The position numbers were made by a program, and so were the translations under genes. The notes beneath the pieces were generated by a model. That model saw only the letters and a list, made by a program, of their open reading frames with translations. It was not told where the DNA came from and made no database searches. Of a stretch of DNA of 64,000 bases, positions 1 to 64,000 are shown one piece after another. Source of the stretch: Mytilus galloprovincialis (Eukaryota; Mollusca; Bivalvia; Mytilida; Mytilidae); NCBI RefSeq assembly GCF_965363235.1, contig NC_134849.1, positions 16,704,863 through 16,768,862 on the forward strand, given 5' to 3'. Position 1 is the first letter of the stretch. Every line of letters starts with the position of its first letter.

Positions 1-139
1 GGATAGACCGAAAATTTAACCAGCATAAATGGTGCTAAGAAAAATCGACAGCCAACAGTTTCCATTCAACAAATATATGTATTATCTATAATGAATTAGT
101 GTTTTGCAATATGTCGGGTGCGGTCGCATGCAAACCTGT

Positions 140-291
140 CAGGGGCGGATCCAGCCATTTGAAAAAAGGGGGGTCCTAACCCAGATCAAAGGGGGTTCTA
201 ATTACATGTCCACATTCAAATGCATTGATCGTCCAAAAAAGGGGGGTTCCAACCCCCGGAACCCCCCCCCCCCCTTCTGGATCCGCGCCTG
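140..291. mobile_element. Short inverted-repeat element (MITE), 5-bp target duplication
   Basis: The left end reads CAGGGGCGGATCCAG and the right end is its near-perfect reverse complement. The element is flanked on both sides by the exact 5-bp direct repeat CCTGT (135-139 and 292-296), the mark of a cut-and-paste insertion. The interior is G-run/C-run rich and has no coding capacity. It belongs to the same family as the elements at 8700, 53049 and 53442. CAG-type ends with 5-bp duplications would suit a hAT-related family (the hAT5 type), but that assignment is inference. Confidence 0.85.
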
Positions 292-1441
292 CCTGTAGTT
301 TTTTAACACCGTTGTCATTTGTATTTTTCTTATTTTGTGTTAAAAATTCAATAGATTCAAACATTTTCGTAATTTTTTTCTAAATGTTATCTTAACGTCA
401 TATGGAACTTCAAATTAAAAAAAAGTTGATTCATGTTTTATATAACTAAATGGCTAGTTTGTGTTATGAAACTAATGTACATATACTTTTTCCTTCAGAA
501 AATGTTTGTTCAATTTGTCCAAATTAATAAGAAATTTACTTAATCAATGGCTTTCCAGACAATAATTCGCCGACATGGTTTCCGTATGCAGCGAACTGAT
601 CGTCACCTCGTCATCGAAATAAACTTTATCTTGTTGTACATGATAACTATACTCGTGTTTAAAATGTAGGTTTTTTATGCATTGCCAGACAATCGCATTC
701 TAATGGAACATAGCAGCAATTTGCTTGCAACGTCCATTTTGATTAGTTTACTTTGCCAATATTCATGTTATCAGTTTACAGTTTATGAAAATGTGCTAAT
801 GCATCACCATTCAACCTAATGTGCGGCCACCAAATCACTTATTAATGGCGTGGGATCTTAAAAATACAATACAGTTGTCTCCTAAATTTCAGACAGTGAA
901 AGTATCAATATTGACGGCAGTACCTTTCCAACTAAAATCCTGTGATTTCTTATAACTAAGCGTTATATTGTGTGGTTTTGCTGATGCAAAACGGGCAGAT
1001 TGCTTATCGGCCCTGCACAACAATTTTTCTGTCAGGAACATAAGCATTTGGATATACATAAAACTTTGGTTTTAATTTGAATTCTTGCAAATAAAAACTT
1101 TCATGCTTGATATAAAAATAAGTTGAACGTACATGTACTAGTACTTCTCAAGATGTTAATTTATGTCAGTCTTTTTTTTGTTTAGAAAAAGTACTGCCTT
1201 TGCCAACAAAATTTATAATTTTAGGTTTGTATACATATGTGTGCTATTTTAGAGAGATTGGAAAGAGAAGGTGTTTGCTATAAAAGAAAAAGATATAGGA
1301 TATGGAATTGGGGTAGAGATGTGTAGATCATTCACTGTACAATTCTGCTTTTATTTGAGAATTGACACCTACGCTTGAATATGACACCATATTGTGTCTG
1401 TCTTTTTTGTAGAAGCACACTCTGTTTCACCAAAGATTTTC

Positions 1442-1706
1442 TCAGTTTTGCGAATCTGCTTGGTATTTCTTGTTCCATTTCAACGCTGGCACAGATACAT
1501 GTAGGTCGTCTGCTGTTGTTTCAGGAGATTCGAGTGTTTCATGACTTTCCGTCTCCTCAATGGCATGAAATGCCTCGGCGAGTTTCTCATCGCTTTTGGA
1601 TGCTCCTGTTTCCATATCTACCAACACATCTGATCTAAGACATAATTAACTGCTCTAAAAGTTCAATTTCCTCGCTATCGTAAATATACTCCGATTCGTC
1701 TTCCAT
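1442..1706 (-). pseudogene. Weak acidic reading-frame remnant
   Basis: From an ATG at 1706 the minus strand encodes about 23 codons of acidic peptide (MEDESEYIYDSEEIELLEQ...) before a stop. In another frame the reading continues for 61 codons (1442-1627) with a similarly acidic, Glu/Thr/Ser-rich composition and then stops. The two halves would join with one frameshift. Acidic N-termini of this kind occur in several transposase families, but no domain is recognisable. It may be a decayed transposon exon or chance. Confidence 0.2.
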
Positions 1707-2685
1707 TTTGTTTGTAAATAAATGCGTAGGAATATTTGTGATACGACTTCAAATACCCGATGACATTTCAACCGCGGAATTTATGCTATGCAAATTATAG
1801 CATTAACCAATGAAAATTAAGAAAACGTTAAGACTGCATTAGAATTTATCTTATTGCAGCTGTCTTATTGTACATGATAACTATACTCGTGCTTATATAC
1901 AATGTACCTCATTACCCATGCTTCTTTGTTGTTTACTTAGGTGACAATTGGTAAACTTCGGCTTCAAAACGCGACAATTAATAAGCTGCCAATTTTCACA
2001 TCTAAAAGACAGAGTGAAATATTTTTTGACGATATTACAATATCATGGATATGAATGCGTACAAAATGATAAATTCGTGTGCTCAGAGGACTAAGTTTAT
2101 GATATTTGCATGCACTAGTTCAAGAATTGGATAGACATTATTGTTCACCAGTCACTCGCGATCGTTCCGTATGACTTTCAGTGAGGTTGATATTGCACAT
2201 CAATGGTATTTGGTCATGGCATTGCTATTACAATTTCCACCAAAAACGAAAAGATCGATAAATGTAATTGAATGCATTGGTCAAAAATATGAAATTTATC
2301 ACCTTGGGTGTTTCTTACCTAAATATTTATACAGACTAAATCGATTAGACTATGATGTAATCATGCACTTTTAAGATGTTAGTTTCAAATTTAATATCAA
2401 AAACATTTTTATGACAGGTAATTTGTAATGTACTCAACTTTCAACAACTCCGCCTTTTACATTCAACCTTTTAATAAAAGCCTAATAAACCAGAAATAAC
2501 ACGTTTTATTGAATTAAATATAAATCCATGTACCCGTTCAGGTAAAAATGTGGCATGTTTATAAACAGTTTATCCTATGTTTACATAAGGCATTTGAGGC
2601 TCCAACAGAGATAGCTTTGTTATCATTTTTAAATACACAATAAATCAAAGGCATGGCTGACCATTTTCTTTAATTTGTCTTGCGT

Positions 2686-3075
2686 GTACGGCTGAAACAA
2701 ATGACCAATGTATATATATCGCATGATATATGTTTTACACTTTATTCTCTTAAAAAGACGGCGGCTGAGTATTTCTTGTGAGATATAAAAATGGTACATT
2801 AAATCAAATAGAAATTTATGAAGAGGTATCTATGATCTGGTATGCTTGTAATTTTGAATAAAAGCTACCGACCTCGTACGGCTGCAACAAATGACCAATG
2901 TATATATATATATATATATATATCGCATGATATATGTTTTACACTTTATTCTCTTAAAAAGACGGCGGCTGAGTATTTCTTGTGAGATATAAAAAATGAT
3001 GCATGAATTTAAATTGAAATTTATGAAGAGGTATCTATGATTTGGTATGCTTGTAATTTTGAATAAAAGCTACCG
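2686..3075. repeat. Direct tandem duplication, two copies of about 190 bp
   Basis: Copy 1 (2686-2870) and copy 2 (2876-3075) share almost the whole sequence, including GTACGGCTG at the start, AAAAAGACGGCGGCTGAG in the middle and AATAAAAGCTACCG at the end. They differ mainly by expansion of a TA microsatellite in copy 2 (about 2898-2923). No coding potential. Confidence 0.9.
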
Positions 3076-3324
3076 TACCTCGTAATATGATTCGCTGTTA
3101 TCTGACAACATTCTCTTAAAACCTGTAAAATAATGTCATTGAATCTACTCATTTTGTCAATATTTAATTTGCCGCATGGATGTACAAATTTTAGATTGTT
3201 TCAACATAACGGATACGGAGACATTCTACCAGTACAGTCATTGATACAATATCTTACGAATACCTATACTTTACGTGATTTACATGGAAAAAAAAACATT
3301 TTCAATTCTTCATTCCAAGTCATA

Positions 3325-3480
3325 AAGGGGACGAAAAATTACCAGAGGGACATAAAAACTCATAGATCGAAAATAAACTGAAAACGCCTTGGCTTAAAAA
3401 GAAACTAGACAAACAGACAATAATAGTACACAAAACAACACAGAAAAGTAAATACTTAGCAACACGAACCCCACCGAAAA
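3325..3480 (-). mobile_element. 3' tail fragment of a Penelope-like retroelement
   Basis: The reverse complement matches, with substitutions, the tail sequence that follows the reverse-transcriptase fragments at 25020-25275, 25790-26030 and 31289-31510. All share a GTGGGGTTCGTGTTG-type start and a CTTTCGTCCCT-type end. No RT coding remains here, so this is a 3'-only truncated copy. Confidence 0.65.
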
Positions 3481-4077
3481 TAAGAAATATATAAGCATTA
3501 TTGGTATCTCAATTTTATTTCTACAAGAGTTCTATTGATAATCGCATCTACACTATCTTATCTTTTTATGAATTAAATATCAAAAACTTCTTTTTTGTTA
3601 CATGTCTATGAAATGAAATAGCAATACTTGTTACATTTAATTACGTTGACATGTTAAATGAGTGACATGTTGAAAATAAAACCGATGCTGTGAAATATTA
3701 CATGAGCATTAAACAAGTTTCATAGCTCATAGCATAAACTCTGCACTATTTTAAAATAACACAAAACAGACTTGTATCTACTAATTATATATACGAATAA
3801 GACGAGTGAATGGATTCGGAATTATAATGCAATAGCATTTGCAACCTTAATTCTGGTTGGATAACTAAAAAATGTTCACTTCTTATATATCAATTTTTTC
3901 TGATTTGAAAACGTGCGCATTATTATTGAGATACCAACTTTTTATTTAATATTTTCATGCATTTTGTTTTATTTCACAGTCTCTAATGACGTGTCGCCAG
4001 TTGGAGATCAATAATTTATCAAATACAATGCATTTATTTCCTCATTTCGGGAGAGGGAAAAGACGAGTCTAAACTTA

Positions 4078-4202
4078 ATTAACTCCAGGTGACCGCGGTC
4101 CAATTAGAATAAAGTTTACTTAACTCCAGGTGACCGCGGTCCAATTAGAATAAAGTTTACTTAACTCCAGGTGACCGCGGTCCAATTAGAATAGAGTTTA
4201 CT
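4078..4202. repeat. Tandem repeat, 41 bp x 3
   Basis: Three consecutive, nearly identical units of 41 bp with the core CTCCAGGTGACCGCGGTCC. The last unit differs by one base (ATAGAG for ATAAAG). Each core contains a GACCGCGGTC palindrome. Confidence 0.92.
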
Positions 4203-4261
4203 AAAAGAAGCAGCAAGAAACTCATAAAAATCAGGCTTACTCCGAATAATAAGTAAATAGT

Positions 4262-4440
4262 TATCAAAGGTACCAGGATTATAATTAAATACGCCAGATG
4301 CGCGTTTCGTCTACATAAGACTCATCAGTGACGCTCAGATCAAAATAGTTAAAAAGCCAAATAAGTACAAAGTTGAAGAGTATTGAGGACCCAAAATTCC
4401 AAAAGGTTATGCCAAAAAGTTAAGACTGAGAGCCCCCTTG
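4262..4440 (-). ncRNA. Dispersed repeat with hammerhead ribozyme core
   Basis: On the minus strand this repeat carries CTGATGAG (4321-4328), a hairpin closed by GTCT/AGAC, then GAAA (4305-4308), then a short hairpin closed by ACGC/GCGT, then A. This is the conserved order of a type I hammerhead ribozyme: CUGAUGA, stem II, GAAA, stem III, then the cleavage-site nucleotide. The first base pair of stem I is possible but further stem I pairing is poor. Hammerheads with very short stem III are known from Penelope-like elements and retrozymes in bivalves. A second copy lies at 14445-14610. Activity is inferred. Confidence 0.6.
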
Positions 4441-5074
4441 TAGCATTAGGTGCTTTAGAGGAGTCAATGACTCCATATTAAATATTATACATATATATCA
4501 AAAGAAATGGTTGTAATGAAGTGGAGCACTGCTCATCAACGTAACATTATGCTACCTCCATATGCAATATATGCTATTCAACGAAAACAGTTTCTTAAGT
4601 TTACAGAAATCTAGATACAGATATGTTGTACTTTCATTAAGATATTGTTATTTATAATCACGTGGATAATGGTTTAGCTTTTATTTTTAGAAGAAGAAAA
4701 AAAATGATGTATGACAACTAAAACTTAATTGGTTCGAAAATACATATTATACGTAATCGAGACTATCCTATCAAGCTATTTATTGTGTCTGTCTGTGAAA
4801 GATGACGCATGTTACGTTACAGAAGTAATGCTTCTTGGCTGGCCAACTCGAGTTTTGGTCGATGAAAAAAATTTGCACATATCATAGAAACAAAACCCAT
4901 CGATAAACAACAATCGTCATGGTTCAAAATACCGGACACATAAACAATAAAAGTGATAAACTAAACTTTTGATTAGATATTCGTATACTCATATTGTATA
5001 GATGTATGTTAAGTCATACCACAAAACTTATTCTACGCGTATCATAATAAACTTCATATTATATTTTCAATAAT

Positions 5075-5235
5075 AAAATTGAAAATGGAAATGGGGAATG
5101 TGCCAAAGATACAACAACCCGACCATAGAAAAAAACAACAGCAGAAGGTCACCAACAGGTCTTCAATGTAGCGAGAAATTCCCGCACCTGGAGGCGTCCT
5201 TCAGCTGGCCCCGAACAAACATATATATACTAGTT
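5075..5235. repeat. Dispersed mussel-type repeat, family A, partial copy
   Basis: Starts with AATGGAAATGGGGAATGTG and runs through GAGAAATTCCCGCACC and AGCTGGCCC. The same sequence recurs at 5335-5660, 35205-35520 and 36300-36620, with short pieces at 18085-18155 (inverted), 39468-39510 and the right window edge. No coding frame is conserved between copies. Confidence 0.85.
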
Positions 5236-5334
5236 CAGTGATAATGATAAAAAAAAATAGTCAATCAGCGGAAAGGAAAACTACGTTAAGCAGCACAGGG
5301 CATGGCAAATGACAAATTAGTTCAAGAGAATATA

Positions 5335-5660
5335 AAATTGAGAATGGAAATGGGGAATGTGTCAAAGAGACAACAACCCGACCAAATAAAAAACAACAGC
5401 AGAGGGTCACCAACAGGTCTTCAATGTAGCGAGAAATTCCCGCACCCGGAGGCGTCTCTCAGCTGGCCCCTAAACAAATATATACTAGTCCAGTGATAAT
5501 GAACGCCATACTAATTTCCAAATTGTACACAAGAAACTAAAATTAAAATAATACAAGACTAACAAAGGCCAGAGGCTCCTGACTTGGGACAGGCGCAAAA
5601 ATGCGTACTTCCTAGTAGCCAGTTCTTTTGTAATGGCATGAAAATACGCATATTGTGTAG
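5335..5660. repeat. Dispersed repeat family A, longer copy
   Basis: Contains the family A start, the CCCGCACCCGGAGGCGT block, and the downstream block CCAGAGGCTCCTGACTTGGG also present at 36540-36565. Two copies lie only about 100 bp apart here. The short reading frames inside are not conserved between copies. Confidence 0.85.
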
Positions 5661-6990
5661 TTAAATTTGCTGTTATAACATATACATATAATATATACAT
5701 TTGGAAATAAGGGAATACATCTACCTCGTGTACAGCTCTGATTCCTTGTCCGAATTTTGCTGTATTATTGACAATATAATCACCAATTTATTTTTGTTTT
5801 CTGTGCAGTTTACTCACAACAGGACTATTACCAATAAGGAGAAGTAAAAATTATCAGACAATAAATAAAAACCTCAATTTTGCCGCGATTGGCAATATTG
5901 TCACAATTTTTAACAATTCAACTTTTGTCACTCTCTGTGGGCTTTCCTCGCAACAGGACTACTACAAAGCGTAACAAAAATGCCGGTCGATAAAAATACC
6001 CCAATGATGCATTGACAATATATTATCTTTTTTATCAATTCAATAAGTATGTTTTTGTTTGGGTTTACTAACAAAAAGAACTACCTACTGCAAAGAGAAC
6101 AAAAAAATATTGGTCCATAAACAAAAAATCTTCTTTAATAAGTTTTATAACGTTCTGACATCCTAAACATCAATATGAATGCATTCATAACAGAACCGGA
6201 AGGATTCGATGCTATCATGTACTATAGTCGTAAAACCATAACTTTTACTCGTAAAGAACCTCACAGACGGGAAATTAATCAGTTGTGTTGATTGATGAGA
6301 AATGAAACCCTATCGTTTATTATGTAAAACAGTACCGTTTCGGTTTACTCTGCAGTTTAGAGATTAACGCTGCAATGTTTATCCTTCAGTTTTAGTTTAG
6401 AGATTATTTATAGGAGGTAAAGCTAAGTGGCTAGCGCCGTATGTGATCGATCTGAATGAATGGCAGTTTAATTCGACTTATTAAACTTCTCAAACTGAAT
6501 GGCATGTGTCAATCATAAACAGTATTAAACTTCTGCCGGGTGTTTTATTATTCATAGATTATGAAAAATCCTTCAATTTTTGAACTTGAAATTAGTAGGG
6601 GAGTTATTGAATTTTAACTTGAAGCGCAGAGGGAACTGACTCTGTTTCTGAAAACTTCGAACTTTTAATATTTATCCAGGTGCACCGTGGTCGATTAGTG
6701 ACAAATTGGTCACAAGTTAACTGCGCTGTGGAACTGTTTTACGGTAACTGAGGGATATATTGACCAGTTTAAAGTTTTTTCATATATTTTTGACATGTTT
6801 GAAGAGTGATGTATTGTTTCGCAAGGAGGCTTTGTAAAATATAGTTTTTTTTAAATAATCATACGCACTCATGTTACGTTGTCACTGATAAATAATTGAT
6901 ATATTCTGTAGTAAGCTTATTCTCTGATTTTCCTAACCTGGAAACTGGGAAAGACGTGGTTTTTATTCAAAAACGATGGAACATTAAATA

Positions 6991-9900
6991 ATGGAGAACT
7001 CTACGTTGACAATTAACTCACTATTATTGGTGGTCTGTGTGCTAGGAACTATAGCTCTGTTTTACAGCAGTAGGAAACCAATTTACAGGTAATAAATAAT
7101 ATATTATTATTTTATGCTCTCTTCTGCTCATCTACACATCCCGGTTGATTTTCAAATATTCTGGTTAGAGGTTCCTGATGAACCCAGTATTATAAAAGGG
7201 GTCAAAATGTGTTAATTTAAATGACATTCAACTATCGGCTTCGTAAATAGCGAAAGGGTTTTAAATTGAAATCAGAAAATAAATCAGAAACTTATTTTCC
7301 TTTAAAACAAGAGAACATTAAGTATATATGTTTTGTTTCATTTATTTAAATATTTGCCACTGGACGTTAAACAAACAACAATCATTTATTTAAATATTTG
7401 CCACTGGACGTTATACAAACAACAATCATTTATTTAAATACTTGCCACTGGACGTTAAACAAACAACAATCATTTATTTAAATACTTGCCACTGGACGTT
7501 AAACAAACAACAATCAATCATTTATTTAAAGATTGGATATTCAAAATCCTAATTTTAGTAAAGGAATGAATATATTTGTATTTGTTTTAAATGCAACATT
7601 AATTTTGTAATTCTATATTGCTGTTCATGTACTCTTGGACTATTATACTATTAGTATATACTAGTCCCAGATGAACTCAGGTACTGTAACAGTTCCGTTC
7701 CTCGATGGTGCTATGAAAGTGAAAATATGGATTTGATATGAGACCGAGAAGTGAATTTATAAGATATTTTTGTCACAAATTGAACAAAACAATAAAACTG
7801 TTTATTTTACATCCAAGTAGTTGTTACATGACCCATAAAACCATTGACATTTAATAATAACCTTCATGAAAATCGAAACCACATGTTCTTTTATTTCCCC
7901 CTTCTTAATCGCCTCGTTATCTGACAGAACGAATTTAGTTTGACACATGTCAAAAGAAGGATTTTTAAAATCTTAAACAAATATAAAAAGTAAACGGGCA
8001 CTTGTCAACGAACTAAAATACAATAGTCTATGCATCGGTCTAGATTTAAACTACTTAATGTCAAATATAATGGCAGTTTAACAATGGAAGAACTGGATAA
8101 TTAATTTAAACATTTACACAGTCAACAATTAATGTTTTTGTTGGCTACGAAGGTAGCTTCCTGATAAATCCATTTTATCATGTCATCTTCACTTGAGTCG
8201 GTTAGCACGCTTCCGACGTACATGTGGTGTCAATAATATTTACTGTATCCTTCTCTGACATTGATGAATATCAAGATTGTTATTTATGATATAGTTCATG
8301 ATTTGGTGGTTTAATCATATTGTTTCTGTCCTCTTTGTTCGGATTACATATGCAACATGGTATTTTGTTTTTTTAGAATCGTTACACAGACCATTCTGAT
8401 CAGATGCGTCGTGTCCTGCAAGCTGGAAAATCTAATTCATAATTACCTTATTAATAACATAAACATTTCCATTATACTTACCAAGAAACATTTGTACGAA
8501 AATATAATAACGGATAATTAATTATTTTTTCTGGGTGGCCTAGGCGCGAAATAAAAGATACAGGTGCTGTTCAAACCGTCCGAACACCTCTACAGTATTT
8601 TTCAATTGATTTCTGTAAACATGTGAGTAAGTGTTATGGCAAACGAATTTTTAGTCCCACACAATTGTAATGAATGCTTCATTTTATGGATTCTCAAGGC
8701 AAGGGACGGATCTAACCATTTTAAAAGGGGGGGTCCAAACCCAGTATAAAGGAGGGGAGTACAATTATATGTCCCCATATAAATGATTGTCAAAAAAGGG
8801 GGTTTCAACGTTCAGAACCCCCCTCGAAGTTTGGATCCTACACTACAAGGCTATAATTATGTGCATAGGATGGGGTTGCTTATTATTGTATAAACGATGC
8901 CTCGTGTAGATACAGTCACGATCTCTGTACGCGTTTTTTAACCTTTGTGTCAACTCTTGGAGGTGTCCGTTCTCTGCTAAACTGGCTAAATGTCTGTCCT
9001 TATATACAACTAACCCTAATTTTCTAGCGGCAGTCCAAATGTTCCCCTATTACAGGACCTATCTATTGAATGTATCATAAATTTGTTAATCTGTTTACGT
9101 CCTGGACATGTATGAAATATTTGCTACTGGACGTTAAGTAATATTTATCAATCAACACTATTGACATGAAATGGGACTTCAAAAAAATGCTGCTATAAAC
9201 AATTCTATAGATTGGTCTCACTAGTACATGTAAAACCAGCATTTCTTGTTTATTCACCTTATAGAACATGTAAAGCCAGCATTTCATGTTTATTCACCTT
9301 GAATACGCTGTTTCATTGACGTTCATTCAACTTCTCAATTTTTGCATATTTATTGACTTTTGCTCTCGTACTTTGGGGATACAGTATAAATACGTGTATA
9401 AATAACCTACTATTATTTCTTCGGTTACTAGTTTGCGTTTCACTTTGGGAGGTAACCTCAAATATTGACCCGAATAATTGTTTATTTTTTATTTACAATA
9501 ACATCAGATTCTGGTATTGCTGGGTTGCTGTCTCGTATCGAATATCTTCTTTTCATGTGATAAATTTTCATTATCAAGTTTTTACAAACGAATCGAAAAG
9601 TTTACATGAAATCGTGACTAATTAAAAATTTCTGACTCATTTTTCAACCTTCAATTTTCCTACAACATGTTAGAAAACATTGTTCCGTTATGGCTACATG
9701 TTAACACTGGTAGCTCCCCAGAGTTGCACTTGTCAAAAAAAATTATTAGATTTTTTTATTAAGATAATTTCACTATATTAGATTTGTCAATGTATAACAT
9801 TATACAAGTCAACGGTGGAGGTATTATGTAGTTCTCCTTGAACGAGAAAGTTTTGATAAATATCTTTAATAAATAACTTCTGTTGCACAAGTTACTATGC

Positions 9901-12900
9901 ATGCTATCGAAGTTTGTTATTTTTGTTCAATAAAACAGTTGGCATAATTTGTTTAAATATTAACCCTGTCAAAACTTCAGATTAATTTGATTTACTTCGG
10001 AATGATAAATCGAAACAATTTTACAAAATGTGAAAGCGTCATTTGTATTACTGATAGTGGTCGTGATGTTTTGTCGGTACAATCTGATCAGGCTTATTTT
10101 TTTTAAATTTATTAATAAAATTTAAAAAAATATTTGCCTGATATCGATCTCCTCAGAGACATATATTAACAGAGATTGGCAACTCCCTGAAATCTCGTTT
10201 AATAACGCGACCCGGAATGAGAATCTCACCAAGAATTACTCTATTTTTCTACAAATCGGGGACGAATTACCCCCTATAGCTAACAAAGCAAAACATTCAA
10301 AAAACTTATCTAAGATTATTTAATTTCTTTTTTTTTTAAACTTACTAGAAATCTTTGTTTTTATTTTTGTGTATATCTCTGGTCTCCTGTAATTCTCACA
10401 CAGTGCAACTCAATTGACATACCACCCCATAAAATAGAACAGCATATAATTTAACACGAAGATGTATGCATGTCGCCTATGTAATTTCTAACGCGACGTT
10501 GTAAAGGTTCGGCAACTGTAAGTTCTGTTCTTCCGGTTCAGCACTGTGGAGTACGGAATTGACTTATTATTTATCAACTATTGGATATTCAACTGTTAAA
10601 TATTCAAGAAGTGGCAATGAATCTAAATCACGTGTTTACATTTTTATATAATTTAAAACATGATAAACAAAGCTTGCTCTGAAAACGATAAAATATTCTA
10701 TTTGAAAACGATCTACAGTTAGCTGCATAAGCTTAGGAAGACAAATTAAATTATAGCATAGATCAATTAGGAACTAAATTGTATATGGTCATTATGCCCC
10801 ATTTATGGGCATTATGTGTTCTGGTCTGTGCGTCCGTTCGTTCATTCGTCCGGCCGTTCGTCCGTCTGTTCCGCTTCAGGTTAAAGTTTTTGATCGAGGT
10901 AGTTTTTGATTAAGTTTAAGTCCAATCAACTTGAAACTTAGTGCACATGTATGATATGATCTTTCTACTTTTCATGCCAAATTAGAGATTTTATCCAATT
11001 TTCACGGTCCACTAAACATAGAAAATGGTAGTGCTGATGGGGCATCTGTGTACATTCTTGTTTTTATCTTAAGACGTTCCAACCTTAATTTTAGTACAAT
11101 TAAAGAATCTTGTAAAAATATTCATTTCTTTTTTTTTTGGTCAGTGCAAAAGCGATGGCTCTCGTAAATCTGAACCAATTTCAGCTCATCGTTTAAAAGA
11201 ACGCAGAAATTGCCTGTTAAATTTTAATCATTAGAAAACTTTCGGTAGAGAAAATTTCAAAACGCAGACACGTTGGCGAATAACTTGTTGGTTTTTTAAT
11301 TAATTTATTCGTTTGTTATTATTTGTTTCAAAACGTCTTAATTGTATCTGACATCAACATAGATGTAGTGTTTTTCTCTGGTAAATTACAGCAACACATG
11401 CAGATATGATAAATGTAGCATTTCTACTTGAATGGCATGTGACATATTATGCATGCAAGTGCCACAGCAGATTGTGACGTCAAGTGCATACTCCTTTGTC
11501 AAGAGAACATGAAGATAAGGGAGTTATTTACTAAGCATGCAACATTGATAAATTGGGTGTCAGTGAATTGTTGTAAGACATGGAAATGAAGGGTTTGTAT
11601 GATGAATGGCAATAAGACAGCAGACGAACAACCCAAGTAATGAAAGTTATCTATTATATATGTATCTACAACTCTTTTACATGAAGTTACCTTATTTTTG
11701 TCAGAAAATTTAGGCAACTTGCACTTGAGCTAGCTTATATAAAGATATGTCTGACTGGTCCTTTTCAGACAGACCATTATCTTTGATTGCCAAATAAAAG
11801 TCAAATAGGTTATACGTGGAACTTGTTTTCTGATCCATCTTGCAATATAAAAAAGAAGATGTTGTATATAATCGTTAATGAGTCAACTCGTCACAAGAGA
11901 CCATAAGACATAGAAATTAACAACTATAGGTCACTGTATGGCCTTCAAAATTGAGCAAAGCCCTTACCGCAAAGTCAGCTGTAAAAGGCTCCGAAATGAC
12001 AAACGTATAAAAATCAAAAGATAATTAACGTCCTAACATATGTACAAAAAATGAACGAAAATCAAGTACGTTAACCGGCAACAAATGACAACCACTGAAT
12101 TACAGGCTTCTGAATTAGGACAGACACATACAAAAAGAATGTAGCGGGGTTAATCATTTTATCGGGATCCCAATTCCCTCCCCTAACCTGGGACAGTGGT
12201 GTAACAGTACAGCATAATTACAAACTATAAAAACCAGTCAAGCCGTTTTCCGTTGTATGGTGTAATTTCCAATTGTGTTTATAAACAATGCATGTAAACG
12301 CACAGGAATTGTTCTCTTCATAGCGACTTGTGCTGTTAAATTACTTCCTCATCCAAAAACACTATAAAAAATACAAAACTTAGTAAAAAACGAAAACGAC
12401 AAGTAGAAGTCTCAAAAAACACTATAAAAAATACAAAACTTAGTAAAAAACGAAAACGACAAGTAGAAGTCTAAAAAAAACACTATAAAAATACAAAACG
12501 TAGTAAAAAACGAAAACGACAAGTAGAAGTCTAAAAAAACACTATAAAAAATACAAAACTTAGTAAAAAACGAAAACGACAAGTAGAAGTCTAAAAAAAC
12601 ACTATAAAATTGAAATACAAAACGTAGTAAAAAAACGAAAACGACAAGTAGAAGTCTAAAAAAACACTATAAAAAATACAAAACTTAGTAAAAAAGGACA
12701 GAGTGAATATTTATCTACCACGTTCAAGTCTGCACTCAGCAGACAGAAATAAAAATATTATTAACAGTCACAGTGCCCAAATATTATGTTATTCATTGAG
12801 TATTTCAATAACTCCACGACAAGATTTATAACTTAACTACTTTGACGCAACATTATATAAAGGCAATCCTTTGAAACTTATTTCCATCTACAAAATTTAA

Positions 12901-15900
12901 GTCTCAATGAATTGCTTAATATAACCTTGCGTCAAATCAGTTTAGCGATATATTTTAAAGCTTAAATACTTTAATGAATCGATCAGGTTATGATATAATG
13001 AGATTTTCTGTTTGTGAATTTCGTGATTTCTTGTATTTAGCAAGAATTTAAATCATATAATTCAAAGTATTTAACATTGTTTAAAAGACCACACAGGTAA
13101 TAAAAGTTAATTGTTCCAGATACCAGCGTTGTTTAATTAGCCGTTCAGTTTACACGTTCAATGCAAACATTTGTATTTTTTACGCAAGTTAACACGTTTG
13201 TTTGAAGCCATGCGTGATGCCATGCGTGATGCTACACTATCAGGAAATTGACGTATCGTGACCAAACATCGGTTGGACCTTGTCCTTTATTTAGTTTAAG
13301 AAAAATCATGAACAAAGGATTACACATACATTGTATGTCCGAGACTAAAGCTGTGTTTTTCAGTTTTTCGTCCGCCAGCCAGACTTTTTGACAATCCATC
13401 ATAAAAAAATGTAAACATATAAAGTTTCCTTAAGGTACTTACAAATCGAATAAAACAAACTTATTTGATATTTCGTGTTTTAATGGTTACTTTTCAGTGT
13501 TTTTTAGATGTTGTATTTTGGGGGTTATTAGTGGAGTGTGATCTATATCCTATCATTATTTAAATATTTCTTTTCTAATTTTAATTCAATGATACTATTC
13601 AAACTATTGGTGATCTAGTTTACCCCCCCCCCCTTTTTCCCTTTCCCGACAAATGTACTTGTGTTGCAGACACATTTTTCATCGTTTCTGGTTAATCCAT
13701 TTACGACTTGAATAGAATAAGATGGGGACGGAAGATTAAGAACTAACAACTATATCTTTTTATATGTCCTCTTGGTGTTGCTGTCGTTCGTTTGCCGTGT
13801 TATTGGTGCACACTCAACATTTCATTTTATGTATTTGGTATTTAAATTGCAATAGGAAACAGATTGAAATATTATATATGCATTTTTTATTGAGTTTAGC
13901 CATTCCAATTGATATTATATAGTGTGTCTCTCTATGTTGTGATGTTACACTATTGTTTCAGATAAGGGAGAAGGTTTGGTACCATTAACACGTTTAATAC
14001 TGATGCAGTTGTTTGCATATTTCATAAGTCAGGAATGTGATGTTCAGTAATTGTCGTTTGTTGATGTGGTTCATAAGTGTTTCCCGTTTCTCATTTTTAT
14101 ATAGATTAGACCGTTGGTTTTCCCGTTTGAATGGTTTTACACTTTTAATCTTTGGGGGCCTTTTATAGCTTGGTGTTCGGAGTGAGGGGCTCAGCCAAGG
14201 CTTCGTGTTAAATGCCGTACAACAATGACCTATAATGGTTTACATGTACTTTTATAAATTGTTATATTTATGTCTATAACCTTCATCAGATTATCATTAT
14301 TTGTAGTAAGAATCCTTCTTTTCAATAAATTGTCTGCCCGTCTCCCCCATTATCTTCAATTAATGGCCAACGTTATTTACATAGCTTACTTTTTTCTCAT
14401 GTACATGTAACTTAGGCATAACAAGGTTTCTTAAATGAATAAACTCGTCATAGAAACCAGGATCGAAATATTGTATGTGCACCAGACGCGCGTTTCATCT
14501 ACGAAAGACTCATCAGTGACGCGCTCGAATCAAAAAAAGTTTATAAAAGGCCAAATAAAGTACGAAGTTGAAGAGCATAGATGACCAAAAAAAAAATCCT
14601 AAATATTTTGCCAAATATAACTAAAGTAACTTAAGAAAAGTCTTAGTATTTCACAAATTCAAAGTTTCATCAACAGTTAATTAACAATTGTGACCATATC
14701 CATGATTAATAAGCTTCTGTAGCAACATTTCTCAAATCGAAAGAGTACATAGAATATTATAAGTTATCTACGTTCATATCCGTAGATATGGATATTTTAA
14801 CACCCTGAAGTACCCAAGTACACCATGAGGCGTAACGAATTTATCCCCGGTCTTAGTCCGAATCTGGCGAGTTTTACGGAAATTCGGGTACAAAGTGTAA
14901 CGTGAAAACAACGTTATTTTTCATTATCTAAAAAAGGTTAATTGAAATTTCGAAATTTTACATATTTTTTACGGGGTGTAGGATACTACCTTTGGTGTAC
15001 TACCTTTGGTAGAACCCTACAGGTAGTCAAATATAAGACGTTTTTAATACGGATACAGAGAAAATGGATTGAGTCAAATTTGGCGCTCAATATTGTGAGA
15101 GTTACGTCATAGATGGTGTGACGTCAACGTGGGTCATTTGCATAGCAAGGTCAGCAGTCCCATTCCTTAAAAATGTGACAGTCAAGTGATGCATTTAATG
15201 AAATGAGTGTAAATTATCCGGCGGCATAATAGGACAAAATCGTTAATGAATTAAATATTTAGTCACAAACATCAGTGATAATCTACAGAATTCAATATTT
15301 CACAAGGAGCAATTATGGAACTAAGGAAAACTTGCGTGAGGTTCCTCGGGATAATGGTTAGCAACGTCCGGGGATATGGGTTAGCAACACCCAGGGGCTA
15401 TGGGTTTTGTAACGACGTGCGTTAACCAATCAAAATCCTAGATATATATACTAAGCCGGGGATAAAATAAGATGTCTCTCCCAGACACAATCAAATGTTC
15501 CTCGAGATCTGTAGCTAGCAGACTTCTCACTCAGCTATCGGTAACTGGTTATGACCTCTCTAACCCTAAAACCTCTCCATCTTAGCAGGCCTATTAAGAT
15601 ATGACAAGTGCGTAGACGATCTAAAAGTATCATCCTACCAGCTCTATTTCTCAAACCACAGAAAAGTTATCGTGTAGCTCCCCCTATACCCTCACCTGTC
15701 AGTTACTGGTTAGGATCTTGTCAATGTCAGTATGGCAGGAGTTATATAAACAAGCGTCTGAATGATTGGCACGAGTCACTCGGTGCGTTTAATTAACATG
15801 CTCGATGCTGTTTTTGTGTGCAGAAATTAAAAATAATGGGACAGTTTTGTACATCACAGTTCTTATTAACGATATTTATTGAAATTTTGAATGATTTAAT

Positions 15901-18900
15901 AAATTTTTATCAGGTTTCTGATGGTTCATTGTCCCGCTGACAGATTTTAATCTTAAACAAATTATTAAATAATTTTACAGTTAAAAAGGTTTAATACGAA
16001 CTTAAAAAACATAATTGTCACACTAAGTTGACTTCAATTGAGCAATGAAATGTGTTTTGAGTTCGTTGAATGAGAAATGAAACACTGATCGATTGTAAAA
16101 GGTAATGTAATTATAAGATAAAGTTTGGATGGAATGTTCGCTTAAAAAGATCAGTATATATATCGTATTAAAGTATTGTTCAACATTTTTTGGACAATCA
16201 AAAATTAGGGCGAATCAGTGGACACATTTTAACATAGGTGCTGCGGTACAAATATTTGTAACACAAAGGAGTTTAATAATTTGCTTTACGGTATGGGTTT
16301 TGACCAGTGTTGAGCGAAGGCCGTACATTGACCTATAGTTGATAACCTCTACATCATTGGGTCTCGGTTTGAGAGTTGTCTCATTTGTAATTACACCAAA
16401 ACATCTTATTTTTTTTTCGGAGTGTCTATTCGTCCGGCTAGCCGGACGAATAGTTAAAAATCTCTATTCGTCCGGCCATCCGTCTGCAGATGCGCAAACC
16501 TTCGATATCAATAAAAGTGTCATGTGACGCGGAAAGTGTCCCGGATGAGGTGTCGGATAACACACGCGGTGTCGGATAACACACGCGCGTATGCAATGGA
16601 CGTTTTGAGAATTGGAGATCGTGATTTATATTTAGAGATGTCATAGAGAAAACCAGAGAGAATGTGATTGCTTTAAACAAATGTCTATAGGAGTGATTCC
16701 AGAACAATAGCGTATACATGTTAACTGTGAGGAATAAGCCTGAAATCAAAGTGAAATTGATGAATTACCCCCATTTACCTTATGGACGCATTCGGAAAAA
16801 AGTACTATATCAAACTTGCTTGGATGCATTATTTTCAGTTATACTACAACGGAGATATATGAGCATACTGATATGCCTGGACTGGGAATAAGACACCAGG
16901 GTTGGGGGGGGGGGGGTCACCCCTTTTTTCTGTTGTATCTAATACACATTTTTTTCTAAAAAAATCTTATCGAAAACACAATCCTACTTTTGGGGACAGG
17001 TTACACGTGCCTGACCTTTTCTCTAATTTCCTATGAAATAAAAATCGCCTAACAATTTAAATGAAGGATCGTGCATAATCATATGAGGACCTTACTTTAA
17101 CCAAACTTCACAGAAACAATAAATTCAGGATTTTTTGGATTCAAAGATGAAGCCAATAATGATTGGCTCGACTATTTGCTTTACAGGAAATTCATAGGCA
17201 GAAGAACAAAAAAGAGAATCATTTCTGCCCTCCCTAACCCAAGTTCCTTTAGAATATTAGAACAAAAAAATCTGAATCAAATGTATAGTTTTTTTTTATT
17301 ATTAGAATGAGATCTTTTTCATAAAATGATGTTAGCTAATATATTTTGAAACAACTCGTGCTTTATTTAAAACCTTCAAAACACGATGTTATATCTTCAT
17401 CATTATATTTTTGGCCGGACAAATAGCGAAAACCCGTACAAATGCTATTTGTCCGGCTTGCCGGATGAATAGACATTTTTGACTATTTGTCCGGCTAGCC
17501 GGACGAATAGCCACTGCCTTTTTTTTTCTCTACTAGACCATCTTCGAATTGGTGAAAAAAGAACTTTTTGACGAACAGCAGATTGCATCGGTTTTCCATG
17601 GAATATCTGCTAGTACGCATACTCCTTTAAGTTTTCGGGAGTTAGTGTCTTTCCGATCTTAATCAATATTATTTAATGGGAATGTTTGATGTAGGCATTA
17701 TGTCCAGTGGAAAGTATTTCATGGAAGCTCTCGACGATAAATAGTGCGCCAAATCTGTATTATTTTACTTCTGATTAAGATTATATGATCTTAATGAAAA
17801 GATGAATACTTTACATTCCTAATAAAAATTGATTTCAAGCGTTTTAAAATTAGTCTATTTAAACATGATTTTTAAAATTTTCCTTTCAAAATAATTGTAG
17901 AAAGTTTTTTTGTGTTCAATATTCCTGTCTTCAACCCACAGAGTGCATAAAACATCAATAGAAAAACGACATTTGTATGATTTTGAAGATACAAAATAAA
18001 CCCCGTAGATTGTGTAGGTCGTTGGTAAAAAAAAAATCCGCGTGCGTCTCATTGACATAACACTTACTCGTTTTGTTGAATGTTGCCTTTTTAAATATGG
18101 TCGGGTTGTTGTCTCTTTGGCACATTCCCCATTTCCATTCTCAATTTTATTTTTAAAATTTTTAACTGGGCCTGACTGACTAGTACCGCTTGTTATTAAA
18201 TATTTAATTGATTTCGAACTTTAGTGTTTTGTACTGAAGCGTATAAGCGCCTCACAACTTTTTTTTTATATTTCTTCCTATGTTTGAGTTATAACGCAAA
18301 CCTTTGCGATACAGCGCAAACCTTTGCGTTATAACGCAAACATTTGCGTAATAAAGCAAACATTTGTTTTATCTTATTCCTTATTTAAGATTCAAAGGAA
18401 ACAGCAGTTATTGATAGAGGAGGCTGTATATATATTAAAATTTATCACCTTTGTAGTCATTGCAAAGTAAAATGCTTGAATAATTAAATCATATCATTGA
18501 CTAATAATGAGCAGAATAATATAAGAAGATGTGGTATGAGTGCCAATAAGAAAACTCTCCATCTAAGTCACTATTCGTAAAAGTAAACTATTATAGGCCA
18601 ATGTACGGTCTTCAACACGGAGCATTGGATCACACTGAACAGCAAACTATAAAGGCCCCCTAAACGCTATCTATGTTACTACTAGTATAGATATTACAAA
18701 GAAAATTGAGTAAATTGAGGTTATACCGAAGAAAAAAGATCAACCCTGCTAATATATATTATAGCTATAACCGAATATAAATATACTTCCAAAGTAAGCC
18801 TGCGTTTGAGAACTGTGTAAAGTTGGTGAGATTCAAACAAGCTACCCTTTGGCAATAAATGTATAGAATGAATATGCTTTATTAATAAAATTATGTTCTC

Positions 18901-20522
18901 TCCATTCAAATTGATATCCAATCATCTTAAATATACTTCACTATATTGAAATGAAAATTCAATAACTTTCTATTAAAGAATACTTTATCATTTCTGAGAT
19001 TTAAAAAAGGTTTGCGTGTTATATCGCAAAGTTTTGCGTTCGAATGGTTTGGAAACAACTGGATAGTCGCCTTGTACCTTTGAATGTCTTTCATTTAAAA
19101 ATATGTTCGAACAACATTTACGTATCAAAATATATATGTTTGGGTAAGGCATTCAGAGTGACATATCTAAATGACAATGACATTATCTCATAGTCAGACA
19201 ATGCTGGCAGTTTTGAAGTTTTGCAACCATATATGATAAACTTGTGTCTTAGGATATTTTTTTTTATAAAACTATACCAATGATTCGATGAGGCCAAACA
19301 TTATTATTTCTAAATCCTTCTCTTTTAAAATTACTAAGTATATCCAATCTCTGAAAATGACTTCCTTAGTAAATTGTTATTAATTTTATTTCATTGATAC
19401 AGTTATCTTCTATTATTGCTATTGTTTATGAACCGACGGAATATTTATTAATCTATATATTTTTATTTCAGAGGTTCCTCTCATCCAAGGAATATCTCAA
19501 GATTCAATGACGAACAACACAATACAGCAACTTTAGATGGTATAATGACTAAAATAACACCATGGGTACGTCACAAAAACATGCATCAGAACTATTTCAT
19601 GAGCGGAAGAGTTTATTCAGACAAACCACTTGCAGATTCAAGTTTAGTATTCATTCATCATCCTAGAACCGGTGGTTCAAATATGATAAAATGTTTAAAT
19701 AATATTTCAAATGCATACGATTTGCCAATGTCGCCATTAATGTCAAGCGAAAACAGAGCACTATGGGATTCCGGAAATAAATTAACAAATAAGTACAAAG
19801 ACCGAATAAAGATTCACAGAGGAAAATTCACTTTCGGAATGTGTGAAAATCTCAACCAAATGTGTTCATATGTGATATTTTTAAGAGACCCCCTAGAGAG
19901 ACTTATATCTAGTCATAACCATTGTCAGACATTTCCGGAAGACGAAATTTGTGGTTCGTCTGATCCTCGTGATATGTCTTTACGGAGCTGGATTCTAAGC
20001 CAGGGAAACGTGTTATTGAAACAGTTACTTTTCTCACCGCATATATGCAATGATGAGTATTTAAAAAACTTTAATATTTCGTCAACTATGAATAGCAAGA
20101 AACTCTCATGTTGGACTAAAAATAATTTAATTTTAGACAAATTAATAGTTAATTTCAAGGATAACATAACACAGTACATTGTGAATAATTTACATAAAAT
20201 GATCTCATTCATTGGACTAAGTGAAGAACTTGACTTGTCACTGCGCATGCTTGAAAAGTCTTTCAAATTACCATTTACGAACTGTGACTTCAAAAGTCCA
20301 TCACAAGCTCATCGTAATGACGAAATTCAAACAAACAGAGCTTTAAATACAAATAGTTTCCACCAAAATGAGGAGGACATTGAAGATGAAAGTGAAGATT
20401 TCGTGAATTTCAAAGACGATTTGTACATTCAAGAAGCCTTATCCGCTGACTATGCTATTTATCATGAGGCCAAACGCATTTTCCATATACAAAAACAAAT
20501 GTTATTAAATTCTGTTCGATAA
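6991..20522 (+). CDS. Type II membrane (Golgi-type) sulfotransferase, two exons
   Basis: The coding exons are 6991-7088 and 19472-20522. The donor is CAG|GTAATA and the acceptor TTTATTTCAG|AGG. They join in phase (a split Arg codon) to 382 residues. Exon 1 gives a short cytosolic tail and one hydrophobic segment (about residues 10-25, SLLLVVCVLGTIALFY), a signal anchor placing the catalytic domain in the Golgi lumen. A PAPS 5'-phosphosulfate loop is seen at about residues 93-102 (FIHHPRTGGS) and a 3'-phosphate site at about 168-180 (FLRDPLERLISS). These are the two signatures of the carbohydrate sulfotransferase superfamily that includes heparan/uronyl 2-O and 6-O enzymes. Several Cys in the lumenal domain could form disulphides. 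The acceptor sugar cannot be read from the sequence. The 12.4 kb intron is filled with repeats. The ATG at 19545 would lack the anchor, so the upstream start is preferred. Confidence 0.85.
7337..7517. repeat. Tandem repeat, about 44 bp x 4
   Basis: Four consecutive units with the core TTGCCACTGGACGTTA followed by AACAAACAACAATC. It lies just inside the sulfotransferase intron. A single diverged core (TTGCTACTGGACGTTAAG) occurs at about 9120. Confidence 0.92.
7520..8699. other. Intronic sequence without recognisable gene
   Basis: Part of the large sulfotransferase intron. AT-rich, with only short chance reading frames. I see no domain, RNA gene or clear element here. Confidence 0.5.
8700..8845. 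mobile_element. Degraded copy of the CAG-GGCGGATC MITE family
   Basis: Ends are CAAGGGACGGATCTAACC and TTTGGATCCTACACTA, diverged from the copy at 140. The flanking 5-bp direct repeat CAAGG is intact (8695-8699 and 8846-8850). The internal G-run/C-run layout matches the other family members. Confidence 0.8.
8850..10780. other. Intronic sequence without recognisable gene
   Basis: Inside the sulfotransferase intron. A duplicated phrase, CATGTAAA(G/A)CCAGCATTTC, occurs at 9228 and 9268. Reading frames up to 90 codons (9353-9625) have no recognisable domain and look like chance in AT-rich DNA. Confidence 0.5.
10785..11070. repeat. Dispersed molluscan repeat with GTTCGTCC microsatellite
   Basis: Begins with TGCCCCATTTATGGGCATTATG, which includes a short inverted repeat, then a degenerate CCGTTCGTCC-type run, then a unique-looking tail ending near GGGGCATCTGTGTACATTC. 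I recognise this arrangement as a common dispersed repeat of bivalve genomes. That recognition is from memory and not verified by a search. Confidence 0.55.
11870..12200. repeat. Dispersed mussel-type repeat, families A and B composite
   Basis: The left part (AAGAGACCATAAGACATAG to TATGGCCTTCAAAATTGAGC) is the reverse complement of the family B phrase seen at 16270, 52000 and 54095. The right part (GGACAGACACATAC ... GCGGGGTTAATC) resembles the 3' block of family A. No coding capacity. Confidence 0.6.
12356..12697. repeat. Minisatellite, about 60 bp x 6
   Basis: Six units of about 60 bp with the core CGAAAACGACAAGTAGAAGTC, alternating with AACACTATAAAA and ATACAAAAC(T/G)TAGT. Units differ by single indels in the A-runs and one 3-4 bp insertion near 12608. 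The last unit is truncated. Confidence 0.93.
12700..14440. other. Intronic sequence without recognisable gene
   Basis: AT-rich intron interior. It includes a short direct repeat (CATGCGTGATGC twice at about 13209-13232) and an 11-C run near 13624. The 13950-14220 part reads like a decayed dispersed repeat (TTCGGAGTGAGGGGCTCAG). No gene supported. Confidence 0.45.
14445..14610 (-). ncRNA. Second repeat copy with hammerhead-like core
   Basis: The minus strand has CTGATGAG (14509-14516), a stem II hairpin closed by GTCT/AGAT (one G-U pair), GAAA (14493-14496) and ACGCGCGTCTGG. The far side of stem III reads GTGCAC, so the pairing and cleavage-site region is degraded compared with the copy at 4262. 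The flanking sequence (CAAATAAAGTACGAAGTTGAAGAG) matches that copy, so the two are the same repeat family. Confidence 0.5.
14842..15474. mobile_element. Inverted-repeat element, about 630 bp, non-autonomous
   Basis: The left end reads TTTATCCCCGGTCTTAGT and the right end is the reverse complement TTTATCCCCGGCTTAGTA, a one-base indel apart. Inside are a doubled phrase (CTACCTTTGGTGTACTACCTTTGG, about 14989-15010) and a doubled GGGTTAGCAAC motif, but no open frame. I could not define a target duplication. Confidence 0.6.
15608..15796 (+). other. Unassigned small open frame, 62 codons
   Basis: An open frame starting with MRRRSKSIILPALFL. No domain is recognised. It starts immediately right of the element at 14842-15474 and could be a remnant of a larger mobile element or chance. 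Coding status is doubtful. Confidence 0.12.
16270..16400. repeat. Dispersed repeat family B, partial
   Basis: Contains GTATGGGTTTTGACCAGTG, GGCCGTACATTGACCTATAG and GAGAGTTGTCTCATTTG. The same ordered phrases occur at 22255-22415, 52000-52110, 54095-54180 and 40960-41020, and inverted at 11890-11960 and 18525-18660. It abuts the palindromic element that starts at 16426. Confidence 0.75.
16426..17510. mobile_element. 1.09 kb element bounded by palindromic terminal repeats
   Basis: The left end contains a perfect 26-bp palindrome (TATTCGTCCGGC joined to its own complement), followed by a second half-site TCTATTCGTCCGGCC. The right end has the same arrangement inverted: half-sites at about 17410-17475, then a palindrome at about 17484-17510. 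Left and right ends are reverse complements over roughly 55 bp. The interior has no transposase frame, only a 103-codon chance ORF at the left end (16438-16749, minus). It looks like a non-autonomous DNA transposon whose ends each contain several copies of one palindromic motif. Confidence 0.75.
18085..18155 (-). repeat. Short inverted piece of repeat family A
   Basis: The reverse complement begins AATTGAGAATGGAAATGGGG and ends at CCCGACCATATT, the first 60 bp of family A. The rest of the family sequence is absent. Confidence 0.8.
18285..18370. repeat. Short tandem repeat of AACGCAAACNTTTGCGT
   Basis: Four units of about 20-23 bp in which GCAAAC and TTTGCG form small palindromes. A related phrase (GGTTTGCGTGTTATATCGC) recurs at 19011-19040. 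Confidence 0.8.
18525..18665 (-). repeat. Dispersed repeat family B, inverted copy
   Basis: Contains GATGTGGTATGAGTGCC and GGCCAATGTACGGTCTTCAAC, the reverse complement of family B phrases elsewhere in the window, and ends in AACTATAAAGGCCCC. Confidence 0.75.
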
Positions 20523-23500
20523 AACAAATCTTTTTAATTTTCTTTTCCCTAGAGCATAATATTGGTACTATTGGTCCAGTTAATTCATGTAGAATGTACG
20601 ATTTGTGCATTGATCTGTATTGAACTTCAAGAGACTGCGTGAAGAATTATGATTCCGACTATTATAATTTAAAACATCTTTGGTTTTATTTTAAATAACA
20701 GAACACATAGACCAAAAATTCATAACATTACAACTTTTCATAAATCAACGAAAGAACTCTAACATCAAAAAAAGAAAAAAAAAACGTTATTAATTTCAGG
20801 CGTCAAAAGCGCTTTTCTGGATTTACCTTTATCCGGTACGCTCTAACACGAATATTTGAAAGCAGAGAATGTAAAAGAACCGACACAGCCGGGAAGCCAG
20901 TGACGCAGGAGAGTTCCTCTAGACGTTTTTGATCACGTGATTTAGACGTAAACAAAATGACGTTTTTGATCTGCAAAATCGGGAATGAATTTTCCGTTTT
21001 TGCTCTTTATGTGTCGATGCCATGTTGGTATTCAAGCATCATAATGTTTACTTGGAACATTGTTTATCTCCGTTTTAAGCGATTCCGCTCAGAATTCACA
21101 ATGTGACGTAAAAATGATGTCCTGACAAAAGTTGAATCAGTATTTTCCGGCGTTGACACCCTAGAAAATAGTAATTTATTCCCTTAAATCGTGATATGCT
21201 GGTCGTATTTCATTTATTTTCAGTAGAAAAATTATTACAGATTGTGTTTATGTTAATAAAAGAAGGATATTTGTTCAGGGATGAAAATGTGTCAGTTATC
21301 AGTGCCAGTCCTAAAGTCAGAATTTGACTCGAAGCGGTAGGAATCCCGGTCTTCGTAACACCTCTGGACTTTACCTAATACTCACGAGAAAAATACGTTT
21401 CCCTGATGATGCCCGAAATGAAAGAATATTATTCCTGTTTCTTAAATTTCTTTCAATATAATAACCTTCTATGGTGTTTTGTTACATATTTGGCACTGAA
21501 CAGTTACTCAAAATTTAATTGGGACAACTGTTGATATTTATTTTTCCTTTTTAAGCAAGACATTAATAGGACACAACCAATTTTAAAAATTATAAGAATA
21601 TTATAATTTTTATTAATTCCATATTTTTAGTACAGGTACACAAATGTTTTGTTTATTGTTTATTTGTTCTTTTATCAAATTCACTATCAGTTTCAACTAT
21701 ACCCAGGCTAAGAATTTGTACACATGCATATTGATTTTCCCACTCTCTGATATTCAAGTTCTGTGTTTTTGTGTTGTCATGTTGTATATATTACTTTTGT
21801 GTGTGTGTGGTGGGAGGGGGGCTGTGAAATTAATCTGTCATTTGAATATTGTTTTTCTTCTATGCTTGAATGTACAGCAATATTTGGTTAGTAAATAGAA
21901 TTAATTTTATGAAGATCTAGGAAATATCTTCTCAGGAACAACCTTTTTATTTAGGTTCTTTTTAATGTAAAAAATTTCCAACAGTTCACATTCTTTTCTG
22001 TGTCTCAGCCAAAATCAACCATTAAGTAGTCTTAAGAGCAAAGAATAGTAGGCAGTACCTTTAGAGCTACCATGTAAACAATTACTCATAAATCATGTCA
22101 GATTTTACAAACAACATTGACATTAATTATCTTGAATGTCATATAATATACTAGTCAACCAATAAAAACAGAAGCCAGTGAGTCTCTTGAAATTCAGTTT
22201 TGTACTGTCAAGTTATAGGCATCAATTGAATAATGTCTTGTATTATGATAAGATTTGCAAGAATTTGGTCTGTTATAGCTCATCATATGGTATGGGTTTT
22301 GCTTATTGTTGAAGGCAGTTCAGTGACCTTCCTTTTTTACCTTCTCATCCTTTGGTCTCTGGTGGATTTTTTTTTCAATGGCAATCATACCACATTCACC
22401 TATATCTATAATAATGATTGAAATGGTAAAAAGTTCTTCTTATGGTGGACCAAATATTTTTTTCTTCACAATTCCTTTAATTTCACCAAAAAAGACTTAA
22501 TTACCAGAAATGTTTCTTTTATGGAACAAAAGTATTTCTAGGATACACAAACTATGGTTTATGATTAAAATATATCAAATACAGCAATAGTTCACATCCA
22601 TTAATGAGCAGGTTACAATTGATTTTTCCAATCTTAAGATATAGAAGCAGAAAAAAAGCAGCCAATACATTTTTAAACCAATTTCAAAGTCTTAATATCT
22701 ACCAGGTTGCTGAGATTAACTTCAATTGTCATATAAAGTTGGTGTGTACTCATTTTCTAACAACTGCTGGATATTTCTTAAATATGCATGTATGTATTGA
22801 TGCATACACAAAAAGAAAACAAGAATGAGAATATATGATGAACAATTTATTGAACTACAAGAAAATTGTAAATTGAAACACATGATACTATACACATCTT
22901 ATACAACTTGCCACATTTCAGAAGATCACCTAAAAAGAGCCAAATATCTGTTGGACCAAATAAGAGGTTTATTATTTTCAAATAAAACACAAAAAAAGTT
23001 ATGTTTGTCCTGTTTTAGTAAAATCTTTTTGAAAAAAACATGAAGATCTGCCAGATCTGGTCACAAATACATGTACATGATGTATGAAAAGAAGATTATT
23101 ACATCAATAAATAATGAACTGGTAACATTCACAAAAAAAGACTGAATGACCAGCATTCACAGTAGGTACTAAAGGTGCAATACCAACTTTCCCAAGACGG
23201 TACAAAATGACCAGCATTCACAAATAGAGGTACTAAAGGTGCAATACCAACTTTCCCAAGACGATACAGAATGACCAGCATTCACAAATAAGACAACACA
23301 AAATATTACCTGTATCATTAAAACATGAAATAAGATACCAAAGAATGACGTGTAATAAGCACATTTTTCTAGGTAAACACATGTTTGCGTTAACTATACT
23401 AAACATTCAATCTTTAAAAACTTCTCTCCTTTGAACTTTTCAAAGAATATCTTGTAATGTATTAAATTAAAAAAATTTTTAGCACATTTAAACCTCTTCA

Positions 23501-23632
23501 GATTTTTATTAATTTAATTTTGTCTCTCATCACAGGAAAATTATGATTTTCCAAGAATTTAAAATTTATTTTTTAAAAGTGGCAAATTACATAAACATAT
23601 AGAGAAAAATACTATGCAAGATATCATATATC
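20523..23632. other. Intergenic region; may include 3' UTR of the minus-strand gene
   Basis: Begins right after the sulfotransferase stop. At 20800-20870 there is a decayed Penelope-type terminal sequence (CTGGATTTACCTTTATCCGG). A family B fragment lies at 22255-22415. On the minus strand, candidate AATAAA signals near 22846 would fit a 3' UTR of about 0.8 kb for the gene ending at 23633. No other coding sequence is supported. Confidence 0.4.
23135..23295. repeat. Tandem repeat, about 65 bp x 2.3
   Basis: The unit is AATGACCAGCATTCACA plus AGGTACTAAAGGTGCAATACC plus TTTCCCAAGACG. The first copy lacks a few bases (CACAGTAGG for CACAAATAGAGG). It lies in the presumed 3' UTR of the minus-strand gene. 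Confidence 0.9.
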
Positions 23633-24037
23633 TTATTTTTGATTAAAATGTTCATTCACTATCCATGGAAAGTCCTTCAAAGACAGCAAACCAATATCTC
23701 TATATTCCAATTCACTTACCTAAAATAAAAAAGAAAAAAGAACATTTTATAACTTTTTGCAAGGCAAGTATCAATATGCCCCTCTTATTATCATGTCATG
23801 CAGACAAATATAATAAACGGCTTAGCTTTCATAACTTTTTCATTTTAAATCCAACAACACCATCAGTTTTTTTCTTCAGATTAGCTTGATAAAAGTACAA
23901 GTTACAAGTTGTAAAATAGTAACTGATATACATATTTATAAACATACAATGATATTCAATTACAAGTAACGACCTATATGACCAATTAATTAATAAGTAC
24001 TTACAAAATAGGAAAATGCATCTTGGGTCAACTTTGT
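23633..24037 (-). CDS. Last two coding exons of an unrecognised gene
   Basis: Exon 24005-24037 is only 33 nt (11 codons, TKLTQDAFSYF). Its acceptor is TTTTAACTCTTTCAG and its donor GTAAGTACT, both strong. The next exon, 23633-23719, follows a TTTTTATTTTAG acceptor and encodes 28 residues (start VSELEYRDIGLLSLKDF, end NEHFNQK) before a TAA. The two join in phase 0. Both splice sites, the shared frame and the protein-like composition argue for a real gene, although both exons are below normal ORF size. I do not recognise the family. Upstream exons were not found; the adjacent 24.2-26.1 kb is filled with retroelement sequence, so the rest may lie far upstream or be lost. Confidence 0.5.
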
Positions 24038-24597
24038 CTGAAAGAGTTAAAACCTTATTTATTTAATAATTTTTAAATTTTTAAACGGACACTTTAAGAT
24101 ATTTTTTTATTAATCATGGCAGTACCGAAGTATTGAATACTGCGCTAATGATACCCTCGAGTCCTGATAGTCCACCAGCATATATATCAAATAAGTGCTG
24201 TACAAAAATAAAACAACACGTTATTTATTTCGTGCGTCCGGAGAAATTTTCTGTATTTATCTTCATCAGGAACGTTTAAAACCCATTATTTGAAAGCCGG
24301 GGATGTATATAATAACTGAAACTGTTGCCAAAAAGGACATCTTTCTTGCTGTGCGGGATGAATAAATTCGAATCAACATCCGGCCAGATTGGGGACGTTA
24401 AAGCCTTGTGTAGAGAAAGTACTACTCCTCTGTACGGTAGAACAGAATTGTCATTGACATCCATTAATGAGTCGGCGACGTGACGAAGCTGTTTCATGTA
24501 CAAGTATCTTGTCTAATGAAGGGATATATCCTACTTTGTAAAGAATCACTGATTCAAACAAAAAATTCGCAGAAACTAACATTATCAAAAAGCTTGG

Positions 24598-24966
24598 TTT
24601 CTTGATTGACAACATATTTGTTACGTTTGGAGGACGTGTATTTCAACAGATTGTCGGCATTCCAATGGGAACCAATGTTGCACCTCTTATTGCCGACTTG
24701 TTCCCATTTCTAAGTAGCAACATTCCAGCAGCACCTGCATACGGGGTATATATCTCCCAATTGATACGATATTCCCGTGCTTGCATTTCCTATCATGATT
24801 TTCTTGATAGAGGTTTGCTGCTCACAAGGAAGCTATTAAACCAAGAGTTCCAAATGGTGAAGTTGAAATCATCCCTTCGTAAATTTTACGGACGCCATCA
24901 CGAGTTGGTTGACCGTTATGGAATAACCGTTTCACAAATGATATCGGATATGTTCCTTACGTCGTA
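24598..24966 (+). pseudogene. Reverse transcriptase fragment with palm deleted
   Basis: The frame encodes FLIDNIFVTFGG, then VGIPMGTNVAPLIADLF, and immediately FLSSNIPAAPAYGVYISQL, ending at ISDMFLTS. The catalytic YIDD region expected between these blocks, roughly 100 residues, is missing, so it cannot be an active polymerase. The deletion is clean and stays in frame. Confidence 0.75.
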
Positions 24967-25321
24967 ACTACAACCCCCTTCCCTTTCATGAATATGACCT
25001 ACCGAACTAGACTATTTACCGGATTTGTAATCACATAAGCAACACGACGGGTGCCACATGTGGAGCAGGATCTGCTTACCTTTCCGGAGCACCTGAGATC
25101 ACCCCTAGTTTTTGGTGGGGTTCGTGTTGTTTATTCTTTAGTTTTCTATGTTGTGTCGTGTGTACTATTGTTTTTCTGTTTGTCTTTTTCATTTTTAGCC
25201 ATGGCGTTGTCAGTTTGTTTTAGATTTATGAGTTTGACTGTCCATTTGGTATCTTTCGTCCTCCTTTTTTAATAATGAGACTGACTTCAACCAGGAACCT
25301 CTTAGAAAAAAGGATAAGAAG

Positions 25322-25765
25322 TAAGCAACATCCTTTTACTTTACTTTCCGCTATATAGATGATGTTCTATCACTAAATGATTCAAAATTTGTTATTATGA
25401 TGAACGCATATTGAACTAGAGATAAAGGATACTACAAATACAGTTAAGACTTAACGACAAAAGAGATGATGTAAGCTTCCAAATTGTGAACTTTCCATTT
25501 CTTTGTAGCAATATTCTAGCAGCGCCAGCATACGGAGTATATAGCTCCCAAGTGATACGATATTCCCGGGCCCGTATTTACTATCAGAATTTCCTTGATA
25601 GAGGGTTGCTGCTCACAAGAAAGCTATTAAACCAAGAGTTCCAAATGGGGTAGTTAAAATCATCCCTTTGTACATATTACGGACACAATCCCAAGTTGGT
25701 TGACCGTCATGGAATAACCGTTTCACAGATGATATCGGATATGTTCATTATGCCGTTTCCCTTTC
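25322..25765 (+). pseudogene. Reverse transcriptase fragment with YIDD box
   Basis: Begins with a frame reading FTLLSAIYRW / FRYIDDVLSLNDSKF in adjacent frames, so the YIDD box survives, but frameshifts and stops follow. From about 25496 it repeats the AAPAYGVYSSQVIRYSRA region of fragment A, with an in-frame stop at about 25651. It carries the block that fragment A lacks and lacks the GIPMGTN block that fragment A keeps. Confidence 0.7.
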
Positions 25766-26034
25766 ATGAATGTGACCTACTGAATTAGACTGTTTACCGG
25801 ATTTGTTATAGCATGAGCAACACAACTGGTGCCACATGTGGAGTAGGATCTGCGTACCCTTCAGGAGCACCCTTTTGGTGGGGTTCGTGTTGCATAGTCT
25901 TTAGTTTAATACTATGCTCTGTCTTGTGTACTATTATTTGTCTGTTTGTCTTATTTTCTTTTTTAGCCATTGCGTTGTCAGTTTATTTTCGATTTATGAG
26001 TATTACTGACGCTCTGGTATCTCAACCCTCTTTT

Positions 26035-27135
26035 ATGAGTTATCAACCGTTGTTATTTTGTGAAAGACTTCCATTTGATCCCCCCTGGTCGATAGAAGAA
26101 GCATAATACACATTTAAAAAGGGCGTCCAATTGTATTTTCGCTGTTTGAATCTACATCATTCATATGCAATAGAACTTTAAGATATCAAACAAGAAACAA
26201 CATTTAACTCATTATTTTGGCAATACAGAAGACAAAAAAACAATGCAAATACCATTATAAAGATACAGTATAAAAGTTGATCGTGAGTGCCAAAACCATG
26301 TTAAATTTACGTAAAGACGATGATAGATTGGTGTTTTATGTCAATAGGCAAGGCAAATAGCATTGGCATTTTAAAGGAAGATATAAGCAGCAAATATCAT
26401 TGTTCAATTTCGTTGGTTTGATAGTCTGGAGATCGAACCCATGACTTTCAGCACTCAGGACTAGACAGTTTAACTCAAGACCATCGAGACAATTCTGTAT
26501 CTGAAAAAAATCATATATTCTGACGCTTTATAATCGATCGCTAGACATTCGAATAGAGTTTCACAATAATGCCATGAACAGTTTAGGAATGCACGATATT
26601 AAAGGGTTCGTAAAATTTACTAGAAAAGAAATAAGGGAAAAATGGATTCGTGTTTTATACAATTTAGGCAAATAAAACCTACCCTCGAGCTCCTCGCACA
26701 CAAACAAGCAAAATTCCATAAAAGCCGATTGTTTTAACCAATTTTAAAATCAATTAAGCCAGGAATGATTTGCAGGATAATGTTTGTACGTGATTACTTT
26801 ATAAAGAATATTTTGTTTACAATAAAAAAAAAATGTATACGTGAAATACCACCTTCAATCAAATTCCACCGTTAATCCCTTTTTGAGATACAAGATCATA
26901 CTATTTAACAATTTGAACAATTTATGTATCTTTAGATACTTATTATAATGAAAGTAACGAAAATATTCAGTTGCTAATTAAACATTATAAAAACCTTACT
27001 GAATATTGAAACAACATTTTGAGTACGAATAAAAGTACAATGATGCTACAAATATCTAAAACAGCTAACTTGATTTACCAAAAATTTGCAAACAACAAGC
27101 CATAACCCGGATTTTGTAATTTTCTACTGTAAATA
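26035..27135. repeat. Left copy of a diverged 1.1 kb direct duplication
   Basis: Shares ordered blocks with 28310-29360: GAAAGACTTC(C/A)ATTTGA, GATGATAGATTGGTG, AGGATAATGTTT, CTTTATAAAGAATATTTT, TAATGAAAG and CCNGGATTTTGTAA. The spacing is conserved but many substitutions separate the copies, so the event is old. This copy also contains a tRNA-like SINE head that the other lacks. Confidence 0.7.
26418..26497 (-). repeat. tRNA-derived SINE head, degraded
   Basis: The minus strand reads ...TGGTCTTGAGTTAAACTGTC...GTGCTGAAAGTC...GGGTTCGATCTCC. This has a recognisable B-box (GGTTCGATC) and a weaker A-box at roughly tRNA spacing. The acceptor stem does not close, so it is not a functional tRNA gene. 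A tRNA-derived SINE is the simplest reading. Confidence 0.4.
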
Positions 27136-28309
27136 ACAAATAATACACGATGGTCTTGAAGTATAGTTTATATATGTACTGACGTTGTTTATCATCTTAA
27201 TAACATGTTATAGTATTCTTTTAATTATTTTTGTAAATTATTACTTTCATTTGGGAATATACTTTTGACGTGGCTCCGTACCTATCAATCTGTGTTATTA
27301 TGCTATGGGAAATATATGAATTGTTGTCTTCCGTTTTTGCCAATGTCATTTGAATATGTGCCTTTTTATTTTGCTTTGTTGACATGTTAATTTTGTTTGT
27401 TTTTATAGAGATTAAGATGTATAAGATAATAACACCAAATGTCCCGTCTATCTTCCCGGTCGACTTCCTGTTAACGGATCAACACTTTGCATTTATTTTG
27501 GTTGTTCTCTTCTTGAACATGGATTACTCCCATAGTTTACTGAGGGAAAAACTATGGTCACTCATGGTGTTTTTTTGACCGGCAGTAAAGCCCTTCCAAA
27601 AGTGATTCGTTGTTTAGTTTGTGATGTATAAATACACAGCAACGTCTGGTAATAATGCAGCATTCAAATTTGGCCACACCTTATTCCAATCGCCCCCTAA
27701 TGCTGGAAATTCCAATTGTGTTTTTGCCTCATGACGTGAAACAAACAACAAACATTCAAAAAAGTGTGCCAAAGTCGTATCTCTAGCGTGACTAAATGAA
27801 CACCCGAGTCTATGATGTGATAAAAAACAGAGATCGAATATAACAGATTTTCATTGACATGCATTATATTATGCAAATAGTAAAGTCACAAAAATACTAT
27901 ACTCTGAGGGAAATTTAAATCGAAAAGTCCCTAATCAAATGGCAAAATCAAATGATAAAACACACCAAACAATTGAACAACACTTGTCATATTCCTGACT
28001 TGGTACAGACATTTTCAAATGTAGAAAATGGTGGATTGAACCTGGTTTTATAGCGCTAAACCTCTCACTTGTATGAAAGTCGCATCAAATTCCATTATAT
28101 TTACCAAGATTCGTGAACAAAACAGACTAAATAGGTAAAATAGTCAAAATGTGGGTACTGCAGTCATCAATTTGTCACAATCTCAAAACAAATAAATATT
28201 TATACATATGTTCATAAGACATAAAACATTCAAATATGTCTATTAACATGCGCCGACAATTTCTAAGTTCCATTAACATGTGGCGATGCTGTTTTCTGAG
28301 TTATATCCC
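27136..28309. other. Repeat-derived DNA between the duplicated blocks
   Basis: Contains dispersed-repeat-like sequence at 27260-27580 (CTTCCCGGTCGACTTCCTG) and a repeat at 27895-28200 whose phrases (AAAAGTCCCTAATCAAATGG, TTATAGCGCTAAACCTCTCAC) recur at 28765-28935, inverted at 54590-54760, and in part at 62400-62460. No gene supported. Confidence 0.5.
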
Positions 28310-29360
28310 CTTGTTGTTTTGGGAAAGACTTCAATTTGAAACGCCTGGTTGACAGAATAAGCAAAATAGTCAGGTGAGGTGGGGTCCAATGGAAGTCTTG
28401 TCGCTGTTTACATCTCCCTCATTAATATGCCATTGAACCTGAAACACAATTCAGTCCAGAAGCAGCACCTAAACCAGAATCAAACGCAATACAGACAACA
28501 CAGTTAAAAAAAATCATCGTAAATGCTTGCGGAACCCAAAATCAATTTAAACGTATATATCTGAAGATGATGATAGATTGGTGGTTAACGTCCATTATAA
28601 AATATCACACGCATATTAAGACGAGGCCGTTTTAAAGACGGATATGAATATGAACCCTGTTTTATAATATACCGAGATTTCAACGCACTTGTTTACACTG
28701 TTACAGTGTACAAAAATGCTGTGTTTGACTACGGTAATGGACAACAACTGTTAAATCCCTGACTTGGTACAGGTATTTTCTTATGTAGAAAATTGTGGAT
28801 TAACCTGGTTTTATAGCTAGCTGAACCTTTCACTTGTATGACAGTCCTATCAGATTCGATGTGTGGCAAAATAAACAGCCATAATAGGTAAAAATGTCAA
28901 AAGTAGGTGTACAGCAGTCAATATTGTGTTATAATCTTAATCATTATACAAAACAATCATAAGCATTGTTTTAATCATTTTTTTAAATCAGATTAGCCAG
29001 AAATGAAATGAATGATAATGTTTATATGGCTTGCTTTATAAAGAATATTTTCTTTAGAGTAAAAATTGTGGATTTTGATACCCACTTAATTAAATTCCAT
29101 CACAAATCCTATTATTTGTGATACAATTTAATAAACAATTTAATTAATTTATAATATCTAAAAATACCTATTGTAATGAAAGAAATGAAAATAAATATCC
29201 CGTTGTTAAGTTACCAGAATATTGACACAACAGATTGGGGGTCGAAGAAAATACTATCATTGAAATTGCTACAAATACAATTTTAGCAAATTCGCTTTCC
29301 CAAAAATTGCCAAAAGCAACCCTTATTCTGGATTTTGTAAGTTTTCAAAGTAAATTTGTT
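28310..29360. repeat. Right copy of the diverged 1.1 kb direct duplication
   Basis: Block order matches 26035-27135 at an offset of about 2.25 kb. It includes an extra repeat insertion (28765-28935) and lacks the SINE head. Neither copy has a shared open frame, so the duplication is of non-coding DNA. Confidence 0.7.
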
Positions 29361-31060
29361 TTCATAATTTCATTTCTAGTTGATATTGGCTAAAGCCATC
29401 CACCGAAATCCCGTAAAGGCAATTGTCCAATTTTTAGTGCCTTGACAATTTCGTCTTTTTTTATATATACGAGATAAAAACAACTAGTCTAATTGTAAAA
29501 TAGTATATTTTGTATATACAAGTTTGTCATAATCTACCAAAATCTACATTCAACACCTCTGAAAAGTACTTGCGCATTTACACGAGACAGGGGTTAAATA
29601 TTTTAATTTATTCTTCAACATTTTCTAGTTTAATTTGTAAATTATTTAATGGAATAGATAAAGTAGAGACTTATTTATAAACGTACAATCAAGTTCAGTT
29701 GATTAAAAAAAAAGAAACGTATACATGTACATAAAAACAAGGTAAAATATTTTACTATAACTGCTGTGTGTAGGGGTGAGAATGATAAATCTTTGTTTGC
29801 AAATAGCAACAAATAATTCGTGTACATTTTACTATAATTCGATGCTAAATTGGAATTTACTTGTGAAGTTTTTTTTAAATGAAAGATAAAGATACGACTT
29901 TACCTTATGATATCTCAGTATGATATAACATGTTTTTTGACAAAAATAGAAAAAGTTGTCATCGATTTTTTTTTTTAAATCTTTAATAGATCAAGAGAGA
30001 TAACTGATATATTAATTTATATAAAGGAATGGACTATATATTTACACATTTTGTTTATGTAGGAAACGAAAGAGTTGGATTCCCCTTGTCTCTTTTTATT
30101 TACTCGAAAAGAACATTATTTCACTACTTGTAGCCTGAAAAAAAACTCGTTGACCCATATTTTTTATGATATATTTTGAATTAGCACGATTTTAATAAAA
30201 GACATTTTTTGCAAAGTGTGAACATATTCTATAGTTTTCTATAAGACCCCCTCCCTTTTTCTGTCCCAATATGCATTAACTTTATAATTACACATTCGCA
30301 TGCACATTATCATTATTCATAATTCTAATGAGAATCGTCCGAGTTACACGATTTCCCCAAAAAAATGTTGTTGTACACCTGTTGCGGATGCAGTATCAAA
30401 ATAATATAAATATATTTGTATATCTTTATATCTGTCAACAGTTATGTCCCTTTTTAATATACTTATATATAAGGACAAGGTAAAAGAGAATAAGCTGCGA
30501 ATATTTCAATGAGGATAATACTTTCTCAAATATCTTACGTGAGTGGAGTTGAGAAATGTGCTTTTCATCTGTATAATAACCTTTGTTTGGTGTACATGGT
30601 GTATGTGTTTTTCTTATCCCCGAAAATAAATAAACAAATGTTTCAGTACTTCCGTGTTCGTATTATAAAATTGCTAATGATTTGTTTACTTCTTGTAAAA
30701 AGTAAAACCATACATCCTTCTTGAAAAGGTCATTAGAACTGAAGGCAGAGGACTCTAAACAGCTTGTTTGTTTTTATAAATTGTGATGCTGTTTTTATTG
30801 TTCATGTTTGATATGTATGTATATATATGTTTATTGTGTTAATACATGTTGATCACAAGCGGTAAAGTTTATAAGACAATAAAATATTTGATCAGATTTG
30901 ATTTGATTAAAAGACATTTAAACTTTGTCTATCATATTGTAGAAGAAAATGTATGATTAGTAATACTAGTATATAAGAAAATGTATGAGAGTGTGTGTGC
31001 TTCATTTGGATAACTTGGTTTATTTGTTTTAGGTATATTTGAAATATAGCTCTTCAACGA
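29361..31060. other. Intergenic, nothing specific
   Basis: AT-rich with scattered homopolymer runs. Reading frames up to 71 codons (30509-30724) show no domain. A GTTTGTTTTTATAAATTGTGATGC-type stretch near 30764-30900 resembles repeat sequence. No gene supported. Confidence 0.45.
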
Positions 31061-31830
31061 TTTTCGGTACTTATCCATCTTCGGATTTCAAATGTTTGGC
31101 TTTGAGTGTTCCTGATGAAGGTAAATGCAGAAAAGCACTTCGGACGCAATAAATTATTAAACGTGTTTTTTTCCATTTTTTACGGTTTTAATTTAACTTT
31201 ACAAAATTTCACTTTAAACATTGAATAGACATAATTAAACACACAAACACATATAGCTATCAAGAGATAAATGAATGCATTGGATGTATCAAAGAGGGAC
31301 GAAAGATACCAGAAGGACAGTCAAACTCATAAATCGAAAATAAACTGACAACGCCATGTCTAAAAATGAAAAAGACAAACAGACAAACAAAAGTACACAT
31401 GACACAACATAGAAAACTAAAAAAGAAACAACACGAACCCCACCAACAACTAGGGGTGATCTCAGGTGCTTCGAAAGTGTAAGCAGATCCTGTTCCACAT
31501 GTGGCACCTGTCGTGTTGCTTATATATATAAATGTGATAAAACTGATAACAAATCCGGTAATAGTCTAATTCGGTAGGTCACATTCATGAAATGGAAGGG
31601 AATTGTAGTTACGACGTAAGAAACATATCCGATATCATTTGTGAAACGGTTATTCCATAACGGTCAACCAACTCGTGATGGCGTTCGTAAAATTTACGAA
31701 GTGATGATTTCAACTTCACCATTTGAAACTCTTGATTTAATTGCTTTTTGTGAGCAACAACCCTCTATCATGAAAATCATGATAAGAAATGCAAGCACGG
31801 GAATATCGTATCTATGTTTGCTTCTCATAT
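31061..31830 (-). mobile_element. 3'-truncated Penelope-like retroelement
   Basis: On the minus strand, from right to left: an RT C-terminal remnant (31640-31825) matching the RGLLLT...LLNQEF...SSLRKFYGRHHELVDRYG region with frameshifts, then the 3' tail (31289-31540), then a terminal sequence (31061-31175) like the left edge at 24215. The order confirms that this terminal sequence also occurs downstream of the RT, as expected for Penelope-type terminal repeats. Confidence 0.65.
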
Positions 31831-32538
31831 CTGAGTGGCGTCAGCCCCAAAGTATGAGACGACTACATCCTAGTTGTATAGAAGTTATATTAAAATAAAT
31901 ACTTTCTCTGTTCTATTGTTCTAAAAAGAACAATTATTTTGATTAAATAGAAAAAGCGTCAATATCTCAAATTTTCTAGATGCAGTAACACTTTCAGAAG
32001 ATGTTTTGCAGTTATGGATCTGGGATGATCCTAATTGCGCCTATGTTTCTGTGATCAAATTGATATCACTCCTGACTTGAGGAATTATTAAACCCAAACA
32101 AACAAATTCTGATTGCATAGACTCAAATTTTTAAATATATTGCTCAGTTAGAGGCACTTCGGAGCAGTGCGAATATAAACTGGGCGACCGGTGTATGTTA
32201 ATCACGAAGCTTTTTATTTCAAAACTGACTGACAATTGCTAGCAGACAGAAGTAGGTGTAGAAAGCAAATGTGTTCTATTCCTTAAAAATCGAAACCTCT
32301 GACTACCTTTGAGACTTATTGCACCAACATGTTGGTCAAATATCTGATTTAAATATTTGAAACGTATATTGGGATTGAATTTCTATTTCACGACAACACG
32401 ACAAACGTCTAAGTTATTTTTTCAGATTGAAAAGCATGTCAATGTGCAGGTGAAACAATGTAGAAATACACAAAATGAATCACACTAATTAGTGCAATAA
32501 AAAAATGCAATATGATGTAATTTTTAGTAAATATAAAT

Positions 32539-34707
32539 ATGGAAGACGTCCACAAAATTTCAAGCATCGTATCTAAAACGTTATATATCACAGAGCAAGG
32601 GGTAAGCAATAAAATAGCAAATTTGCACAAAAACATAGTACACTGTAACACTATGTTCAGCACTGCAAGGAATGAAATGTGTCAAATACATTGTGGTGGA
32701 AGTTATGCAGAAGGTTTGTATTGTCCAGGTAGTGATTATGATATGATGATGGCCATTCCAAATATTTTAGTTTGTTCGAATGGAAAGAAAAGAATCCACA
32801 GAAATACCAATATCTTCCGAATGGATTCTACAAAATGTCGAGCAGGATTCTTCACGCTCGTTTTAAAACAGCTTGATAGTTCGGAAAATGATTTATTTCA
32901 GGTTTTGGGAAAAGATATAATCGTTATGCTAGAAAAAGACAAAGAAGTAAATCTTCTGTCTAGCGAAAAAATTTTACAGTTCTCAGTCGCTGTTTCTAAG
33001 AGGTTTGCACCAAATGCTTTCAATTACTCACAACATGGGCCAGCTGCTGCAACACGTACTGAAATTTATTCTCATGGTTTTATGGCCGGAAAAGGTTTCC
33101 TTGAATTTGACATTGACTTTTGTTTTGGTGTAAGGTACGATGGGTGGCCAACAGAAGCAGACGAGTGGGTTACAAGACAACGTAAATACAACTGGCCTCA
33201 GAAAGATCTGATTGAGAAGATTCGTTCTCTTGATTGCCATCTTGTTCCCGTTGGAGACAAGACATCCCAGAATAGTCATCTAGAATGGCGGTTGTCATTT
33301 TTGCTTTGTGAACGGGAGCTTGTGTGGAGTTTTAATGATATTCAAATACAGCTTTATTTTTTGCTGAAAGTATTACTGAAATCGGAACTGGAACAATTGT
33401 ATCAAGACCAGCTTAGCCCGTATTGCTTGAAAACCGCAGTATTCTGGTATTCAGAATCGCACGATCTAAACGAATGGAACGAGTATAATCTATTGGGCCT
33501 TGTCAAAGATTGCTTGCTGTTTATACTGTCTTTTATTAAAAACGGAGAACTCCAACATTACTTTGATCGAAATATAAATTTGTTGTATACAAAATTCGCT
33601 GATATTGAAAGAAAACAGAGGTTTATTGAGAAAAATAAAAGAACTTTCGAAAAATGTTATTCAAGCAGTAATCAATCTACTGTACCAAGAAGATGTAAGT
33701 AAAGCATGGAGCAAAAGCAATGGAGATCCGAAAACTTTCCTTCTTTTATGTGATGATGTGGATTTTCTCGTAACGTCGTTTCACAAACGCCGATATCTAC
33801 ATGACCAGTTATACACATATAAAGGCATATCACCTTTTTTTTTTACAGTATAGTAATTTACGACTTTGAGACACTGTGGTTCATCTGGAAATATGTTAGT
33901 ACTAATAAGTATGATGGTATTGACGATGATTTCTTAAACAGTGTTAGAAAATTTCTGACAATCAGAGTTGGAGTGAGTATTAGACTTAGTGAAGCACTGA
34001 AAAAACTAAATGAAGATGAATAAATACGCGCAGAAAGAGCAATCCTAAGTGCAATAGATATAGATAGAATATCTGGATATCTTTATCTTGCAACTTTTTA
34101 CCTTTATATTAACGAATTGAACTTGGCCATTCACACACTTGCTCGTGTTCTAAAAACGAATGAAGAAACAATTTTAATTTATCCAGGGGAGTGTTCTACA
34201 CATAAAGGGATTGGAATGACGTCCAGTAACATGTTATTTCAAACTGAAGGCCCTTTTTTAACAGGAAATATAAAAACAAGTGCTTGTGTAGGTTTTGATT
34301 TAATGTTTTCCTCAACTGATATATTATTTGTACCTGATCCTGTCAAGTATGAATGTGCCCTTGTTCAACTTGTCCCTGAAGGATTAATCATCATACATCC
34401 TGTGATATATGCATATTTTCTATTGACTTTTACTATGTACCACTCTGGAAACGTGCAAAAAACATGCGCATATTTAGAAAAACTAGAAAGAGCAGTTATG
34501 GAAGCTCAGGGTGGATGTCAACATTTTAGAGCGCTTAATTTGCTTGGATATTGCTACTTGCGTATTGGGCGATTCGATTCAGCATATAAAAGTTTTATAG
34601 AATCTATGAAGCAGACAGTGGGGTATTACCAAAATACTGCTATTTATCATATTATAATTCTCATTTTTAAAATTATAGAGATGGGTGTGCATGATACTAT
34701 CCTGTAG
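32539..34707 (+). pseudogene. cGAS-like receptor (Mab-21 nucleotidyltransferase), C-terminal half broken
   Basis: ORF 1 (32539-33702, 387 codons) has a nucleotidyltransferase loop GGSYAEGLYCPGSDYDMM with GS at residues 54-55 and acidic pair D66/D68. A third acidic position lies at D191 (EFDIDFCFG). The Mab-21 C-lobe pattern follows (WPTEADEW, DCHLVPVG, LEWRLSF, CLKTAVFW). cGAS-like receptors sense nucleic acid and make cyclic dinucleotides for STING; they are expanded in bivalves. Three defects follow: a shift to frame 2 near 33620 (LLRKIKELSKNVIQ continues there to 33853), a shift back in a 10-T run near 33840, and a TAA at 34021. Reading then continues with TPR-like helices (LATFYLYINELNLAIHTL; HFRALNLLGYCYLRIGRF) to 34707. 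Total span is about 720 codons, like an intact single-exon gene. The N-terminal 387 residues could still make a protein. Confidence 0.75.
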
Positions 34708-35204
34708 AAACAATAAATGTTAGCAAACATTGTGGATACTTTCGAAGTTGACTTAAGATATATTTTGAGTAAACAAGCAAGATAACGTTATCCATCATAT
34801 ACCAGACTATGTCTTTTTGATGTTGCAGTCCTATTGGTATGCCTGCTCTACTGAGACACGACCTATAGGACAGGTCTGCTCCAACTAGACAAGTCCTGTG
34901 AACACATCTGATTTTGACCTACTAATCTGTTACAGTTGTATTTGGATATCGTAATATGGTTTTCTGTTTTTGTTTACTAGTTGTATTGAATATACTTTTG
35001 GTACAATTTTACAAGTGTTACTTAATTTTTATAATTCGTGTCTATACCGAAGTATGTAATTTCACATGATTAATCATGAAAAATTATTTTAAAAATCCCT
35101 TAAAATTACGTACAAGTTAGCAACTACATGTTACAGTACGGCCTTCAACAATGATTAAAACCATACGCTTAAGCACCCGTCTTAGCAAGTGTTAAACAAT
35201 AGAT

Positions 35205-35520
35205 AAAAATTGAGAATGGAAATGAGGAATATTTCAAAGAGCCAACAATCCGACTAAAGAGCAGATAACAACCGAAGGCCACCAATGGGTCTTAAATGCT
35301 GCGAGAAAATCCTGCATCCGGAGGTGGACCTCGGCTGGCCCTTTAATAAATATATGTACTAATTCAGTGAAAATGCACGTCATACTAAACTGTTAAACAT
35401 ATTAATGAACTAGAATTAAAAAAAGATAAAAGACTGATAAAGGCTAGAGGCACCTGACTTGGGACAAGTGCAAAAATGCGACGGGGTTTATTAAACTTGT
35501 TTTGTGAGATCTCAATCCTC
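35205..35520. repeat. Dispersed repeat family A
   Basis: Diverged copy with TTGAGAATGGAAATGAGG, GGTCTTAAATGCTGCGAG, AGGCTAGAGGCACCTGACTTG and CGACGGGGTTTATTAAAC. Same block order as 36300-36620. Confidence 0.85.
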
Positions 35521-36299
35521 CCACTAGCCTATGTAGAGTAAGGAAGAACACAACAATACGCACTTAAAAATACGTTCAAAAGAAGCCGAATCACTATATG
35601 CGTTTTATTCGAGAGATGAGCATTTCAGGGGAGCACTATCCTTACATTGATATTCTCCTTGATTTCATAAAAAGAAGATAACACCACGTTATTATTTTAA
35701 TGACCTAATACTTTTAAACTACCTTGTTGAATGAAAGCTACTTATAAATCGCTTACAATTAAGCTCTGTAAATATTTGAAGAATGCATGGAAAGCTAGAT
35801 CTGATATTATTTGTTAGTTATATTATTATTGTATTGATCTCTGCTATCAGTTTTTTTGTCACATTGCGTCATTTACTATATATTTCCATAGCATATCCTG
35901 CATTCTTTTAAAAATGAAATATGCATACAATATGTTTGTTCCTAAAAAGTGTGTTGCTTATTGTGACTCCTAATCACTTACTGGAGTCAACTTTTTTCAG
36001 TGTGTGGTCCCTGAAACAAGTATAGTCGGTAGTTATGAATATTTTTGTCCTACCAAGTTTTATTTGGAAAGGATGGAAGTCGGACTAGCAAGACGTGTTA
36101 ATTTTGAAAATGTATTTTCGTTAGAATGAAAACGAAACATGTCGATGAAAATTTTAAGATTAAAAGACTTTGCAGTAAACTGGTCAATGCACTACGACCC
36201 ACAGAAGTAAATATGTATTTTTTTCGTTGACTATTATTATATTTATTAATTCAATTCAAATCACATCAGCGCATATCTCACGGCTCCATGATGTGCAAG

Positions 36300-36620
36300 T
36301 ATAATAAAAATGAGAATGGAAATGGGGAATATGCCAAAGAGACAACAACCCGACCATAGAGAAAAACAACAGCAGAAGGTCATCAACAGGTCTTCAATGT
36401 AGCGAGAAATTCCCGCACCCGGAGGCGTCCTTCAGCTGGCCCCTAAACAAATATATGCTAGTTCAGTGATAATGAACGCCATACTTATTTCCAAATTGTA
36501 CACAAGAAACTAAAATTAAAAATAATACAAGACTAACAAAGGCCAGAGGCTCCTGACTTGGGATAGGCGCAAAAATGCGGCGGGGTTAAACATGTTTGTG
36601 AGATCTCAACCCTCCCCCTA
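36300..36620. repeat. Dispersed repeat family A, best-preserved copy
   Basis: Full block order: AATGGAAATGGGGAATATGC, CCCGCACCCGGAGGCGTCC, AACGCCATACTTATTTCC, CCAGAGGCTCCTGACTTGG, GCGGCGGGGTTAAACATG. It can serve as a reference for the other copies in the window. Confidence 0.88.
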
Positions 36621-36975
36621 TACCTCTAGCCAATGTAGATAAGTAAACGCATAACAATACGCACATTAAAATACAGTTCAAGAGAAGTCCGAGTCTGATG
36701 TCAGAAGATGTAACCAAAGAAAATAAACAAAATGACAATAATACATAAATAACAACTATAATGATGATAGCTATAACTATAATAATAATGACTACTAGCA
36801 GTTAACTGACATGCCAGCTCCAGACTTCAATTAAACTGATTGAAAGATTATGATTTCATCATATGAACATCAGGCACAATCCTTCCCGTTAGGGGTTTAG
36901 TATCATACCATCATAACATATATGAGAAGATCATAACCCGTGTCATGCCAACAACTGGTTTTTTAATAAATGTGT

Positions 36976-37760
36976 TTAGTTCCGATGCAAAGACCCTATA
37001 AGTGAATCAATATTAACGCCAAAACATGCAATCTTTAATGACCTGACAACAGTATCGTAACTATATCCCTTCTTAATAAGTCTATTCAAAGGTTTTGTTA
37101 GTTTTTGAGGTAAATACTGACACCTTTGTACTTTATAAAGAATATTTCCATAAAAAATTGGATGTGAAATACCTGAACGTATAAGAAGTCTGCATGTTGA
37201 GCTATATTTACGAATGATGTCCTTATACCGATGATAAAATTTAGTAAATGTTTTGACTAGTTTGTGATATCGAAAACCCTGGTGTAATAATTTTTCAGTA
37301 ATACATAAATTTCTCTCGTTAAAATCTAAAACATTGTTACATACACGAGCGAATCGTACAAGTTGAGATATATAAACACCGTAAGATGGTGACAAGGGAA
37401 CGTCACCATCTAAAAATGGATAATTAACGATAGGAAATGAAAATCATCTCTTTTATCATAAATTTTAGTATTCAGCTTTCTGTTAATGATATAGATATCA
37501 AGATCGAGGACAGGGCAGTGGTCATTGTTAGTATTAGCTTTATTTAAAGTAAGTTCAACAGGATAATTTTCTTTAATATACATACTGAAGTCGTCATTAT
37601 TGAGAGCCAAAATATCATCCAAATATCTAAAAGTATTATTAAATTTGTTTATCAGATGTTGTTTCGATGGGTCTTTGCTTATTTTTGTCATAAATTGTAC
37701 CTGCATGGAACTTTTATATACACAACCATCTGCAATGAATAGTAATAAAGAATTTCTTCT
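36976..37760 (-). pseudogene. Reverse transcriptase remnant, second family
   Basis: Frame 37410-37706 includes FNNTFRYLDDILALNNDDF, where YLDD is the polymerase active-site box, then LDLDIYIINRKLNTKIYDKR. A one-base frameshift near 37436 leads into frame 36976-37395 (SPSYGVYISQLVRFARVC to the stop at LIGSLHRN). A degraded thumb-proximal region reaches to about 37760. The sequence is related to, but clearly different from, the RT at 24-26 kb (YLDD instead of YIDD, longer C-terminus). It belongs to a non-LTR/Penelope-like retroelement, is 5'-truncated, and is probably dead. Confidence 0.7.
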
Positions 37761-39690
37761 GAAAAGATCTATACAACTCAGTGCTGTTTGGTCGGCATAA
37801 AATGAAAAATGAACAAGTTATAGAGACAATAGTTAACTCTGTTTTAACTCTTAAAACCTTTTTTGTTCAATATGGAGGGTAAATCATGCTCTGTATGAAA
37901 GCTTATATTGACAAAGTTATTAAAACAGGAGGCAAAAGAAGTAAAATTTATTCATCTTTGAACGTTGGTAATAGTTTTAAATTAATCAACAGAGGAAAAT
38001 CAAAAGTTTAAATTCATTTCGTTTTCATAATAGCAAGATTCTTTCGAGGCAATTTAATAATTTGCATGGGTGTAAATTATATTCAAATGGGACTCTTGGT
38101 AGAACGATCCCGTCGATAACTTGAATATGTCTCAGGATAGTGCAGATGTAACAAGATGTGACTGTGATCTTTTGCACAGGAAACACTAGACAAAAAAGTC
38201 AATACTTACAATTGCCAAATTTGCCGAATACAAGCAAAGGGGAAAATGAGAGTTATGACTCAAAAGACGCACATTTGTGTTAAAACGTACAGTACGATCC
38301 TGAAATAATAGTCGGTAGGAAAAATTGTATCATATTTTCAAGAAAAAAGAAGGACAGAACATAAAACTGGAATATAAAAAACTCCATATAAACAATGTTT
38401 TATTCAAACCAAGAGGGGCTGTACATGTTGAATCATGATTCACGAGAGGTTAATACAAAAACTTAATATTGTTCCATGAAATGTAAATAAACTAAATGAG
38501 AAAAGCTAGGGCAAAACAATGTTCAAATTGTGTTTTTATAGCATGTTAGTGATAAGTCTACTGATATATATAAATTACGATTTTTTTTTAGTCAATTGTT
38601 AACCAAGGTAAAAGTTAAAGGTGCATGCCGGAATACTGACATATGGGTTAATTTAGTTATTGATAAATATGTGGCTGTTTTGGTTTTATTTTCATATTAT
38701 TTGTTTTCTATATATATTTTTTAATGTAAATAAGATATTGATCTTCAGGGAACGCCTTTGCATCGCAATGATATAAAAAATATCATTAGAATTTGGAAAT
38801 CGATCAAATTGTCATGGATTACTACAGTCTTAGTTCAAAGGTGTTTCACCCCTAAACACTACTAGCTGATATTCCATATAATGACAACATTTAAAAAAAA
38901 AACGTTGTTAAAACTAATATGAGGTCCGATTTTGATGAAATTGTAATTTAAAACTCATAAATGTAAATAGTTTTTGTGCTCATTAATTATGAAATGTGTG
39001 TTTGACATGTCTCATCATTGTAGAATCATTTCATATCCATGACAAGAACTTGAACTGCAGCATTATTGTATTTAATCATTGAAAAAAATATTCGTATCAG
39101 ACACGAAATTGTGATCTTCAGTAGAATGTTTTATCAAAAAAAACTATGATGTGTTTTAGGCAGCAACCATATCAAGTTAACTTCAAAGGTGTAGGCTTTT
39201 TTCTAACTTCTGAATTTTCCCCGTACAAAACCTCAAGTTTTCGCATGCAAAATCTGGGACTATTATTTAATATACACTAATAGTAAGTGTAATAGTCACA
39301 GTCAAAATAAAGCCCTATAAAGTCACTGAAATCAGACTGAAATCTTAAGGGTGTGTCTAGATATCAAAGGAAAAGGAAAACTTTAAATTGTTATGAAGAA
39401 ATAAAATATGATATTAGTTGTTTTAACTTGTGACATGTCACGGTAAAACTGCGTGTTGTCGTTTCCTAAAATTGAGAATGGAAATGGGAAATGTGTCAAA
39501 GAGACAAATCATGTTATCAAACCGTGAGAACAAAAATTATGATATTTAATTAATAACCATGCAAACATAACAAATTTCATTTATTTGAAATATGTTCGGT
39601 TGAAACAAAGAAATGTAAAAAGTTAAGGGAAGAGACTTTTTGTCGAAAGAGGACACATACATATTCGAGTTAACAGTGGTATCTTGGACC
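37761..39690. other. Intergenic, no gene seen
   Basis: May include decayed upstream sequence of the retroelement ending at 36976. A 40-bp piece of repeat family A lies at 39468-39510. Otherwise AT-rich without structure I can name. Confidence 0.45.
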
Positions 39691-40260
39691 ATGGTGGTCC
39701 GTGTAATTAGGAGAAAGATACACTGGGGACTGGAGAATATGTACTTTAAGAGCCAGTCTGCCATAAAACCATGCAAAATTGTCCAAATCCAAAATATTCC
39801 AATCAGACTGATATTTTGTATTTTAGATACCTTATATGTAATAACTATTTGTGCAAAATATTTTGAAAAAATATTCAGCCATTTTTTGTGTATGCCAAAC
39901 ATTCGATAATTGTCCATTTCTGTACATACAAAGGCCATTTTTAGCCTATTTGAGGGTATTTTGACCCGATTTTTTTTAGTGTTATATAAAAAATACAGCT
40001 TAATGATAACAAATATCTTAACAAACAACTTAAAATGAAAGAAAATTATGATAATTCAAAAAGTTGTGACATTTCTCAATACCCCTACTGACAGGTTGAA
40101 ACTGCATGGTTTTGAAAAAGTGCCGATTCAGCAAAATTTGTATATATTTAAAGGCTTGAATCTTGTAAGATCATGTTTTATTTTCAATTAAATGTAATAT
40201 ATCATAAAGCTTATATATATATTTAGAAAATACAAGAAAATGGAGCCTGGCAAATGATAC
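39690..40260 (+). repeat. Dispersed repeat C, copy 1
   Basis: The phrases AGCCAGTCTGCCATAAAACC, CATGCAAAATT and GAGCCTGGCAAATGATACC occur in inverted order and orientation at 55855-56420. The 160-codon minus-strand frame across it (39546-40028) is not conserved in the other copy, so it is judged non-coding. Confidence 0.6.
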
Positions 40261-43088
40261 CTTCTTACAAAAAAATCATAATTAAAGATGGACATGATGG
40301 CAATTTTGCCGAATTTGTGATTTTTTCATCTGTTTCAATAGAAACTTTTCAAAACTATATGATAGTCAAAATACTAGAAAAATAATGACTAAACTAATGT
40401 TTACTGCTTATATTAATTGAATAAACTAAGTTTAACTTAGTTTAAATTAGAAAATATACTAAAGGAGTTAGTCCGGTAAGACCCTTTTTTTGCCTTTTTT
40501 CCCCTAAACTGAGCATTTTTACAATATGTTTAAAATAAAAACTTATTCATAAGAAAATTACTTTAGTAACTAAAAAATAGGCTGTTTTAATTACAATACT
40601 ATGCACACTCAGCAAGCAATATCATCATGAGTTCTTCACAATTTTAGCATTTTATCATGTTTATAATATGCTAGTTTTTAACGCTTTTTGTCTAAATTCA
40701 AAGTGGCCTCAATTGAGTTCAGTCTTAAATTTTTAAAGCATGTTGTATTTATATTGATTCATAAAACTGTTTAACATATAAAAGATAATGACTAAACATG
40801 AATGCAGCCCCTTACAATTTAGACAAAAAACTATCGTAAAGGTACTTAAAATTCTAAGCACTACTCCTTCAGATGAAATCAGGATATTTTTTTTTCTAAA
40901 ATAGTATAAAAATGTAGACAAAATTGTTCAAACTGCACAGCCTTGTACATTCAGTTGTTAATGTCTGTGTCATTTTGGTCTCTTGTGGACACATGTCTTA
41001 TTGGCAATCATACCACATCTTCTTTTTATATGTAATCTATTTCCAGAAAAGTGGAAGATTTTATAGTTTTGTGAATATCATAGAATTGTGCTTCTTACCT
41101 CAAAAAGTTCTATATTTTGTAAAATTGTGATAAAGCTTTAGGCCAAATATAAAGAGACTACTCCTAATAGTTCCTCATAAAAGTGCAACTGAAATTTTGT
41201 GACGGGACATGAACCAGATACAAGAGATACTTATAATCCCTATGTCACTTCTGGGAGTTTGTTCAGTTTCCTCCTAGAATGTAATCTCTAGCAACTTGAG
41301 ACTTGCAAATAAGACATGTAAGATACAGTTGGTCTATTACTACCAGCTGAGACAAACACAAATATTTCAAATTGCAATAAAATTTATTTCATAACCACAT
41401 GTAATAAAAACAAATATACACAGATAAATGGTTAAACTGTTGAGCAGACATTGCCATTAAAATGGTTATGATTTTACTGTTTATATAATATTTTGGTGGT
41501 ATACCGTAAAGAAAAACGTGCAAAATGGTCTAAATACAAGTTTTTAGTCATGCATGAACATGATAAAGCTTAATATTATAAGGTATTAGCAAAAAAGAAT
41601 AAAAGTATGATAGATCTGAAAAAATTTAACATAATAAAGTTATCAATATCTATTATAAATAAATATCAAAGAATTTTGCAGCATCAGAGTTGATAAAATT
41701 TTGATAAAAACAAGCATTCTGTGATTATTGCATGGCAATACATGTACATAGTCCCTAACCCGTTACAAATTCATTGCAACTGAACAAAATTTTAACTTGA
41801 TCTATAATTTGTCATGGTGTAAACTTCATAAAAATATCAAGACAAAATCTTCAAGCATAACCAAAAAACTTTTTGAAATGTGATTATCTGAGTGAATTTT
41901 ACATGTCCAAAGACCACAACTCTGCACACAAATATCAGACTGGAACAAAATTGAACCACTAAATACCAAAGAAAAGGAAAATACCAAAATGTCATTTTGT
42001 CTTTAAAAAAATGAGTTATTTTCGTTTGAACAGAAATCTTCTAATGAACATGATGAATAAGTATTTTATCAAAAAATTTAATTCTAAAGAAAGGGCTTTA
42101 ACTGAACAAAGAGAAAAGCTTAAAGCGTGAAAAATGAATTTGACCTGTAACTTGTCATGATAAATCAATAAATCAAATATCAAATTAAAATCTACAAGCA
42201 CAAAAAAATCTGATATGCCAAACTGACAGACAGACACAGTGCAAACCTAAGTCCACTTCTACTTCATCATTAGGAGACTAAACATCAAAATCTCAAAGTA
42301 TCAACAAACAGAAAAGAGATGGTCTTTGGAGAGGGGATTAAAGACATTCAAGATAATCTTGGAAAAGCTTTTGAATTTTGAAGAAGCAGGGCCACCTCAA
42401 CTGTCTTTCTTTTATCTGGATTTAATTTGAGATATAAACCAAAAACTTTTATATGGCACATATTTACTTTTTTCGTAGATAAAAAGAAATGGCCACATTA
42501 TTTTAGATAAGCTCTGATAGACACAACTTTCTAATCTAGGCACTCGATGGGTGATCAAAAGTTTTAAAGAGGTAGATATTTTGAAGTACAAGTATATTCA
42601 CAAATCTGTTTTATGTAACAAGCTTTTTAAAAGACTGTCATCAATTGAAAGTATATGAAAAAAAGGAACTAAAATGCCAGAAAAAATTAATGGTTTGTGT
42701 GTTTGTTTTCCAAGATATAAAACAATGAAATTTTGGCTGAAAATTTTGTTCATATATTTTTCATTGGCACTTACGTATACATGTACAAAACAAGGGAAAA
42801 AAATGAAAATAACAAGTATTTTAAAGGTTTATTAAAAAAGCAGTTTTTTTTTAAATTATACATGTAAACAAATTATAAAAAGAAAAGTAGAGAGTTTGCA
42901 GGCAAAACTTTTAATGGCACTACATGGATGAAACCAGAGGATTCAGAATATCTTGAAAAAAAAACCAACAGTGGCGAAGCATGTTCACAACCTCTATGGA
43001 CAATGATTGTCTTAAAGTTCTAGCATTAGTTTAAATTACAAATAAACATGATAACAGATACATGTGTTGCTACATGAAGAGTTCAAAG
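40261..43088. other. Non-coding; may hold the 3' UTR of the minus-strand gene
   Basis: A family B fragment lies at 40960-41020. On the minus strand an AATAAA lies near 42824-42829, about 260 bp after the stop codon at 43089, a plausible polyadenylation signal; others lie farther downstream. No other gene is supported. Confidence 0.4.
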
Positions 43089-46000
43089 TTACTCAAACTG
43101 AGAACCAATAGTTGTTACCAACTCTGAAATTCCATTATGGTATTCAAGGGTCTCTATTTCCTGCAGAACATTGTAAATTTCCTCATCATCTTCAATTATT
43201 TCTGGTTTTATCAATACTGGTGAACCAAGTTTTACATAATTTGCAAAGAGACTTCGAATTTGGGATGGAGAAAGCCATTCCTCCCTAGAAAACATTTTTG
43301 TTCCATTTTCAATTCTTTGCATTTTCAACTCTATTGACAATCTATCAAAGTTAGGTCTCTTCCCAGTTGTGCCACAATTCAGGTAGATGTTGTAAAGGTA
43401 GTCTTTAACCTTTTTTGTGAATCGTTTGCAAGGCCTGGATGTTTTCAGTGCCCATCCTTCCTTGGTCTCTGAAACTTCTGACGATACAGATTTTACCAAT
43501 ACCTTATACTGCCTATCTACTGCTATACACTTTTCAGACCAAATTTTTTTGACCTTGTCATAACTATTTTCATTTTTACTGTAGACATGATTTCCTCTAC
43601 AAATATGTGACTCCAGAAATCGGGGATGTGTATACTCTTTAACACAGCTCTGTTCAGGGCATGCAAAAAGGCCATCACAGTTCTCATTTTCTAGCTCATC
43701 ATTTTCTAACATATTTTCAGTGACATTACTGTTTTGATTGTTGTTTTCGTTCATGTCAACACTTTCTTTTAATGCTGCCACTTTTCCATGGTGTTCTTCT
43801 ACAAATTCTGGAAATGGGACAACCATCTGGAAAATAAAAAAAATCAATTAATTTTTGATTTCTATATATCATGTATATATATATATATATTTACAACATT
43901 ATGAAACAAATATTAAGGAATTGACATACTTTTATATGTTTCTGAGTTCAGTGTAATGTCCATTTCTAAAATTGTTTTACATGTTTTTAGGATCCTGTTG
44001 CTGCTAGCCTTTGGAATCCGGAGTAACCTTGCTTTTAAAGACCAAAAGGTCTGCTTTGGCTGTTTCCCAACTTTTTATTAGCTGCAGTATTTTTGACACA
44101 TTCCCCATTTTACATTCTTAATACTTTTTGCAAGGCAAGAAGAGAAAAAATTGTATGTCTTTTAAACATGCAATTATGAAGAATACGCCCTAATTGAAAT
44201 ATTTCATTCATAATCAAAAGGATCGAACATTCATGCAACAAATTCAATTAAATATGCCACATTATATTTGTCGGGATTACAAATGTTGGTTGGTTATTAA
44301 TTAACTCTTTCCTACATCAGCAGTTTTAAGTTTACATCTATAAAGTTGAGGTGAACTACCGGTATTGAAGTACCTTTAGCATCCAAGTCTGTGTCTGATG
44401 TATAATGTGAATATAAGGCTGGATGATCCTACCATGTATAGTTGCTCAGATATGAACATGTATTTAAACTTTAATGTCAGTCAATGAAGCATAAAATATG
44501 GGTCTGCAATTTTGAACTTTAATAAAAGTTTGACCTTGAACTTAATCCTACAACCATTTTGACAACCTCACTACCATGACTTAGTACAGGTAATATAAAA
44601 GTTATTTACTTCAAAACGTTGGCCTGTATGTATATACCTTGAATCCTTTAAGTGGAACAGGAATTGTCTTATCTAATTGGTAACATTGGCCTTTTCCTAT
44701 TTGATAAGCACGTCGCACTACCACTCCATAGGCTTGAAATTCAAAATTGTTCATAGAACTGATGTTTGGTATCTTTGCCTTGGTCTTTATTTCATACTTC
44801 TGGTCAACAGCAATTACAGATGCAAACACTCCTTTTACACCACCATTTGAATTTAAAGCTGTAATCATGTCTTCTGGTGTCAAAACATCATGACCCTCAC
44901 CTGTATATCTGAAAAAGAAAAAAAAAAATTATTGCATGAATTTGATAACTGGGCCTGAAATGTAATATCTAAATACATGGCTAGATTCAGCATATGAAAC
45001 ATGCAAAGTACCACAAACATTTTTTTTTTTAAAGCAAACAAAGTTTTTATTTTTGGATCCTCATTCGAATAAGCTGGAAAGCTTTGTCCAGAAGGGTAAA
45101 TATAAAAACATGCTCAGGTTCATCATATCAAAGGATACCTTGAATTTTATTTGTGTCAAAATCAAACTAAGTTTAATTTGGACCATTTGGTCCTTAATGA
45201 CATGAATGAGGACCAATTAAAAAAATCTTATCACGGTTTGCACACAAATTTACAAAGCAAAAACTCATGACTTTAATTCCCGGTGTAATTGATGCAGCCA
45301 GAAAGCATGCAAATTGGAAAAAAAACAGGCCAAATGCTGAACACTCCAAGAATTTATAGATTGCGCATCAGTCAAGCACAACTGATGCACTTTGTTGAAT
45401 TTATATCAAGCCCAATGTACCACCAAGCTAGGCTACGGATCAAAAACACTGCAGCTTTCTTCTGGCCTAGAAATGACAATTCCTAATGTAGTTAGAAATA
45501 TCATAACGTCTAGATTGATCACATGTTATACTGCATACTGCAAGGATCAGGGCTATGAAACATTCAGTATATCAACATTATATAACACCCTTAATTTAGG
45601 AGATAACTGTAATGTATTATCAGTTCCTACGGTATCAATTGGGGATTTGTTGGTTGCAAATAAAGTTTACTGGTGACGCCTTAGCAGAGACAGTAAACAG
45701 GTATTTGCGACCATTAATTCCCCAGTCAGAGCTTAAACAACAATATTGTTGTCTCCATTCTAATGAAACTGACTGAAAACAACGTTAAAATATGTATTTA
45801 AAATCGGACACATGACGTCTGCGCTTGCACGTACGTCCCATAGCATCAATTGTCAATTGATGCCATGTAAACAAGTGACATTATCAAATCAAAATAAACG
45901 TTACACACGTTGTTGCATTACTGTTGTGAAGCATCACTGAAAAAAAATCTCCATGGACTTGACAATATAACAGCTGATGGGATGAAAGCAGTTGAAAATA

Positions 46001-49000
46001 TTACAGACGTGATATCAAGATTACAAACATTTGGGCTAGAGGAAGAAAAAACAGAAAAATTAAGACAGATGATTTGTAGGGCAAACCAACATTTAAAGTT
46101 TGAGATGAAGGGCCATTTGTCATCTGAATCAACATGTATTGATCATTATACAGTCCATAGTTTAAGTGATGCATCATCATTAAATTTAGAGCAAATTGTA
46201 ACCATGAGCATACTGATGGATGTAACAATTGCTGTCTGGTGAACAATTTCTTTCATCAGATTGAAACAACATTCAAAAGTCTTGTATCCTTACCAACTGA
46301 TATAAGGCCTAAATTGATATATTCTTGGTTTCCCCAATCCCGACCCTGCCAAGCCTGAATATTATTAAATGATCCGGCAAGCCCGAAAATCAGAAATGAA
46401 TAAAATAATATTTAGTTACGACAATAAAATTTTATGAGTTGGACCATTTTTGCACAGGGTTGCTAGGTATTGGGGAAACAAACAATATTTTACTTTAGGC
46501 CTTATTCATGAATTTGACCATGATGTTAACAGACCAAATTTTATCATGGAAGGCTCATTGCTTCAGAACTGTCCACCAAGATAGAGCAAAGACTGAAGCA
46601 TTAACATGATTAAGAAATTTGCAAGACAACCAAGCATTAGTTGTGATGGATTGGGCTATGAAACTCCTTCCAATAAAGCACAGAGAAGCTCAAGGTGATT
46701 TCTTTGGTAAAAAAGGGATTAGTTGGCATATATCAACTCTTATCATGCTGGGGATTCCAGTGACTTACACATTTTTTCACTTCTTGAATTAGGGAATCAT
46801 GGCTGGTTTTTTGTTGCCTACATTATATCAGACCTTCTACTACAGATATCCATTATTCAACAAACATCTCAGAATTGATACTAAAATCTAACAATGCTGG
46901 CGGCTATCATTGCATACCTCTGATATCCTATATTCAAAACTGAAACATACATGGAAATATTGATATAAAGATTTCACAGTACATTTTAAGTGAGGCACAA
47001 TCAGGGACAGACATTTGTGATGCCAATACAGCTCACTGCAAAATGCACATATTGAGGTAAGGAAAACATTATTGTAGTACATAAAATTTTGTAAGCTAGC
47101 AGTTTTTAACTCATACAGGTAATTATAATCAGCATTATTTCTCTAATTTTGGTTCTTTCTGCACATTTCTTGAGTGGTGTGATAAAAGATGAAATCAAGA
47201 CAATTTAATGTTCTAATTAAATTCTGACCATCATTTGCTGAGAACAATATCATTTCACATGTGACGAGAAACTTTTTTTCTTTATTCACTCAAGAAATGT
47301 GCAGAAAGTACCAAAATTAGAGAAATAATGCTGATTATAATTACCTGTATAAATAATAAATAAAAAACAGCAAGCTTACAAAATTTTATGTGCTACAGTA
47401 ATATTTTCCTTACCTCAATATGTGCATTTTGCAGTGAGCTGTTTTGGCATCACAAATGTCTTTCCCTGATTGTGCCTCACTAAAATTGTACTGTGAAATC
47501 TTTATATCCATATTTCCATGTAGGTTTAAGTTGTGAATGTAGGATATCAGAGGTATGCAATGATAGCAGCCAGCATTGTCAGATTTTAGTATCAATTCTG
47601 AGATGTTTGGATGAATAATGGATATCTGTAGTAGAAGGTCTGATATAATGTGGGCAACAGAAAACCAGCCTTGATTCCCCAATTCAAGGACGTGAACAAA
47701 TGTGTAAACATTCAAGTCACTAGAATCCCCAGACAGGATAAGAGATGATATATGCCAACTAATCCCTTTTTTACCAAAGAAATCACTTTGAGCTTCTCTA
47801 TGCTTGATGGGTAAGAGTTTCATAGCCCAATCCATCACAACTAATGCTTGGTTGTCTTGTAAATTTCTTAATACTTCAGTTTTTGCTCGATCTTGGTGGA
47901 CAGTTCTGTAACAATGAGCCTTCCATGATAAAATTTGGTCTTTTGCTCTATTGATGTCATGGTCAAATTCATCAATAACATCAGTTGGTAATGATACAAG
48001 ACTTTTGAATGTTGTTTCAATCTGATGAAAGAAATTGTTCACCAGACAGCAATTGTTACATCCATCAGTATGCTCATGGTTACAATTTGATCTAAAGTTT
48101 ACTGATGATGCATCACTTAAACTATGTACTGTGCAATGATCAATGCATGTTGATTCAGATGACAAATGGCCCTTCATCTCAAATTTTAAATGTTGGTTTG
48201 CACTGTAAATCATCTGTCTTAATTTGTCTGCTTTTTCTTCCTCTAGCCCAAATGTTTGTAATCTTGATATCACGTCTGTAATATTTTCTACTGCTTTCAT
48301 CCCATCAGCTGTTATATTGTCAAGTCCATGGAGATTTTTTTTCAGTGATGCTACACAACAGTTGAGGATGTTATATAATGTTGATCTACTGAATGTTTCA
48401 TAGCCCTGATCCTTGCAGTATGCAGTATAACAGGTGATCAATCTAGATGTTATGATATTTCTAACTACCTTAGGAATTGTCATCTCTAGGCCAGACGATA
48501 GCTGCAGTGTTTTTGATCCATAGCCTACAGCTTGGTGGTACATTGGGCTTGATATAAATTCAACAAAGTGCATCAGTTGTGGCTGACTGAGACGCATTCT
48601 ATAAATTCTTGGAGTGTTCAGCATTTGGCCTGGTTTTTCCAAATTTGCATGCTTTCTGGCTGCATCAATCTTTGACATAGTTACACCAGGAATTAAAGTC
48701 AAAAGTTTTTGCTTTGTAAATTTGTGGGCAAACAGTGATAAGATTTGAAGCTGAGTGTGATGACTATTCTGGTCTAAGTAGGCTTTAATAAGAGCTTCAG
48801 TCATAACATCCAGTTGTAATATTGACTGTGTTTCGTCAGTTTTACTCTTTTCTACTACAGATGCAAAAACTTTATCGACTTGTCCAGGTACGATATAACT
48901 TAAAACTAAATTTATAATTTCAGAAGATAATTTTGTGTAAAAAGCCTTCGAACTTTTTGATGCCTCATCCCATGCCAGATTCAGTTGGTTTTTAAATGGT

Positions 49001-52000
49001 GGATGCTTTCCATTGCTAAGGATATGCAAAGCTCTGTTCAGTTTCTCTCTGTCAGACATGTTATCGGCTTCCCAATCTGATGCTGAAGATTGTGAAAAAT
49101 GAGTTGATGTTGTGAACATACTTGTCTGAGAATCAGCATCTAAAGTTTGGCTTTCATCTCTATCTGAAAATATAAGAAATACATCTGCTATGAAAAATAT
49201 TTGAATTAAAGTGGAATGAATTCTAATATAGATACATGCCCATAATATATGGAATAACTATTTTTTAAAGTAAATTATGTTGTGTACTTTTGGCGTATCG
49301 AGCTGTACTAAACTATCTTTAACCCCAAAACTATCCACTGGTTAAGTGTCCATGCTATACCATGTCAAGTATCTGAAATATTAACCTACAAATGTCTGAA
49401 ACGTTTAGGCGGATAGACTTCATCCTGATAAACATCAGGGCGCAGCTTTATACGACCGCAGAGTTTGAAGCCTGAACATTGGGGCAAGTATAGACACAAC
49501 ATTCAAGCTTGATACAGCTCTGAATTTGGATTGTGATTAAATAGTTGACACAACACAGGTTTCTGACACATAATGAATGTGGTCTAAGAATTTAAACTTA
49601 AAAAACTTAAAATTTTAAATTGGACATTACCTATTAGGGTCCTATATCCAAAATCGAAATACATGGTTATATTCAGCATATCAAAGAACCCCAAGAATTC
49701 AATTTTTGATGAAATCAAATAAAGTTCAATTTTGGACCCTTTAGACCTCAATGAGGACCAATCTGATAACTGGGCCCAAACATCAAAAATCTAAAATATA
49801 ATACATGGTTAGATTAAGCATATATCAAAGAACCCCATATATACAATTTTTGTTGAAATCAAACAAAGTTTAATTTTGGACCGAAATTTGGACCAACTTT
49901 AAAACTGGGCCTATAATCAAAAATCTAAATACAAGTTTAGAATCAGCATATCAAAGAGCCCCAAGGATTCAATTTTTGTTGATATCAAACAAGTTTAATT
50001 TTGGACCACTATTTGGACCAACTTGAAAACTTGGCCCATAATAAAAATTATAAGTACATGTTTAGATTCAGCATATCAAAGAACCCCAAGGATTCAATTT
50101 TTGTTGAAATCAAACAAAGTTTAATTTTGGACCACGATTTGGACCAACTTGAAAAGTGGGCCCATAATAAAAAATCTAAGTATATGTTTAGATTCAGCAT
50201 ATCAAAAAACCCAAGAATTCAATTTTTGTTGAAAACTAACAATGTTTAATTTTGGACCCCAATTTGGACCAACTTGAAAACTGGGTCAATAATCAAAAAT
50301 CTAAGTACATGTTTAGATTCAGCATATCAAAGTACCCCAAGAATTCAATTTTTGTTAAAATCAAACTTAGTTTAATTTTGGACCCTTAGGACCTTAATTT
50401 AGACCAATTTGAAAATGGGACCAAAATTTAAGAATCTATTCAACTCGTGACTGAACAACACTGATGATTAACTCATGCGCTACGCACATTTGTGAATTAA
50501 TGTGTTGTTTGGACACTCGTTGAATGTTTTTCTCTATTTGAATTCTTGGATTAGTTATTCTATTATTATCATTCTCAGATTTGCTCTGAATGCTTTAGTT
50601 TCACTTAATGCCTTTTAAACCAATGTTCTATTTTTAGCCAAGTCGATCATCTTGGATGGTGGTCAGGACCATTGGACACATTTTTTAAACTAGATACCTT
50701 AATGATGATTGTGGTCAAGTTTGGTTAAGTTTGTCTTAGTAGTTTCAGTGAAGTTTTTGTTAAGGGCATCCGATACAGTTTCTCGATATAATGTCATTTT
50801 TATAATTTTGAAATATGTTGTAGGCCTTGGCGAGTTATAAACTAAAATACAAAATAAAACATAGGTCACCGTGCTTGTTTTCGAGAAAATTGAGGCTGAA
50901 AATTGGGGATTTGTGCAATTTTGTAAAAAAAATAGGCAATGTTATAAAATTTTTGGAGCAGATATTCTTCGTCGTAAATTATTAAGATCTGGTTCAATCT
51001 GAAGCTGTGATAAGTGGCAATAAAGAAAAAAATAAATCACTACACGAATAACTATAAAATTATTCAAGTCTTGCTTGACATTGCGGACCAGATGCTCAAA
51101 GTGGTATTTTTCTAAACCTAAAAAAATGGAAAAAAAACTGTTTCTGAAAATGTCATTTTTATCATTTTTCTGAATAAACTGCATTTTGTCCTGCTTTCTC
51201 CAAATCTCAAATAAAAAATATAGGTCACCGTGCTGGATTCCATGATAATCGCGATTAATCCTAAAAAATTGCGTCACCCCTTTGTAACCTCAACGTTAGC
51301 GCTAAAGTGCACGACGTCGCTGGCAGACAATTTCGACGTTATCGCTTCAAATTACCCGCGACATTTTTCAGATGTATAAATATTGCTTGTAAAGTACTAA
51401 CTATAAATTGGTAACATTGTTTTCGGAAGTAAAATCATGTGAATAACAAATACCTCTCTGTGTTTGTGGTCTAAGTGAGAAACATCTCAAGAAAAGTTAT
51501 TACGGACTGTTGATAATTTTTACGGCTTTCAAAAGTTAAAGACTCGGCAATTTAGAACATGACATACAGGTACATTTACTGTACACACTCGTATATTATT
51601 TCATACTGTATGATGACCTCTAGTTGTTGTTCTTTGTTTTGTTTTGTTTGGTTGGCTGCTGTTTCATTACACATACTCCTTAATATCCTTTAATTTACGT
51701 TTTTATCACTGAGAAAATCCGTTTTTGTTGATACAAATTTTATAAAAGTTATAATTAGCGTCGATTGGACAGTAATCAAATTTGACGCGCATTGCAATTT
51801 GAATTAGAATTTACGCTAGGACGTAAAACATTTCGAATGCGAATTAAACTAATTCAAATTAGGTGTGAACTCAGCATTCTCCTGCAAACGGAACTTCTTT
51901 TTTATGTACATAAATTGCAGCACATAAATTATGCCGTTACTTTTCTCGTTTGAGTTGTTTTACCTTGTCATTTCGGGACCTTTTATAGCTGACTATGTGG

Positions 52001-55000
52001 TACGGGCTTTGCTCATTGTTGAAGACCGTACGGTGACCTATAGTTGTTAATTTCTGTGTCATGTTTGTCTCTTGTTGAGAGTTGTCTAATTGGCAATTAT
52101 ACCACATCTTCTGTTTTATGTGGTCAGGAAACAGAAGCAAAATCTTACAAAGGAGAATCTTCAATTTGCTAATGGATGCTTTTGTCCAGACAGAGAAACT
52201 ATAATTTTGAAATTTTTGATTTGGCGAAAAAACGATTGAATTAATAGCGAGAGGACTGGATATATTACAATGATCTACAATTAGTTGCGATTAAAATCAT
52301 TCTCTCATAGCGTAATTTTATTGGTAAATAACTATATATTTTTTTCACCACAGCGCGTATATAAAATACCGCATGTCCATTCCCCTGTCTGTCCTTCCGG
52401 ACTTCTGGTTAATTAGATTTTTCAAGTGTACAATTCTTGCCAACTTTCTATAAAACTGATATCGTATGGACACGTTCGAAAATCAGTGCATATCAACTAT
52501 TCTTTAAAAGAGTTATGCCATTTGGAAATATTAATTATATTGAAAATTGCATTGTATTTTCTGTCATTCCGTCATTTCTCTAATATATCTATAAAAAAAA
52601 TAAAGAAAAAAATAAACAGCTGCGCTTAGAGCGCATGATACGCCCTTCGTCTTATGAAAAACCAACCAACATAATATATGTTTTTAAAATAACACGGGGG
52701 TTGTACGGGAAGTCATGCTAGGTATATCCTGACTCATTCATTATTCTTGCTCAATAGGAAGTTTATATATCACAACATGTTGTAGAGTGATGAATCAATC
52801 TGAAAACTCATCACACAGTATAGCTGAGTTATAAAAACCCTGAAAACAAATTTCAGAAACCTTGTATTGTAGTTTATGAGAAAAATGTGACGAAATATTT
52901 TCATTTGACGGGTGGATGGACAGACCGACGGACTGACAGATGGACAGACAGAGGTTAAACAGTATACCCTCACTTTTTGTATATATATAAAAAAAAGAAT
53001 GTCACACTGAACTTCTGCATAACAATGGTTCATCTTTGAAATTCTAATCAGTGGCAAATCCAGAAAGGTGGGTTGGGACAATCAATGCATTTGAATGGGG
53101 ACATATACTTGGAACCCCCTTTTTAAAAATGGCTGGATCCGCCCCTGCTAATCCTTACAAATGACTTTTACCATTACATTGTATTATTTACACACTTACC
53201 TGATTCATTTTCTACACGAACTTTCTCTGCATCAACATTAATGTCACATGCCATCTTAATCTGCACCGACTGATACAAATCTGTAAAAAAATAAGCAGTC
53301 TAGTTTGATATTTGGCGATCAGTTGTTTGAGAAGAAAAGACTCTGTTACACATTAAAGTGGAATAATTTTAATCTTAATCTAGAACTTCATGACTCTTTT
53401 CTGCAGCTGGAAAATATATAGATTAATTGATAGTAAATTATCAGTGGCGGATCTAGAAATTTTCATAAGTGGGGGCCCACTGACTGACCTAAGAGGGGGC
53501 CCGCTCCAGTCACGCTTCAATGATTCCCTATATAAGCAACCAAATTTTTTCCCAAAAAGGGGGGGCCCGGTCTAAATCCGCCTCTGATTATAGAAGATAC
53601 CAGAGAACTTAACATCCACAGCATTTTTATTATGACTTTCATGGGATCAGACGTTTGCTACTGTGGTATGTACATGTAGATCAATATTATATTTCTCCAT
53701 TGTCATACCTGCAAACTGCCACTATTTGCGGGTGATTTCCCCCATGAAGACTCCCAATTGGAGATTTTAAAAGAGCAATTTTGTCCACAATTTAAAAAAA
53801 AACCAATTTATTTTACATTGGTTTCAGGCTTGTAAAAGTATATGAAGAAGCCAAAAAAAAACTAACATTAAAATATATTTGAAGGCCCCCTTGTAGGTTT
53901 TGAACATATAAGAACCATTTTGCATGTAAAACCCCCATTTGCATTTTGAAAAGTTGGCAGGTATACATTGTCCATGTCATGCATTTGTTGTCTAAATTAA
54001 TTACTAGTAGAATATATATATACATGATATATTACAGTGGTCTCTAAGCCCAACATAGCAGTACGATGACCTACATGTACATCAGTGGTTGTCGGTACAT
54101 GTATAGTTGTTAATTTCTATGTCATCTGGTCTCTTGTTGAACATTGTCTCATTGGAGATCAAACCACTTATTTTTATAAATGCAATAACATTCTCATACA
54201 TCATGTACATGTATGTTTGCTTACCAACATCTTCTTTTGAATCAACTTTGATTCCCCCATCATCTACTGTTTGTCTAATTTTGGTAAAACACTGCTTGCA
54301 GAGACCTACAAATTAAAGTTAATGTACATCTTTGATAAAAAATGGAATAATGAAGCCAGCTAATGTAACCATACACATTCAAAACATCAATATAGCACAA
54401 TCATGCCTTGATAAAAATTTATAATTTACAATTTGATATCTTGACATATTTTTTGACTAATGTCTTGCAATTTAAAGTTTGCATTTATAAATCGAAGATG
54501 GTGATTCAGATTGTGTGTACAAAAAAAAATGTCTGTTTAGTTCACGCATCGTTGTAAATATATTACGGAATTTGATAAGACTGTCGTACAAAGTGAGAGG
54601 TTTAGCGTTATAAAACCAGTTTTAATTCACCATTTTCTAGGTTTGAAAATGCCTGTACCAAGTCTGGAATATGACAGTTGTTGACCATTAGTTTTTGATG
54701 TGTCTTGTCATTTGATTTTGCCATGAATAGGGACTCTCTGATTTGATTTTGAGAGTTCAGCATTTTTGTGATTTTACTTTTTATAGAGTTGAGACATGTC
54801 TCGGTTACAAAATTACCTAGTTAGTTACGAATGAATAGGTTGGAAACGACCAGATTAAGAAATACACTGCATCCATGGCCACACAAAATGTCAATGAAAA
54901 TAAAGAGTATCAGGTAAGAGGGGGGTTCGAGGGGTCCTGATACTGTAATCCAGGGCTTAAAAACACGAAATCCTGAGGTCAGGAAATTAAATAGATTTAA

Positions 55001-55610
55001 ATCCCGACATTCAGAAATTCGAAACAAAAATTCCCAGATCCCAAAAGGATCAATTCTGAAACACCAAGATTAAAAATACCCTTCCCAGAGTCAGGAGAAA
55101 GGTCCTATCCCCCCTCAGGTCATACCTCACTATTTTGTAATTAGCAAAAGACTTTTATATTCGATTTTTACCTGATCCAATTGGAATGAGTTCTCTTTTC
55201 AAAAGCCAGTATTCTTTGGACTGGGTTGGTGTTGTTCCTCTTACAGCTTTTGCCTTACTGCCAGCAGGATGTTCTTTAAATTTGCACTTTGCTGAATTGT
55301 CCCGCCAATAAATCCCAAAAAAGTCTCTGTGCCATGGACATATGGACAAATTTAAAGACGCACGATCAATTGAAAAAATACCACTTCTATATAAAATCAA
55401 AAGTCCTTCTTGGAACTGAGAGTTGGATAAAGTCAAAGAGGCATCAGTGCAGTGAAGAGATTGAAAGTGCGTGGTTGTGTCCTTTGTACATTGATAAACA
55501 TTTTCTAAATGAATGGAAGAATAGTGTTTTGATTGTCCACAACAACCTTGAAGGTGAGAAAAATCGCATCGAATAGATACTTCTGCTTTTCCATCACTGG
55601 AAGCTGCCAT
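43089..55610 (-). CDS. Zinc-finger protein with DDE-like core, six exons, 1119 residues
   Basis: Exons (minus, in order): 55172-55610, 54225-54305, 53200-53280, 47414-49163, 44638-44908, 43089-43826. All introns are GT-AG and every junction keeps frame, giving 1120 codons including the stop. The N-terminus has a Cys/His-rich stretch (ICPWHRDFFGIYWR, a later CKFKEH, then GLCKQC across the exon 1/2 join). Exon 4 encodes a long helical region and then three acidic blocks: MDWAMKLLP (D about 645), SDNAGCYH (D about 729) and FSEAQSGKDICD (E about 763). This is a DD(33)E-like spacing typical of RNase H-fold transposases. Exon 6 holds one C2H2 finger (CX4CX12HX5H in CPEQSC...H...H). I recall uncharacterised homologues in cnidarians, sponges, molluscs and fish. 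Function is unknown; a domesticated or transposon-borne integrase is inference. Intron 4 contains an inverted copy of exon 4. Confidence 0.78.
44935..45240. repeat. Isolated units of repeat family D
   Basis: Phrases GATAACTGGGCC, ATACATGGCTAGATTCAGCAT and AATCAAACTAAGTTTAATTTGG match the tandem array at 49600-50440. It lies at the outer edge of the inverted duplication in intron 4. Confidence 0.75.
45596..45905. other. Insertion of about 310 bp in the inverted exon copy
   Basis: Exon 4 reads continuously from TTATATAACAT to CTGTTGTGTAGC, but this copy has extra sequence between those points. It includes a short palindrome (CATCAATTGTCAATTGATG, about 45843-45861) and no coding frame. Boundaries and target duplication are unclear, so the element type is not assigned. 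Confidence 0.55.
46304..46503. mobile_element. MITE with AAGGCCTAAA ends, 200 bp
   Basis: The left end is AAGGCCTAAATTGATATATT and the right end is its inverted form beginning AAGGCCTAAAGTAAAATATT. The inverted repeat extends for about 37 bp to a shared GTTTCCCCAAT. It interrupts the exon 4 copy between CCAACTGAT and GAATTTGACCATGA. A related but larger element lies at 56814-57225. Confidence 0.8.
49410..49575. repeat. Dispersed molluscan repeat upstream of tandem array D
   Basis: Contains CATCAGGGCGCAGCTTTATACG and CAGCTCTGAATTTGGATTG, a sequence I associate with a widespread bivalve repeat that commonly sits next to array D units. It lies in intron 3 of the zinc-finger gene. Recognition is from memory. 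Confidence 0.5.
49600..50440. repeat. Tandem array of repeat family D, about 7 units of roughly 120 bp
   Basis: Units follow the order: TAATCAAAAATCTAAGTACA, TTTAGATTCAGCATATCAAA, GAACCCCAAGAATTCAATTT, TTGTTGAAATCAAACAAAG, TTTAATTTTGGACC, ACTTGAAAACTGGGCC. The array lies wholly within intron 3 of the zinc-finger gene. The 82-codon frame at 50001-50249 is simply two units read through and is not a gene. Confidence 0.9.
52000..52110. repeat. Dispersed repeat family B
   Basis: A clean copy: TGGTACGGGCTTTGCTCATTG, GAAGACCGTACGGTGACC, TAATTTCTGTGTCATG, TGGCAATTATACCACATCTT. It serves as the reference for the partial copies at 16270, 22255, 40960 and 54095. Confidence 0.85.
52780..52985. repeat. 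Dispersed repeat with GACAGACGGAC microsatellite
   Basis: Ends in a degenerate GACNGAC run (52917-52955) followed by GAGGTTAAACAGTATACCCTC. The layout is typical of a bivalve repeat in which a unique block precedes the microsatellite. Located in intron 3 of the zinc-finger gene. Confidence 0.5.
53049..53147. mobile_element. CAG-GGCGGATC family MITE, 5-bp target duplication
   Basis: Ends are CAGTGGCAAATCCAG and GGATCCGCCCCTG (inverted). It is flanked by exact CTAAT direct repeats (53044-53048 and 53148-53152). It lies 50 bp from exon 3 of the zinc-finger gene, on the donor side. Confidence 0.85.
53442..53586. mobile_element. CAG-GGCGGATC family MITE, 5-bp target duplication
   Basis: Ends are CAGTGGCGGATCTAG and AAATCCGCCTCTG (inverted). 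Flanked by exact ATTAT direct repeats (53437-53441 and 53587-53591). It lies on the other side of exon 3 of the zinc-finger gene, so exon 3 is bracketed by two members of one family. Confidence 0.88.
54095..54180. repeat. Dispersed repeat family B, partial
   Basis: TATAGTTGTTAATTTCTATG, CATCTGGTCTCTTGTTGAAC and ATTGTCTCATTGGAGATC match the middle of family B. It ends 45 bp before exon 2 of the zinc-finger gene. Confidence 0.8.
54590..54760 (-). repeat. Dispersed repeat E, inverted copy
   Basis: The reverse complement contains CTTGGTACAGGCATTTTCAAA and ATAACGCTAAACCTCTCAC, matching 28000-28100 and 28765-28935. Located in intron 1 of the zinc-finger gene. Confidence 0.75.
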
Positions 55611-55854
55611 CTTGCCAGTTAAAGATTTCCACTAAGGGAGATAATCCAACCACAACCATAACATCGAGGCTACCTTTGGGTAACTTAATGTTAAATTTTG
55701 CAGAATAACTTTAAAAAAATGATATTTAGACAGAAATAATTTTTCTGCATAAAATAAATCAATATAAGTCTACTTTGATCAGTTTTAGTTAAAATATTAA
55801 GGGGCAAAAACTATTAGAATTAGTGCATTTTATAGATATTTGGGGTGCATTTTT

Positions 55855-56420
55855 TACTAACTTCCCGTTATTTGCCAGGCTCAAATTTTTTTTGTGTCTT
55901 AGAACTGATATGCACCTTTAAAAAAAGAATAAAAGTTCAAAAAAAAATATATGATCTTGAGAGAAAACTCCTACTGAGTACATGTATTATATGCAAGTTA
56001 TCTAATACATCTGTTGCACGAACCTCTCTGGCAACCTGCCAAAACATAAAAAAATCTCAACATGCATTTTTTTTTGGTAATTTAATGATGTTCTTTGCAA
56101 AATATAACAAAATAATGTTATATTTAAGAGATATATCAATTATCCAGACCTTTAAAAAGTACCTAAATATGGTGATTTTTTTTGCATTTTTTTTAAATAA
56201 TTCCCAAATATGCAAATTAGGCTGTTAAATGGGAAATAGTGTAAATTAACAAAAAAAAAAAATTTCATCTTAACTCCTAAATACCCAAAGATTTTGGAAA
56301 TATATATAATGTTGCCAAGTTGTAACTACCAATTTGGACGAAATATGAGATTTTGCATGGTTTTATGGCAGACTGGCTCTTAAAGGGAGATAATTTACTG
56401 TGATCATGTGACAGACCACA
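55855..56420 (-). repeat. Dispersed repeat C, copy 2 (inverted)
   Basis: TTTGCCAGGCTCAAA at the left and GCATGGTTTTATGGCAGACTGG at the right are the inverted counterparts of the ends of 39690-40260. The interior is more diverged. Confidence 0.6.
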
Positions 56421-56813
56421 GGAAATGGAAAAATACAAATAGATGAACACCCACATTTAATCATTTATACATCAAAATAATATTATAATGGAACAAGAGG
56501 TAAACAGAAAACATGAGGAAACATTAGTATCAAGATGTAAACACTGACATTGCACCGAACATATTTAAAGAGTCATAAATCAACTGCAAACATGGTTAAA
56601 TTTTGTTGACATTGTAAAATTATATCCGCAAAACTTTATTACAAATGATCACAATACACATACATAGGGTTCAACTAACATCCACATTAAAAGGAAACAC
56701 CATGAACATGATGAATTTAACCTTTAAACTGGGAAATATTTATAACTTTCATTTTCAAATACAATTATTTGTCTAACTCTTATCATCGTGTGATGTGTTT
56801 TCATACTAATTAC

Positions 56814-57225
56814 AAGGCCTAAAATAAAATTTCATTTGTTTGGCATTGCCGCCCGACCCACTGAAAAACTTGCCGCCCAAATAATTTTATTTGCGTTTCA
56901 GAATTTTTTTTTTTTATATATATAAAAAATCGAAATTGTGCCGGAATTTGATCGTATCTACCGAGTTTGTTCCTGGCTTTACTTATTTCAAATCACGATC
57001 TTAAAAGCGCTTGCCTTACACTGTATTGGGAGCAAACATTTAAATGACATGGAATAGGAAAAGTCTGCCAAAAGTAATGTCAAAGAGGCCGGCAGGGGAA
57101 AGCATCTCCCTTAGTCCAAATAATTATGACGTCTTGAAAGGCTATTATAATTTTTTTCTTTGACGCCTTACATCAACCTGCTGATAGTGTGGGGCGGCAA
57201 TGCCAAACAAACAATTTTTTTAAGG
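56814..57225. mobile_element. Inverted-repeat element related to the 46304 MITE, about 410 bp
   Basis: The left end AAGGCCTAAAATAAAATTTC continues to TTTGTTTGGCATTGCCGCCC. The right end has GGGGCGGCAATGCCAAACAAAC inverted. The first 30 bp are similar to the end of the element at 46304, but the next block differs, so these are two subfamilies. There is no open frame and the extreme right end is diverged. Confidence 0.72.
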
Positions 57226-58621
57226 GTGGCCCAACTTTCACTGCGTACGGTTTTCACTGTTGAGTTTTTATTCAGGTGTTTTCTCAAATCCAAAAAGCAT
57301 GTCCTGTAGAACGATTTTAGGTATCTAGTTTTTTTCGTCGAGGCTTACTACAATTTTTTACTGTTTTCGATTACTTTGCGATTTTTGTATGTCAAAAAAA
57401 CGGTGTCATATGTTTTCGTATGACATAAAAATTTAATTAGTGCACGGACAGGAAATGACTATAAAACCCAGAAAAGACTATTTTCTAAAGTCGTGGTTCT
57501 GGTGATCGCTTGAATCATGAAAAAAGTTATTTAATACTTTTCAGTACTAAAAATAAATTACTAGTTAATAGTTAGAGGTTGGTGTTTCATGTGCTGAAAT
57601 CGTTAAATTTTGATTTTTTTTTCAGATTGGCACTGGGTTTCTACTAAAGACATTATTTGGGGAATTACAAATGCAATTTTTAAAGTTTATGATTAAATGT
57701 GAAAAGCTAAGACTGTTTTTCTCTTTATGTATTAAGGATATATAAAAAGAATTGTCAATAGAATATTGAATGAATGGAGTTTGAACAACCATTTTATATA
57801 AGAACCCTGTTAATTTTAACTCCCTGGTTTGTAATTAAAACGTAAAAAAAAAAACACATGACAGTCACATGTCTTGAAGATCCTGTGTCTGACAGGCTAA
57901 AAACATATCTGGACTTAATTTTAACCCTTCAGAATTTTTTCAACAACTATTCTAGCGATGCATATTTTTGACATTAAATAAAAATGGCTAAATAGGTCAG
58001 TTTTATTAAATTTATTCTAAAGTCTTTAAAAGCGACTTTGAATATGGTTTAGATTTGTCAAGTTGTAGTGGTGTTGTTGTTTTAGATATTGAAACCGAAA
58101 AAAAAACGTCTCAAAATATGCGTGTGCAATCAAAACCGATAAAATATGAATGATACGAAAACATTTGACATACCATAACATATGACACGACGATACATGT
58201 ACAATGTATGTATATCATAATCATGTATCACTGAATTAAATTTTTTATACCAAATTATACCATTATAATCATAAAACAAAACATTCTAAAATAAACAATG
58301 CAGACAAAAATCTGAATACCTCTTTTTTACATTTGGAATCGCAAACATATATGTCATGTATGTAGGCCATGGGAAATAAATTTGGTTACGAAAGTCATGA
58401 GCCCAAGTAAGTTGCATGTATCTCTGTATACAATGTATGATGAAGTTCAGCAAGAATTCATGCTTCATGCAGTTGTTTGAAATCAAGTCTAAAAAAGTCA
58501 ATTATTTTTAAACAGATTGTGTCCCAACCATTATATTTGTAATAGTCCACCACCCCAGAAACTATTCCTCAAATTAGTGCTTTTTTCCAGTGTCAAAACA
58601 TTTTTCGTTTTAAATTCACAG

Positions 58622-59807
58622 CAGGGCTCACGCTACCAGGCGACTTAGGCGAAGAAGTCGCCCTCCCGACTGTCACTTCGCTTTCCCCGACCCCCAAAAG
58701 CGAAAACAAGTCGCCCTGTTCTTGACGAAAGTCGCTTTCAGTCGCTTCCGTCATCGGACATTTTCAATTTTTACCAAGTTGATGAAACATCAATTTTTTA
58801 CTGATAATTAAAGAAATTCAGACATAAACTATTCATTATCTTTAGAAAAGAGGTTGAAGCATTGTTTTCGCAGTGTGTATCAGGTTATTTGATAAAAATA
58901 CAACTTTTTATCACTTCGTGCATTTTCGTAAGTTCCGGTGCTTGTTACTCGAAAACGTACATCAACCTAAATTTCGGCGGCAAAATAAGTTTGTTACTTC
59001 ATTTAAACGTGATAAAAGTTGCCTCCAGTAAATGTTTAATCCATTTATTGCATTAAAACCGTCATGTTCCTTTCCAAATAACTTGTCAAACATCGTTTAT
59101 TTTTGTAAATTTTCTTGCATTCGTCCGCCATTGACCGATTTCTAAACTACGGACTTCAACCGGACCAGCTATGACCGAAATCCGTACTTTTACAATAATT
59201 ACTACGGACGCACGGATGGAACAGCTGACAGAAGAATATTGATCCCAAAGGGAAAAATTACGCATCCCACACGCATTAAGAGACTTTTGGTTACATCTAA
59301 TTGATTGGTGTATATAATTCCCTATATTTTTTATGAATGTTTCAAACTATTGATTAAAGTTGCTTAACTCAGAGACTATTATACTAATATCAATATATTA
59401 TGGCCCAGCTTAATAACTTTTATATTTTTTTTATGAGAAACACTGAATTTCATAAACAAGATAATTTTTAATTAAATTGTAATTGATATAATTTCTTTAC
59501 ATTTATTAAAATAATTTTTTTTTGTTAGTGCTAGATATTTAGTTGGTAGTTTCTCACAAGAACCTTAGTAAAACTTAAACAACTTTTAATTTCAAATGTT
59601 ACTTTAATTGTAATTTTTTACTCATATGAATTGAACAACATAAAAAGAACATTATTTACATATGGCCCTTTATACTATTGTAAAATCCAAACATTGTAGC
59701 GCACCCGCGCGAATGAGCACTTCTCTTTCAAATCTCACCACTTCTCCCTATCAGTTTCAAAAAGAGAAGTCACTTCTCCCTATAATTCTGAAGTAGTGTG
59801 AGCCCTG
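58622..59807. mobile_element. Non-autonomous DNA transposon, 1.19 kb, 5-bp target duplication
   Basis: Terminal inverted repeats are CAGGGCTCACGCTAC and its reverse complement GTAGTGTGAGCCCTG. It is flanked by exact CACAG direct repeats (58617-58621 and 59808-59812). Subterminal regions carry many short AGTCGC/GAAGTCGCC and GAGAAGTCACTTCTCCC-type motifs. There is no transposase frame (longest 64 codons). CAGGG-type ends suggest a hAT-related element. Confidence 0.85.
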
Positions 59808-60185
59808 CACAGTAATTCGAATGGAATGGCATTTTTTTTAAGGGGGAAAATACAGCAAACTCTAAAAGAAATATGTTTCATTACTTCTGAACAGATCGAT
59901 TAACAAATACAATGGAATATATTAAAAATGTTAAATGTACATGATGTGCAAGGCTATGAAAGCTTTTTAAAAATTAATTTCTGAGGTCTAATTCCTTTTC
60001 TAAAACTGGAAAAAATACATATTAAAGACTGTTCATTTTGCAAGTTGCCCACAGTTCAACTTGTTGTTAACTGAATTCCCTTTTGTTTACTGAATTCAAA
60101 TGTTGTGACACCATTTAATTAAAACAATTCATAAACACCAAATATAATGAACATAAAACATAAATAGTGTTTCTTCTATTTGTAG

Positions 60186-63100
60186 ATGAATGGTCCAGTA
60201 GCTGGAGAATCCCCTAGCAATGGTACAAGGCTTTGGGAAAAATCCTGGACCATGGATGAGATGAGGAAGAATGCCAACAACTGGTCCCTTGCTGGCGATG
60301 CTGGGGTAGGATAACAGTATTTATCTATGATGTCAGTTAAATAACAGAAGCTCTGTTTTCCTTGTCAATTTTATGAAGTTTTATGTATTCGCAAAGCATA
60401 GACCATGAAGTTAAGAATTAGAATTAAGATTCATGTTATATTTACCCATCAACATAGAAAAACTTCAGGGTTCAAATGATGCTAATAGAACAATGGAAAA
60501 AACCCAATATGAACATTATTTTTGAAAGCATCTTGCATTTGTCATTTAAAGGCATTTTCACTACTTTTTGTCTTTCATTCTTTTATTTGTAATGCTTTAA
60601 ATTCAAAAATTATTGCAATGTTTGTCATGTTTTTATTAATGTATGCCACTAATACAACAGTATCAGATTCACAAAAATAAAAAACTTTCATACTTTGACT
60701 TTCCTTCGTAAAAAAAGTACAATCACATTAATTAGATTTTGTATTTCTGCTAGACATGCTAGAGGTCAAGATTTAATTGCATGCATTAATTTCTGAAGTT
60801 TAAAGTATACTCTTTTCTTGCATGTAGCTGTACATTTGCTCACTTTAATTTCTTCATGAAGGCTTTATGTTGATTAAAGTTTGAAATTACGATTGAGAAA
60901 ATATACTTACTTATAAGAAAATTTGTTCTTTATACATGTTATAGTAATGTGATAGTCATGTTATTTGAATAATAAAAAAAAAAAATTACACTGTAATCTG
61001 TCTTTTCAGATCCTGCACTATTACAAACTAATTTAAATGTGGCAAATGATTAAAAGTTTGAAGAATTCAAAATTTATCTATCTTTTTGTTGACAAAAAAA
61101 TATTTTTTTAAAGATTCATGATTATTTGTTATAGTTACTACATCATTTACAAGATTTTTCTCAACAAATGATCTCGAGAGTGCATGAGATTGGAAAAGAG
61201 GTTGACGGCCTTCTTCATGAAACAAAGGTAATATAAACAATATATTCATAATATTATTGATATAAAAATACTAGAAAATTCTGTATATTGAATAAAGGTT
61301 GATGACGTCTAATTAAATTCTCCTAGCATATGAAGTTATTTTAAAATATTGTATAATATTGAGAACAGGCTTTGAGCTCCATATTTTGTCCATAACAATT
61401 TTAGCCAATTTGAATGTAGAACATGTAGAACAATAGAAAGGAAGATTCTTTTGATATTTTTTTTTTTACTGATAATTTTCTGTTGACAGGAGTGATAAAG
61501 TTGTCAATGCTAGTTATCTTACTGCACATATAATAAGAAGAGAAATTTCCTCTGTGGTGTAAAATTGAGAAAAAAGTTAACATCTAACAGCCTTATAATC
61601 ATATGTATACTTTAGTGTAAAAAATGTAAAAAAAAGAAGCTCAGTTGTGAAACGAAATCTTAACCTCCATGCACTAACATCTTATTTTCTTAACACAGCA
61701 CTTATGACAACAGTTAAAATTATTTTTATTATATTTTCAGATGACAGGTGTAAGAGTACACAATGTTTTCAATGATTTCATTATGCTGGCCAATACACAG
61801 TTTGTGGAAAATGTAAGTATCAGATGATTTAAAATCTTTGTTGTGTATTTTCTGGCTTTTGCAATGATTTTATTTTAAAAGTGAAAACATAAATTAACAA
61901 ACTATTTAAATGCTAAAAAAATATATAAATACTTTCACTGTAATTATTGAAACACTTATGTTAGAGTAAATATACTAATAGAAACAGAAATGCTTTGTTC
62001 AGTTGCTAGTCTAAGAATTTACCTTTGCATGATAATATGCATGCATTTTCTTACAGTTTTTCACACCACAAAGTTCTTTGTTTTCTGCCTAATACTGAAC
62101 ACTGTTCGTTTACTCTAAGTTCAGGGAAAATGTTGCAATTTGTGAGCATATCGTAGTAAATTTGAGACTGTTTTCGAATAAGAGATGCTTCATTTCACTT
62201 AAATAGATGTGAATGCTCTGACTGTTGAAAATAGTGTTGATATAAAATTAAAATGAAAAAAATGACCTCAGACATATTACATCATTTATATTTTAGAGAG
62301 TTTATGATGAAGATGTTAACAGTGAGGATACAGCAAAAGAATCAAACAAAGAAGAAACACAGGTAAATATTAATAAAAAGTGGAATAAAAAGCACCTTAC
62401 TCCAAGGAAAATTCGAAACAGAAAGTCCCTGAATATGAAATGGCCAAATCAGAAGTTCTAATAAAAAACAAAAAATGGAAAACAAATCACTTTTGTTTTT
62501 CTTTAGGTTGATTTATCTTTTTTTAAAACCCAAATTTCCCTCAATCAAAGTGAGCATGCTTCTATAGAATTAAAAAGGTATTGGTAATTCAGACTTTTCA
62601 GATATTTTCCTGTTTATTTATTTTCATGTAGCGGGTTATTTAAAAATATACGACATATTTTTAAATTTTTTTCAAATTATCCAAAAAAAATAGTATTACC
62701 GTAATTATTTATAATTCAATTCTAAATTATATATTTGTAAAGAGTAACTTTTGAAGAAAACATTAAATTTGGTAAACTCAGATCACATGACAATACTATG
62801 TCTATGAGCTGATAGACAAAACAAGTTCAACCAATCAGAAATCATGTAGCATCCAAAATTTGATTATTTGAATATAGAGACAATACATTTAATAAAAGGA
62901 GATGAATATCTAGGTTGAAATTCAATGAAACAGCAAACAAATGCAAGGTTATCATTTTACACACTGGGTCATTTTTCACTGATTTTCAAAACAAAGACAA
63001 TGTAATCATTTTCTGTATGAATTGTCTGTTAGAATTAACATTAGTGTTGTTATAGATAACATTGAAAGGGTCATTTTACATTAGATGCATGAAATAAACA

Positions 63101-63898
63101 CCCACATTAAAGATTTGTACTGCATTGAAATTGTGAAAAAGGGAGACAATCCACAAAAATAACCTACGTTGTTTATTTATTTTTATTCATCTATTTTCAG
63201 GAAAACACAATAGAGCAGAGAGTAGCAGAATTAATACCCAAAGTATCAGAAGCCTTACAGTTAGGAATAAAAGTGACAGAGGAAGCATTTGAGGCATTAG
63301 ATTCTAATGTTGTTAACTCCGACTCAGAGGATGACGACGACACAAACTACAGGGTGGATCCTATATTAGAGGCTAAGGTTTGTAGGAGAAGACACTATCC
63401 TACATTTACATAGCAATTAAATGGTCACAGTATGGCCCTCAACAATATGACCCACATATCATATACTATAATATTAAGCTATAAAAAAACAAAACTAATT
63501 CGAATTTTGAAGATTTTTTTTTCTTCATTTTCATTCATTATTCATTTCAAAATATACATTCAGTTTATATCTATTTTTTTCCCAAATGCCTTGTATTATG
63601 ACATTACTTGCATCTTTCTATGACATGTAGATTGACCTGTATATAATATTAAAATTTCAAAAAAAATAAGTTGGTGGAATAGATTTGGCTATTTGATTAT
63701 TGATTCTTAAAATTAAAAAATAGAAACATTTAATCTAGAAAAAGAATAATCTAGTTAGCAATCAAAGAAGGAATACAAATTATAACGTTAACTTATGTTT
63801 TCTATTTTAGGATCCCTACATAAGCAGACCACTACCATACCTTATTGGTACTCCTAACTTTATGTCCAATGAAGATGTTGGACTGGAAGAAGAATCAG
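60186..63898 (+). CDS. WASHC2: WASH complex subunit 2 (FAM21), first six coding exons, partial
   Basis: Coding exons: 60186-60305, 61135-61227, 61741-61812, 62297-62362, 63201-63377, 63811-63898 (continues past the window). All introns are GT-AG; the first five exons are whole codons and the sixth ends in phase 1. The peptide follows the FAM21 head block by block: [105 protein letters not shown]21 is the long tail subunit of the WASH complex on endosomes. Its N-terminal head assembles with the other subunits, and the tail binds retromer and capping protein to drive Arp2/3 actin branching during cargo sorting. The tail lies outside the window. The ATG directly follows a TTTGTAG acceptor-like site, so an untranslated first exon upstream is likely. 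Confidence 0.92.
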
Positions 63899-63977
63899 GT
63901 AAAAACTTGTTAATTGTGGATCCTTGTTCTAATCTTCATATCTGCATGATCTAAGCACCACATCAGTCAAATCATAT

Positions 63978-64000
63978 CTAATAAAATTGAGAATAGAAAT
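63978..64000. repeat. Start of a family A repeat at the window edge
   Basis: The last bases read AATAAAATTGAGAATAGAAA, matching the first bases of family A (AATTGAGAATGGAAATGGGG). It lies in the intron after WASHC2 exon 6 and is cut by the end of the window. Confidence 0.5.

What the first reader, a model, noticed from the sequence alone, without database searches (positions are those of the whole stretch)
45241..48730. Intron 4 carries an inverted copy of exon 4: a built-in long hairpin
The left arm (45241-47176) is an inverted copy of 47287-48730, with a 110-bp spacer. The right arm is mostly exon 4 of the zinc-finger/DDE-like gene and the left arm lies wholly in the next intron. Any unspliced transcript therefore contains about 1.3 kb of exon sense sequence and its near-complement. 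Such structures can feed Dicer (hairpin siRNA), attract ADAR, favour exon skipping, or form circular RNA. The copy includes intron bases beyond the donor, so it arose by DNA duplication, and two insertions in one arm give it some age.
Basis: partly seen in the sequence, partly recalled or inferred. Interest (0 to 1): 0.85.

Follow-up and report, generated by a model that had tools for sequence, protein, structure and literature searches.

The report
Jumping gene carrying its own hairpin
A 16.6-kb jumping gene in this genome carries, inside an intron of its own transposase-like gene, a decayed backwards copy of the preceding exon; the copy is real and is shared with a second copy of the element, but it looks like a genetic scar rather than a maintained silencing device.

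Summary
The inverted repeat is real. Left arm 45223-47176 and right arm 47287-48746 match at 94.1% over their exon part, apart from two repeat insertions and small gaps in the left arm. The right arm is 1.33 kb of an exon plus its donor; the left arm lies wholly in the next intron (44909-47413). An internally deleted copy on another contig (about 99.6% identical) holds the same left arm, both insertions and a piece of the right arm, so the palindrome is no assembly fold-back and predates that copy. Assigned left-arm changes are spread evenly over codon positions; right-arm changes are mostly third-position. Complementarity is therefore not visibly maintained. Folding predicts a near-complete hairpin if unspliced. 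Published surveys find no endogenous siRNA pathway in molluscs, which weakens the Dicer reading if this is a mussel (not proven here). Best reading: a transposon-internal inverted duplication, mostly a neutral scar, architecturally like maize Mu killer. Expression is untested.

The parts
39750..56379 (-). 16.6-kb DNA transposon (TIR to TIR, 16630 bp); the transposase-like gene runs on the minus strand
   Evidence: Perfect 30-bp TIRs, TTAA on both sides; C6 deletion derivative shares both ends with collinear interior pieces; right- and left-end families
39746..39749 (.). Target-site duplication TTAA, left
56380..56383 (.). Target-site duplication TTAA, right
39750..39779 (+). Left terminal inverted repeat, 30 bp
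56350..56379 (-). Right terminal inverted repeat, 30 bp
47414..49163 (-).
   Evidence: homologous open frame at C7, 65% identical
44638..44908 (-). Next exon (in phase: ...HILR|YTGEGHDV...)
43089..43826 (-). Last exon with C2H2-like finger and stop codon
44909..47413 (-). Intron holding the whole left arm, the spacer and the intron part of the right arm
47287..48746 (-). Right arm: 1333 bp of exon plus 127 bp of intron
47177..47286 (.). Spacer between the arms, 110 bp
45223..47176 (+). Left arm: inverted, pseudogene-like copy of the right arm
45596..45919 (+). Insertion 1 in left arm: 324-bp dispersed repeat
   Evidence: 40 scored of 1616 candidates; also in the C6 copy
46302..46505 (+). Insertion 2 in left arm: about 204-bp repeat with its own terminal inverted repeats
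   Evidence: 40 scored of 422 candidates; 100% identical in the C6 copy
49436..50450 (.). Tandem repeat of about 125 bp inside the element, shared with gene-less relatives
55158..55631 (-). Open frame that may be an upstream exon of the gene (unproven); its DNA is also in the C6 derivative

Best explanation
The palindrome is an inverted partial duplication of a transposase-like exon inside one 16.6-kb TTAA-inserting DNA transposon. Shown: the element's ends and target duplications, the two arms, their exon/intron placement, an internally deleted copy elsewhere with the same left arm and insertions, and codon-position patterns of a decaying left arm and a conserved right arm. Inferred: it arose by fold-back or template switching during DNA repair of the element (the three junctions of the C6 derivative share 2, 2 and 5 bp and are not splice junctions, the mark of end-joining or slipped repair). 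Inferred: it persists because the left arm lies in an intron and is normally spliced out, so the protein is intact. Any unspliced transcript should fold into a ~1.3-kb duplex that would most likely be edited, retained in the nucleus or lost: a mild accidental brake on transposase output rather than an evolved silencing device.
For: Arms and splice sites. Transposon: 30-bp TIRs; identical 4-bp flanks in 17 of 18 elements with both ends in hand, one of them TGAA/TGAA, which argues against TTAA being part of the repeat. C6 derivative: four collinear pieces, 23 mismatches in 6262 alignment columns; junctions. Left arm: assigned changes 13/11/12 over codon positions 1/2/3, 29 nonsynonymous, 1 stop, 6 synonymous; right arm 2/1/9, 5 nonsynonymous, 7 synonymous. 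Open spliced frame. No inverted exon copy in 7 of 7 relatives held, 4 of which include downstream exons. Predicted fold: 1349 of 1460 right-arm bases pair with the left arm.
Against: No RNA data of any kind. 29 of 77 arm differences could not be assigned, and 21 of those 29 are synonymous, so left-arm synonymous changes may be undercounted. With the C7 outgroup alone the contrast between arms is only p=0.063. In the 609 bp where the C1 fragment serves as outgroup, the right arm has about 15 private third-position changes against 3 in the left, more than equal age predicts; local conversion or a non-in-situ origin of an arm is possible. The transposase role is inferred: no convincing Pfam or PDB match and a poor structure model. 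The repair mode is not shown.
Confidence: 0.66

Rival explanations
1. Built-in self-silencing: the hairpin RNA from the unspliced transposase transcript triggers small-RNA silencing of the element, like maize Mu killer but carried inside the gene-bearing element.
For: Architecture: 1.3 kb of transposase-like exon inverted in cis; near-complete predicted duplex. Mu killer also duplicates about 1.3 kb of mudrA (PMC3440606, abstract and passages). Among 40 scored of 690 candidates only the window matches the downstream exons at DNA level, as expected of a restrained element, though equally of a rare one.
Against: Molluscs are reported without DICER2/siAGO or an siRNA signature (PMC11114477, PMC12479628, passages). 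Only 372 of 1317 exon 21-mers have a perfect antisense partner. The left arm shows no constraint. The element has transposed since the hairpin formed, to judge by C6 and its own TTAA flanks.
Confidence: 0.1
2. Cis attenuation: the duplex in the pre-mRNA is edited by ADAR, masks the exon or retains the transcript in the nucleus, with a measurable effect on transposase output.
For: Predicted fold; PMC12479628 suggests RNA editing as a possible fate of mollusc long dsRNA (passage).
Against: No RNA evidence; the right arm kept an open, mostly synonymously changing frame; the left arm shows no constraint.
Confidence: 0.17
3. The left arm came from a diverged sister element (inter-element template switch or insertion), not from in-place duplication, so the arms' divergence predates their joining. 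(This concerns origin and can hold together with the best explanation.)
For: Third-position excess in the right arm against the C1 outgroup; pieces of many related copies exist.
Against: No closer source seen in the assembly: the matches of more than 100 bp at 88% or more are only this locus and C6 (a 35-bp piece at C1 reaches 91%). The arms are each other's closest relatives (94.1% against about 86% to C1).
Confidence: 0.25
4. Assembly artefact (fold-back of a read or contig).
For: Palindromes are a known artefact type (recalled).
Against: 5.9% divergence, frameshifting gaps, two arm-specific insertions, and an independent C6 copy.
Confidence: 0.01

Closest known systems
Mu killer (Muk) of maize, derived from the MuDR transposon
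   Same: Partial inverted duplication of a transposase gene, about 1.3 kb, proposed to form a long hairpin RNA (PMC3440606, abstract and passages)
   Different: Muk is a separate rearranged locus that silences MuDR lines in a plant; here the inverted copy sits in an intron of the intact-looking gene itself, in an animal, with no silencing data and an arm that shows no constraint
hpRNA loci of Drosophila (long inverted-repeat transcripts giving endo-siRNAs)
   Same: Long inverted repeat derived from its potential target gene (recalled for some hpRNAs)
   Different: Those are hairpin loci giving endo-siRNAs in flies (PMC10317233, PMC10292708: search listing and start of abstracts only); no such pathway is reported in molluscs
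Kolobok superfamily DNA transposons
   Same: TTAA target duplication; 5'-RR...YY-3' termini (here GA...TC); a conserved CxxH motif followed by a C2H2-like finger
   Different: No profile match; identity of the last catalytic residue not established; autonomous KolobokP families are 4-4.7 kb (PMC9587614) against 16.6 kb here; Repbase not available to compare
piggyBac superfamily
   Same: TTAA target duplication
   Different: No Pfam match to its transposase; termini follow the rule that PMC9587614 gives as setting Kolobok apart from piggyBac

Membership tests
DNA transposon with terminal inverted repeats (general) | Terminal inverted repeats and fixed-length target duplication at many sites | tested here: met
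   30-bp perfect TIRs; 17 of 18 elements with both ends have identical 4-bp flanks, 1 of 18 (L029) TTAA/TTTA; 2 further sites (L017, L023) had only one recognisable end
DNA transposon with terminal inverted repeats (general) | Dispersed copies, some without the gene | tested here: met
   40 scored of 105 and 40 of 175 candidates; 16 of 16 other copies with both ends (4865-8740 bp) have no match to the exon, left arm or downstream exons
DNA transposon with terminal inverted repeats (general) | Element encodes a DDE/D transposase that moves it | tested here: inconclusive
   Gene inside TIRs; D444, D528 and E562 kept in 4 of 4, 3 of 3 and 3 of 3 sequences that cover them; RNase H-like strand order in a poor model, mean pLDDT 43.2; no convincing Pfam or PDB match
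Kolobok | TTAA target duplication | tested here: met
Kolobok | 5'-RR and YY-3' termini | tested here: met
   GAGCC...GGCTC; rule from PMC9587614, section 0 part 1
[quoted passage not shown]
   CKMH at residue 577 follows D528 and the finger starts at 729, but the last E is not assigned; if E562 is catalytic the order does not fit
piggyBac | piggyBac transposase domain | tested here: not met
   No Pfam family matched by the 918-residue spliced product at E<=5
Mu killer-like silencing locus | Inverted duplication of transposase coding sequence | tested here: met
   (the transposase role itself is inferred)
Mu killer-like silencing locus | Produces siRNAs and silences intact elements | not testable with these tools
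   No RNA or genetic data
hpRNA (endo-siRNA) locus | Dicer-processed duplex in an animal with an siRNA pathway | not testable with these tools
   Literature argues against it for molluscs; species not named by any search

The most novel reading that the evidence does not exclude
An animal DNA transposon that carries its own brake: an intronic inverted copy of its transposase exon makes every unspliced transcript a long hairpin, so transposase output falls as transcription outruns splicing. In a phylum thought to lack siRNAs this would act through editing, nuclear retention or piRNAs fed by antisense intron RNA: a self-limiting Mu killer built into the gene-bearing element.
Probability: 0.09. 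Interest if true: 0.78.

Novelty: new variant of a known kind. Interest (0 to 1): 0.42.

Why it matters
Inverted duplication of a transposase gene is how at least one genome (maize, Mu killer) acquired heritable transposon silencing. Finding one inside the gene-bearing copy of an animal transposon family, with an internally deleted copy carrying the same arm, gives a natural case of the first step that can be dated relative to a transposition. It also supplies a defined long endogenous inverted repeat with which to test what molluscs, reported to lack an siRNA pathway, do with long double-stranded RNA. The transposase-like gene family has many relatives in this genome (71 scored of 668 first-look candidates) and no Pfam model was found for it.

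Tried and rejected
Assembly fold-back: rejected (divergence, arm-specific insertions, C6 copy). Retrocopy or spliced-RNA origin: rejected, because the copy runs past the donor into the intron and the three C6 junctions are not GT-AG but share 2, 2 and 5 bp. Circular RNA from flanking repeats: rejected on anatomy, one arm being the exon itself. Recurrent hairpins as a family trait: not supported, 0 of 7 relatives held (L010-L016); only 4 of the 7 (L011, L012, L013, L015) also hold the last exon, so for the other 3 the intron may be out of reach. L016 has inverted repeats of about 650 bp and L010 short ones, neither over its exon match. The 7 were chosen; 4 of them are among the 73 rows, whose other relatives I did not examine. 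Structure-based classification: model too poor (mean pLDDT 43.2), so no fold search was run. Viral contigs: 34 pattern matches, none confirmed. Pfam at E<=5 gave only weak single-member hits (best 0.069) and none for the spliced product. The orientation test of the left ends was faulty, so its left-end identities are not used; redid it (16 gene-less copies against the window: mean 0.884, min 0.538, max 0.950; the low minimum shows at least one poor alignment, so for identities I rely). Synonymous distance to C7 was saturated (dS undefined).
Full report
OBSERVATION. Ungapped repeats and a gapped alignment give left arm 45223-47176, spacer 47177-47286 and right arm 47287-48746. Over the exon part the two arms match at 1226 of 1303 aligned bases. 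The gene is on the minus strand. Its exon 47414-49163 ends at a GTAAGG donor, the next exon is 44638-44908 and the last is 43089-43826; joined, they read 918 residues with one terminal stop. The left arm therefore lies wholly in the intron 44909-47413, and 1333 of the right arm's 1460 bases are exon. In a relative on contig C7 the same intron is about 0.8 kb and in one on C5 about 0.4 kb (read from match positions); here it is 2.5 kb.

WHAT IT SITS IN. One search placed the window in an unnamed 1.385-Gb genome (331 contigs) and found a second copy of the left arm on contig C6. Comparing the 10-kb C6 locus with the window showed four window pieces in the same order and orientation: 56384-54611, 47883-47681, 47060-45261 and 42224-39742, with 7, 1, 8 and 7 mismatches (23 in 6262 alignment columns, 12 further columns being gaps). 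The outer ends of that copy are inverted repeats of each other. In the window the same ends are a perfect 30-bp terminal inverted repeat with TTAA on both sides. Searches with each end found families with sharp cut-offs at those ends: 40 scored of 105 candidates and 40 scored of 175. I fetched 20 stretches at the 18 best right-end matches after the window and C6 (two sites got a second, adjoining stretch). Sixteen of the 18 sites had both terminal repeats in hand; L017 and L023 had one. Counting the window and C6, 18 elements had both ends: 17 of 18 have identical 4-bp flanks, one of them TGAA/TGAA; one, L029, has TTAA/TTTA. The 16 others are 4865-8740 bp long and have no match to the exon, left arm or downstream exons. 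They mostly share parts of window 39746-42661 and 55761-56384 and, in most, copies of the 125-bp tandem repeat. So the window holds a 16630-bp gene-bearing DNA transposon and C6 holds an internal-deletion derivative of it or of a near-identical element. In a DNA search with window 42700-44930, 40 of 690 candidates were scored: the window itself, and 39 others that all fall in query positions 1-282 (window 42700-42981), outside the exons.

THE GENE. A protein search with the exon product gave 73 match rows, among them the window itself, its left arm and C6 pieces (71 scored of 668 candidates), including open frames at C7 (65% identity) and C5 (54%). The list is a lower bound: 3 of the 7 relatives found are not in it. 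Two relatives, on C4 and C5, are 98-99% identical to each other over the 7 kb held, which again fits mobile DNA. No Pfam family was matched convincingly, nor any solved structure (best E 0.7). Residues D444, D528 and E562 of the spliced product are kept in 4 of 4, 3 of 3 and 3 of 3 aligned sequences that cover them, and the poor structure model (mean pLDDT 43.2) shows an RNase H-like order of strands there. Calling it the transposase is an inference from this and from its place between the repeats. TTAA duplications and GA...TC termini follow the Kolobok rule as stated in PMC9587614 (section 0 part 1 and passages read); the CxxH motif (577) and downstream finger (729) fit it too, but the last catalytic residue is not settled, so membership stays open.

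HISTORY OF THE ARMS. Using the C7 and C1 relatives as outgroups, changes assigned to the left arm fall 13/11/12 on codon positions 1/2/3 and those of the right arm 2/1/9; 29 of 77 differences could not be assigned. In effect: left 6 synonymous, 29 nonsynonymous, 1 stop; right 7 and 5; unassigned 21 and 8; random expectation 24% synonymous. Fisher tests of positions 1+2 against 3 give p=0.018 (both outgroups), 0.0009 (C1 only: left 6/5/3, right 2/1/15) and 0.063 (C7 only: left 16/11/17, right 3/1/10). The left arm thus behaves as a pseudogene, also by its frameshifting gaps, and the right arm as a coding exon; since the unassigned sites are mostly synonymous, left-arm synonymous changes may be undercounted. 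Pairwise dN and dS to C1 are 0.096 and 0.412 for the right arm, 0.115 and 0.245 for the left. The C6 left arm is 99.45% identical to the window's (1795 of 1805) and has the same two insertions, so the hairpin and insertions came before the C6 copy. One result does not fit neatly: within the 609 bp covered by C1, the right arm has about 15 private third-position changes against 3 in the left, too many if both arms are equally old. Local gene conversion, or an arm derived from a sister element, would explain it; so I do not claim that selection on the exon acted while the hairpin was already in place.

MECHANISM. RNA folding of the 3524-nt arm-to-arm transcript pairs 1349 of 1460 right-arm bases with the left arm (minimum energy -2374.8 kcal/mol). 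372 of 1317 exon 21-mers have a perfect antisense match. A duplex is thus likely if the intron is unspliced. What the cell does with it is unknown here. For molluscs, PMC11114477 (passages) reports no DICER2 or siAGO and no siRNA signature in an oyster; PMC12479628 (abstract, outline and passages) reports no evidence of a dedicated siRNA pathway in the molluscs surveyed, discusses limits of detection, and suggests editing as a possible fate of long duplex RNA (the word Mytilus does not occur in it); PMC4793324 (passages) reports one Dicer, one AGO and two PIWI-like proteins in Mytilus galloprovincialis; PMC6085071 (passages) reports somatic transposon piRNAs in the animals sampled, a whelk among them. 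The unconstrained left arm argues against selection for pairing. I therefore favour a passive scar with perhaps a weak accidental brake.

COMPARISON AND NOVELTY. The nearest known case is maize Mu killer, about 1.3 kb of mudrA inverted (PMC3440606, abstract and passages). The novelty is the placement: in an intron of an intact-looking gene of the gene-bearing element, in an animal, with an internally deleted copy elsewhere carrying the same arm. The text searches listed no title or abstract start reporting such an arrangement in an animal transposon; I saw the listings and the passages named above only, and subscription papers and Repbase were not searched.

On rereading my calls I corrected the scope of the 94.1% figure, the capped searches, the source of the 7 relatives, the 35-bp exception, and the junction overlaps.

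Noticed in passing
window 49436-50450 and 44932-45229: A tandem repeat of about 125 bp lies upstream of the exon, with partial units in the next intron; many gene-less relatives of the transposon carry it too.
   Followed up: partly
L009 (C6:101852001-101862000) 3886-4086: The C6 derivative lost the centre of the palindrome; its three deletion junctions share 2, 2 and 5 bp and are not splice sites, as might be expected if palindromes promote deletion.
   Followed up: partly
window 47756-48430: Right arm has about 15 private third-position changes against 3 in the left arm relative to the C1 fragment; unexplained.
   Followed up: partly
whole genome, match rows: A large family of transposase-like genes for which no Pfam model was found, several with long open frames, possibly an undescribed transposon lineage.
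   Followed up: partly
L012 and L013 (C4:31969001-31976000, C5:32028001-32036000): Two gene-bearing relatives 98-99% identical over the 7 kb held; their ends were not found in the DNA held.
   Followed up: no
window 32521-33702 and 34024-34707: Neighbouring open frames match Mab-21 domains above cut-off and tetratricopeptide repeats below cut-off.
   Followed up: no
window 24701-26038 and 31291-31812: Repeats shared with the C1 locus L010 at 82-96% identity.
   Followed up: no
L016 (C11:32315001-32322000) 1585-2242 and 5996-6625: Inverted repeats of about 650 bp flanking, not overlapping, a fragment of the gene family.
   Followed up: no
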